A stretch of 38,664 nucleotides of DNA, taken from positions 1 to 38,664 of the IMG/VR virus record IMGVR_UViG_3300031629_001472, one strand, 5' to 3'. This document shows, one piece after another, positions 1-38,664 of this stretch. The notes below the pieces were generated by a model, which was given only the letters and a program-made list of their open reading frames with translations, searched no databases and was not told the DNA's origin. The stretch is from a virus. Each line of letters opens with the position of its first letter. Position 1 is the stretch's first letter. Position numbers and translations under genes: made by a program.

Positions 1-1339
1 CGTATAACGCTAAAGCTAACCTATTCTCATCTAGTACTGAACGATTACTTCTTGTAGAAGCTTCTTGAGTAACATATGCTTTAGCTACTGAACCGTATTC
101 AGGCGGTATAGATAATGTACGTATAGTGTAATCTTGTAAAGTTACTGCTCTTTTCTGTTCTGAGAAGGCTCTTGTTGCGTTTTCTCTTATCTCCTGAACT
201 GTGTCTCCATCTCTTCCTCCTATGGCAGGTGTGTTGTTGTTAAAGGATAGAGTAGCTACCTTAGAGCTATCTGTTGCTGTAGTTGAAACAGCATCTATTT
301 GTGTAATAGTATTTGATGGTGAATTTGATTTAATTCCTCCTCCAGTTAAATATCTAACTGTTAATGTTGTATTAGAAGGAGCTAGTCCATAACTCTTAGT
401 AAACATAAAATTAGAAGGATCATATGCATAATCTAATCTTCTTATTCCTTGTTCAGTATTCATAGAGACTTTAGAAGGAGTTGGTAAAAACTCACTACTA
501 TCTTCCGATGATACTCCTGCTCCGAATTGTACTTGCATTACACCTTTAGAGGTAAATCGAGTAACGAATCTTCTAGGGACACTCTTCAACTTCATTAAGT
601 TAGGAGTCTGATGCTTGTCAGTAGATGTATTGGGTTCTTGAACGAAAATCGTATCTTGCCCTAGAAAAGGTACCTCGTACCATTCATTACCGTCGGAATC
701 TTTTATATCTAATATACCTATAATTTCATCTGCACCTATTTCAAAAGTAGCAAATTTATTAGAAGTAGTGTATGTTTGTGTTATTGTATTAATAGCTCCG
801 GAGAATGCCCTAACGTGTTTCTTTAGAAGAAATTCTGAAGGTTGTCCGTCTGCTATTGTTGATACAGTAATCTCTGTAGGGTCGTAAGAAGAGGAGAAGC
901 TAAAGTCTACTTTATCCTGTAATAGGTATACTGTATTTCCTTTTGCGGTACTCTTTACTGTGCTATTCTCTGATACTGTAATTGCTTGGTCAAAGTTAGG
1001 TTTGTTACCTGCTCCGATAGCATCTATGTTTTGTGTTACTTCTAATAGCGTCTCTGCTACTGTTGTTACCTTTGGCTTATACCCTAGCATGTAAGCTAAA
1101 GAGTATAGGTTAGCGGGGTTCTTAGCGTGTTGTAAGAAGGTTTCTTGTAGTTGGTTATCTTGATAAAAAGATAAAACATCACCTACATATGAGGCTTGTT
1201 CGATAAACATCATTCCCGGTGAAGTAGGAGAGAAATCGTTATAAGAATCAGGGAAATACGACTTAGCGAATTCCATTAACTGCTGTTTAAAGTCGTTAAA
1301 GTCCCTGTTTATATATTTTATGTCTTTACTTTCTGCCAT
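1..1339 (-). CDS. Baseplate wedge subunit, T4 gp6-like (3' end cut by window edge)
   Basis: About 446 N-terminal residues are visible; the gene runs off the left edge. The start MAESKDIKYINRDFNDFKQQ and the later block MMFIEQASYVGDVLSFY, followed by NLYSLAYMLGYKPKV, match the N-terminal pattern of gp6-type baseplate wedge proteins of T4-like phages (PFxD...FNDFSPTSPG...YVGDVL). In T4, gp6 joins neighbouring wedges into the inner ring of the baseplate. The ATG overlaps the stop of the upstream gp25-like gene as TAATG, so the two are probably translationally coupled, and gp25-gp6 order is the usual one in T4-like genomes. The rest of the visible part is rich in Thr, Ser and beta-strand-like segments. 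Family assignment is firm; total length cannot be judged. Confidence 0.88.
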   Translation of the reverse strand, partial: MAESKDIKYINRDFNDFKQQLMEFAKSYFPDSYNDFSPTSPGMMFIEQASYVGDVLSFYQDNQLQETFLQHAKNPANLYSLAYMLGYKPKVTTVAETLLEVTQNIDAIGAGNKPNFDQAITVSENSTVKSTAKGNTVYLLQDKVDFSFSSSYDPTEITVSTIADGQPSEFLLKKHVRAFSGAINTITQTYTTSNKFATFEIGADEIIGILDIKDSDGNEWYEVPFLGQDTIFVQEPNTSTDKHQTPNLMKLKSVPRRFVTRFTSKGVMQVQFGAGVSSEDSSEFLPTPSKVSMNTEQGIRRLDYAYDPSNFMFTKSYGLAPSNTTLTVRYLTGGGIKSNSPSNTITQIDAVSTTATDSSKVATLSFNNNTPAIGGRDGDTVQEIRENATRAFSEQKRAVTLQDYTIRTLSIPPEYGSVAKAYVTQEASTRSNRSVLDENRLALALY

Positions 1340-1749
1340 TATTGTGATATATTAATAAGTAGCTCATCTGATGTACCTGTGTCTCTTATGTCATAACTTA
1401 GATAAAACTGAACTAAGTTTTCATCGTGGTTAGGAACTGTGTTTACTTCCTTTACTACTACTCTAGGAAAGTATATTTCTATTGCATTTCTTACTATTCC
1501 TTCTATTTTGTCTATTGAATCTGAGTTTATATTCTCAAATAGCATTTCTCTTATAGTAGAGCCGAATAACGGGTTTAAGTATCTTTCTCCTCTATTAGTT
1601 AAGAAGTAATTAATAAGGTTAGTCTTGATAGCGTCTTTGGTTTGGAAGTTACTAGTGAACACCTCTTTAGAATTGAACGGAAGGTTCAAGCCAACAGCTT
1701 TTCTAGGCTGTAGATCTAATGGGTTAATTCTTTTTGCTTCGTATGCCAT
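1339..1749 (-). CDS. Baseplate wedge protein, T4 gp25-like
   Basis: A 136-residue protein of the usual gp25 length. The signature LTNRGERYLNPLFGSTIREMLFE (here read in two parts: LTNRGERYLNPLFGS and TIREMLFE) around residues 49-71 is the conserved GPW/gp25 block, which is related to small tail-lysozyme-like folds but is structural. In T4-like and other contractile systems the protein sits in the baseplate wedge and starts sheath polymerisation. It is flanked by the gp6-like gene (1-base TAATG overlap) and a small unknown gene 4 bases upstream, which supports a baseplate operon. Confidence 0.9.
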   Translation of the reverse strand: MAYEAKRINPLDLQPRKAVGLNLPFNSKEVFTSNFQTKDAIKTNLINYFLTNRGERYLNPLFGSTIREMLFENINSDSIDKIEGIVRNAIEIYFPRVVVKEVNTVPNHDENLVQFYLSYDIRDTGTSDELLINISQ

Positions 1750-1753
1750 GTTA

Positions 1754-2194
1754 TTATCTTGACTTTTGTTTGTCTTTTTCGTATGCAGCGTCTAAAACTT
1801 GCTTTGCCTTATTTACAAAAGGTAGTTTAGATAGATCAAGTCCGGGTAATGGACCTGTTGATTCTGTCATACCCATTTGTGAAGCCATAGATGTTGCCAT
1901 TTTAGGAATACCTCCCATAGATGGTCCGCTTGCTCCTGTGATGTTTCTATATTCATCCGATGTCATGCTGTTGGCTGTTGAACTTAGCATCTCTTCTAAA
2001 GGAACTGTTGCTGTATTCATTTTACCAGTTGACCATGTTCTCGAAAGATCTTTTTGTTTAACTGGAGCCGGTGCATAAGTCTGTTGTGGTTTGCTAGCTA
2101 TAGCAACCGCTTCTGTTAGAACGTCGGCTAGTTCATCCTTAACGGCTGATCTTACCTCTTCTCTTATGATTTGTCTTAATTGGTCTAGTTTCAT
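1754..2194 (-). CDS. Unknown protein in baseplate operon, possible virion component
   Basis: A 146-residue protein I do not recognise. The first 30 residues form a charged amphipathic helix (QIIREEVRSAVKDELADVL), a type of N-terminus seen in many small phage structural and scaffold-like proteins. The middle is low in hydrophobic residues and rich in Met, Ser, Gly and Pro, probably flexible, and the end is a charged helix. It lies between the 649-residue gene and gp25, within a few bases of the latter, so it is co-transcribed with baseplate genes. A structural or assembly role is inferred only from position. Confidence 0.75.
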   Translation of the reverse strand: MKLDQLRQIIREEVRSAVKDELADVLTEAVAIASKPQQTYAPAPVKQKDLSRTWSTGKMNTATVPLEEMLSSTANSMTSDEYRNITGASGPSMGGIPKMATSMASQMGMTESTGPLPGLDLSKLPFVNKAKQVLDAAYEKDKQKSR

Positions 2195-2222
2195 TATATA
2201 TAAATAGTTAGTTTATGAAAGT

Positions 2223-4172
2223 TTACTTGGGTTGTTTGAACTTCTTTTGTGTTGTTTCCCTTTTACTGTCTTTTTGTTCAGATAAATCAGGTCGGGTACC
2301 TCTTTTATCCGCTTTATCGTTGTGTTCTCTAATTTGTTTTTCTTTTTCTACCTTCTTTACTGCTGGGCTACGTTTAGTACCGGTTGTGATTTCTTGTTTT
2401 CGTATATCTTTTGGAGGTAAACCTCCTGGTCTTTGGGTAAATCGTAAGTCTCTTTTTGGTGGCATACCCATATTAGTGGGTTTAGGCATTAAATCGTTTC
2501 TTGTCTGTCTAGGATCTACAGGTATTGCTCTTCTAGGTCCTCCGTATTCTCCTCCGCCTGGTGGTAGATCTGGTGGAAGTCTACGATTTTTACCTCCGGT
2601 TAAACCCTCTAACTGTTCTTTAGAAGGTAGTGCTTTAGATGGATTTAGTGGACGTATTATACCTGTTGCAGGCATACCTATCCCTAATTCCTTTCCGGCT
2701 TTATTTATACCTTTAAGTGTAGATGGACGCTTAGGAGAAGGACCAGCAGCAGCAGCATCTAACATTGCTTGTTCTGCAGCTTGTATTTTTGCTCTTTCTT
2801 CTATTTGGTCATCAATCCTTATTTTTATTTCATCTAAAAGAACCTGTAGGTTAGAACTAAATGATGATGGACCTCTTAGTTGTTGTATATCATCTATAGT
2901 AGCAATTGCAAAGTTTTTAGGTGCTAATGGAGGGGAGAAAGGGTCTTTAACAATTCTTAACTCATATCCTTTGTATGAATATTCTGGGTCTGTTTCAGAA
3001 GGTTTATCTGTTTTTGTTTGGAGTCCTTTACTCAATGATTCTAATCCTTCTTTTAAGTCGGTTAGTTCTGCAGTGGTTAGTCCTAATCCCTCTATTACAT
3101 CACCTTGTCCAGAATCTATACCGGTTGATACAGATAGTTTATCGTTCATTTGTCTTAAAGCATTATCTAACTCTGCTAACGCTTTAGCTCTACCAGACAA
3201 ACCTCCTTGTTTAAATGTATCTAATTCTACAATGTATATATCGTAATCATTATCTATTATACCGTCGTTAGCGTTAACTAACGTAGAGTCTGTTTCATCT
3301 AATGTTAGGTCTCTATCTCTATTAATAACAGCTATTTTATTTGCGTCAACTCCCTTTGATATTCTTACTGCAGATGGTATTTGTATAGCATCTGAATCTG
3401 ATTTAGGAAGGTTAAGTCTTCTTTTAAGGTCCTCTACTGAATCAGCAGATCCTTTAACTGGTGTTAGTATACCTTTAGATTTAAGTATAGTTTCAACTTG
3501 TTTCTTTGCTGAGTCTGTATTGCCTTTAGCTAGTACTTTTTGACCTAAAGTAGAAGTAATATATTCTCCATCTGCATCTAACAAACCAAGCATACCCGCT
3601 TGTTTTTTAGTTAAAGACTTCTTAAGTTGATTTTCTATCTGACATGCTTTTATTGGAGCATCTAAATCTTTTACTCTAGCACCAATTCCACCTATAGCTG
3701 CATCAGCTCCTTTTAAGCATAATTGAATTGCTATGGCGGATATTTTCATTGCAGCAGCGAATTCTTTAAGTATGTTTAAAGTATCAGCAAACTTCGTTGT
3801 TGTATTAACTGGTAGTCCTATTAGAAGTCCACCGGCAGGTCCTGGAGGTACACCAATAGCTTGAGGTAGTGGAATCATTAGTATTATCTCTATTGCTATT
3901 TCTAGAGCTGCTACAGGTCCTAGTATAGCTGGTGGTAATGCTTTAAATGCTCCTAAAGATGCGGCTAGGTTAGAAGATAAGCCTCCTAGGGCGGCTTGTT
4001 TAGCTGCTAGTTTAGCTACTCCTTTTTCATCAGGACAACCTCCTTTATTAAGTTGGTTGGTAGATTCTAGTACTGCTTTGTTTCCCTTAGCTATTATCAC
4101 ACCAATTGCTACCCCTATTAGGGTACCTATTACGGCGTGGAGTTTCGGTGGTTTTATTCTTTCAAATGGCAT
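2223..4172 (-). CDS. Large structural candidate with hydrophobic N-terminal half
   Basis: A 649-residue protein with no family I can name. Residues about 12-30 (AVIGTLIGVAIGVIIAKG) and about 75-130 are Gly/Ala/Ile/Pro-rich and hydrophobic enough to insert in or contact a membrane. The centre (about 150-460) is mixed helical with many charged residues. The last 150 residues are Pro-, Gly-, Arg- and Lys-rich and probably disordered, ending in a run of Lys/Glu/Gln. The gene starts one base past the stop of the gp5-like gene and is followed by the gp25/gp6 pair, the place where T4-like marine phages carry spike- or hub-associated virion proteins. A tail-tip or baseplate-hub accessory role is plausible but unproven. 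Confidence 0.8.
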   Translation of the reverse strand: MPFERIKPPKLHAVIGTLIGVAIGVIIAKGNKAVLESTNQLNKGGCPDEKGVAKLAAKQAALGGLSSNLAASLGAFKALPPAILGPVAALEIAIEIILMIPLPQAIGVPPGPAGGLLIGLPVNTTTKFADTLNILKEFAAAMKISAIAIQLCLKGADAAIGGIGARVKDLDAPIKACQIENQLKKSLTKKQAGMLGLLDADGEYITSTLGQKVLAKGNTDSAKKQVETILKSKGILTPVKGSADSVEDLKRRLNLPKSDSDAIQIPSAVRISKGVDANKIAVINRDRDLTLDETDSTLVNANDGIIDNDYDIYIVELDTFKQGGLSGRAKALAELDNALRQMNDKLSVSTGIDSGQGDVIEGLGLTTAELTDLKEGLESLSKGLQTKTDKPSETDPEYSYKGYELRIVKDPFSPPLAPKNFAIATIDDIQQLRGPSSFSSNLQVLLDEIKIRIDDQIEERAKIQAAEQAMLDAAAAGPSPKRPSTLKGINKAGKELGIGMPATGIIRPLNPSKALPSKEQLEGLTGGKNRRLPPDLPPGGGEYGGPRRAIPVDPRQTRNDLMPKPTNMGMPPKRDLRFTQRPGGLPPKDIRKQEITTGTKRSPAVKKVEKEKQIREHNDKADKRGTRPDLSEQKDSKRETTQKKFKQPK

Positions 4173-4173
4173 A

Positions 4174-5316
4174 CTATTCTGTAAATACTTTTTCGGAGTC
4201 TAAATCATCAATTGCTTTCTTTATCGAGGATAAAGGAGATGACATAGATGCTCCGTGTGATTTAATTTGTGCTAACCCTCCGGCAGATGATCCTGCAGGT
4301 ACTACTCCTGCTAGTGCTGTACCGAGTCTTTTTAGTTCGTCAAGTAGTTGTCTCATCCAATCTTGAGTAGTAGCTCCTAATAGTACTGGTTCTCTTTCTC
4401 CGAATGCTTCTGTACCTAAATATACTTTAGTAGCGTCTACTGCTACGTAATCGTCTCCATCAAAGCTTACACGTTTAGCGTTACCTCCAATTGCATCGGT
4501 TGCAGAGAATAGTATGCTTTCTTCTTTAGCATTAAAGTATAATCTACCTGAGTTAATTAGTACCTGGCTTCCTTTGTATGTGTCTGCCATATCAGGTTCT
4601 CCGTCCCAAGCATCTCTTTTTTCATGAGCTTGAGTTAAAGGAACTGTATGATCTGCAACTAAATATATAGAGGCAGGATCGTCATCAATGACTTCTACTA
4701 TCGGAGCATCAGGAGTAGCTCCCTCTTTTCCGTTACTTATAATAGTTATTGGCTTTTGATCATCATTCGGTACTTCTACTAAACTATGATCTACTCCAGT
4801 AAACCTTATTGTCTGCCCTTGTCTACCTTCTATAGTAATATCACCATGGAAAGGTTGTAGGGGTGCTACGGTTGATTTTTCTTCGAATTCATATCCTAAT
4901 TCAGCTGCGCCTGGATTCTGTGAGGCGTCTGGGAATGGGTTTGCTTCGGGATTATTCCACATTGCTAGTGGAGTTGTGTAGTATATTTTAGTTGCTCTTT
5001 CATCTCCTCCGTCTCTTAATAGGTCTGGTAGGGTGTAGAGCATTACTATTTCGTTAAGTAATGGGTATATTTTAAAGTTAGTGCTTAAAGGAAAAGCTGT
5101 GTCTAACTCTAATGGATCTTCTTCACTTTGATCTTCACCTATAAGTCTAAACTTAATAGCTCCTAATGCTTCCATTTCCCCTTGATCAGTCCATTCGGGG
5201 TGGGTATCGTCTAGTATTATATCTACAACTCTAGCAGGGATAGCTGTAATAACAGTATCCTGTAGATCTGGTTGTTGTAGTAACTTATCCGCTAACCCTC
5301 CAATTCCGTAAGCCAT
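4174..5316 (-). CDS. Probable baseplate hub/spike protein, gp5-like OB-fold type
   Basis: A 380-residue protein. Residues about 25-115 (ARVVDIILDD ... FRLIGED ... YPLLNEIVMLYTLPD) look like the N-terminal OB-fold of tail-spike proteins, where a five-stranded barrel ends with a loop stating a position in the tail. The block HGDITIEGRQGQTIRFTG (about 158-175) is typical of this class in T4-like marine phages. Later, ESILFSATDAIG ... VAVDATKVYLGTEAFGEREPVLLG resembles the short repeated beta strands of spike needles. I see no lysozyme domain between the parts, so this would be a lysozyme-free gp5. It is separated by one base from the next gene downstream and abuts the preceding one. Alternative: another baseplate protein with an OB-fold. 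Confidence 0.6.
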   Translation of the reverse strand: MAYGIGGLADKLLQQPDLQDTVITAIPARVVDIILDDTHPEWTDQGEMEALGAIKFRLIGEDQSEEDPLELDTAFPLSTNFKIYPLLNEIVMLYTLPDLLRDGGDERATKIYYTTPLAMWNNPEANPFPDASQNPGAAELGYEFEEKSTVAPLQPFHGDITIEGRQGQTIRFTGVDHSLVEVPNDDQKPITIISNGKEGATPDAPIVEVIDDDPASIYLVADHTVPLTQAHEKRDAWDGEPDMADTYKGSQVLINSGRLYFNAKEESILFSATDAIGGNAKRVSFDGDDYVAVDATKVYLGTEAFGEREPVLLGATTQDWMRQLLDELKRLGTALAGVVPAGSSAGGLAQIKSHGASMSSPLSSIKKAIDDLDSEKVFTE

Positions 5317-5682
5317 TTATTCTTCTTTTTCTTCCTTAACGTTCTCTACTTCTTCTATTATATCCTCAGTTGTTTCTAGCAATTGTGCTAGCTCCTCAGG
5401 ACTAAACATAGCGTCTACACTTTCACCTTTCATATTGTTAGCTTCTATTCGTTGAATAATAGCAGCAAGCTTTAATAAGGCGTCATCGTTTTTAACTCCG
5501 ATGTCCATGTACTCTTTAATCATAGGTACTACTAACGTAGCGTCTCCTATATTCTCTATAAGAGGTTTTAATTCTCCTATTAGACCTTTAACTTGAGTTC
5601 TGGTAGTAGTTGAGTTACTATGTATTTCAGAAAATAGATCAGCAAGGGTCTTACCGTTAAATATTTCTTTTTCTAGTGACAT
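5317..5682 (-). CDS. Conserved small acidic protein next to the late sigma factor
   Basis: A 121-residue, all-helical, acidic protein. The stretch IGDATLVVPMIKEYMDIGVKNDDALLKLAAIIQRI (given here by its ends, IGDATLVVPMIKEYMDIG and LLKLAAIIQRI) is strongly patterned and, from memory, occurs in proteins encoded beside gp55 or baseplate genes in T4-like marine phages. The C-terminus is a Glu-rich tail (EEVENVKEEKEE). It stops directly at the start of the gp5-like gene and follows the sigma gene by 27 bases. Function is unknown; a structural or chaperone role would fit, without proof. Confidence 0.75.
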   Translation of the reverse strand: MSLEKEIFNGKTLADLFSEIHSNSTTTRTQVKGLIGELKPLIENIGDATLVVPMIKEYMDIGVKNDDALLKLAAIIQRIEANNMKGESVDAMFSPEELAQLLETTEDIIEEVENVKEEKEE

Positions 5683-5709
5683 AAGTTAATTAGTTTCTTA
5701 TAAATATCC

Positions 5710-6414
5710 CTATTTAAAACTATTATCAAAATACCCTATATCGTAATACCTTTGATACTTACTATAAAACAACTCTTTTAACTTTGATATTACTCTAGTT
5801 AAATGTGGAGTTTCACAATCTGTCATCTCTCTTATATAAATGTATAGAGCTTTTTTCTTAAATATCTCTAAATCGTTTCTTGTCTTAAAAATTGTAAGTA
5901 CTGCATCGGCTATCTTTTTTTCAACTTCTTTAGGGAAGTTATCATCTATAGCATCGTACATCTCTCCTACCCATGTATCTAAGAATGAGGCTAGGGTAAG
6001 TTTACTGTGCTCTGTGGTTGGTTCGCCTGGGTTATAAGAGTCGTCCATATCATTGAAAGATCCTATTTGTTTAAGCTTCTTATAGTTTTTATTGTTGTAA
6101 TTAATTAACCACCTCTTAACGATAGTTCCGAAGTATGAATATGCTTTAGCTCCATTATCTGGGTCGAACTTCATTATCTTCTCTTCTAATAAAACAGTCA
6201 CTACTTCATGCTTTAAGTCTTCTATTCTCTCTACATCAGTGTAGTAGAATTTAAAAGTATGTATTATATTTTCTGCTAGCTTATAGAATGGTAAGTAAAT
6301 ATGATCGGTAAAGATCTTAGCTCTATAAATGTCGTCTGTGGATGTGTTGTATCTTTTTATATAATCTTCTGTCTCTGAAGTAAAGTAGTTATTCTTGGAT
6401 TTCTTTCTTGCCAT
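5710..6414 (-). CDS. Late-transcription sigma factor, T4 gp55-like
   Basis: A 234-residue protein close in size to T4 gp55 (185) and its marine relatives. Residues about 55-120 resemble a minimal sigma region 2: VERIEDLKHEVVTVLLEEKI, then a FDPDNGAKAYSYFGTIVKRWLIN-type segment (FDPDNGAKAYSYFG, VKRWLINYNNKNYK) that in sigma factors contacts the core enzyme and melts the -10 region. The C-terminal 60 residues (ALYIYIREMTDCETPHLTRVISKLKELF) match the tail of late sigma factors of T4-like marine phages. In T4 this protein directs host RNA polymerase to late promoters together with the sliding clamp. It heads the structural block, whose genes it would serve. It overlaps the upstream membrane protein gene by 26 bases. 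Confidence 0.82.
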   Translation of the reverse strand: MARKKSKNNYFTSETEDYIKRYNTSTDDIYRAKIFTDHIYLPFYKLAENIIHTFKFYYTDVERIEDLKHEVVTVLLEEKIMKFDPDNGAKAYSYFGTIVKRWLINYNNKNYKKLKQIGSFNDMDDSYNPGEPTTEHSKLTLASFLDTWVGEMYDAIDDNFPKEVEKKIADAVLTIFKTRNDLEIFKKKALYIYIREMTDCETPHLTRVISKLKELFYSKYQRYYDIGYFDNSFK

Positions 6415-6697
6415 AATTTTTAGGTAACATATATCGGTCTAACTCAGACTGTACTATTTTTAGTTGTTCAAAGTAATAACCGACCTCATCGTCTGACTTA
6501 AATGTTCCTTTAGTGTCAATTTCATCGAGGTGCTTTTTTCCTTCTGTGATGGCTTGGGATATAGTTTGGAGATAAGAAACTTGATCTTGTGTTACCTCTT
6601 CGTACTTCTCCACCTTCAACATTAGGTTTCTTATAATATAAGCACTTAAAGACAGAAAAGCAACTAAAACTCCGGAAATTATTGTTAGTGTATTCAT
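6389..6697 (-). CDS. Small membrane-anchored coiled-coil protein
   Basis: A 102-residue protein with one N-terminal membrane span (about residues 3-22, LTIISGVLVAFLSLSAYII) followed by a long charged helix with heptad-like spacing (RNLMLKVEKYEEVTQDQVSYLQTISQAI). The segment TKGTFKSDDEVGYYFEQLK is, from memory, conserved in small proteins encoded immediately beside gp55 in T4-like marine phages. Overlap of 26 bases with the sigma gene indicates coupling. Topology would leave the coiled coil in the cytoplasm. Function is unknown; one could imagine an inner-membrane anchor or spanin-like role, but the context favours a sigma-linked protein. Confidence 0.72.
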   Translation of the reverse strand: MNTLTIISGVLVAFLSLSAYIIRNLMLKVEKYEEVTQDQVSYLQTISQAITEGKKHLDEIDTKGTFKSDDEVGYYFEQLKIVQSELDRYMLPKNYGKKEIQE

Positions 6698-6698
6698 A

Positions 6699-7433
6699 TT
6701 ATATGTTTTTAATTAAATTAGATAACCCTTCAGAAGCTTTTACTGGTCTTCCTGTAGTTGATTTTGATGTTGTAATTTTAGGTTTAGATTCTCCTCCTTG
6801 TTTCTTCCATAAGTCGTATTCTACTTTAGATGCTAAGAAGTCACCTGTATGTAGTACTGAAATTAAAGCAGTCTTTTGTCTAGATGATTCTACGTTACTA
6901 AAGAAGTAAGCTTCGTTAGCTTTATCGAATACTCCATCATGACATCTAATACCTAAGAATTCTTTCTGGTCTACCTGTATACCGAACTTCTGGAGAATGA
7001 ATAAAGATCTGTCTGGTATAAGCATAAAATCTAATTCTGGGTTAAACGTATACATTTCTGAAAGTTTATCTTGTCTCCATTTATCAGTCTGGGGTATATA
7101 GTTTGGTTTTTCACCATCACCCAGCTTACCTAGGTCATGAAATAAGGCTGCAAAAACTAACTGCTCATCAGTATAGTCAATAGTACCTCCCATTTCTTTA
7201 TATAAATTAGATTGCTTAACAGTGTACTGTACTACCCTATTTACATGATCTACATATCCTCCTGCAAAAGCATTATGATACCAAGTTTTACCGCTTGCAG
7301 GCGCCATACAATAGATATCAGACATAGCATTAAGCATATCGAGTACTTTTTGTTTACGTTCACCGGTAATATAGTGGTTTACAATTTTAATGTGTTTATC
7401 CCAATTGGATTGTATCTGTTCTGCATTTAACAT
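6699..7433 (-). CDS. HD-domain phosphohydrolase
   Basis: A 244-residue protein of the HD superfamily of metal-dependent phosphohydrolases. The metal ligands are visible: His63 in GGYVDHVNRVV, His99-Asp100 in LFHDLGKLGDG, with a further conserved histidine/aspartate segment LGIRCHDGVFDKAN. Such enzymes hydrolyse nucleotides, cyclic nucleotides or (p)ppGpp; the substrate cannot be told here. The C-terminus (KPKITTSKSTTGRPVK) is a basic Ser/Thr linker. Transcription starts from a promoter about 135 nt upstream, and the start codon follows the sequence AAAAAGGTTACCT. It is the first gene of the run that includes the sigma factor and the baseplate block. A role in nucleotide pool or alarmone control during infection is inferred. 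Confidence 0.85.
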   Translation of the reverse strand: MLNAEQIQSNWDKHIKIVNHYITGERKQKVLDMLNAMSDIYCMAPASGKTWYHNAFAGGYVDHVNRVVQYTVKQSNLYKEMGGTIDYTDEQLVFAALFHDLGKLGDGEKPNYIPQTDKWRQDKLSEMYTFNPELDFMLIPDRSLFILQKFGIQVDQKEFLGIRCHDGVFDKANEAYFFSNVESSRQKTALISVLHTGDFLASKVEYDLWKKQGGESKPKITTSKSTTGRPVKASEGLSNLIKNI

Positions 7434-7570
7434 AGGTAACCTTTTTAAATTATTATTATTATGAATTATTTACTTAATTATATTATTATTATTAAATTAA
7501 AATATTATATTGTTATTAAATGAATTATAAATTAATTATATATATTATATATTAAAATCTTATTATATAT
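7434..7570 (-). promoter_or_regulatory. Very AT-rich untranslated leader of the HD-hydrolase operon
   Basis: About 137 bases between the mapped promoter and the HD gene consist almost only of A and T (runs such as TTATTATTATTATG and its kin). No open frame of note exists here on either strand. It would form an unusually long, weakly structured 5' leader, unlike the 20-40 nt leaders of the other promoters in this window. It could be an A/U-rich translation enhancer or a spacer separating early from late blocks. Confidence 0.5.
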
Positions 7571-7601
7571 CGAAGGTATTAAAAAAAATTCGGAATAGCA
7601 A
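7571..7601 (-). promoter_or_regulatory. Bacteroidetes-type promoter (TTG / TACCTTCG)
   Basis: On the minus strand TTG (bases 7601-7599) is followed after exactly 20 bases by TACCTTCG (7578-7571), a variant of the TAnnTTTG -7 box of the Bacteroidetes primary sigma factor. It sits just past the stop of the lipoprotein gene and drives the HD-hydrolase operon. Its TTG forms the loop of the terminator hairpin described next. Confidence 0.55.
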
Positions 7602-7607
7602 CTATTC
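7583..7607 (-). terminator. Terminator of the lipoprotein gene, sharing its loop with a -33 box
   Basis: Minus strand GAATAG-TTG-CTATTC is a perfect 6-bp stem with a 3-base loop, followed by CCGAA-free spacer CGAA and eight T residues. The 5' arm contains the TAG stop codon of the lipoprotein gene and the loop is the TTG of the next promoter. Stem is short and AT-rich, so efficiency is uncertain. Confidence 0.45.
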
Positions 7608-8189
7608 TACAATAAATTTTTCAACATAATGGTCTTTTTCTAATATATCCCCTATATCCCATTTTATTTTCATATATATTGATATAGTATCTCCTATTAA
7701 TTCCGGTGGAAAAGGTCCTACTATTCTTGTAGAAGTTAACCTTTCTCCCTCTTCTGTAAAGTATATTCTTGTGTCATTTTGTACTATCGGCACTATTGTC
7801 CCTGCAAATTGATCTAAATAAACTATCGTATCTCTTATAGGGATAGGAAATCCTTCATAAGTTTGTAAGCCCAAGTATGGACTATAGAGAGGGATAGTGA
7901 AAGCGACGGAGTCACCAAGGACAAAGTATGTATCCGTATCGAATTCTCCTGTAACAACACTCATATCATTATAGTGAGCCCACTCTGGAGTATTATCGGC
8001 ATTTACCTTAAGATTAAAGTAGGGGTAATATTCACCTGTCCAATTTAAAGGTACATGGTAATATCCATTTGCATCTGCTTCTACCGGAAAAACCATCTCC
8101 GCATTAGGGTTAAAATCTGGATATATTGAATCTTTCTCACAACCCCAGATTGTAAACAGTAGAAATATAATTGTGGTTAATCTTAACAT
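7602..8189 (-). CDS. Phage-encoded lipoprotein of unknown function
   Basis: A 195-residue protein with a type II signal peptide: Arg3, hydrophobic segment LTTIIFLLFTIWGC with the lipobox IWGC, so Cys17 should be acylated after cleavage. The mature part is beta-rich, with many Tyr, Pro and Asp residues, and resembles small outer-membrane or periplasmic lipoproteins of Bacteroidetes, though no family is recognised. Start codon overlaps the stop of the upstream gene (ATGTTAA), so it is coupled to it. Known phage lipoproteins often block superinfection by binding a receptor (for example the T5 Llp type); this is a candidate for such a role, by inference only. Confidence 0.75.
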   Translation of the reverse strand: MLRLTTIIFLLFTIWGCEKDSIYPDFNPNAEMVFPVEADANGYYHVPLNWTGEYYPYFNLKVNADNTPEWAHYNDMSVVTGEFDTDTYFVLGDSVAFTIPLYSPYLGLQTYEGFPIPIRDTIVYLDQFAGTIVPIVQNDTRIYFTEEGERLTSTRIVGPFPPELIGDTISIYMKIKWDIGDILEKDHYVEKFIVE

Positions 8190-8554
8190 AATTCAAACTG
8201 TTTAGATACCCAACCGTACTTTTCTATACTATCTTCATAGAAGTCATCATCCCCATACATGAAGTAAGCATCCGCTTGGTCTAACCACCTTAAGGCAGTC
8301 TTCTTATTAGGAGCACCTACGGACATTACATCTTTAAGAGACTTCATTTCAGAAGCCTTCTCATCCCGTACTTGTCTATCATTCTCTTCAGATAAATCAT
8401 TAACGAAACCAGCTAACTCCTGGAAAGACCAAGTATGGAAGTTAAACCCTCTAGGTCTAGAACCATATACATCTTTGTATAGATCTGAAACCCACATAAG
8501 AGTTTCGTCGAATTGAACTTGAGTAGTAATTGAAAATGTGTTTAAATTTGCCAT
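8183..8554 (-). CDS. Conserved phage hypothetical protein
   Basis: A 123-residue acidic helical protein. It has a conserved-looking core, WVSDLYKDVYGSRPRGFNFHTWS, here noted by its parts DLYKDVYGSRPRG and FNFHTWSF, that I recall in several phage proteins of unknown function. The start is fixed by the repeated module AAAGGTTATG and a promoter 26 bases further up. It precedes the lipoprotein gene with a 7-base overlap, so the pair is probably one transcript. Confidence 0.8.
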   Translation of the reverse strand: MANLNTFSITTQVQFDETLMWVSDLYKDVYGSRPRGFNFHTWSFQELAGFVNDLSEENDRQVRDEKASEMKSLKDVMSVGAPNKKTALRWLDQADAYFMYGDDDFYEDSIEKYGWVSKQFELC

Positions 8555-8579
8555 AACCTTTATTTTTATATCTTATACT

Positions 8580-8610
8580 TAAAGATACGAATTATAATTG
8601 TAACTAGCAA
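8580..8610 (-). promoter_or_regulatory. Promoter (TTAGTTGC / TATCTTTA)
   Basis: TTG at 8610-8608, 20-base spacer, TATCTTTA at 8587-8580, then a 25-base leader ending in AAAGGTTATG. One of the clearest copies of the window-wide promoter. Confidence 0.75.
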
Positions 8611-8628
8611 CTAAAGTAACAGTTATTT

Positions 8629-9054
8629 TTAATTATTATTAACTAAATTACTAATCTGTACCTCTTTTATTCCTGCTGCCCGTAATAAATTAATACCCTC
8701 TCCATCATCATTATGAGGAGATCCCCATACAACAGTACTAATACCAACCTGCATAATCATCTTAGCACAAACCCAACAAGGAGCTCTTGTAGAAAATAGA
8801 GTAGTACCCACTAATGATATATGTGGATTGTTAACAGCTTTAAGAATAGCAGATTCCTCTGCATGAATCGCTCTACCCGAAGAACCGCTAGCTTTATAGT
8901 TAGGTAATTGACGTAAATCCTCATTCCATCCATACGTTAGCACGTCGCTCTCCATAGTTATTACACATCCCACCTTAGGTGATATAACAGGAGAATGACT
9001 AGCGTATAACCGTGCTTGTCGAATGTGGCGTTTTATTAAGGGTGTGTATTGCAT
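8629..9054 (-). CDS. dCMP-deaminase-like zinc enzyme
   Basis: A 141-residue protein of the cytidine/deoxycytidylate deaminase fold. The zinc site is complete: His64-Ala-Glu66 (IHAEESAI) and Pro92-Cys93-x-x-Cys96 (APCWVCAKM). Such enzymes turn dCMP into dUMP and feed thymidylate synthesis, a common phage need; the family also contains tRNA and guanine deaminases, so the substrate is inferred. I chose the second ATG (MQYTPLIKRH) because the longer frame would start inside a GC-rich terminator-like hairpin and add an atypical leader (MRGGFAGLIFLP). The end of the gene is followed by the promoter of the next unit. Confidence 0.82.
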   Translation of the reverse strand: MQYTPLIKRHIRQARLYASHSPVISPKVGCVITMESDVLTYGWNEDLRQLPNYKASGSSGRAIHAEESAILKAVNNPHISLVGTTLFSTRAPCWVCAKMIMQVGISTVVWGSPHNDDGEGINLLRAAGIKEVQISNLVNNN

Positions 9055-9058
9055 AGGT

Positions 9059-9112
9059 AAAAAAATTAAACCGGCGAAGCCGCCGCGCAAACGCGCGCAA
9101 GTTCCACCGCGG
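9059..9112 (-). terminator. GC-rich island with terminator-like hairpin
   Basis: In a window that is about two-thirds A+T, this stretch is almost pure G+C. Minus strand CGGC-TTC-GCCG (9082-9072) followed by GTTTAATTTTTTT looks like a rho-independent terminator. Next to it CGCGC-GTTT-GCGCG is a second perfect hairpin, and CCGCGG a palindrome. It ends the transcript of the 55-codon gene and sits just before the deaminase start. Confidence 0.5.
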
Positions 9113-9115
9113 GAT

Positions 9116-9283
9116 TTATATCTTACTCCATCTTTTTAGTATATAAGGCCAAATGTCGTAAAACCATTTATACCTTTTACGGCGAAGTCTTGCTTTATAC
9201 CAGGTAGAGTTCTTAGAAGACAGTCTTTCTATCCATTCCTCCAGAGATTCATAAGGGAGTCTTTTATATTTTCTATTATCCAT
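9116..9283 (-). CDS. Small basic protein (55 aa)
   Basis: ATG to TAA frame of 55 codons, beginning MDNRKYKRLPYESLEEWIER and ending FYDIWPYILKRWSKI. It is strongly basic and aromatic (five Tyr, five Trp in the second half), with normal-looking codon use. No Shine-Dalgarno or start module is visible. It lies alone between hairpin-rich non-coding stretches. Possibly a DNA- or RNA-binding mini protein; function unknown and reality less certain than for its neighbours. Confidence 0.45.
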   Translation of the reverse strand: MDNRKYKRLPYESLEEWIERLSSKNSTWYKARLRRKRYKWFYDIWPYILKRWSKI

Positions 9284-9379
9284 CGGTCTTAAGTATATGT
9301 TTGCCTACGGCCACTGGATCCATGTTTAGTAAGAGCCTTCGGCTGATACTGGAAACTATGTATTTGTTAGTGACTTTGG
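9284..9379. other. Short non-coding stretch with two C-GNA-G mini hairpins
   Basis: No gene is seen. On the minus strand GCC-GTA-GGC (9311-9303) and AGCC-GAA-GGCT (9344-9334) are tight triloop hairpins 22 bases apart. Confidence 0.45.
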
Positions 9380-9841
9380 TTAGACTACTTCATTTAGTAT
9401 ATCATTAACCTGCCCTATCACATCTACTTTATCCATATATAGAAGAGAGAGGTACTTAACCAATATAGCACATTTCTCGTAATCTTCCAACTTTTCATAG
9501 TACTTTATTAAATGATTCAATCCATTCTCTACTTCTCTACGTTCATATGACTCTCCTATACTATAGATCGTCTCATACTTATCCCAATTGATATCATTAA
9601 GTAATGTGATTAATCTGTCATTGTACTTGTTACGGATCTTATTACGTACACTGGAATACTGCTTAGGGTATTTTTGACGGTACATTTGATCTAACATTAT
9701 CCAATTCTCTAATCCTCTTAGTACCATACCCATTAATACAAAAGGATTCTTTAGTTGCTCCTGTTGGCTATGCTCTTCATATACCTCTTCATCTGATAAT
9801 GTAAAGATATCAAATAATTTTGATGAATCTATTTCTTTCAT
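9380..9841 (-). CDS. Unknown helical protein (153 aa)
   Basis: A 153-residue, charged, probably all-helical protein. Notable segments are LKNPFVLMGMVLRGLENWIMLDQMYRQ-type helix (LGM-free; seen as GMVLRGLENWIMLDQMY), KIRNKYNDRLITLLNDI and a C-terminal helix ending NDILNEVV. No catalytic motif or known family is apparent. It begins at ATG about 75 bases from the divergent plus-strand gene, so the gap between them is a two-way regulatory region. Its own promoter is not obvious on the minus strand. Confidence 0.72.
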   Translation of the reverse strand: MKEIDSSKLFDIFTLSDEEVYEEHSQQEQLKNPFVLMGMVLRGLENWIMLDQMYRQKYPKQYSSVRNKIRNKYNDRLITLLNDINWDKYETIYSIGESYERREVENGLNHLIKYYEKLEDYEKCAILVKYLSLLYMDKVDVIGQVNDILNEVV

Positions 9842-9865
9842 ATTGATAAATAGTCAAGAATTTAG

Positions 9866-9895
9866 TAGTTTCTTACTGTTATAATTCGTATCTTA
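9866..9895 (+). promoter_or_regulatory. Plus-strand promoter for the divergent mini-gene pair
   Basis: The plus strand reads TATAATTCGTATCTTA, identical over 15 of 16 bases to the -7 region of the minus-strand promoters (TATAATTCGTATCTTTA). The -33 side is degenerate (TAGTTTC in place of TTAGTTGC) and spacing is a few bases short. The ATG of the first plus-strand gene is about 20 bases downstream. Confidence 0.5.
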
Positions 9896-9915
9896 TATTT
9901 ATAAGAAGACAGATC

Positions 9916-10071
9916 ATGTATAGTTCTATAGAAGATATAGTATATGAAGCCCATTCACGTGGGTTGAAAGACGAATTATTCGTTAAAGTAGGTGAATTAC
10001 GGCTAATTCATCCACGAAAACAACTATCTCACATATATGAACAAGCATTCTCTGATATAACCACGAATTAA
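9916..10071 (+). CDS. Small plus-strand protein (51 aa)
   Basis: ATG to TAA frame of 51 codons, starting MYSSIEDIVYEAHSRGLKDE and ending YEQAFSDITTN. It is one of only three plus-strand genes here. Support comes from the matching promoter immediately upstream, plausible protein composition (amphipathic helices, no rare-codon oddity) and a tight junction to the next frame (TAA then one base then ATG). Function unknown. Confidence 0.55.
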   Translation: MYSSIEDIVYEAHSRGLKDELFVKVGELRLIHPRKQLSHIYEQAFSDITTN

Positions 10072-10072
10072 T

Positions 10073-10174
10073 ATGAAAGATTGGCTAAACCGTAATTTAA
10101 AACCCATTGCTTGGATTAGTATTACTGCAATTACTGTTGTAATATGGTGTACTATCCTTGGATTTGTCTTCTAG
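10073..10174 (+). CDS. Single-span membrane micropeptide (33 aa)
   Basis: Starts one base after the stop of the preceding gene. The basic head MKDWLNRNLKP is followed by a membrane span PIAWISITAITVVIWCTILG and ends FVF. Positive-inside charge predicts a cytoplasmic N-terminus. A run of nine to ten T residues at about 10189-10198 lies shortly after the stop and may end transcription, though no clear stem precedes it. Confidence 0.5.
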   Translation: MKDWLNRNLKPIAWISITAITVVIWCTILGFVF

Positions 10175-10407
10175 ACGGGATTTTTAAATTTTTTTTTACT
10201 AGTATCCTTTAGAAATACCCCTAAAAGTACTATAGGAAAAAGGTATGGCTAAAGTCAAGTAACTTACTTAAGTGTTATTTAATGATAAATGAAGTTGAAT
10301 CATAGTATTCCAGCCTCTATAGGCATACCTACTGGCAATATAAGTGTAATCCTCTAATAAGACTAACTCAAATAACAATATAAAAGTAGATTTAGAGAAT
10401 TGGATAC
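10175..10407. other. Non-coding stretch, one start-module remnant
   Basis: I see no gene of useful length on either strand. The plus strand contains AAAAAGGTATGGCTAAAG at about 10239, close to the AAAGGTTATG start module, but the frame stops after five codons (MAKVK). It could be a decayed gene start or a leader peptide. TAGATTTA at 10387-10394 resembles a plus-strand -7 box before the next mini-gene, without a matching TTG. Confidence 0.35.
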
Positions 10408-10515
10408 ATGAAAAGAAGGTTTAGATATAAGGTTGTACTCGTATTGCTCTATGTAGCATTTTCTATTATATATACAACGACAGCTATATTACTTAGAATA
10501 TATAAATATATATAA
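10408..10515 (+). CDS. Single-span membrane micropeptide (35 aa)
   Basis: Frame of 35 codons beginning MKRRFRYKVVLVLLYVAF and ending LLRIYKYI. A strongly basic head precedes one long membrane span (about residues 8-30), again predicting a cytoplasmic N-terminus. It resembles the membrane micropeptide 230 bases upstream in plan but not in sequence. Function unknown; small phage membrane peptides of this kind can be holin-like, anti-restriction or exclusion factors. Confidence 0.45.
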   Translation: MKRRFRYKVVLVLLYVAFSIIYTTTAILLRIYKYI

Positions 10516-10683
10516 AAAAGTATAGTCTAAAAAATCATCAGAAATATACAACCACGTATGCTCCGCAGGAGCAGGCTACCAACTACTTAGGGAACTATAC
10601 TGTCACTGTGCTATCACCTTGATATCTATGTGCCTTCACCCTGCCCACCTATTGCCCATATTTGGCTAGTCAATTCCGGAAGG
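10516..10683. other. Non-coding stretch with strong GCA-triloop hairpin and TTCCGGAA palindrome
   Basis: No gene is seen. Plus strand TGCTCC-GCA-GGAGCA (10559-10573) is a perfect 6-bp stem with a three-base loop. The end carries ATTCCGGAAG at 10673-10682, repeated at 10690-10699 across the stop of the next gene. Confidence 0.45.
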
Positions 10684-10905
10684 TTATTTATTCCGGAAGT
10701 ACCCATCACGTATCTTAAGTACAAACCATATAGCAGCTATACTACCAAAGCCTCCTATAAGAACTCCTAGTGGGTGTAACATCATCAGGTAGAGCAATCC
10801 AACCCCTAACCATATAAGAGCCTTAATAAGATATACCCCTATGATGATTGCTATGGCTAGTAATACTATACCGCCTATGTGCTTCAATGTGTTATCTATA
10901 TCCAT
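10684..10905 (-). CDS. Small multi-span membrane protein (73 aa)
   Basis: A 73-residue hydrophobic protein with three likely membrane segments: about 9-29 (HIGGIVLLAIAIIIGVYLIKA), 30-46 (LIWLGVGLLYLMML) and 48-65 (PLGVLIGGFGSIAAIWFVL), ending in a basic tail (KIRDGYFRNK). It lies five bases after the gene that carries the promoter, so both share one transcript. Size and topology would suit a holin or an inner-membrane modulator, but no lysis gene is adjacent. Confidence 0.68.
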   Translation of the reverse strand: MDIDNTLKHIGGIVLLAIAIIIGVYLIKALIWLGVGLLYLMMLHPLGVLIGGFGSIAAIWFVLKIRDGYFRNK

Positions 10906-10910
10906 ATCTA

Positions 10911-11222
10911 TTATTTATCTATTGTTAAACCTATCTCCATCTCCCATAGCTTGAATGAGTATACAGTCCTCTGGGACATCATATCGTATGTGTAGCAATG
11001 TACTCTAGTATTAGTCAAAGAGCCTACATTCATACCACTGTAGTTACTCCAGACACTATAGGACTTATCACCTAGTGCATCTATATAACATTTAAGGCTA
11101 TATACATTAGCTACTCCTTTGAAGCCTATACCATAGGCAAACTCCAATGACTCGTTGTCTTCTAGTGCCTCTATAAGCCCCAATACCCTTTTACTCTCCT
11201 TAATCTGTTGTGTGTATGTCAT
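10911..11222 (-). CDS. Unknown protein led by a strong promoter (103 aa)
   Basis: A 103-residue soluble protein, with a helical N-terminus (QIKESKRVLGLIEALEDNE) and a beta-rich remainder (FAYGIGFKGVANVYSLKCYI, CYTYDMMSQRTVYSFKLWEM). No family recognised. The start follows TAAAGGTTATG and the promoter box, which fix it well. It is first in a two-gene unit with a membrane protein. Confidence 0.72.
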   Translation of the reverse strand: MTYTQQIKESKRVLGLIEALEDNESLEFAYGIGFKGVANVYSLKCYIDALGDKSYSVWSNYSGMNVGSLTNTRVHCYTYDMMSQRTVYSFKLWEMEIGLTIDK

Positions 11223-11242
11223 AACCTTTATATCTTATAACA

Positions 11243-11273
11243 TAAAGATACGAATAATATCTTTGTTAGGCAA
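11243..11273 (-). promoter_or_regulatory. Promoter (TTAGTTGC / TATCTTTA)
   Basis: TTG at 11273-11271, 20-base spacer, TATCTTTA at 11250-11243, leader ending AAAGGTTATG. The bases around the TTG form a small inverted repeat (TTAG-TTGC-CTAA). Confidence 0.72.
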
Positions 11274-11323
11274 CTAATACCCCATATACTTTTATTGGTC
11301 CTATACCTTTTTCATAGACAAGT

Positions 11324-11377
11324 GTTCCGGTATAAAGTTCTTAGGCAACTGTTCCACTATAAAGTTCATAGGCAACT
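11324..11377 (-). repeat. Two tandem 27-bp repeats carrying AGTTGCC -33-like boxes
   Basis: Plus-strand copies 11324-11350 and 11351-11377 share 24 of 27 bases (GTTCC, TATAAAGTTC and AGGCAACT blocks). Read on the minus strand each begins AGTTGCC, the same sequence as the promoter -33 region 75 bases downstream. No TATCTTTA follows at the proper distance, so these are -33-like half-sites. Confidence 0.65.
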
Positions 11378-11872
11378 ATTTGGCTAACTCTCTAGAGAAA
11401 AAAAGAAGGGAGGGAGGTGCGGGCCTTGTCTATCTTCTTATCATTCCATACACTTATTCTTATTATTCTATACACACTTCCTCTCTATATATGTCCATAT
11501 TGTAGTACATTCTCTATGTCTATATGGTCTAATTTAGGGTCTATTGTAGTATATTCTATGATCTTCTAACCAAGGATAGCAACGCTCATCCATATATAAA
11601 TATATACACTCGGTATTATTAATAGGCTTACATGGTAGATGAGTACTATCAATGCATTTAGACGTTAATCTCTCTATGTCTAAGCATAGTCCTCCATTGA
11701 TTGGTATCTATATATCACCAAAGTCTTTAATGTACTCAGACACGGGGTATGAAGTACCCTTTAGGTGATGCTTTTAGCATGACCAGAAGCTTTGCTTGTT
11801 AATATATTAGGCATATATGGTCGTATTTGGTATGGTAGATGGGTGGATTGATTCGAAACATCGTTGAGAATC

Positions 11873-11911
11873 CGCGTGAAACCTTCGGTTAAGGAGAGGA
11901 AAAGCGCCCCC
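11873..11911 (-). repeat. GC-rich element, copy A
   Basis: Plus strand blocks CGCGTG, ACCTTCGGT, GAGGAAA and CGCCCCC occur in this order here and again at 14197-14231. On the minus strand the centre is the mini hairpin AACC-GAA-GGTT. It begins inside the C-terminal codons of the 53-residue gene and ends past its stop. Confidence 0.65.
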
Positions 11912-12050
11912 GCTTCTTCATACCTCGCTTAATATCTCCCAAGCTTGGCTGTCCTTTAAGCTTTCTTACAAGTGCTTCCTTCTCTGCTACTATCTCTCTA
12001 TAGATCTTACTCTCCATCTCACATCCATAGTATTGTCCTTTTCTTCTCAT
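11889..12050 (-). CDS. Small basic protein (53 aa)
   Basis: Frame of 53 codons starting MRRKGQYYGCEMESKIYREI and ending GMKKRGRFSSP. The start has the perfect module AAAAAGGTTATG. The body is a charged helix (IYREIVAEKEALVRKLKG) with a basic tail, suggesting nucleic-acid or partner binding. Its last codons lie in the repeated GC-rich element, so its C-terminus may be element-derived. It follows the 50-residue gene by 12 bases. Confidence 0.65.
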   Translation of the reverse strand: MRRKGQYYGCEMESKIYREIVAEKEALVRKLKGQPSLGDIKRGMKKRGRFSSP

Positions 12051-12062
12051 AACCTTTTTACT

Positions 12063-12215
12063 TTACAATATTACTATATCATCTGTTTGTATTGAAGCAC
12101 GACTTATATAGTCCTTTACAAAGCCTTCTTCTACTACGTGCGGTCTCCATAGTCCTATAGTGAGAGGCTTATTAAAAGCCCATTCCTTAAACTTTAAATC
12201 TGTTATCTTATCCAT
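12063..12215 (-). CDS. Small protein (50 aa)
   Basis: Frame of 50 codons starting MDKITDLKFKEWAFNKPLTI and ending RASIQTDDIVIL. Its ATG lies within the last codons of the upstream gene (ATGGATAA, 8-base overlap), the same junction style as elsewhere in this train. Function unknown. Confidence 0.65.
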   Translation of the reverse strand: MDKITDLKFKEWAFNKPLTIGLWRPHVVEEGFVKDYISRASIQTDDIVIL

Positions 12216-12369
12216 CTATAAACTTAAAGTATTTGCCTATGACATTATCTTTATCATCATATATCTCACATTGTTCCGGAACGCCTAATGCCTCTATAGT
12301 ACTTATGGCCTCTGGGTTACTTCTAAGTATATGATCTACTGTACTCTGCATAACTATTATCTTACTCAT
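12208..12369 (-). CDS. Small protein (53 aa)
   Basis: I start it at MSKIIVMQSTVDHILRSN rather than seven codons earlier, because this ATG overlaps the upstream stop as ATGAGTAA and is preceded by CAGGAGAGC, one of the few Shine-Dalgarno-like sites here. The protein is acidic in its C-terminal half (QCEIYDDKDNVIGKYFKFIDG). No family recognised. Confidence 0.68.
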   Translation of the reverse strand: MSKIIVMQSTVDHILRSNPEAISTIEALGVPEQCEIYDDKDNVIGKYFKFIDG

Positions 12370-12613
12370 AATGCTCTCCTGTATTACCATTCTGTCCTAT
12401 TACTTTCATTCTCTTATCTAACATCTCTTCATCCATTATGAATGTAGTATTGTTTGTCTCCGGTTGATTATGATTATCTATAGGACTTAAGCTATCTTGT
12501 TGTTGCTTAAATACACGAAACATATCTTCATCACTGTGATTAATAAACTCTTCACAATTCTCTAGTGTATCATTCTCGAGCATCCATCGGTAAAATTCTA
12601 TTGCTTCTTTCAT
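12362..12613 (-). CDS. Small acidic protein (83 aa)
   Basis: An 83-residue acidic protein with an N-terminal helix (MKEAIEFYRWMLENDTLENC) and a polar Asn/Gln-rich centre. It overlaps its downstream neighbour by 8 bases and follows its upstream neighbour by one base. Unknown function. Confidence 0.65.
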   Translation of the reverse strand: MKEAIEFYRWMLENDTLENCEEFINHSDEDMFRVFKQQQDSLSPIDNHNQPETNNTTFIMDEEMLDKRMKVIGQNGNTGEHYE

Positions 12614-12614
12614 T

Positions 12615-12899
12615 TCAAGGTCCTGTTTGTTTATCTTTTGAAGATGTTATTATATTCTTCTCTGTTACCTGTATAAACTTTGTTAGGTCCTCTATGGTAG
12701 TAAACCTAATATTAGCATCTTCAAATACCTCTATATACCAATTATTATTCTTTACATCATCATTACCTTGAGTAATAAGACTTATCCCACCAATGCCAAT
12801 ACCGTATGTGTAGTAGTAAAATGCTTTATCACCACTCTCTTCTTTACTTACGTCTGTTCTATTAAATCCTAATTGAATTAACTCTTCTTCTCTGATCAT
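12615..12899 (-). CDS. Unknown small protein (94 aa)
   Basis: A 94-residue protein with helical start (MIREEELIQLGFNRTDVSKE), then strand-rich FYYYTYGIGIGGISLITQGND and NWYIEVFEDANIRFTTIEDL. The plan (LGF near the start, a Tyr-rich strand, then an ITTIEDLxxFI helix) is typical of small alpha/beta proteins in phage accessory regions. No function can be given. Confidence 0.66.
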   Translation of the reverse strand: MIREEELIQLGFNRTDVSKEESGDKAFYYYTYGIGIGGISLITQGNDDVKNNNWYIEVFEDANIRFTTIEDLTKFIQVTEKNIITSSKDKQTGP

Positions 12900-12908
12900 A
12901 GTTTTCTT

Positions 12909-13124
12909 TTAATCTTTATAATCTAGTATCTCTTTTTCTGTTGCTTCTAACATCTTAAGTAGTTCATCTCTTAAGTCTTCAAGCGTATTACCTCCTGGGC
13001 TAATCCCATCTACTGTCCAACTATCTGGTTCTCGTTTACTATCATAATAAACTTCATGAATTTGATACCAATCATCATCTCCATCTGCCTTGTCGTGTTT
13101 CATTACTCTATGATTCCAACTCAT
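12909..13124 (-). CDS. Conserved small protein (MSWNHRV family)
   Basis: A 71-residue protein matching a widespread small family of unknown function in bacteria and phages: MSWNHRV at the start, then HEVYYDSKREPDSWTVDG, and LEDLRDELLKMLEA near the end. The Trp/Tyr-rich strands and the final helix are the recognisable parts. Overlaps the upstream gene by 4 bases (ATGA). Role unknown. Confidence 0.75.
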   Translation of the reverse strand: MSWNHRVMKHDKADGDDDWYQIHEVYYDSKREPDSWTVDGISPGGNTLEDLRDELLKMLEATEKEILDYKD

Positions 13125-13381
13125 TCTTCTGGTCCATGCATTTTAGCTGCTCCTCCATCTCTTTGGAACTGCGAGTTAGTAATCTGTTCTCCTGGTCTTA
13201 CTATATACTTTACATCCTGTATCCTAACCGTGCCTCCTTGCTTGGCTATCTTCTTGAATAGTATTACGTCTTTCTCTGTCCAATTATGAGAGAGATCGAC
13301 TATCCTCTCTCTTGGTACTACACCCTCTCCATCTATGATGAAGGTTGATGTCTTTGTTACTGATACTTTCTTAATGCTCAT
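13121..13381 (-). CDS. Unknown small protein (86 aa)
   Basis: An 86-residue protein with beta-like N-terminus (VSVTKTSTFIIDGEGVVP) and the pattern SHNWTEKDVILFKKIAKQGG, then VRIQDVKYIVRPGEQ. Overlaps the downstream gene by 4 bases and the upstream by 11. Not recognised. Confidence 0.65.
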   Translation of the reverse strand: MSIKKVSVTKTSTFIIDGEGVVPRERIVDLSHNWTEKDVILFKKIAKQGGTVRIQDVKYIVRPGEQITNSQFQRDGGAAKMHGPEE

Positions 13382-13892
13382 ATAGATTGTCTTTGTATGT
13401 TGTTAACCAATTATTATAGTCTGTCTCATTTACTCTATACCCCCAATGCAATAAACTCTGCTGTACTCTTGGAGCTGTCTTCCAATCACCTGTGTGGTAT
13501 ATCTTCTTATAAATATTATGTCTCCACCTTCCATTACGTCCTGCAAAGTCTTGCCAACGTCTTATCTGTCTTTCATCATCTGAGTGACGTCTGCCATTAC
13601 TATATTTTATATACCATTCAAACCAACCATATGGATCATCATCATTAAACCATCCCATCTCTAACCAATACTCATACGGCATACCGCTCCTAATCTTAAA
13701 GTGATTAGTTTTAGGACTATACTTCTCATTTAAGTACATTGAAGGACTAATGCCATCTAAGCATTCTGCAAACAAACTCTGGTAGTCATAATCTCCTTGT
13801 AGCTCTTCTACTCCGAAGTATGACGTACCAAAGACTCCTAACTCAAGCATCTCTTTAGGACTGGTATTAGGATAGAATTCGAAATCGCTCAT
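13371..13892 (-). CDS. Conserved protein with DPYGWFEWYIKY motif
   Basis: A 173-residue protein that resembles a family of uncharacterised proteins in bacteria and plants. Recognisable parts are YPNTSPKEMLELGVFGTSYF near the start, SGMPYEYWLEMGWFNDDDP, then YGWFEWYIKYSNGRRH, DERQIRRWQDFAGR and VQQSLLHWGYR. Conserved Trp, Tyr and Arg residues suggest a defined fold, perhaps ligand binding. Function unknown. It overlaps the downstream gene and starts one base from the next upstream one. Confidence 0.75.
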   Translation of the reverse strand: MSDFEFYPNTSPKEMLELGVFGTSYFGVEELQGDYDYQSLFAECLDGISPSMYLNEKYSPKTNHFKIRSGMPYEYWLEMGWFNDDDPYGWFEWYIKYSNGRRHSDDERQIRRWQDFAGRNGRWRHNIYKKIYHTGDWKTAPRVQQSLLHWGYRVNETDYNNWLTTYKDNLYEH

Positions 13893-13893
13893 A

Positions 13894-14121
13894 TTATAAG
13901 TTATCTCTTACTGAGTTTTTCATAATCATTTGACTAGTTGGTGCAATACCAAAACTTACCCAATTATCTTTCTTATTAAACTGCAATCGACAATGATCCA
14001 TAATAGAAACATCAAATTCTAATTGTCGTTTTGTAATAGGACATAATACTGGAAACCATTTTGTCTCCCACCCATTATCTAAAAATGTAACCCAAGCCAT
14101 TTCTTTATTTAAATCTATCAT
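13894..14121 (-). CDS. Unknown small protein (75 aa)
   Basis: A 75-residue protein (MIDLNKEMAWVTFLDNGWET, then VLCPITKRQLEFDVSIMDHC). The start carries the module AAAGGTTATG. It leads a run of about nine genes reading towards the left. Not recognised. Confidence 0.68.
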   Translation of the reverse strand: MIDLNKEMAWVTFLDNGWETKWFPVLCPITKRQLEFDVSIMDHCRLQFNKKDNWVSFGIAPTSQMIMKNSVRDNL

Positions 14122-14145
14122 AACCTTTATTTTAATTAATATACC

Positions 14146-14182
14146 TTAAGATAAGAAATATAATTGTAACTTCCTAATAAAA
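14146..14182 (-). promoter_or_regulatory. Degenerate copy of the promoter
   Basis: Minus strand TTAGGAAGTTACAATTATATTTC followed by TTATCTTAAG aligns with the strong promoter at 8580-8610 (TTAGTTGC, TTACAATTATAATTCG, TATCTTTAAG), but the TTG is lost and two bases are missing in the spacer. Probably a weak or inactive relative. Confidence 0.4.
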
Positions 14183-14183
14183 C

Positions 14184-14633
14184 TTAGTTTATTTCGCGCG
14201 TGTCACCTTCGGTGAGTGAGGAAACGCCCCCACCCCCCTCTGTTCTTATCAAGTATCCATCATCTTTAGGAACAATGTCAGTTATTATCCGACCTTTCCA
14301 CTCTTCATTGAAGTATCCCATAGACGAACCTACAGTTACATAAGGTCCTCCAGAAGGATCTACCATATCGATTACATCTGTCATAGATGTTATAAGAGGT
14401 ATTACATCCGGAAAGACATAAGCTTCTTTCTCTTCATCATAGCTATGCACATCCTTTTTAAAGTCTTCAAAGCTTAATCCTCCATAGACTTCGTTAAAGT
14501 ACTCCCATGCCTTACTGTAGTCATTAGGCATACCAATGCGACACCATTTGAAGTTACCTTTCCATTCAATATTACCATTATCATTTTCTTCAAAGGTAAA
14601 TTCATCTCCGTACCTATTTACAAACTTGCTCAT
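14184..14633 (-). CDS. Unknown protein with G-tract at its C-terminal end (149 aa)
   Basis: A 149-residue acidic protein: FVNRYGDEFTFEENDNGNIE at the start, a helix WEYFNEVYGGLSFEDFKKDV, and the segment PSGGPYVTVGSSMGYFNEEW. The last 17 residues (EGGGGVSSLTEGDTREIN) are encoded by the GC-rich repeated element and its G tracts, unlike the AT-rich body, so the native C-terminus may have been replaced. Overlaps the upstream gene by 4 bases. Function unknown. Confidence 0.7.
   Translation of the reverse strand: MSKFVNRYGDEFTFEENDNGNIEWKGNFKWCRIGMPNDYSKAWEYFNEVYGGLSFEDFKKDVHSYDEEKEAYVFPDVIPLITSMTDVIDMVDPSGGPYVTVGSSMGYFNEEWKGRIITDIVPKDDGYLIRTEGGGGVSSLTEGDTREIN
14197..14238 (-). repeat. GC-rich element, copy B, with adjoining G tracts
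   Basis: Same ordered blocks as copy A (CGCGTG, ACCTTCGGT, GAGGAAA, CGCCCCC on the plus strand; 14197-14231). The hairpin centre is TCACC-GAA-GGTGA on the minus strand. A second C tract (six C) follows at 14233-14238, giving G6-T-G5 on the coding strand. Confidence 0.65.
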
Positions 14634-14848
14634 ATCTTATATTTATTTCTATATCTTTCTTCAAATATTGTTCCTTGTCCTATAGCCTCTATCGTAGTAT
14701 TCTCTGGCATGTACTTACTTCGAGGACTGATGATCTTATCTACGCAAGCTAATGAAGTAAATACTTTGATGTAAAACTTCTTACCTGCTCCTTTAGTATA
14801 CACAACTGCAATAGGAGTGTAATCGTTTCTTGGTTGCCATTTAGCCAT
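14630..14848 (-). CDS. Unknown small basic protein (72 aa)
   Basis: A 72-residue protein (MAKWQPRNDYTPIAVVYTKG ... FKKFYIKVFTSLACVDKI type; seen as KKFYIKVFTSLACVDKI) with pI probably high. Coupled on both sides: TAATG with the upstream membrane peptide and ATGA with the downstream gene. Not recognised. Confidence 0.66.
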   Translation of the reverse strand: MAKWQPRNDYTPIAVVYTKGAGKKFYIKVFTSLACVDKIISPRSKYMPENTTIEAIGQGTIFEERYRNKYKI

Positions 14849-14973
14849 TATAGAAAGAGTGCCATAAAGAGTACTAGAGCTACTAACCCCAGCACAGCAT
14901 ATCCAGCGATGCGTTCACTATCTCTCATTTGTCTACTTCTTCTTTGTTCGTCTTCTGTTCTATGATTCTCCAT
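14848..14973 (-). CDS. Tail-anchored membrane micropeptide (41 aa)
   Basis: Frame of 41 codons: a charged head (MENHRTEDEQRRSRQMRDSE) and a C-terminal membrane span (GYAVLGLVALVLFMALFL). This is a tail-anchor plan with a cytoplasmic head. Its stop overlaps the next start as TAATG and its start lies inside the upstream gene, which strongly supports it. Confidence 0.65.
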   Translation of the reverse strand: MENHRTEDEQRRSRQMRDSERIAGYAVLGLVALVLFMALFL

Positions 14974-15193
14974 AACTATATCTTTTTCTATTTAGATGTT
15001 TCTTTAACTCTTTATAATAAGGTATGTGCTCAGATTCGAACCAATACTTCTTACCTCCTAAGTTTTCAGTAAACTGTAGTATAAATAAACTAAGATACTT
15101 TCTAGCTCCTTTAACATGATGAGCATTAGTACAGCTACTGATAACCTTATTAGCTTTGCTATAAGCTAGTTTAAACTTCTTCTCCTGTTTCAT
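14960..15193 (-). CDS. Small basic protein (77 aa)
   Basis: A 77-residue, Lys/Tyr-rich protein (KLAYSKANKVISSCTNAHHV, YLSLFILQFTENL, KELKKHLNRKRYSYGES). It overlaps the SWIM-domain gene by 23 bases upstream and the membrane peptide by 14 downstream. Function unknown; the basic helices and link to a SWIM protein hint at nucleic acid work, weakly. Confidence 0.62.
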   Translation of the reverse strand: MKQEKKFKLAYSKANKVISSCTNAHHVKGARKYLSLFILQFTENLGGKKYWFESEHIPYYKELKKHLNRKRYSYGES

Positions 15194-15593
15194 TTCTTAC
15201 CTCTTTTAGATGTTTACATTTCCTATGGGCGATATATCCCCAACAGTCACAATTTAATCCGTTCTTACCTCGTCTAACTGTATACTCTTTATCTGAAGTA
15301 GCAGACTTAAATGACCAGGTCTCTTGTTTAACTTTAACAAATAACTCTTCAAAGGGTTGCTTTATAACTAATATATCATCTGTAGTAGTATCAGGGTGAA
15401 CTTCTATCCAAGATGGAGTATGATACGTAGTACCATTTATAGTTGCTATTCCTCCTTTACCTACATTAGTATAGGGCACTTCGTAGTAATGTCTCTTAAC
15501 CCAAGCTCCTGATAAGCTACCCGGAAGACCTAGCGAGCCCTCCGAATACATTATCTCTTCTTCTCCATTATGTGATACGTTCCATAGAGCCAT
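15171..15593 (-). CDS. SWIM-type zinc-finger protein
   Basis: A 140-residue protein whose C-terminal part holds a SWIM finger: Cys115-x-Cys117, eight residues, Cys126-x-His128 (NCDCWGYIAHRKCKHL), preceded by the usual strand YTVRRGKNGL. SWIM domains bind DNA or protein. The N-terminal 90 residues (SLSGAWVKRHYYEVPYTNVG, GTTYHTPSWIEVHP) are not recognised. Start is one base from the end of the cysteine-peptidase-like gene, so both are on one mRNA. Confidence 0.75.
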   Translation of the reverse strand: MALWNVSHNGEEEIMYSEGSLGLPGSLSGAWVKRHYYEVPYTNVGKGGIATINGTTYHTPSWIEVHPDTTTDDILVIKQPFEELFVKVKQETWSFKSATSDKEYTVRRGKNGLNCDCWGYIAHRKCKHLKEVRNETGEEV

Positions 15594-15594
15594 A

Positions 15595-16116
15595 TTAAAA
15601 TAAGCTTAATTGAACATTCTCTTTTCTTAAATTCTCTACGTGAAATACGCTATCTACTTTACGAGTAGGTCTAAATTCTTCTCCAGCGTTATCGATTAAT
15701 ATGCCATCTATAACTGTAAATGCATGCTTAGATACTCCTACAATATAAGTTCCTTTAGGATAGTCTTTGATAAAAGACTTAACAGTCTTCTTACGTCTTA
15801 CTATATCTCCATGAAGCTTATACTTATTAGTAATCTCATTTCTGCTTAATACTCTAACATCAAACTCCTTGTTACCAATTTGCATTCCATTATCTTCTAG
15901 CTTCATCATAGTAGTACTTACAAAATTAGTACCTTTCTTATCTTGACGACCGAAGAAGTCTTTAACATAAGCATGAGCTACTTCATAAGTAACATCTGTA
16001 GCTGAAGCTACTGCTCTTACGAAACAATCATCTTTCTCACCTTTAGCTAATGTCGATAACGAGTAACCTTTGATCTCGTTGCTTGCGTACTTGTACGTTC
16101 CAATTAAATTTGTCAT
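15595..16116 (-). CDS. Papain-like cysteine peptidase candidate
   Basis: A 173-residue protein with the pattern of small phage and bacterial papain-fold proteins: Cys31 in KDDCFVRAVASATDVTYEVA at the head of a helix, and His131 in GTYIVGVSKHAFTVIDGILIDN followed by Asp137/Asn143, in the strand-turn order of a Cys-His-Asp/Asn site. Substrate is unknown; such proteins may cleave peptides or isopeptides. I start at MTNLIGTYKY because it has the AAAGGTTATG module; a longer frame would begin inside the promoter. First gene of its transcript. Confidence 0.65.
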   Translation of the reverse strand: MTNLIGTYKYASNEIKGYSLSTLAKGEKDDCFVRAVASATDVTYEVAHAYVKDFFGRQDKKGTNFVSTTMMKLEDNGMQIGNKEFDVRVLSRNEITNKYKLHGDIVRRKKTVKSFIKDYPKGTYIVGVSKHAFTVIDGILIDNAGEEFRPTRKVDSVFHVENLRKENVQLSLF

Positions 16117-16142
16117 AACCTTTATTTGTTTTGATTTATACT

Positions 16143-16173
16143 TAAAGATACGAATTATAACGTTCATAAGCAA
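16143..16173 (-). promoter_or_regulatory. Promoter (TTAGTTGC / TATCTTTA)
   Basis: TTG 16173-16171, 20-base spacer, TATCTTTA 16150-16143, short leader ending AAATAAAGGTTATG. The TTAGTTGC directly continues the T-run of the terminator upstream. Confidence 0.78.
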
Positions 16174-16175
16174 CT

Positions 16176-16201
16176 AAAAAAGGGTTTATTTTGGATAAAC
16201 C
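16176..16201 (-). terminator. Rho-independent terminator fused to the next promoter
   Basis: Minus strand GGTTTAT-CCAAA-ATAAACC, a perfect 7-bp stem, then C and six T. The stop codon of the 58-residue gene lies in the 3' arm, and the T-run flows into the TTAGTTG -33 box. Confidence 0.72.
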
Positions 16202-16362
16202 GACTCCCATCCATCACATAGTATCCTAACTCCTTTAGAGTTCACTACATAGTTTCTATCTTCGTCTTCTATCAATGTTGCTTCTACTAACACTTCTTTA
16301 CCAACTGCTGACATACCTATCATTTTAAATACATCTCCTACTTTCTTTTCGTTTAACCTCAT
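16186..16362 (-). CDS. Small protein, possible SH3-like barrel (58 aa)
   Basis: Frame of 58 codons starting MRLNEKKVGDVFKMIGMSAV and ending GWESVYPK. The strand pattern KVGDVFKMIG, VLVEATLIEDEDRNYVVNSK, GVRILCDGWESVY resembles a small beta-barrel of the KOW/SH3 kind. The upstream gene stops 10 bases before it and a clear terminator overlaps its stop. Function unknown. Confidence 0.65.
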   Translation of the reverse strand: MRLNEKKVGDVFKMIGMSAVGKEVLVEATLIEDEDRNYVVNSKGVRILCDGWESVYPK

Positions 16363-16372
16363 GTCTTATTAT

Positions 16373-16555
16373 TTAATAGTTATAATCTAAACTCCATTTT
16401 AACCACAAAATAGAATTGCATCTTAATTTCTTACTTATTTCTATTGTCGGTATTAAGAATAATGATTCTCCTGAATTCCAATTGAAATCAATCTCTATTC
16501 TCTGCTCTTCTAACCATTGTAGGTAATTCCAAAGCTTTTTAAGTTTCTTAAACAT
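16373..16555 (-). CDS. Unknown small protein (60 aa)
   Basis: A 60-residue Trp- and Lys-rich protein (MFKKLKKLWNYLQWLEEQRI, IEISKKLRCNSILWLKWSL). It stops 10 bases before the next gene and begins one base after the metallopeptidase stop. No family recognised. Confidence 0.58.
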   Translation of the reverse strand: MFKKLKKLWNYLQWLEEQRIEIDFNWNSGESLFLIPTIEISKKLRCNSILWLKWSLDYNY

Positions 16556-16556
16556 A

Positions 16557-16970
16557 TTAGTATTCTATTTGAGTTAATATTTGAATTGTCTCTCCTAATT
16601 TCTCTTCCTCTAATGCTTTAAGCTCATATGGATGATCATCATATTCGTATCCCATATCGTAGTACCTCTTCATCCAAGATGGAGATTGTAAGTAATGCTG
16701 GTATTCATGAAGTATAGTCTTAATAAGATGAAGTTCTGAATTGATATTAGGATAGTATATCCATATAGTATTCATCTCTCTATCGTACTCACCAACTATA
16801 TCTTCACTTCCTTCTCCGTCCGCTATTGGAGTTCCGGAAAGTCTAGCATAGATATTAGTCGCATATTTAATAGAAGGGAATTGCTTCTTATACTTAGACC
16901 TACCATAGTGGTTTTTAATCCAAGGATAAACATTTTCTAATATGGACATAATAGTTAATCTACGCATCAT
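16557..16970 (-). CDS. HExxH zinc metallopeptidase-like protein
   Basis: About 137 residues. The zinc motif LHEYQHYLQSP (His88, Glu89, His92 with this start) is followed by a Tyr/Met helix and the acidic segment HPYELKALEEEKLG, whose Glu could be the third ligand. N-terminal YPWIKNHYGRSKYKKQFPSI and ARLSGTPIADGE lead to the strand MNTIWIYYPN. Such small proteins are common in phages; substrate unknown. Start choice: ATGATG at 16970/16967 overlaps the upstream stop (ATGCGTAG); MSILENVYPW at 16949 is an alternative. Confidence 0.7.
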   Translation of the reverse strand: MMRRLTIMSILENVYPWIKNHYGRSKYKKQFPSIKYATNIYARLSGTPIADGEGSEDIVGEYDREMNTIWIYYPNINSELHLIKTILHEYQHYLQSPSWMKRYYDMGYEYDDHPYELKALEEEKLGETIQILTQIEY

Positions 16971-17133
16971 AATCTTTCTTACAATCTTTTTTATGGTTAA
17001 ACCATCCACCACATTTACATTTAATATAGTGTACAGTAGTAAGGATAATGGGAGAGCCGGCTAACAAGGTTATGACATTTGGATGCCAGTGCTCTCCACA
17101 TATTCCTAATGTATGTTTTATAATTTCTACCAT
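16960..17133 (-). CDS. Small Cys/His-rich membrane-associated protein (57 aa)
   Basis: Frame of 57 codons: MVEIIKHTLGICGEHWHPNV, a hydrophobic segment ITLLAGSPIILTTVHYI, then KCKCGGWFNHKKDCKKDYDA. The two Cys/His clusters (CxxHxH and CxC...HxxxC) could bind a metal. It ends inside the start of the metallopeptidase gene and begins four bases after the upstream stop, which supports it. Function unknown. Confidence 0.62.
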   Translation of the reverse strand: MVEIIKHTLGICGEHWHPNVITLLAGSPIILTTVHYIKCKCGGWFNHKKDCKKDYDA

Positions 17134-17136
17134 AAT

Positions 17137-17343
17137 TTACGAATCGTTTTCTTCATCAGTTATATCTTCTCTTTCTTGTAGTATCTCTAATAACCTTTCA
17201 GGTGTTAGAGTATACCCATCTAACATTTCGTCAGTACCAAACTTTCCACAGTCAGATGAGAAGTCTAGTACTATCTTTCCTTCTATTAATGCTAGGGAAA
17301 CTGCTATAGTAACATCTTTACTATCTTTATATAATAGGCTCAT
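17137..17343 (-). CDS. Small acidic protein (68 aa)
   Basis: A 68-residue protein (MSLLYKDSKDVTIAVSLALI ... LTPERLLEILQEREDITDEE). Last third is an acidic helix. Overlaps the upstream stop as ATGA. Not recognised. Confidence 0.6.
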   Translation of the reverse strand: MSLLYKDSKDVTIAVSLALIEGKIVLDFSSDCGKFGTDEMLDGYTLTPERLLEILQEREDITDEENDS

Positions 17344-17585
17344 ATCTTATACAATGTGTAGTTACTATTTTTTGTTTTAAATTTTACGTGGAAATCTCCC
17401 TTTTCTGTGATTTCGGTTACTTTCGTAGTTAGCCATGTAAATGAATGATTGAATGGAGACATAAGTAACCTATATCCTACTTCAATAAATTTATGTTTTT
17501 TCTTGAATTCTCCATTTATGGGATTATATTCTATCCACAAAACATCATCAGAATACTTGGTTAAATTATCTCGTTCTCTTACCAA
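17340..17585 (-). CDS. Small protein with TTG start (81 aa)
   Basis: An 81-residue beta-rich protein (DNLTKYSDDVLWIEYNPING, WLTTKVTEITEKGDFHVKFK). No ATG exists near the beginning; the first usable codon is TTG, which overlaps the upstream stop as TTGGTAA. Its end overlaps the next ATG by 4 bases. Function unknown. Confidence 0.58.
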   Translation of the reverse strand: MVRERDNLTKYSDDVLWIEYNPINGEFKKKHKFIEVGYRLLMSPFNHSFTWLTTKVTEITEKGDFHVKFKTKNSNYTLYKI

Positions 17586-17707
17586 CTTCCAATTCGTGTT
17601 TTCATTTGGACCATTAACTCCTTAACTAACCCATCTAACGTTAATTTTCCATCACCCTTTACTTCATCGAGGGTTAATAATAGTTTAGGTTGCTTTCCTG
17701 GTATCAT
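17579..17707 (-). CDS. Micropeptide (42 aa)
   Basis: Frame of 42 codons beginning MIPGKQPKLLLTLDEVKGDG and ending QMKTRIGSW. It fills the space between two genes exactly: three bases after the upstream stop and overlapping the next start by 7. Helix LDGLVKELMVQMK near its end. Function unknown. Confidence 0.55.
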   Translation of the reverse strand: MIPGKQPKLLLTLDEVKGDGKLTLDGLVKELMVQMKTRIGSW

Positions 17708-17709
17708 AA

Positions 17710-17949
17710 TTAAAATGGTAAAGGTTTATCTTTTGATTTATCTCTCGGTTTAGAATGATCACTTAGTTTTCTATACCCCAGTGATGCAAATGGTTGCTCT
17801 CCTAATTCTGTGATGGCTGGTCTAGCATTAACATTCAGAACCTCCATCGCATCAATCATCTTATGAGCTTTCTTTCGAGCCATGTAATCATCTTTAGCGT
17901 ATACGTACATATCTACCGACATTACGTATCGTTTTTCTTTCTCTGCCAT
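17710..17949 (-). CDS. Unknown small protein (79 aa)
   Basis: I start at MAEKEKRYVMSVDMYVYAKD, whose ATG overlaps the upstream stop (TAATG), rather than eleven codons earlier. The body is a ferredoxin-like pattern: strand KRYVMSVDMYVYAKD, helix DYMARKKAHKMIDAM, strand VNARPAITELGEQPF, and a Lys-rich tail. Not recognised. Confidence 0.65.
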   Translation of the reverse strand: MAEKEKRYVMSVDMYVYAKDDYMARKKAHKMIDAMEVLNVNARPAITELGEQPFASLGYRKLSDHSKPRDKSKDKPLPF

Positions 17950-18164
17950 TACCAATGTGTTAAGTTTTGTTCTAAGTTCCATTTAACTGTCTCGTCAACC
18001 TGCTCAGGATAGTCTGGTGAGTAATCTTTAAGTTCGTGGATAATTGAATCAGACAAAGCATCTATTCTGTTGCTTGTCATTTCCGGAAAAGTCTCTCCGG
18101 TTAATTGCTTCTTAGCAATCAAGTCTAGTACCTTCTGTACTATTTCGTCTTTGTATACTGTCAT
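17949..18164 (-). CDS. Unknown small acidic protein (71 aa)
   Basis: A 71-residue helical protein (YKDEIVQKVLDLIAKKQLTG, TSNRIDALSDSIIHELKDYS, VDETVKWNLEQNLTHW). Start has the module AAAAGGTTATG. It is first of a run of about ten overlapping genes and lies 430 bases downstream of the nearest promoter. Confidence 0.66.
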   Translation of the reverse strand: MTVYKDEIVQKVLDLIAKKQLTGETFPEMTSNRIDALSDSIIHELKDYSPDYPEQVDETVKWNLEQNLTHW

Positions 18165-18603
18165 AACCTTTTATTTTAATCTTTGTTACTATTTGGGTAA
18201 GGTAAGTAACATTAACCTTTATTCGGGGCAGTGAGGGGGGGTGTCAGGAATCTCTCTGTGATATTGTTTTCGATTCTTGAATTGAATCTCGATTCCTCCA
18301 GCTTATCACATCTGTTCATTTCTTCGCCATTTATGACCTATTGTTCTTAGGTCCCCAAAGTCAAGCCTCATCATCTACTCGCTATTCTCGTCCTGCTCTT
18401 TTTATTCCACCTTAATTTGGTGACAGTTTAGGTACTCACTTCTCAGAATCTAGAGAACTATTGATACTATCTCATCTCATTCGCTACAATTTAACTCTAC
18501 TCCTAAAGGTACTACATTCTCATATCGACCTTTGATCCTAGTAGAAACTCTTTCCTGCTGTATCGTTTAATATTTTAAAGAACTTTAACTTATATCTTAT
18601 ATA
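18165..18603 (-). ncRNA. Long untranslated leader or non-coding RNA
   Basis: From the promoter at 18604-18634 to the next well-supported start there are about 430 bases without a convincing gene. One 35-codon frame (18212-18319, MNRCDKLEESRFNSRIENNI) lacks a start module and is doubtful. Sequence is less AT-rich than its surroundings and holds inverted repeats such as GATTC-AATTCAA-GAATC (minus strand, about 18270) and a run of seven C (18241-18235). A structured leader, an RNA regulator or a decayed gene are all open. Confidence 0.4.
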
Positions 18604-18634
18604 TAAAGATAAGAAATAATACGCATACTTCCAA
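18604..18634 (-). promoter_or_regulatory. Promoter (TTAGTTGG / TATCTTTA)
   Basis: TTG 18634-18632, 20-base spacer, TATCTTTA 18611-18604. Reads into the 430-base leader. Confidence 0.7.
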
Positions 18635-18636
18635 CT

Positions 18637-18657
18637 AAAAGGTGGATTATTTATCCA
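18637..18657 (-). terminator. Weak terminator next to the promoter
   Basis: Minus strand TGGAT-AAATA-ATCCA, then CC and four T, which run into AGTTGG of the next promoter. The stop of the 26-codon frame lies in the 3' side of the loop. Confidence 0.4.
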
Positions 18658-18727
18658 TCCAATTAAGTAATCTATTCATAACAATGTAAAATATTATTAG
18701 AGTGATTACACATTTTACTACAATCAC
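18647..18727 (-). CDS. Possible membrane micropeptide with GTG start (26 aa)
   Basis: GTG shares its G with the TAG stop of the upstream gene (TAGTG), then 25 more codons: a membrane span VIVVKCVITLIIFYIV and a tail MNRLLNWMDK. Junction and composition favour it; length and non-ATG start argue for caution. Confidence 0.35.
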   Translation of the reverse strand: MIVVKCVITLIIFYIVMNRLLNWMDK

Positions 18728-19122
18728 TAATCCAAACCAGAAGTACGGCCTGCATCTCTTTCTTTGTTCATCCAATTACCCTTACGAGTAGTATAAACTT
18801 CTTTATCATTTATAAATTGATCATTGTTAATCTTAACTTTATCATACCAAGGAACTCCTCCTGTATTATCTAGTGTTATATTTACATTACCATATCTCTC
18901 TCTAATTCCGGACTTCCATCTATTTAAAGCTTCTTCATTATGTATTGAAGTACTAGAGTCGTCTGGGTTAGGTAAGTTATAGCCAAACATCATCTTACCG
19001 AATAGTCCGCTTATCATATTGAAAGTTATATCTTCTAGATTAGTTTCAATCTTCTCTCTATTTTGCTCTCCTCTATTAGTAGACTGCAGAGCTTCGTCTA
19101 ATATTGCTTTACTTAATTTCAT
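18727..19122 (-). CDS. Unknown protein (131 aa)
   Basis: A 131-residue protein: helical MKLSKAILDEALQSTNRGEQ, then LEDITFNMISGLFGKMMFGY, and a polar C-terminus with NVNITLDNTGGVPWYDKVKI. No family is recognised. It follows the 257-residue gene by 30 bases and is probably in its operon. Confidence 0.7.
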   Translation of the reverse strand: MKLSKAILDEALQSTNRGEQNREKIETNLEDITFNMISGLFGKMMFGYNLPNPDDSSTSIHNEEALNRWKSGIRERYGNVNITLDNTGGVPWYDKVKINNDQFINDKEVYTTRKGNWMNKERDAGRTSGLD

Positions 19123-19152
19123 TTTATGTGTCTTTTAAATAAATAGTACGTT

Positions 19153-19926
19153 TTACGCTTCAGCTTTGATTACATAATCTCTATACTGCCAAAGTAAATC
19201 ATTTACATTAGACATTCTAACGTTATGAAAAATTGTAGTCTCGTTTATCTCTCCAACTCGGTAAGCCATCGTAAGCTCTAAATCAGCTGATAAGCCAGAC
19301 TTAGTTGTCTTTAATATCTTAGCTTTTTGAATATATCTTTGAGTCCAAGTATGTCTAATATCTATTGTACCTTTCTTCTCTCCATTAAACTCTAACCCTT
19401 TATCTTTAAGTAAGTCTAAAGCTTCTTTCAACTGTACGTCATTAATTTCTTCTCTTAAAGCTTCAAGCTCTCTTCCGATTTTAAATTCTGGTTTTCTATC
19501 TACTACAATGCTTGCTTTAATACTATTAAGCCCAGCTACAATATCATCTTGATGATCAATTAAGATCTCAGCTACTTGTCCAACAGTTCTTAATCTTTCT
19601 AATTCCCAAAGACTATTATCACTCGTAGAGTAAACTGAAGTATTAATGTTCTTTACCTCTCCGGTCTCCCAGTCTTCATTAGTTCTAAGAGTAATTAATT
19701 CTTTCAAATAGGTGTAGTCTTCACGAGCTCTTTGAAATTCGAAAGATGATGCATCATAACCACCGATCGCAATTGTAATCCCTTCTTCAGGAGTAAAGTA
19801 CTCATTGATTAACTTTAAAGCTGCTGCTTTTCTATCCTTAGCCTGCTTTTCAGATTTCTTGTAAGCTAATTGAAGCTCCTCTTTCTTTCTCGAGATAATC
19901 TCGTTGATAATTTCTACTTTTGTCAT
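19153..19926 (-). CDS. Unknown protein with long charged N-terminal helix (257 aa)
   Basis: A 257-residue protein. Residues 1-45 form a Lys/Glu-rich helix or coiled coil (EIINEIISRKKEELQLAYKK). The middle has GITIAIGGYDASSFEFQR and a helix LKELITLRTNEDWE; residues about 150-185 are another coiled-coil-like segment (IGRELEALREEINDVQLKEA), and the end is beta-like (SADLELTMAYRVGEINETTI). No enzyme motif seen. It starts three bases after the previous stop. Confidence 0.75.
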   Translation of the reverse strand: MTKVEIINEIISRKKEELQLAYKKSEKQAKDRKAAALKLINEYFTPEEGITIAIGGYDASSFEFQRAREDYTYLKELITLRTNEDWETGEVKNINTSVYSTSDNSLWELERLRTVGQVAEILIDHQDDIVAGLNSIKASIVVDRKPEFKIGRELEALREEINDVQLKEALDLLKDKGLEFNGEKKGTIDIRHTWTQRYIQKAKILKTTKSGLSADLELTMAYRVGEINETTIFHNVRMSNVNDLLWQYRDYVIKAEA

Positions 19927-19928
19927 AA

Positions 19929-20417
19929 TTATAATGCTGCTAATTGTGTTAGTGATTCAGAGAAATCTACTCCAGCTATTACTGGAGGCAGATCTTTTAT
20001 CTCTACTGAATTCATTACAAAAGCTTTATCTGCCCAAGTCTTAGAATTAACTGCTCTATATTGATTACTATCCATTAGGTTAGTATTATCAAAACAACTG
20101 TTAATAGTTCCTACTTCAAGACCTCTCATGATAGCCTCATCCATAAACTTAACCTTCTTGCCTACTCTAGCAAAGACTGTTAACCAATGGTCAGTTCCAG
20201 CAGGATTAAACTCTACAGTTAGTAAAGCTCCTCTTTTAAATGCGTTAAGTAATCTACCTGGATTCTCACTATACATTTTATTCTCTCTATCAAACTTTAC
20301 TTCATTACAAGTTGGATATCCAGCTCTACATTTAGAAATAAATCTAAATTTACCAGTTCTACCGTCGATGAAGTTTACTGTTCTTAAGTCCTTGATTGTG
20401 TTGATAATTTCTGTCAT
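19929..20417 (-). CDS. Unknown protein (162 aa), first of its operon
   Basis: A 162-residue beta-rich protein (TVNFIDGRTGKFRFISKCRA, VEFNPAGTDHWLTVFARVGK, WADKAFVMNSVEIKDLPP). Not recognised. The start has the module AGAGGTTATG and a promoter 27 bases upstream, so it is well fixed, and it probably leads the 257- and 131-residue genes. Confidence 0.75.
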   Translation of the reverse strand: MTEIINTIKDLRTVNFIDGRTGKFRFISKCRAGYPTCNEVKFDRENKMYSENPGRLLNAFKRGALLTVEFNPAGTDHWLTVFARVGKKVKFMDEAIMRGLEVGTINSCFDNTNLMDSNQYRAVNSKTWADKAFVMNSVEIKDLPPVIAGVDFSESLTQLAAL

Positions 20418-20443
20418 AACCTCTATTTGTTTTTATTTATACT

Positions 20444-20474
20444 TAAAGATACGAAATATTACTCGGGGAGGCAA
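20444..20474 (-). promoter_or_regulatory. Promoter inside a terminator hairpin (AGTTGCC / TATCTTTA)
   Basis: TTG 20474-20472, 20-base spacer, TATCTTTA 20451-20444. The TTG lies in the loop and the spacer begins in the 3' arm of the hairpin at 20461-20487. Confidence 0.75.
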
Positions 20475-20487
20475 CTTTTCCCCGAGT
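20461..20487 (-). terminator. Perfect 8-bp GC-rich hairpin enclosing a -33 box
   Basis: ACTCGGGG (arm), 11-base loop containing AGTTGCC on the minus strand, CCCCGAGT (arm). It follows the 46-residue gene by about a dozen bases. There is no good T-run after it, so it could be a terminator, an mRNA 3'-end stabiliser, or a cruciform operator. Confidence 0.55.
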
Positions 20488-20499
20488 TATTACCGAGAT

Positions 20500-20640
20500 T
20501 TATTCTTGGTCGGTTAAATTTTTATTGTATACTAAGTTGTATATATCGTCGGCGAATTCGGGTGTAATCGAATTAGATTCTAATAGAGATTGAGTAATTT
20601 TTTTGATGTTGTCGTCGGTGTGGTAAATTGGTTGAATCAT
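20500..20640 (-). CDS. Small acidic protein with its own promoter (46 aa)
   Basis: Frame of 46 codons starting MIQPIYHTDDNIKKITQSLL and ending YNKNLTDQE. A good promoter lies 56 bases upstream, and the strong hairpin follows its stop, so it is a complete single-gene unit. Composition is helical and acidic. Small phage proteins made alone from strong promoters are often host-takeover factors; function here is unknown. Confidence 0.62.
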   Translation of the reverse strand: MIQPIYHTDDNIKKITQSLLESNSITPEFADDIYNLVYNKNLTDQE

Positions 20641-20695
20641 ATGAGAATAAATTAAGTTAAGTATGAAGAGAGTATATCTCTCTTTCTTTAATACT

Positions 20696-20726
20696 TAAAG
20701 ATAAGAAGAATATTCCGGAAAAGCAA
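20696..20726 (-). promoter_or_regulatory. Promoter (TAGTTGC / TATCTTTA)
   Basis: TTG 20726-20724, 20-base spacer that holds the palindrome TTCCGGAA (20720-20713), TATCTTTA 20703-20696. The leader holds GAGAGATATACTCTC, a perfect hairpin (6-bp arms GAGAGA-like/TCTCTC-like around ATA). Confidence 0.72.
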
Positions 20727-20741
20727 CTACTTACTAAGTTA

Positions 20742-21455
20742 TTATCCAAATATTTCTACTCTAATATCTTTCATCATTTCAAATCCTAGCTTATCTAAGT
20801 GAAACCTTCCTTCAGAAACCATTCTATCCCAACCACAGAAGTAAACTAATGGCTTATCATCCATCACATGAATATCATTAAGGTAATGCTCATGGACGTG
20901 TCCTTTTTTATATCCTAGTTTTTTCTCTTGAGACAGTACAGGAATATATTCAAAGTTAGGCATTTGTTTAGCTAAGAATTCAAACTCTTTTCTATATAAT
21001 ATATCTTTATGAGTTCGAGTACCGAAGAATAGTTTAATGCTCTTAAATTTTATATCATTATCATATAAGTAATTGACCATTGAACGAAAAGGACTTACTC
21101 CTGATCCAGTAGATACAAACATAATATCTCTATTCATAATGTCTTGAGGTAGTGTAAATATTCCCATAGGTCCTCTATAAAGAAATTCGTCTCCTATCTC
21201 TGCTTCCAAGAATAAGTAATTAGACATATGACCTCCTTCAAGATAAGTTATAACTAGTTCGAAGTTATTACTACCGTCCGGCCATGAAGCAATGGAATAG
21301 TTTCTAACTACTGAGCCATCTACTCCAGGCTTAGCAACTAACTGTAACAATTGCCCGGGTACATATTCTAGTTTCTCATACAAAGGTGATTCAAATATGA
21401 ACCTCCAGTTCTTATCTGTCTCTTTTATAATCTTAGTTAAGATTGCTACATTCAT
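20742..21455 (-). CDS. Ferredoxin/flavodoxin-NADP reductase-like flavoprotein
   Basis: A 237-residue protein with the full FNR plan. FAD domain: PGQLLQL (about 33-39) and the FAD-binding Arg51-x-Tyr-Ser (RNYSIAS), GPMGIF near 95. NAD(P) domain: STGSGVSPFRSM, FFGTR and CGW, ending EIFG; the C-terminus lacks the plant-type Tyr and resembles bacterial Fpr-type enzymes. It would move electrons between NAD(P)H and a ferredoxin or flavodoxin. A phage-encoded electron-transfer partner could feed a ribonucleotide reductase, a radical SAM enzyme or the 2OG oxygenase pool, none of which is proven here. Coupled to the small membrane gene one base upstream. Confidence 0.85.
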   Translation of the reverse strand: MNVAILTKIIKETDKNWRFIFESPLYEKLEYVPGQLLQLVAKPGVDGSVVRNYSIASWPDGSNNFELVITYLEGGHMSNYLFLEAEIGDEFLYRGPMGIFTLPQDIMNRDIMFVSTGSGVSPFRSMVNYLYDNDIKFKSIKLFFGTRTHKDILYRKEFEFLAKQMPNFEYIPVLSQEKKLGYKKGHVHEHYLNDIHVMDDKPLVYFCGWDRMVSEGRFHLDKLGFEMMKDIRVEIFG

Positions 21456-21456
21456 A

Positions 21457-21660
21457 TTAGTAATCGTTTTTAAATATCTCTTTCAAGAAATTATAAACAA
21501 ATATAAACAGTGATAAAGGCCATAATACTATATGGTATACTCTTTCATTATTAGTCCAAGGTTGACCTAATCTTCCTTCTAAGTTATTAGTAGTCCATGT
21601 CTCTAAAGCCATAGAGTACATTACTCCTATAATAAAATAAGTTGCTATTGTTAAAATCAT
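21457..21660 (-). CDS. Two-span membrane protein (67 aa)
   Basis: Spans at about 1-20 (ILTIATYFIIGVMYSMALE) and 42-60 (VYHIVLWPLSLFIFVYNFL), joined by a polar loop with WTTNNLEGRLGQPWTNNER. Lies one base before the flavoprotein gene, so membrane tethering of the redox partner is conceivable. Function unknown. Confidence 0.68.
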   Translation of the reverse strand: MILTIATYFIIGVMYSMALETWTTNNLEGRLGQPWTNNERVYHIVLWPLSLFIFVYNFLKEIFKNDY

Positions 21661-21687
21661 ATTTATTCTTCTTTTAAAGGTAACATA

Positions 21688-21858
21688 TTATATCTTCTCA
21701 GTTAAAATGGTTAATACTAAATATGCAACGATTGCACTTGGTCCTAATAATAAGAAGAATGCTCTCCATATAATCGGGTCTACTTTTGTGTGGTACCCTA
21801 ACCCACCACAAACACCTGTTAGGTATTTGTTTTTCGTACTTCTATAAAATTTTCTCAT
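21688..21858 (-). CDS. PspC-domain mini membrane protein
   Basis: Frame of 56 codons recognised as a stand-alone PspC domain: KYLTGVCGGLGYHTKVDPII is the family core (normally LxGVCGGLAEYxxxDPxxxR), followed by WRAFFLLLGPSAIVAYLVLT as the membrane span and a short end TEKI. PspC is part of the phage-shock response that guards the inner membrane; small PspC proteins are frequent in Bacteroidetes. Start fixed by AAATAAAGGTTATG, the TAA of which ends the upstream gene. A phage copy could tune host envelope stress during infection (inference). Confidence 0.75.
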   Translation of the reverse strand: MRKFYRSTKNKYLTGVCGGLGYHTKVDPIIWRAFFLLLGPSAIVAYLVLTILTEKI

Positions 21859-21863
21859 AACCT

Positions 21864-21998
21864 TTATTTGTTTTTACGTTTGTATTTTTTACAATCTTCT
21901 TTACTTCCTTGAAATACAACTGAATCATCTATAGTGTCTATGACTTGATAAACATCATTGTATTCATATAACCCAACTATTCTTAGTTCCTTTTTCAT
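21864..21998 (-). CDS. Small basic protein (44 aa)
   Basis: Frame of 44 codons: MKKELRIVGLYEYNDVYQVI ... SKEDCKKYKRKNK. Start follows TTAAGGTTATG. Strand pattern LRIVGLYEYNDVYQVIDTID and helix at the end. Its last codons and stop double as the leader of the PspC gene. Confidence 0.6.
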   Translation of the reverse strand: MKKELRIVGLYEYNDVYQVIDTIDDSVVFQGSKEDCKKYKRKNK

Positions 21999-22016
21999 AA
22001 CCTTAATTTAATAAAT

Positions 22017-22736
22017 TTAACCATTCTTAATAGCTTTAGTTATGTGTTTAGCAAACTTATGACCACCTGCCCATCCCCAATGTCCATCTTTAATCTTACC
22101 TTTTGTCTCTTCTTCAATACTTGAGAAGTCTCCTACTATCTCTACTAAATTCCAAATATGACATTTAATACCTTTTGTTTCTAGGTAATCAGTAACTAAT
22201 TTAACTCTTAATGTATCTTCCACTTTAATTAAGTGGTTATTAGGTACTTTATAGTTAAGATTAAAGTTAAGCATAGCTATAGATAAATCCTGTGGCTCTC
22301 TACTGTATATTTCAGCTAACCTATGTTTAAATCTATCTGGGGGATAGATGTTTTCAAAGTTACTACTAATAGTCTGGCAGTAAGTAGGTCTGATTATATC
22401 TCCGTTTATGTTTACCGGATTTAAGCTTTCTCTAGTAGCTTTATCTACTATGAAATCAGTACGTTCTGTCCAGCCGATTGAATAGAGAATTGTATCTCCT
22501 TCTTTAAACTTATCTAAATCAGCTAAAAACTTCATAAATACTATATTATTAGATAGTCCACCTATTCCCCTATTTACTACGTTAGCATTAAGATTTTCAC
22601 CAACTATATCTACCCAGAATTTAAACTTAAGAGGGTTAGGAACATCTATTTGGGTTTTACCATCGTCTTTAACTAATGGTACTCGAGTTCCATCTCCAGC
22701 TGTAAAGCTATCTCCGTATGTATATAATTTAATCAT
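22017..22736 (-). CDS. SGNH/GDSL-type hydrolase
   Basis: A 239-residue protein with SGNH blocks: Ser10 in YTYGDSFTAGDG, Gly in GIGGLSNN, Asn-like in YSIGWTERTDF, and the C-terminal Asp-x-x-His as KDGHWGWAGGH. Members cleave acyl or acetyl esters on glycans, lipids or peptidoglycan. I start at MIKLYTYGDSF because this ATG overlaps the 35-residue gene's stop as ATGATTAA. Possible role in trimming acetyl groups from host or phage glycans. Confidence 0.75.
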   Translation of the reverse strand: MIKLYTYGDSFTAGDGTRVPLVKDDGKTQIDVPNPLKFKFWVDIVGENLNANVVNRGIGGLSNNIVFMKFLADLDKFKEGDTILYSIGWTERTDFIVDKATRESLNPVNINGDIIRPTYCQTISSNFENIYPPDRFKHRLAEIYSREPQDLSIAMLNFNLNYKVPNNHLIKVEDTLRVKLVTDYLETKGIKCHIWNLVEIVGDFSSIEEETKGKIKDGHWGWAGGHKFAKHITKAIKNG

Positions 22737-22836
22737 CGTTCTCTTCTTTATACTCATACCATGAAGGGTTAGGTAGTTCTGAATAGTGATCCCATAAACC
22801 TCTTTTAACGATTTCACTCTCTTTATCTATTTCCAT
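22729..22836 (-). CDS. Small acidic protein (35 aa)
   Basis: Frame of 35 codons: MEIDKESEIVKRGLWDHYSE then LPNPSWYEYKEENDD. Both ends overlap neighbours by 8-10 bases (ATGGAAATAG and ATGATTAA), the junction style of this region. Aromatic, acidic; function unknown. Confidence 0.55.
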   Translation of the reverse strand: MEIDKESEIVKRGLWDHYSELPNPSWYEYKEENDD

Positions 22837-23192
22837 AAAACCTGAATTGCTACTAGTATGAAACATAATGATAAACTTACAACTGTTTTAGTATTTATTC
22901 CTTCACTAAAGTGATGGTTAAGTAGTATTGCGTATAGTATCATACCTATACTAAATCCTATGAACCTTGCTGGCCATAGTAGTCCATCCATTCCGGCAAC
23001 TGTATACTTAGTTCCGTAAATATAGAAATAAGATAATCCTATACCTGCAGCAGCTACTAGGAACTCATTCTTTCTGAACCAATCTGTGGTCTTTAAAAAC
23101 TGACCATTTAATTGGTAGAATGTTATAAAATGAGCTCCTAGAAAAAATAGTATACCTATTGCTAAACTTTTACCGTTTACCATACTATGCAT
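22827..23192 (-). CDS. Four-span membrane protein (121 aa)
   Basis: Spans at about 9-27 (AIGILFFLGAHFITFYQL), 44-60 (VAAAGIGLSYFYIYG), 72-92 (ARFIGFSIGMILYAILL) and 103-119 (VVSLSLCFILVAIQVL). Looks like a DoxX- or EamA-like small transporter fragment but no family is claimed. ATG overlaps the upstream stop (ATGCATAG). Confidence 0.68.
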   Translation of the reverse strand: MHSMVNGKSLAIGILFFLGAHFITFYQLNGQFLKTTDWFRKNEFLVAAAGIGLSYFYIYGTKYTVAGMDGLLWPARFIGFSIGMILYAILLNHHFSEGINTKTVVSLSLCFILVAIQVLWK

Positions 23193-23382
23193 ATATTACT
23201 AACTTAGTATTAGATTCAGTACTTAATAGAGTACGCTTTTTAGCTCTCCCAACTGGTCTCTTACTTAATTGTTCATACTGATACCCATCCATCATGATGT
23301 GCATTCCTGGCATTACTAACTCTTGAATTCTAGCGTTGATTCTTGTTGCTTTAACAAAGAACATTTGTGTTGGTTTTTCCAT
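23185..23382 (-). CDS. Small basic protein (65 aa)
   Basis: A 65-residue protein (MEKPTQMFFVKATRINARIQ, PGMHIMMDGYQYEQLSKRPV, GRAKKRTLLSTE). The start follows AAAAGTTATG and a promoter. Leads the four-gene unit ending with the SGNH hydrolase. Not recognised. Confidence 0.65.
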   Translation of the reverse strand: MEKPTQMFFVKATRINARIQELVMPGMHIMMDGYQYEQLSKRPVGRAKKRTLLSTESNTKLVIYA

Positions 23383-23409
23383 AACTTTTATTTTTATTAT
23401 TTATTTCTA

Positions 23410-23439
23410 TAAAGATACGAAATATTATTATCGTATCAA
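23410..23439 (-). promoter_or_regulatory. Promoter (TTTG / TATCTTTA)
   Basis: TTG 23439-23437, 19-base spacer, TATCTTTA 23417-23410. It lies within the last codons of the nucleotidyltransferase gene. Confidence 0.62.
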
Positions 23440-23829
23440 ACTGTCTGCTATTAATTGTTTAAACTTTGTTGTAGACCAACCGTGACTTCTATCTAAATAA
23501 TGAATAGGAACCTTTAAATTATCTCCCGTAAATGGTTTGTTTATGTAGTCATCTCCTAAGAATCTAACATCAAACTCACCCATTTTAATAAGGTCTAAGA
23601 GCTGCTCTTCGTATGTATAACGTACTACGTCATTAACATATTTCAATGAAAGCAACATATCTTTACGTTCTTCTACGCTAAGGATAGGCTTTAACTTAGA
23701 TGGTCTTTCTATGGAAGGATCGGTATGAAGTAACACAACTAAGCAATCACACTTTGTTCTCATCTCTTTAAACATTGCTATGTAGCCTGGATGTATTACA
23801 TCAAAATTACCTGCTATAACTCCTTTCAT
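23428..23829 (-). CDS. TagD-like cytidylyltransferase family protein
   Basis: A 133-residue nucleotidyltransferase. The start MKGVIAGNFDVIHPGYIAMF carries the HxGH-type motif with the second His changed to Tyr (HPGY), and the end WSTTKFKQLI gives the ISTTxI-like signature. LKPILSVEERKDMLLSLKYV is the usual middle segment. Relatives join CTP to glycerol-3-phosphate or ADP-heptose precursors. HPGY may still be active or may mark loss of activity. Start by ATGA overlap with the upstream gene. Possible link to sugar or glycerol-phosphate chemistry of the glycan genes. Confidence 0.8.
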   Translation of the reverse strand: MKGVIAGNFDVIHPGYIAMFKEMRTKCDCLVVLLHTDPSIERPSKLKPILSVEERKDMLLSLKYVNDVVRYTYEEQLLDLIKMGEFDVRFLGDDYINKPFTGDNLKVPIHYLDRSHGWSTTKFKQLIADSLIR

Positions 23830-24107
23830 ATAAGTTTGTAAAATACAATTCCATAACCTATAATTAGGTTTAAATTTACTGCTACTAAGTTCCATTGCTT
23901 AGCTATCCATACTTGAGGAAGACATAATAATGCTCCAGCTAAATAGGTATATACTCCTATATTATCATAAGGTAGGAGGTAGGGAGACAGCATAATAAAT
24001 GCTGTTCCCATATAACCTACTCTGTTTGCTAATCTCTCTATTGGTGTTAGCTTTCTAGCTTTTACTAATAGGTTGATAAACCTAGTTACTAATTTCTTAC
24101 TCTTCAT
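23826..24107 (-). CDS. Small membrane protein, two to three spans (93 aa)
   Basis: Basic head (MKSKKLVTRFINLLVKARKL), then spans at about 33-48 (MGTAFIMLSPYLLPY) and 53-70 (VYTYLAGALLCLPQVW), and IAVNLN-type third span (NLIIGYGIVFYKLI). QVWIAKQWNLVAVN resembles SemiSWEET/PnuC-like transporters of phages. Overlaps DUF932 gene as TAATG. Confidence 0.68.
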   Translation of the reverse strand: MKSKKLVTRFINLLVKARKLTPIERLANRVGYMGTAFIMLSPYLLPYDNIGVYTYLAGALLCLPQVWIAKQWNLVAVNLNLIIGYGIVFYKLI

Positions 24108-24943
24108 TATATTAATGCTGTTGCTAATTTAAACAATTCTTTATTGACACTTAAGTCCTTTTCAAAAGATTTAATCTTACGTACCTTCCTTACTTTAGCT
24201 CCTTTTAATGCAGCGTGAAACTCTCCTTGAGTAATCTTCTCTTGAACTACGTTAAATACTTTCCAAAGACTATCTCCTTCATCTTCTTTTCTCTTAGGTT
24301 CTAAGATATCTACAATAGTTTCTTCATCATATTCGAACTCCTTAGCTTTATCTGAGCCAATTTTAATACCGGCTCTTACTAGCATTGCATCTACTGCTAA
24401 CTTATTCTTTTCCTCTTCAGTAAGAATTCTATTTCTCATACTGTTTAGTACCTCTACCTTGTTAGGAAGATCTTTAACTGCAAGTGATACAACGTCTCTT
24501 AGCTCGTTAAACGTATACCCTTTATGCTTTATTTTGAAATCAGAAAACTTCTCATCAGCTACAACTAATCCATTCGAACAAACTAGTCTAAAAATACCAA
24601 CTGAGAATTGAAATGACTGTAAACCATCGTGAGAGTTTGTCATAATAATACGTGGGAATGCATTATCTCCATCTGTACTAGTAATTTGGATATCAGGGTT
24701 TTGAAACGATACCATGTGTTTACTAAAGATTGTACTGTCACCTCTTTGCTTTCTTTGTGCAGCAGTTACTGGTTTCCAACCTAGTTTATCTAGATCATCA
24801 ATAATAGTTTCCGTATTAACAAACAGATACTTTCCACTAACATCAGGGTTAGTAGGAGCTTCAGCGAATGCTAATGGACAAACTTCTTTTACTTGCTCTT
24901 TGGTAAGGTAAGAGTCTAAACCTTTTTGAAAATTTTGAATCAT
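24107..24943 (-). CDS. DUF932-like phage/plasmid protein
   Basis: A 278-residue protein matching the DUF932 pattern: LFVNTETIIDDLDKLGW near the start, HMVSFQN, IIMTNSHDGLQSFQFSVGIF, RLVCSNGLVV and the later acidic helices. The family is common on plasmids and phages and is encoded near recombination or replication genes; its function is unknown. It is first of a three-gene unit with a good promoter about 30 bases upstream; its leader ends ACGGTTATAATTATG. Confidence 0.8.
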   Translation of the reverse strand: MIQNFQKGLDSYLTKEQVKEVCPLAFAEAPTNPDVSGKYLFVNTETIIDDLDKLGWKPVTAAQRKQRGDSTIFSKHMVSFQNPDIQITSTDGDNAFPRIIMTNSHDGLQSFQFSVGIFRLVCSNGLVVADEKFSDFKIKHKGYTFNELRDVVSLAVKDLPNKVEVLNSMRNRILTEEEKNKLAVDAMLVRAGIKIGSDKAKEFEYDEETIVDILEPKRKEDEGDSLWKVFNVVQEKITQGEFHAALKGAKVRKVRKIKSFEKDLSVNKELFKLATALI

Positions 24944-24973
24944 AATTATAACCGTTTAATTTTATTTATAATA

Positions 24974-25004
24974 TAAAGATACGAATTAAAACGTTGTGAG
25001 GCAA
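24974..25004 (-). promoter_or_regulatory. Promoter (TTAGTTGCC / TATCTTTA)
   Basis: TTG 25004-25002 directly follows the TAG stop of the glycosyltransferase-like gene (TTAG is shared); 20-base spacer; TATCTTTA 24981-24974. Confidence 0.75.
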
Positions 25005-26195
25005 CTAATTTAGTGACTTTATCCAGTTACTTGAAAATAAATCTGTACCGCTAAAGTACTCGTACATCTTTTCGCCAGGAGATAATATAGGTTTGTAACC
25101 TTTTTTTATTCTATCATCTCTAAAGTAACTATTAACTTTAAGGGCATAGTCTTTTCCAAAGTGTTTTACTATATGACCTATAAGCATAGCTTGTACCCAT
25201 GCTATAGTTTTATTTGATCCTCCTACATGCCAGAATTTAAACTTATCTAAATTCAAATTAGCTTTAAACTTTGATTCGTAAGGAATAGTATGTGACATTG
25301 AATGAGGTTGGTGACAGGAATTACAGTAAGCTTCATGCCAAAATATTAAAGGAAAAGAAGGAAGAGATTCATTAGTAGCTGTAGAATTTTTAAGTTCATT
25401 ATAGAATGAGCATTTGACTGGATCATCTTTAAACAATACGTGAGTATCTATCTTAGTATCTTCTGCTCTAATTTGCCATTCTTGGTATTCTTTTGACATC
25501 GCTTTAAGGTACGTGTGAATACATCCTTGCTCTATAAAACAAGATAGTTCCCAAGGAGCTTGTTTTTCGTAATCTACTATTATACTTTCATAAACCTTTT
25601 CTACTTTCTCTATAACAGCACTGAAAGTTTTTACATCGTTGACCTTTATTATATTCATATTAGGTACTGTAGATGCATCGAAGTGGTGTATTGGAAAGTC
25701 TAATTTGGATAGGTTCTGCTGGTAGTAACTTATAAATCTGTAATAGGCTTGGTTAGCTTGCTGATACCATTCGTCCTTGTTAAGATGGTTAAACATATTA
25801 GGAAGGCTTAAACGTTTCTTCTTTGGTTTCTTCTTTACTATTGGTTGATCTATATGCGAGAATAAAAAAGGTTGTTCCGGAAATGTAGGAGGCTCAATAA
25901 CCATAGAGTCTAAGTCTAAATGTAAAAATGGCTCTGTTTGAGCTTTCATAGCTTTTAGCTTAGGCATTGCAAAAGCTTTAGCTTCTTCTTTAGATAATAC
26001 TTCTGTATCTATATTAGTATATGGAATACCTATTTCATTAAATACCTTTTTACATACTTCATTTGTATAGATATTCGATTCACCATAATGCTTATTAATT
26101 AATAGAGAAGAAAGCATACTAACATACATCTCATCCTTTAGTGGTTGAAATTTATTTGGACTATTATACGGTATGTAACTCTGTATTACTTTCAT
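25005..26195 (-). CDS. Glycosyltransferase-like protein with DLDSM motif
   Basis: A 396-residue protein. N-terminal IQSYIPYNSPNKFQPLKDEM, then TEPFLHLDLDSMVIEPP, a DxD-type metal/nucleotide-sugar site typical of GT-A transferases and of the Bacteroidetes DUF6734-like group. C-terminal half contains FWHEAYCNSCHQPHSMSHTI and the segment KFWHVGGSNKTIAWVQAMLI. No signal peptide. It probably acts in the cytosol on a glycan acceptor. Donor and acceptor are unknown. It is apart from the main glycan operon, overlapping the next gene by 4 bases. Confidence 0.65.
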   Translation of the reverse strand: MKVIQSYIPYNSPNKFQPLKDEMYVSMLSSLLINKHYGESNIYTNEVCKKVFNEIGIPYTNIDTEVLSKEEAKAFAMPKLKAMKAQTEPFLHLDLDSMVIEPPTFPEQPFLFSHIDQPIVKKKPKKKRLSLPNMFNHLNKDEWYQQANQAYYRFISYYQQNLSKLDFPIHHFDASTVPNMNIIKVNDVKTFSAVIEKVEKVYESIIVDYEKQAPWELSCFIEQGCIHTYLKAMSKEYQEWQIRAEDTKIDTHVLFKDDPVKCSFYNELKNSTATNESLPSFPLIFWHEAYCNSCHQPHSMSHTIPYESKFKANLNLDKFKFWHVGGSNKTIAWVQAMLIGHIVKHFGKDYALKVNSYFRDDRIKKGYKPILSPGEKMYEYFSGTDLFSSNWIKSLN

Positions 26196-26497
26196 TCAGT
26201 CATAATCTTACATGCTTCTAATAGCTTCCATGTATCAATACACTTATCTGTTTCGTCTCCTCTTTCGTGATAGAAATCTAGGCACGACTGTAATGCTATT
26301 GTCCATTGACTCTGTGGGAGAGTAATTTCATATGCTAATTCTACATCATCAAATGAAATATTAAATAATTCAGCTTGTTTCTTTTGATTAGTAAGAGCTT
26401 TTTCTACTCCTAAAACTATACCATCAGTAACTTGTGTATTCTTTTTACGGAATAAAGTTTCGAATTCTTCAGTACTTGAAAATTTTAAATTTATCAT
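26192..26497 (-). CDS. Unknown protein (101 aa)
   Basis: A 101-residue protein, helical (FSSTEEFETLFRKKNTQVTD, VEKALTNQKKQAELFNISFD, LQSCLDFYHERGDETDKCI). Overlaps the putative transferase by 4 bases and abuts the oxygenase gene. Not recognised. Confidence 0.66.
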   Translation of the reverse strand: MINLKFSSTEEFETLFRKKNTQVTDGIVLGVEKALTNQKKQAELFNISFDDVELAYEITLPQSQWTIALQSCLDFYHERGDETDKCIDTWKLLEACKIMTE

Positions 26498-26498
26498 C

Positions 26499-27005
26499 CT
26501 ATAGTAATTGTTTCTTAGTATTAAACCAAATTATCAGAGCTTCTCTCTTTCCAGTTATTACCTCTTTAACCTCATGTAAGTTATCATGTCCGTTAAAATT
26601 TATATAATCTCCATTTGAGTATAGTCCTCTATCTATACCCTCTATAATAGTTTCTCCTCCTTCAATAGCTCCTTCAAGTATTAAAATTGTAGTCTGAGTT
26701 GAGCTTTTTACATCTTTATGAGGAAGAGATTTGTCTCCTTTAGAGTAACTAAGTTTATAAAATGTATCTACTACCCAATCAAGTTTGCCAAATTTACGTA
26801 CTAAGTAATCATTGAACAGTTCGTTCTCTGTACTATAATATTTTTTTGTACAATCTATAATATCTACTCCTTCAAAGGGATCAACTACATAAGGATGTTT
26901 AGAGCTGAATCTTCTCATCTCTTCATCAGATATATTAGGAGTCCTATCTAATGTAAGCTTAATAATTGCTCTGTCTTCGTTACTTAATTTACCTTTATTT
27001 ATCAT
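26499..27005 (-). CDS. 2-oxoglutarate/Fe(II)-dependent oxygenase (P4Hc-like)
   Basis: A 168-residue protein with the iron triad His96-x-Asp98 (SLPHKDVKSST) and His144 (DNLHEVKEV), and Arg154 to hold 2-oxoglutarate (TGKREALIIWF). The Gly-rich segment EGGETIIEGIDRG precedes the distal His. Phage members of this family hydroxylate proteins, nucleobases or glycans; here the target is unknown. Shares a junction base with the next gene (TAATG-type). Confidence 0.82.
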   Translation of the reverse strand: MINKGKLSNEDRAIIKLTLDRTPNISDEEMRRFSSKHPYVVDPFEGVDIIDCTKKYYSTENELFNDYLVRKFGKLDWVVDTFYKLSYSKGDKSLPHKDVKSSTQTTILILEGAIEGGETIIEGIDRGLYSNGDYINFNGHDNLHEVKEVITGKREALIIWFNTKKQLL

Positions 27006-27337
27006 TATTCTCTTGATCCTGATTTCTTTCTAAACTCTAATGACTTAGTGCTATCGATAATCTTTTGAGTATTCTTATAATATACCTCTCTATTAGTTAG
27101 AGACATATAAACTGGTCCATCAGTAAAGTTTACAGTTCTCATAGGAACATCACTAAAAGACATTCCATGCTTTGGTTGCTGTATAGGTTGTCTATATTGT
27201 CTAGGACCATCATAAGATCTAAATACCATAGAAGTTACTCTATGCCATCTATCTAATTTATCCATCCATATTTCTAATACTGCTTCCGTAGGGAAGTCAT
27301 ATCTTAGCTTCTCAGTATTTCCACCTTTTTCTGCCAT
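27005..27337 (-). CDS. Unknown protein (110 aa)
   Basis: A 110-residue protein, basic with beta-like segments (YDFPTEAVLEIWMDKLDRWH, VTSMVFRSYDGPRQYRQP, MRTVNFTDGPVYMSLTNREV). The start has the module AAATAAAGGTTATG, whose TAA is the upstream stop. Not recognised. Confidence 0.66.
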   Translation of the reverse strand: MAEKGGNTEKLRYDFPTEAVLEIWMDKLDRWHRVTSMVFRSYDGPRQYRQPIQQPKHGMSFSDVPMRTVNFTDGPVYMSLTNREVYYKNTQKIIDSTKSLEFRKKSGSRE

Positions 27338-27342
27338 AACCT

Positions 27343-27528
27343 TTATTTTTTTATTGTTATTATATATTCTTGTGTTGATATACCTTCCACTATGGTGTAG
27401 ACCCGGTTTGCCGTTAACCTTGAGATATTATATGCAGGAGCCAATGCGTAGGCGTCTTGTAACGTCAGAATCCTATCGTTTTTAATGTTTGATAAATGTA
27501 CTGTGAACTCGATCTCATTTTTACGCAT
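27343..27528 (-). CDS. Small protein (61 aa)
   Basis: I start at MRKNEIEFTVHLSNIKNDRI because GAAGGTTATG precedes it; a start three codons earlier is possible. Beta-rich (TANRVYTIVEGISTQEYIIT). Promoter about 30 bases upstream. Function unknown. Confidence 0.6.
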   Translation of the reverse strand: MRKNEIEFTVHLSNIKNDRILTLQDAYALAPAYNISRLTANRVYTIVEGISTQEYIITIKK

Positions 27529-27549
27529 AACCTTCATTGTATTTAATTA

Positions 27550-28332
27550 TTACTCTGTAAAGATACGAAGATTATCTGTATGCTCCAACTGTTTATACAT
27601 AATATCTGCTAACATTTTTTGAGTACCTTTGTCAAAATGTTTACCATCAAACCTTCTATACTGATATGCTTTTGTTAACTTAGAAGTAAACGATTGTTGC
27701 ATAACTAAATATGGAATCATCTCCATATAGTATGGATTAGTAGCAGGATTGTATAACTGTGTAGGGTATGAATCTACATGAAAATATAACATCTTACCAC
27801 CTCTATTTTCAATGAAGTTTTTAATAGAGATAATATCTAAAGCTAATTGTTCTAGAGTAACATTTTTAAGTTGTTGTGATCTAGGAGGAGCTTCATATGT
27901 AAGTATGTTACTTGGTTCAGTAATACCTACAAGTACAGTTGCGTTTGATAGATCCATATTAATTGGAGTACCTTTCCAGAAAGGCTCTTTTATAATTCTT
28001 CTGTAAAGATCTTTATTACTTATAGCATCAAAAGATATATTCTCATACTCTATGTTTATTTTATCAGCTAACAACTTACCCCAGCCGAACTTCTCTCTTA
28101 TAGATGTCATTTCATCCTCAGCTGGAGTGCCAATAATTTTAGGAGCCATAGCTTGTACGAATTCCTGAGCTAGTTTAGGTAAATTCTCTTGACCTTGTCT
28201 AATAGTTCTTAACCATGAATGTTGATTAAACTCTATTGGTACTGGACCTATAAATTTATATAGATCAGGCCACTCAGTTCCAAAACCTGCACAATGACTA
28301 TCTCCTAATAATATTAACCTTTTCTTATTCAT
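27550..28332 (-). CDS. SGNH/GDSL-like hydrolase (second copy)
   Basis: A 260-residue protein with the GDSL-type start LILLGDSHCAGFG (Ser12), a middle VLVGITEPSN, and a C-terminal Asp-x-x-His (RRFDGKHFDKG). It shares the fold plan but little sequence with the SGNH hydrolase at 22017-22736. It is two bases from the lysozyme-like gene, so an esterase or acetyl-xylan-like action on peptidoglycan or surface glycan is possible. Its last codons (CTTCGTATCTTTACAG) contain the promoter of the next gene. Confidence 0.72.
   Translation of the reverse strand: MNKKRLILLGDSHCAGFGTEWPDLYKFIGPVPIEFNQHSWLRTIRQGQENLPKLAQEFVQAMAPKIIGTPAEDEMTSIREKFGWGKLLADKINIEYENISFDAISNKDLYRRIIKEPFWKGTPINMDLSNATVLVGITEPSNILTYEAPPRSQQLKNVTLEQLALDIISIKNFIENRGGKMLYFHVDSYPTQLYNPATNPYYMEMIPYLVMQQSFTSKLTKAYQYRRFDGKHFDKGTQKMLADIMYKQLEHTDNLRIFTE
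27558..27588 (-). promoter_or_regulatory. Promoter embedded in the SGNH coding end
   Basis: TTG 27588-27586, 20-base spacer, TATCTTTA 27565-27558. The boxes encode residues LEHTDNLRIFT of the hydrolase, so coding and promoter constraints coincide. Confidence 0.68.
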
Positions 28333-28336
28333 TTTA

Positions 28337-28930
28337 TTAATTTATATTTAATCTATACTTACTAAACTGTACCATATAAGAAGTAATTTTTACTCCATTA
28401 CCGTCTTTTCTTACAGTACCAGTCCTAAACCATTTCTTTACACTACCAGCTCCTCCTAAATGAGCAGCAGCTAATAATCCAGATTCAGTAACTAATACAC
28501 TGTGAACTATTTGTCCGTTATATTTTTCAATATACTTACGCAGTGATCTTTTATTTCGTATCAAAAGTTGTTGCATAGCATATTCTTGTAACTTAGGGCT
28601 ACTTAAAAAAGCTTCTGTAGATACTTTTATTTTTAGGGTCTTTAGAGTTGATTTACCAAATTGGTATTTACCCATGTAACCGTATCTGTTTACAATATCG
28701 TATCTATTACCTGATTCTCTATGTCCAAGAGCATCTAAGAACTCATTGTGGCCTTTTACTTTTATTTCTATTTTGACTAGTAATGGTGAATCTATTACTA
28801 AGGGTTTAATTGGTTTAGGTTCTAACTCTGTAATTGAAGTTAGCATAAAGGCAGGTCTCATCGATGGAGCAAATGCCATAACAGCTGTGATCATAATTAG
28901 AGCAACAGGTATTAAAATTATTTTTTTCAT
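28337..28930 (-). CDS. Exported lysozyme/lytic-transglycosylase-like protein
   Basis: A 197-residue protein with an N-terminal basic-hydrophobic segment (MKKIILIPVALIMITAVMAF), a signal anchor or signal-arrest sequence. The catalytic region holds Glu72 in LGHRESGNRYDIVNRYGYMG and the QFG block (GKYQFGKSTLKTL), the goose-lysozyme/SLT-like pattern, then GQIVHSVLVTESGLLAAAHL. It should cut peptidoglycan, and is the best lysis candidate here; no clear holin is next to it. Lies two bases from the SGNH gene. Confidence 0.75.
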   Translation of the reverse strand: MKKIILIPVALIMITAVMAFAPSMRPAFMLTSITELEPKPIKPLVIDSPLLVKIEIKVKGHNEFLDALGHRESGNRYDIVNRYGYMGKYQFGKSTLKTLKIKVSTEAFLSSPKLQEYAMQQLLIRNKRSLRKYIEKYNGQIVHSVLVTESGLLAAAHLGGAGSVKKWFRTGTVRKDGNGVKITSYMVQFSKYRLNIN

Positions 28931-28943
28931 ATTAAAGTTTTAG

Positions 28944-29093
28944 TTAAAATAAATCTAGGAAAGATGTACCTATATCTTTCTCTCGTAACAATTCGTTACG
29001 TTCGTGTTTTCTGACTAAGTCATCAGCAACACGTCTCTCTAATGGTTTCTGCTTTTTAAACGTTGATAATTTGTTTGTTCGCTTTTTTGCCAT
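28944..29093 (-). CDS. Small basic protein (49 aa)
   Basis: Frame of 49 codons: MAKKRTNKLSTFKKQKPLER ... REKDIGTSFLDLF. Strongly basic N-terminal half, acidic-hydrophobic end. It fills the gap between two genes. DNA-binding or assembly mini protein by composition only. Confidence 0.55.
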   Translation of the reverse strand: MAKKRTNKLSTFKKQKPLERRVADDLVRKHERNELLREKDIGTSFLDLF

Positions 29094-29107
29094 GATAATA
29101 AATAGGG

Positions 29108-29737
29108 TTATTGTCTCGATATAAACTCATCTCCAGGTTTAGAATCATCATACAGACCTAATTCCTTAAGGTGGTTAATAGTATGATCATCCATTTCCCA
29201 TTCAAATTCATCTTTAGATTTATCTACATAATGTTCCATAGCATCTACTTCTTTATCTGATATAGCTGATTTACCGTATAGGAAAGCACAGTTGTAACAT
29301 AAGAACTCTAAATTCTTTAAGTGCCAGTTCTTTCTATTACCGTCTTTATGGTTTAGTATAATTGGTACCTTAGTATCGTGCACTCTTCTTTCTGAGAAAG
29401 TACAATGGCTACATTGCTCTTCTATTAAACATTCCTGTATGATTCTAGTTTTAACCTTCTGAGGGTCGAAATGTTCTATTGGAACTCTTCCTTCTAGTAA
29501 ATCTATAAGAGGAGGTTGGTTACCTTTATTACTTAAGAACTTAGGTATCCCTTTACCTTCTTGGTTCTTATGAACTTCTAATAGAGCCTCACCATCTTCA
29601 TCCTTATACATCTTAGCGTACTTCTTATAATGGTTATAAGAGACATGAAGATATCTGGCTGCTGCCATATTAGAACGAGTCATCTTCATCGCTCTTAATA
29701 TATCTTCTTTAGGAAGTATTTTGGAAGGTCTAGCCAT
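29108..29737 (-). CDS. HNH endonuclease-like protein with HTH start
   Basis: A 209-residue protein. N-terminal helix-turn-helix-like segment (RSNMAAARYLHVSYNHYKKY) is followed by an HNH domain: Cys109-x-x-Cys112, HK-D at 130-132 (ILNHKDGNRKNWHLKNLEFL) and Cys147-x-x-Cys150. The layout with zinc-binding cysteines around the HNH box is that of phage homing-type or packaging-associated nucleases. It overlaps the zinc-ribbon gene (TAATG). The acidic C-terminal tail (DDHTINHLKELGLYDDSK) is unusual. Confidence 0.75.
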   Translation of the reverse strand: MARPSKILPKEDILRAMKMTRSNMAAARYLHVSYNHYKKYAKMYKDEDGEALLEVHKNQEGKGIPKFLSNKGNQPPLIDLLEGRVPIEHFDPQKVKTRIIQECLIEEQCSHCTFSERRVHDTKVPIILNHKDGNRKNWHLKNLEFLCYNCAFLYGKSAISDKEVDAMEHYVDKSKDEFEWEMDDHTINHLKELGLYDDSKPGDEFISRQ

Positions 29738-30138
29738 TAGTAGTCTATTCCGGAAATGCCATGCTGAGTATCATCTACTTGAGATTGAACTTCAGATTCG
29801 CTATCCAATATGGTTATGAGAGTTTCTTTTACTGATTGGGATACTGCTAACTCACTATGTTCTGGATCGTTCTCATAAGTTGAGTTAATCTCTAAGGTAG
29901 CTTGCTTATCGCCTCTAAGTTCAGCATCTTTAAGTGCTAACAATCTAGCTTTACCAGCATCCATAATAATAATATCATTGTACGTATGGTCGCCAGTACC
30001 TTCTACTGTAGTAATACCTACCACTGACTCTACAGTCGAACAATTAACACAGAAATTATATCCGTATTTAGTCTTTCTTAGTTCAGGGTAGTCTTCTTGA
30101 CACTTAGGACAAGGAATCATCTTTAAATTTTGTAACAT
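29737..30138 (-). CDS. Zinc-ribbon protein (133 aa)
   Basis: N-terminal zinc ribbon Cys-x-x-Cys at IPCPKCQEDYPEL and GYNFCVNCST, then an acidic, Ser/Glu-rich body (AELRGDKQATLEINSTYEND). Possibly a DksA-like or transcription-associated zinc protein, unproven. Promoter about 30 bases upstream; leader ends AAAGGTTATAAATATG. Confidence 0.65.
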   Translation of the reverse strand: MLQNLKMIPCPKCQEDYPELRKTKYGYNFCVNCSTVESVVGITTVEGTGDHTYNDIIIMDAGKARLLALKDAELRGDKQATLEINSTYENDPEHSELAVSQSVKETLITILDSESEVQSQVDDTQHGISGIDY

Positions 30139-30167
30139 ATTTATAACCTTTATATTTTAATTATAGT

Positions 30168-30198
30168 TAAATATACGAACATTTAAGTTCATAAGCAA
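30168..30198 (-). promoter_or_regulatory. Promoter (TTAGTTGC / TATATTTA)
   Basis: TTG 30198-30196, 20-base spacer, TATATTTA 30175-30168. Confidence 0.7.
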
Positions 30199-30206
30199 CT
30201 AATAGT

Positions 30207-30617
30207 TTAATTGATTGCCTGTAAAGCAGTCCATACATCATCGACTGTTTTAAAGCTTACGACTTTTTCTTGTTTATCTTTACCTACTTCTATTGTAATT
30301 GTTCCGTCCCAATCAGGATCAGGCAGCAATTGATAAAGATAGCACTGTATTAATGCTTGTTGCTCTTTATTAAAAGCCATTTTAATTAAGTTCTCTATTA
30401 CATCGAAGAACTTATCTTCGTATGCAGTTACATCCATTCCTATTTCATCTTGAAGAAAGTCTCTTCTATCTTCAATCTCTCTAAGACCTTGGATAACTAC
30501 TTTAAAACTTTTTTTATCCATATCTTCTCTGCTGGGTTGTACTTGTTTTATCCTAAACTTAAGAGGATGTCCTATATCATGAAATACTTTTCTGAGTTTT
30601 TTTATTGGTTCCGTCAT
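30207..30617 (-). CDS. Unknown protein (136 aa)
   Basis: A 136-residue charged helical protein (KKLRKVFHDIGHPLKFRIKQ, DVIENLIKMAFNKEQQALIQ, YLYQLLPDPDWDGTITIEVG). The last part resembles a short beta-sheet. Overlaps the upstream gene by 41 bases; a start at residue 33 would avoid it. Not recognised. Confidence 0.66.
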   Translation of the reverse strand: MTEPIKKLRKVFHDIGHPLKFRIKQVQPSREDMDKKSFKVVIQGLREIEDRRDFLQDEIGMDVTAYEDKFFDVIENLIKMAFNKEQQALIQCYLYQLLPDPDWDGTITIEVGKDKQEKVVSFKTVDDVWTALQAIN

Positions 30618-30774
30618 GCGCTTTTACTTTGAAAATTTTTTGAAATTCTGATAGAATTAATCCTTTTCTTCTTGCGAAGATGCTTGTAGCTTCATCTATT
30701 GTTTGCGCTGTAGACTTAGCGATGATCTCTTGAGAAGGATCACTTACCGAATAATATCCGTACGACCACGACAT
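30577..30774 (-). CDS. Small protein (65 aa)
   Basis: I start at MSWSYGYYSVSDPSQEIIAK, because the longer frame would start inside the upstream gene. TAA of the upstream gene and this ATG are one base apart. Basic C-terminal half (FARRKGLILSEFQKIFKVKA). Unknown. Confidence 0.58.
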   Translation of the reverse strand: MSWSYGYYSVSDPSQEIIAKSTAQTIDEATSIFARRKGLILSEFQKIFKVKAHDGTNKKTQKSIS

Positions 30775-30775
30775 A

Positions 30776-31150
30776 TTAGACAGCTGGTTTTTCAAGTTCA
30801 GGTGCAGCATTAGGATTCTGTCCTGATAATGCTTTCCTTATTATCTTGTCAAAGTATTCAATATAAATAAAGAATCCAATAATAGTCTTATCTTTTAAGT
30901 TTCTATCTCTTTCGACTCTTAACTCATACTCTCCTAAACCTTTTTCTAGTCTAGTTTCTAATTCAATAGCAATATCATTCTGTTCAGTAGGTGTTATCTT
31001 ACCGAAAGTAGTTGGTAGAAATTGAACCTTTACTCCTTTTTTCTGTGGATCTTCGTTAGTGTCCACTTTAAGTACAAACGTATGTCCTGCAAATGTTACT
31101 TTGGCTGCTTCGTTAAGTACTTGTTTTACTATTTTTTCTAGTTGTTTCAT
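30776..31150 (-). CDS. Unknown protein, possibly leaderless mRNA (124 aa)
   Basis: A 124-residue protein starting MKQLEKIVKQVLNEAAKVTF, then FVLKVDTNEDPQKKGVKVQF and EYELRVERDRNLKDKTIIGF. Alternating strands and helices suggest an alpha/beta sheet. Its ATG is only four bases from the -7 box of its promoter, so its mRNA would start at or near the AUG. Confidence 0.66.
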   Translation of the reverse strand: MKQLEKIVKQVLNEAAKVTFAGHTFVLKVDTNEDPQKKGVKVQFLPTTFGKITPTEQNDIAIELETRLEKGLGEYELRVERDRNLKDKTIIGFFIYIEYFDKIIRKALSGQNPNAAPELEKPAV

Positions 31151-31154
31151 ATTA

Positions 31155-31185
31155 TAAAGATAAGAAATAAAATTCAGTTATACAA
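31155..31185 (-). promoter_or_regulatory. Promoter at leaderless distance (TTG / TATCTTTA)
   Basis: TTG 31185-31183, 20-base spacer, TATCTTTA 31162-31155, then AATATG. The extended TTAGTTGC is absent. Confidence 0.58.
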
Positions 31186-31205
31186 ATAAATAGCTTGTTA
31201 TTATA

Positions 31206-31379
31206 CTATCCAAATAGCATTGCTTTACTATTCGTATTGTTTTCGTTTATTACATTCCACTTGGCAACTGCTCTATTTCTAGACCATTGGTCAATTGTCC
31301 ATTGTAATCTGTCTGTTTCGAATGTGACTCTCTCTTTAGAGCCGTCCATCATTTTAAATTCAACTAAGTACTTCTTCAT
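31206..31379 (-). CDS. Small basic protein (57 aa)
   Basis: Frame of 57 codons: MKKYLVEFKMMDGSKERVTF ... WNVINENNTNSKAMLFG. The pattern LVEFKMMDGSKERVTFETDR fits a small beta-hairpin protein. Its start lies in the last 20 bases of the first glycosyltransferase, so it is translationally coupled to the glycan operon. Confidence 0.6.
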   Translation of the reverse strand: MKKYLVEFKMMDGSKERVTFETDRLQWTIDQWSRNRAVAKWNVINENNTNSKAMLFG

Positions 31380-32493
31380 AATATTTTATTATTTCTATTT
31401 TTAAATTACCTAAGGTGAAAGTACCTTTGGACTGCTCGCTTTGTTTTACTATGGCAGCTAATTGCATCAGGTATGTAAAGTCCTGCTGGTTAAATGTCTT
31501 TCCATCTATTGTTATAAATATAGCGTTTTGCTTCTCGTTGTCAAGTGGAAGTAACTTTCGTTTCATATCCATTATGCTAACCTTCTGCTCTTTATCAATA
31601 TACTCTTTATAGTCTAAGTCACTATATAATGTATCACACCAAGGTTCTAATGCTTCTAAGAGCTGTTCGTTACCATTATGTAATATAATTCCTCTATCAA
31701 ACTTAGGATTTATAGATGGGTATTGGTACTCATCATTCTGTATCCAATCCCCCCACTTACGTATGTACTCTTTACGGCAACGTTCCATAGTATCTTTATA
31801 GTCTGAGTTCTCTATACCAACTCCAGCATTCCATTTATGACCTCTACAAGTCATATGGTAACATAAAGCATCTCTAGATTGAATCATTTGATAACCTGCT
31901 TGAATCCATCTGTTAAATATATCAGAGTCTTCATATCCATAAGGAGCAAATCTTTGATCATGTCCTCCAATACTTAAATGATCTTCTTTATATAACATCC
32001 AAGGAGCAAAGATACCTTTAGTAGTAATACCAATTTGCTTATTGCTATGGTCTTCTACAAACTTCTCAAATAGATCCCATTTAAAGTCTTCAGCTTCCAT
32101 ACCAAAGTCTCTTACTATCTTCTCTTTACCGGCAGGATGGATTGGCGGCTCTATTCTAGTAGCACAAACTATACTCAAAGGCTTCATATGCTTTAACATA
32201 TTTTCAAAGTATCCTGGACCTATTATCATATCTGAATGTAATATAGAGACAATAGGAGTATTAGCCATCTTCATACCCTCGTCGTACCAGTATGTATGCC
32301 CACGTCTCTCCCTAGCAATATGAAATGTTAAGTCCTTATTAACTAATGTACCTAACCATTCAGCTGTACCGTCAGAGGATGCATCATCAATTATAATTAT
32401 ATCAACATCTTTAGCATACTTAAGTAAACTACTGTAAGTGTTCTTTAGATGCTCTAATGTATTATATGATGGTATTATTACTGTATGCCGCAT
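31360..32493 (-). CDS. Glycosyltransferase family 2 protein
   Basis: A 377-residue GT-A protein. N-terminal VIIPSYNTLEHLKNTYSSLL and DIIIIDDASSDGTAEWLG are the family start (Asp36-Asp37 for UDP-sugar), SILHSDMIIGPGYF is the metal motif, and APYGYEDSDIFNRWIQAG is the acceptor-side ED motif. Residues after about 290 (HNGNEQLLEALEPWCDTLYS) are extra. Last gene but one of the glycan operon; overlaps the next upstream gene by 16 bases. Confidence 0.85.
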   Translation of the reverse strand: MRHTVIIPSYNTLEHLKNTYSSLLKYAKDVDIIIIDDASSDGTAEWLGTLVNKDLTFHIARERRGHTYWYDEGMKMANTPIVSILHSDMIIGPGYFENMLKHMKPLSIVCATRIEPPIHPAGKEKIVRDFGMEAEDFKWDLFEKFVEDHSNKQIGITTKGIFAPWMLYKEDHLSIGGHDQRFAPYGYEDSDIFNRWIQAGYQMIQSRDALCYHMTCRGHKWNAGVGIENSDYKDTMERCRKEYIRKWGDWIQNDEYQYPSINPKFDRGIILHNGNEQLLEALEPWCDTLYSDLDYKEYIDKEQKVSIMDMKRKLLPLDNEKQNAIFITIDGKTFNQQDFTYLMQLAAIVKQSEQSKGTFTLGNLKIEIIKYYEEVLS

Positions 32494-33311
32494 ATCATTC
32501 CGTATTCGTTCTTTTTAGGCATTCCGCCCCATTTCTTATAAAATTTTTGAGCATTTATTTGCTCATGTTTACTTTGTCTAGCTGAGGTCTTATTATCATT
32601 CTCTTCTAATCTATGTGAACCTCTTGCACCGAAGTGCCATACTACTGATTTAGTAGGCATCATAAACTCTACTCCATTCTGTATCATTCTCCAAAATAGA
32701 TCATAATCATCCCAGCTTGTAGGAGCGAATTGAGGATCATTACCTCCTGTTTCGTCCCATACTTCTTTCTTAACCAATCCAGATACTCCTTCACCTTTAG
32801 GTATCATAAAATCATTCATCTTAGCTAACTCTTTAGCATACTTGAACATAGCATGTTGGTTAAAGTCATCATGATATGCTCCGAATGCTTCTTTAGGAAC
32901 AAAATGAGTACCGGGTCTATCTGTATCGTTAAACATATTAGGCTCTATTCTAAAAGAATTAACCCATAGTTTTTTATCTTCATTATCATCATGCACCTTC
33001 ATTAATTCTAAGTCCCAGTTAGGAGTTACAACAAAGTCTGAATGTAAGAAGTTAATGTATTCTGTCTCTACTCTTTCAGCACAGAAGTTCATTCCTCCTC
33101 CTATACCTTTTGGCTTATCGTTTGTATCTATATAATAGTTTACGTCGTAGCTCTCAGCAAAACCCTTTAGCCATTCATTAGTTCCGTCGGTACAATTCTC
33201 TGCATGAATAATAAATGGAGCGTCTTTCCAATATGAATGCTGCCTTACAGATCTTATAGCGAGCTTAAGGTACGGTAAGTTGTTATGTGTACTAATACAA
33301 TGTGTTATCAT
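32478..33311 (-). CDS. Glycosyltransferase family 2 protein
   Basis: A 277-residue GT-A protein similar in plan to its downstream neighbour: HCISTHNNLPYLKLAIRSVR, HAENCTDGTNEW, INFLHSDFVVTPNWD, and the later APTSWDDYDLFWRMIQNGVE motif. The two probably arose by duplication and add different sugars. Operon position: overlaps the upstream gene by four bases. Confidence 0.84.
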   Translation of the reverse strand: MITHCISTHNNLPYLKLAIRSVRQHSYWKDAPFIIHAENCTDGTNEWLKGFAESYDVNYYIDTNDKPKGIGGGMNFCAERVETEYINFLHSDFVVTPNWDLELMKVHDDNEDKKLWVNSFRIEPNMFNDTDRPGTHFVPKEAFGAYHDDFNQHAMFKYAKELAKMNDFMIPKGEGVSGLVKKEVWDETGGNDPQFAPTSWDDYDLFWRMIQNGVEFMMPTKSVVWHFGARGSHRLEENDNKTSARQSKHEQINAQKFYKKWGGMPKKNEYGMICGIQ

Positions 33312-34189
33312 AGTTCTGCTAAAAATTTCATCATAGCTGCTATACTAGTTGTTTGATAGTCTTTAAATACTTGATCGTTTCTAGTAGCATCTGTTCCTAT
33401 ACGCTTACTAGGATGTTTATAGTTATGTCCTTTCAATCTAGAAGTAACACATAATTGTATTATTTCTTTCTTTCTACAATACTCCTCAAAGCAAGTATCT
33501 TCTCTAACAAAATGCATGCCTGGTGCTATAAATGGAGTATCGAATCCTGAAGAGATACAAACTAAGCTTCCATCTATCTTAAGAGGAACTTGTTTAATAT
33601 TTATGTCACCAGCCTCGTCGTTAAATTTATCTAATTCTTTCTGAGATATATAATCCTTATATTTTAAAGGTGCTTCTAATAATTCTATACAGTCTTCTCT
33701 ATGGTCTGAGGTACATTGACAGGGCTTACTATATCCTTGAAGCTTATCATGAGTAACTATATCCCAAGAGTTATCCCACATAGGTCTTGAAGCAAACGTT
33801 ACTACATGCTTAACAGGTACTTGTAATGCTCCTAACACAGCAAAGAAGTCTCTCGGCATTAGACAATCAGACTCTCCCCATACAGTATACTTTGCATCTA
33901 CATCGTATATTTCTCTTCTCCAATCAGCTATATTATAGAATGGATCTTTATCTGTCTTAATAGTTAATTCCGGATTAAACTCCTGCATTAGTCTATGAGT
34001 CTCAAACTTGTTAAAGAAGTCTCTAGGGGATGCATGCTTAGGTTTTTCTATATAAGTCTGTTCGTTATAACAGATCTTAATTTTAACCTCAACAGCTGGT
34101 GCTGACTTAATAGCTCTGTATATAGAGTCCCAACATTCTTCTATAATGTTAGACTCGTACCACATATGGTGTAATTGTAATAGTATCAT
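33308..34189 (-). CDS. Glycosyltransferase-like protein
   Basis: A 293-residue protein with a GT-A look: QLHHMWYESNIIEECWDSIY, a strand pair, and VWGESDCLMPRDFFAVLGAL, in which E-S-D may take the place of DxD. Cys pairs (CQCTSDHREDC) around 165-180 may bind metal. Weak family link; context supports sugar transfer. Confidence 0.6.
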   Translation of the reverse strand: MILLQLHHMWYESNIIEECWDSIYRAIKSAPAVEVKIKICYNEQTYIEKPKHASPRDFFNKFETHRLMQEFNPELTIKTDKDPFYNIADWRREIYDVDAKYTVWGESDCLMPRDFFAVLGALQVPVKHVVTFASRPMWDNSWDIVTHDKLQGYSKPCQCTSDHREDCIELLEAPLKYKDYISQKELDKFNDEAGDINIKQVPLKIDGSLVCISSGFDTPFIAPGMHFVREDTCFEEYCRKKEIIQLCVTSRLKGHNYKHPSKRIGTDATRNDQVFKDYQTTSIAAMMKFLAEL

Positions 34190-35001
34190 GTCCAGTTGCT
34201 TTGTAATATTATTCCGTTATAATTTTTAGATATCTTATCCTTATCGAACCATTGGTTAGTGACTTCGAAATCATATAACTCTTTCCAGTGATATACTTTA
34301 AAGAATGGACCGCAAGGTATAATTGGTATAGGTCTAACAGCATGTAGATACTCACCATACGTTAATGTCTCTCTAAAATGAATACCATATTGACTCTTCA
34401 TAGCTAAACAAAACTCTTCCATCTTAATATTATTAACCTGAAGGTATGTTCGCTTGAAGCTATCGATTACTTCTCTATTCCATAGATGAGGATTAGGACC
34501 GTAGTCGTATATCTTATCTCCTTTACCGCCAAAGATAGTTCTATAAGCTCTTACTGCTTTAGCGTAACCAGTATTATTATAGTCTCCTCCTTTAAGTAAC
34601 GTTTCATACTCCATCATTTGCTTATTCTCATACATAATAGTATATGGAATATTATCATACGCAATGAAGTCTTTTATGTAAAATGGTTTAATAAAGTAAG
34701 CATCTGAGTCTAATATAAGAATATTATCTGCAGGTATCTCATCGAAAGCATGAAGCTTTATTAACATTTGGTCTTCCCATCCTCCTAGTTGAGTCTTAAT
34801 TTTATATATCTCTTCATCAGATATAAAAGTATACCCTTCATCCCCTATAAGGTCTTCAAGCATTCCTTCTTCTAACTTAGGACAAGATATAAAGAAAGGT
34901 ATATCATCTTCATTCCATTGCTCTATTGAGTCTAATAGTCTCTTTACTCTTTTAAAGTCTCCTTTATATGTCTTACAGTATAGTGCTAATTTACAATTCA
35001 T
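34186..35001 (-). CDS. Glycosyltransferase-like protein (DUF6492 type)
   Basis: A 271-residue protein with ALYCKTYKGDFKRVKRLLDS at the start, and NILILDSDAYFIKPFYIKDF, a D-S-D metal motif characteristic of the DUF6492 group. Later GPNPHLWNREVID and GIHFRETLTYGEYL are as expected. It would transfer a sugar onto the growing glycan. Overlaps both neighbours. Confidence 0.72.
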   Translation of the reverse strand: MNCKLALYCKTYKGDFKRVKRLLDSIEQWNEDDIPFFISCPKLEEGMLEDLIGDEGYTFISDEEIYKIKTQLGGWEDQMLIKLHAFDEIPADNILILDSDAYFIKPFYIKDFIAYDNIPYTIMYENKQMMEYETLLKGGDYNNTGYAKAVRAYRTIFGGKGDKIYDYGPNPHLWNREVIDSFKRTYLQVNNIKMEEFCLAMKSQYGIHFRETLTYGEYLHAVRPIPIIPCGPFFKVYHWKELYDFEVTNQWFDKDKISKNYNGIILQSNWT

Positions 35002-35779
35002 CTATATTTATTCGTTCAAACCTATTATCCGCTGGGTTACTCTTAGACAAGATACGAACTTTTATTTTATTATCCAAGAACCAATCGTACATTTCTTTAG
35101 TACAATCGATAGTTTCTTTTAGTTCTAAATAGTCTGGTCCTCCATCTGCTTTTATTTTATACAGTTCATGAGCATGTTCTTCATGCCAAGCATCACCTAA
35201 CTTGAATCCCTTCTCAGGCTCAAATTTAGATAAGTCTCCTATATCCCATCCAATAGTAACAATGTCTTTACATCCTAAATGTAATGCTAAAGGGAAGCCT
35301 GACTCATACATAATACCGGGACCCCATATCGCTTTACCTTCTCCATATGCTTTCCAGTTATCAAACTCTCTACTAAATGCAGTTGTTTGTTTCATCTGTA
35401 TCCATGGAGTAGAGTAACAAGGTATTAATATATCAGCTGGTGACTTCCATTCGTTCTGAATTCTATTAATTTCGTATGGCATATTCATTGCTGTTAACTG
35501 CCAATGTACAATCGTATCTTCGTTATGATATTCATATGGTTGGTAAGAATAGCAAGACATTAAATGAAACGTTGCTACTTCTTTAACATACTCATAGGAT
35601 TGTTTACATGCTATTACTAGTTTACCTTCTAGCTTTTCAAGTAACTTAGATCTATCTAGCTCTGTTAGTGAAGGTCCGGCAGTAATTAAGTATGCTGTTT
35701 GATCTTTAAACTTATCTTTGAGTAACTTAATTCTTTCGTAACTGTCTTCAACTTTATATATTTCCTTCTTTAAACTCAT
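34991..35779 (-). CDS. DUF115/GT42-like transferase candidate
   Basis: A 262-residue protein. N-terminal TAYLITAGPSLTELDRSKLL has the GPSL nucleotide-binding loop of DUF115 (motility accessory factor) and GT42 sialyltransferase-like proteins. Central GPGIMYESGFPLALHLGCKD and IVTIGWDIGDLSKF match the second Rossmann half. Such proteins use CMP-activated nonulosonic acids. Overlaps the NeuA-like gene by 26 bases, so activation and transfer would be coupled. Confidence 0.65.
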   Translation of the reverse strand: MSLKKEIYKVEDSYERIKLLKDKFKDQTAYLITAGPSLTELDRSKLLEKLEGKLVIACKQSYEYVKEVATFHLMSCYSYQPYEYHNEDTIVHWQLTAMNMPYEINRIQNEWKSPADILIPCYSTPWIQMKQTTAFSREFDNWKAYGEGKAIWGPGIMYESGFPLALHLGCKDIVTIGWDIGDLSKFEPEKGFKLGDAWHEEHAHELYKIKADGGPDYLELKETIDCTKEMYDWFLDNKIKVRILSKSNPADNRFERINIDEL

Positions 35780-36455
35780 TGTATAGTATTTCTCCTACTT
35801 TAAATTGCCATTCATAATCTATATCGAAAGCTTCTAGTTCAGCCATAGGGAATAACTTTATACCACCTTCTCTCTCAAAGTCTCCCATGAACCTGTCATC
35901 CTTTATTATATCTAATCGTGAAGCGTATAAGACATGAGCTGCTTCAGATGTAGGTTCTACAACTTTAGTGTTCATTATTGTTTGACTTTCAGGCCAAGGA
36001 GTAACTAAAGAGCCTTCTTTATTCCAATAGTATTGTTTCTTCTCCATTACAGCAAATAAGTTCTCTTCATCTTGCTTAACTAGTTCATTGTAAAACTCTC
36101 TAATTGTTTCTGGTTTGAGAAGTGGATTACATCCAGATACTAACATTACATATTTGTAATTATTTGGTAGCTTATCATGCCATTCGTATATCTTCTGCAA
36201 TGAGTTATCATTATTAGCCGACTCATGACTTCTATTGAAGATATTAACTCCCTGCTTCTTAGCTATTTCTACTAACTCAGGTTCGTATACTGAAGCCCAT
36301 ATGTGTTCTTGTTTACTTGGTAGTGCTTCTTTAATCTTCTCTAATACTAAATCATATAGAGTAGTATCGGCGAATGGCCTTATCATCTTTTGTGGCACCC
36401 TTTGACTGTTTAGTCTAGCTTGTACTACTATTGCTATCTCATCTAATTGTTTCAT
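35754..36455 (-). CDS. NeuA/SpsF-like cytidylyltransferase
   Basis: A 233-residue nucleotidyltransferase. AIVVQARLNSQRVPQKMIRP is the N-terminal CTP-binding loop, between NeuA (ARxxSKRxPxKN) and SpsF (QARMxSTRLPGK) patterns. Central KYVMLVSGCNPLLKPETIRE gives the strand with the metal Asp-like region. C-terminal FDIDYEWQFKVGEILY has the catalytic Asp of the family. It would make a CMP-sugar, presumably the NeuB product. Overlaps both neighbours. Confidence 0.75.
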   Translation of the reverse strand: MKQLDEIAIVVQARLNSQRVPQKMIRPFADTTLYDLVLEKIKEALPSKQEHIWASVYEPELVEIAKKQGVNIFNRSHESANNDNSLQKIYEWHDKLPNNYKYVMLVSGCNPLLKPETIREFYNELVKQDEENLFAVMEKKQYYWNKEGSLVTPWPESQTIMNTKVVEPTSEAAHVLYASRLDIIKDDRFMGDFEREGGIKLFPMAELEAFDIDYEWQFKVGEILYNEFKEGNI

Positions 36456-37143
36456 ATATATCTTTTGATAATGGAAAATACTTCTTACTAAGCTCAGTAC
36501 CTAAATTATAATCTAATCCTTCTCCTAAGTTCCTAAGTCTATTATTATCTTCTAAAGAAGCTAAAACTGTATAGGCATCTACAAATACATTTACATACGA
36601 ATGAATTGAATCATTCCAATCTCTTCTAGTATCAGTATCTTTTAATCCTACTCTACCTGAGAATGCATGAGCATTACTAAATTCTTTATTGAATCCATCA
36701 AATCCTACAAAATTAACTTTACGAGCTCTTGTTGCTTGCATAGCTAATAGTATCATTCTAAATGTAGCTCCTGATTTTTGAGCTGGATTATACTGAACTT
36801 CATCTAAGTCTATATTCATTGCAAGAATAGGAGTATCTATATACTCTTTGAATGCTATGAACTCATCTGATTTTTCTTTATTGTTCCTAAAATGCTCTGG
36901 TTCGTAATATACGAATGGTTTATCTGCCTTTAGCTTATCCATTAATACCTTACTAGTTATATCAGTTTCATAACCTAATTGGTATAGGTCTATCTTCTTT
37001 GACAATACCTTATCATTCTTATAGAAATCATTACAGGTCCAAAGGAAATCATAATCTAACTTATCCCAATTTCTGTCTAAAGTAGATGTTCCTCCACCTA
37101 CTATTAAAATTGATTTACCTATATAGTCTTTTCTAAAATCCAT
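36439..37143 (-). CDS. GT42/DUF115-like protein
   Basis: A 234-residue protein with SILIVGGGTSTLDRNWDKLD at its start, WTCNDFYKND, KSGATFRMILLAMQATRARK and VNFVGFDGF followed by HAF. The order of these blocks matches GT42 sialyltransferases (CstII type), which have the G-x-G-P-S loop, a Gly-Ile-Asp-Phe strand end and a catalytic His. Closest functional guess: transfer of an activated nonulosonate. Not certain. Confidence 0.62.
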   Translation of the reverse strand: MDFRKDYIGKSILIVGGGTSTLDRNWDKLDYDFLWTCNDFYKNDKVLSKKIDLYQLGYETDITSKVLMDKLKADKPFVYYEPEHFRNNKEKSDEFIAFKEYIDTPILAMNIDLDEVQYNPAQKSGATFRMILLAMQATRARKVNFVGFDGFNKEFSNAHAFSGRVGLKDTDTRRDWNDSIHSYVNVFVDAYTVLASLEDNNRLRNLGEGLDYNLGTELSKKYFPLSKDIYETIR

Positions 37144-38215
37144 ATTTTTCCGGCTCTAAATAGTAAAGCTCTTTAAAGTCTTTTTCTATTTCATTAAAGT
37201 CTAACATATGCTCCATACCTTCTGTATTATTATCTATTGTACATTCAATATGTCCTTTAAAATAAGGTTTAAGTCTTGTATATTTATCATTTAGATTAAG
37301 AGTATCTACTTCACAGTTACTATAGTTCTCCATAATAAAAGAGTATAGCTCTTTCTCATTATTAGCAGCGAAGTGAAAGTATCCATTAGGGCCGTAAAGC
37401 ATCTGATCTCCTTCTGTCTTCCACATATTAGAATCAAAGGAAGCTGATGGAGTCTTACCTGCAAAAGCCATAACCATTCCGTGATGACGGCCTGTAATAT
37501 TATACTTAGCAGTCTTAACAGCATCATAGTAATTCTCAAATCCTCCTGTAATATGTTTAATAGCTGGATGTAATCTAGAGCCTGCAATGTTTAGGTCACT
37601 TGCTGGGTTGCTGGGAAAATCTAAGAAAGCACATTTGTATCCTTCTTCAGCTATTTTATTAATTACATTAATATAGTTCTGTAAAGGTTTTTCTATTTTT
37701 TCTCCCATCTTAGTAATAGCTCCTAATCCGAAACAAAAGTCTAATGTCTTTTTGTCTATACTTTCTTCTTCAAAGTAAGCTGTACCCAAGTCCGGAAACA
37801 ATTTGATATTAGTTAACCCTAATTTCTTACAGTACATATAACTTAGAGGCTCTCTTAATGCTACTACTTCTAAACGATTTAGTAAAGGAATATGAGGCTC
37901 TAGTATTTCCTTACTTACTTGTATGGATACATTTACTAAGTATATAGGAGTATTGGAACTTAAAAAGTGTTTAATTATTCCTATCATTTGAGCACTAAAG
38001 CCTCCGGGAATTTGAAACCTATGCCCGAATGATCCTTCTCCATTGATAATTACCTTATCGAATGTTCTAGTCTCTTTTGAATAAGAGCCCATAGGTTGAT
38101 AAAAAATACTAGCTGATGGGTATACTTCTCTCATAGTCTTTCTCATGGAATGACTAACAAGTTGGCAACCGTAATTGTCGCTGTTAATTGTATCGTTTAG
38201 TATTAGAATATCCAT
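37133..38215 (-). CDS. Polysaccharide pyruvyl transferase-like protein
   Basis: A 360-residue protein of the WcaK/CsaB superfamily. ILNDTINSDNYGCQLVSHSM and KVIINGEGSFGH at the start, LREPLSYMYCKKLGL and IKLFPDLGTAYF in the middle, and the catalytic ITGRHHGMVMAFAGKTPSAS (GRxH) in the C-terminal half. Members add pyruvate ketals or, in related forms, modify sugars. Its stop abuts the GT42-like start (11-base overlap). Confidence 0.82.
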   Translation of the reverse strand: MDILILNDTINSDNYGCQLVSHSMRKTMREVYPSASIFYQPMGSYSKETRTFDKVIINGEGSFGHRFQIPGGFSAQMIGIIKHFLSSNTPIYLVNVSIQVSKEILEPHIPLLNRLEVVALREPLSYMYCKKLGLTNIKLFPDLGTAYFEEESIDKKTLDFCFGLGAITKMGEKIEKPLQNYINVINKIAEEGYKCAFLDFPSNPASDLNIAGSRLHPAIKHITGGFENYYDAVKTAKYNITGRHHGMVMAFAGKTPSASFDSNMWKTEGDQMLYGPNGYFHFAANNEKELYSFIMENYSNCEVDTLNLNDKYTRLKPYFKGHIECTIDNNTEGMEHMLDFNEIEKDFKELYYLEPEKYGF

Positions 38216-38664
38216 TACCCTCTTAGTTTTTCCCTTACTGGCTTTTCTGATTCTGTAACTTTAATTACTCCATCACCATAAGCTAATTCTAATTCTCTAA
38301 TGCCTGATACTAATTTGAATAGTCCATGAGGAGTTACTGATGCGCTATGATCAGATCCTTCCATTGACCTATCTAATGTTATATGTCTCTCTATAATAGA
38401 AGCTCCTAATAGAACGGATGCTACTGTTGTACCTAATAACATTTCATGACCTGAGTATCCTATTTCGAAGTCAGGATATTTTTCTGCTAATGTCTTAATC
38501 GCAGATAAGTTTAATTCGTCTACTGGTGCTGGGTATGTTGAATTACAATGCAATAAGCCAATTGGATCAGTCTTACCATAGAAGGCTTTAGCTTGTCTTA
38601 ATGTCTCTACTGCATGATCTATTTCTTCTTCGGTAGACATTCCAGTTGAGAATATAACTTTAGG
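38215..38664 (-). CDS. NeuB-like nonulosonic acid synthase (5' end cut by window edge)
   Basis: The last 149 codons of a condensing enzyme that joins phosphoenolpyruvate to an aldose. KVIFSTGMSTEEEIDHAVET, LLHCNSTYPAPVDELNLSAI, FEIGYSGHEMLLGTTVASVL, ASIIERHITLDRSMEGSDHS and ESEKPVREKLRG are textbook NeuB/SpsE/PseI blocks (metal His and active-site TLDxSxxGxDH). The gene extends past the right edge. It ends at KLRG, where family members continue into a roughly 60-residue SAF domain, so this one lacks it. One-base overlap (TAATG) with the pyruvyl transferase gene. Confidence 0.88.
   Translation of the reverse strand, partial: PKVIFSTGMSTEEEIDHAVETLRQAKAFYGKTDPIGLLHCNSTYPAPVDELNLSAIKTLAEKYPDFEIGYSGHEMLLGTTVASVLLGASIIERHITLDRSMEGSDHSASVTPHGLFKLVSGIRELELAYGDGVIKVTESEKPVREKLRG

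Follow-up and report, generated by a model that had tools for sequence, protein, structure and literature searches.

Promoters and terminators are usually treated as separate signals. The phage family described here, in which a terminator hairpin is repeatedly written through the promoter core, illustrates how extensive the overlap of the two codes can be. The E. coli frd terminator overlaps the ampC control region. There, as in the phage elements, an operon terminator and the control region of the next gene share DNA; the E. coli overlap is a single chromosomal case, whereas that in the phages is repeated at many dissimilar junctions and takes in the -33 box. Like intrinsic terminators, the phage elements have a GC-containing stem with a short loop, permitted G.U pairs, a sense-strand tail rich in T, and a position just after the stop codon. 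They differ in that stem, loop, or tail also belongs to the following promoter, as its -33 box and spacer. Bacterial RNA polymerase can remain on the DNA after intrinsic termination and restart nearby (PMC6978380, PMC6978322), and such recycling would let a polymerase which terminates on a promoter restart there. These results stem from single-molecule work on bacterial polymerase (together with RNA-seq support, PMC6978322); for the phage elements, such recycling would be speculative.

For Bacteroidota sigma-A promoters, the start-site map of F. psychrophilum gives the -7 consensus TAnnTTTG (PMC9723704). The phage promoters also have a -33 TTG and a TAnnTTT -7 box. They differ by a spacing fixed at 20, by a -7 box that is mostly TATCTTTA and not TAnnTTTG, and by the folding of about one-sixth of the promoter cores as RNA hairpins. 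No description of a fused terminator-promoter architecture was found in the open-access papers that were searched; promoter and terminator parts are known, and their nesting as a recurring design appears to be undescribed there.

The window and its relatives

The window, which is the whole stretch of DNA that was analysed, comprises 38,664 bases of an IMG/VR virus record, and nearly all of its long open reading frames (ORFs) are on the minus strand according to the ORF list. Its DUF932 protein (24107-24943) shows 68% identity to the counterpart in Flavobacterium phage immuto (Immutovirus, 160 kb). Judged by its sequence, the contig is a relative of this phage, and the phage family consists of large viruses infecting Flavobacterium-type bacteria. 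Viral relatives had first been sought with the protein encoded at 19153-19926, and none were found. The related contigs which were fetched number 80, and most of the sequence of nine relative contigs (114-167 kb) was read as 20 kb pieces. Their ORFs were called mechanically and are crude, and all hairpin energies refer to folds of single sequences. An Rfam search yielded nothing credible and a tRNA search of the window yielded none. A host genome was sought as a control, and the single match among genome contigs is one contig in a metagenome bin; it is apparently phage carry-over, and the bin's family lacks the promoter type of the window.

Promoters

Genes on the minus strand of the window have promoters of the form GTTG-N20-TATCTTTA, which are of the Bacteroidota sigma-A type, with a -33 TTG and a -7 TAnnTTT upstream of genes at fixed spacing. 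The pattern GTTG-N20-TAT(C/A)TTT is found at nine minus-strand sites of the window. When the related loci and the window were searched for GTTG followed by TATCTTT, there were 168 matches at spacing 20 compared to 0-17 at each other spacing from 14 to 26. A PWM, for which the inner spacer was left out during construction and a score of at least 14 was used as cut-off, detects 15-41 promoters per relative contig compared to 0-1 in reversed sequence. As predictions from sequence, the GTTG-N20-TATCTTT promoters of the window are beyond doubt. In their first 50 kb, neither Cellulophaga phage phi14:2 nor Flavobacterium phage FCL-2 has this promoter type.

Hairpins of the window

A first-pass annotation had named four sequences of the window in which a terminator hairpin seemed to be fused to the promoter of the next gene (7571-7607, 16176-16201, 18637-18657, and 20461-20487). 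All four are present at these coordinates on the minus strand (Table 1), and 20461-20487 alone is clearly above chance.

Table 1. Features at the four junctions of the window, by coordinate
Feature	Coordinates	Strand	Details
Promoter of gene 6699-7433	7571-7602	-	GTTG 7602-7599, N20, TACCTTCG 7578-7571
AT-rich 6 bp hairpin GAATAG-TTG-CTATTC	7593-7607	-	-3.4 kcal/mol; T8 next at 7588-7581
Promoter GTTG-N20-TATCTTT of gene 15595-16173	16144-16174	-	PWM score 32.7
T6 run adjoining AGTTG	16176-16181	-	From sequence
Terminator-like hairpin GGTTTA..TAAACC	16183-16201	-	Upstream of -33 box; -5.3 kcal/mol
Promoter GTTG-N20-TATCTTT before ORF-less stretch	18605-18635	-	PWM score 26.0
Weak 5 bp hairpin TGGAT/ATCCA, then CCTTTT	18643-18657	-	From fold
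Gene downstream of fused element, 162 aa	19929-20417	-	Protein shares 48% identity with that at 68774-69148 of immuto
Promoter of gene 19929-20417	20445-20475	-	GTTG 20475-20472, N20, TATCTTT 20451-20445; strict consensus match; PWM score 35.5
Fused terminator-like hairpin	20461-20487	-	5' arm ACTCGGGGA 20487-20479; 3' arm TCCCCGAGT 20469-20461; loop holds -33 box
Upstream ORF, 46 aa, inferred gene	20500-20640	-	From ORF list; ends 12 nt before hairpin 20461-20487

The hairpin at 20461-20487 was said to carry the -33 box in its loop, and this was confirmed: it has a 9 bp stem with a minimum free energy of -16.0 kcal/mol, which corresponds to P ~0.005 when compared with the spacers of other family promoters. 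The T tail which follows it (AATATTTCG) is modest.

At 7571-7607, TTG is indeed the loop of a 6 bp stem, as had been claimed, but this stem is AT-rich and is equalled by a random family spacer 46% of the time (half-swap P 0.46). Many orthologues of the 7571-7602 promoter have GTTG and a -7-like box in the same place, and no excess pairing was found among 28 distinct orthologous junctions. For 16176-16201 and 18637-18657, a T-run leading straight into the -33 box had been described. Both sequences exist. The hairpin and T6 of 16176-16201 are a possible terminator, but the stop codon is part of the hairpin, and T runs of at least four bases against the -33 box are rare (7 of the 428 family promoters introduced below). 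A mild excess (25 vs 11) is seen for upstream 30-mers that fold at -5 kcal/mol or lower. The stem at 18637-18657 is weak. Neither 18637-18657 nor 7571-7607 has more than a weak or chance-level hairpin.

It had also been proposed that stop codon, terminator, and promoter are packed into about 40 bases in each case. This applies to 7571-7607, where the stop codon TAG (7604-7602) is in the hairpin and has its G in common with the -33 box, and to 16176-16201, where the 3' arm of hairpin 16183-16201 contains the stop codon TAA (16188-16186). It nearly applies to 20461-20487 (stop at 20500). For 18637-18657, it holds provided that the 42-codon, TTG-start ORF 18647-18775 is real, in which case the stop codon is inside the hairpin.

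Hairpins in the promoters of the phage family

A non-redundant set of 428 promoters was obtained from the related contigs. A fold of -8 kcal/mol or lower is reached by 76 of these, compared to 18.4 (maximum 23) in shuffled sequences in which the -33 box was kept, and a fold of -10 kcal/mol or lower by 59, compared to 6.4. In further tests on family promoters, dyad scores of at least 20 are attained by 35, compared to 4.3 after swapping of upstream and spacer halves between promoters, and 13 hairpins are wholly within the spacer (0.95 expected in the control). When 30-nt windows are folded, the energy minimum around the promoter falls between +4 and +10 relative to the G of GTTG rather than immediately ahead of this base; the hairpin peak coincides with the -33 box and spacer. 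Fusion of a terminator-like hairpin to the following promoter, such that its loop or stem holds the -33 box, is real and recurrent in the family; a strong hairpin is absent from about 80% of the family promoters.

Promoter-core hairpins come in three forms. The first is confined to the spacer (e.g., GTTGCCTC-TTCG-GAGGC-TTCTTC-TTATCTTT). In the second, GTTG is in the loop, as in phage immuto (AGGGAATTAG-TTG-CTAGTTCCCT-TTCTTTTACC), where the box spans the loop and the stem apex. In the third, GTTG is in the stem (e.g., AAAAGAGTTGC-TAGC-GCAGCTCTTTTTTCG). The 8 nt following a GC stem contain 5.2 T compared to 3.98 at matched offsets (p 7e-9). Intrinsic terminators are characterized by a transcript-strand hairpin and a U-rich tract after the stem; the former occurs beyond chance both in the family and at 20461-20487, and the latter is also found. 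The median distance from the stop codon to the -33 box is 17 nt in fused promoters compared to 4 nt in plain ones, in line with a need for the 5' arm to clear the ribosome.

A first small set had suggested that fused hairpins follow co-directional genes, with 30 of 102 promoters being fused when the upstream gene is co-directional and 1 of 15 when it is divergent. This trend failed in the larger set, in which the corresponding values, based on crude ORF calls, are 69 of 389 and 4 of 25; with the two sets in conflict, no such rule is claimed.

Orthologous junctions

Promoters were grouped by the protein encoded downstream and were compared by reading the arms. Upstream of the genes for MYYKFNKE... 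proteins, the elements GCTTGC/GCAGGC, GGCTTG/CAAGTC, and GAGTTG/CAACTC occur, and a change in the first base of the -33 box is accompanied by one in its pairing partner. Such joint changes before orthologous genes are exemplified by AGTTG/CAACT and GCTTG/CAGGC. At the junctions preceding MIVENLL... and MSKEKTF..., a hairpin of one class takes the place of another. Orthologues of gene 19929-20417 are preceded by ACTCGGGGA/TCCCCGAGT in the window, by AGGGAATTAG/CTAGTTCCCT in immuto, by GCCTC/GAGGC elsewhere, and by no such arms in others. Most rows of an 18-row orthologue cluster fold more weakly than -8 kcal/mol. Because the arms at orthologous junctions are unlike but self-complementary, or are lacking, the hairpin seems to be gained and lost, with its arms free to change. 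Compensatory changes in related phages, by which the first-pass annotation had wanted its proposal to be judged, are thus seen for the fused class but neither for 7571-7607 nor for the rare class in which a T-run abuts the -33 box.

Proposed function and alternative explanations

We consider it probable that the element at 20461-20487 and those in about one in six family promoters are fused terminator-promoters which act as RNA. That their hairpins terminate transcription is what we infer. The transcript of the upstream gene would fold into the hairpin and its U-rich tract just past the stop codon and would be released there, roughly 5-25 nt ahead of the next start site. Within the host sigma-A-type promoter of the next gene, the same DNA would double as -33 box and spacer. 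The -33 GTTG forms part of the loop or the stem or immediately precedes a spacer-only stem, and the T-rich tract extends towards the -7 box. Since release would occur shortly before the next start, transcription units would be insulated without extra bases.

An RNA-strand signature alone does not specify termination, and similar hairpins could be expected if they served RNA processing or the protection of 3' ends in a read-through transcript (e.g., as RNase III substrates) without being terminators. We regard this as quite unlikely because the T-rich tail follows directly after the stem, because the stems are short and closed by tight tetraloops or hexaloops, as is typical of intrinsic terminators, and because read-through is unnecessary when a promoter is immediately downstream.

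The strand on which selection acts is indicated by two asymmetries. Folding is better for the sense strand (-5.22) than for the antisense strand (-3.74; Wilcoxon p 4e-9); in control segments, the difference has the same sign but is smaller. With equal scoring of G.T and A.C in a scan, stem mismatches outside the -33 box comprise 21 G.T and 1 A.C, the respective numbers in half-swapped sequences being about 4 and 5. This count leaves out 40 G.T that involve the -33 box itself, because GTTG cannot yield A.C. Together, these asymmetries point to selection on the sense-strand RNA. They argue against the earlier proposal that a DNA cruciform hides the -33 box. As for the proposal that RNA folding upstream hides this box, a hairpin in the upstream transcript would not on its own cover a -33 box in duplex DNA. 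The dyads are centred on the -33 box, where a repressor could act, and the inverted repeat might be a DNA operator for a phage or host regulator. Like the cruciform, this is very improbable: a DNA dyad should tolerate both mismatches equally, and the folding advantage of the sense strand speaks against it; in addition, the T tail is one-sided and the arms vary between promoters, unlike the operator of one protein. Chance pairing, arising from AT-rich DNA and the partly palindromic -33 consensus TAGTTGCTA, fits 7571-7607 and the weak 18637-18657 stem, which gives no sign of more, but is very improbable for the strong hairpins, for which the half-swap and shuffle controls, with composition and -33 box kept, fall 4- to 8-fold short.

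If the fused elements act as terminator-promoters, a terminating polymerase and the next initiation might influence each other by occlusion, roadblock, or re-initiation, which is speculative. Such coupling is conceivable given the post-termination restart of bacterial polymerase mentioned above. The elements might even be relay points, at which a polymerase terminating in the spacer stays behind on the next promoter and re-initiates from it, or a waiting polymerase helps to stop the incoming one. We think this unlikely; if true, neighbouring phage genes would be coupled without read-through. The fused elements allow a clean in vivo test of the coupling between termination and re-initiation and are natural bifunctional parts for Bacteroidota genetics. 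Finders that score such stretches as promoter only or terminator only miss half of the function.

A related element in a crAss-like phage

At the junction between gp26 and gp27 of Bacteroides phage crAss001 (25019-25068), TTG-N20-TAGGTTTG occurs together with a T tail and a long stem (-16.7 kcal/mol) that surrounds the -33 box. This is the same fused design as in the immuto-type phage elements. The phage belongs to another order (Crassvirales), and no second clear case was found in the small set examined. The presence of a clear element in another phage order suggests that the design may extend beyond the immuto-related family.

Promoter-proximal elements

At the 3' end of gene 7602-8189, the TAG stop codon (7602-7604) overlaps the promoter that follows by one base, its G being also part of the -33 GTTG. 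The gene end and the -33 box are retained as a pair in many orthologues.

Several genes of the window are preceded by a similar leader (minus strand ..AAACAAATAAAGGTTATG; Table), the AAAGG of which is Shine-Dalgarno-like by sequence. In Bacteroidota, Shine-Dalgarno sites are mostly absent (PMC6847099).

Repeat blocks of the type AAGTTC(A/T)TA(G/A)GCAACT (family D13) were encountered in two regions. Two such blocks are spaced 27 bp apart, and both carry a -33-like AGTTGC on the minus strand.

Downstream of the promoter at 18635, about 445 nt (minus strand; Table) are devoid of an ORF. This stretch had no match in Rfam, and its sole match among relatives covers 32 nt in the related sequence L010. 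It is possibly a non-coding RNA or a long leader.

Table: Coordinates of recurrent, ORF-free and protein-coding features in the window
Feature	Position	Strand	Remark
Similar leader ..AAACAAATAAAGGTTATG	16114-16142, 20415-20443, 21856-21884, 27335-27363, 27526-27554	minus	
AAGTTC repeat blocks (D13)	11335-11387, 30185-30210		
ORF-free stretch	18165-18610	minus	
Ferredoxin-reductase-like protein, FAD and NAD domains	20742-21455		on phage contig
Glycosyltransferase and polysaccharide pyruvyl transferase gene run	31360-38215		on phage contig

Other phages

An element resembling the fused terminator-promoter is found in phage crAss001 at the gp26/gp27 junction (25019-25068), and near-identical copies of it occur in other crAss-like phages. 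In the related sequence L203, inspection by eye revealed a tRNA-like gene immediately 5' of the promoter which is orthologous to that at window position 16174.
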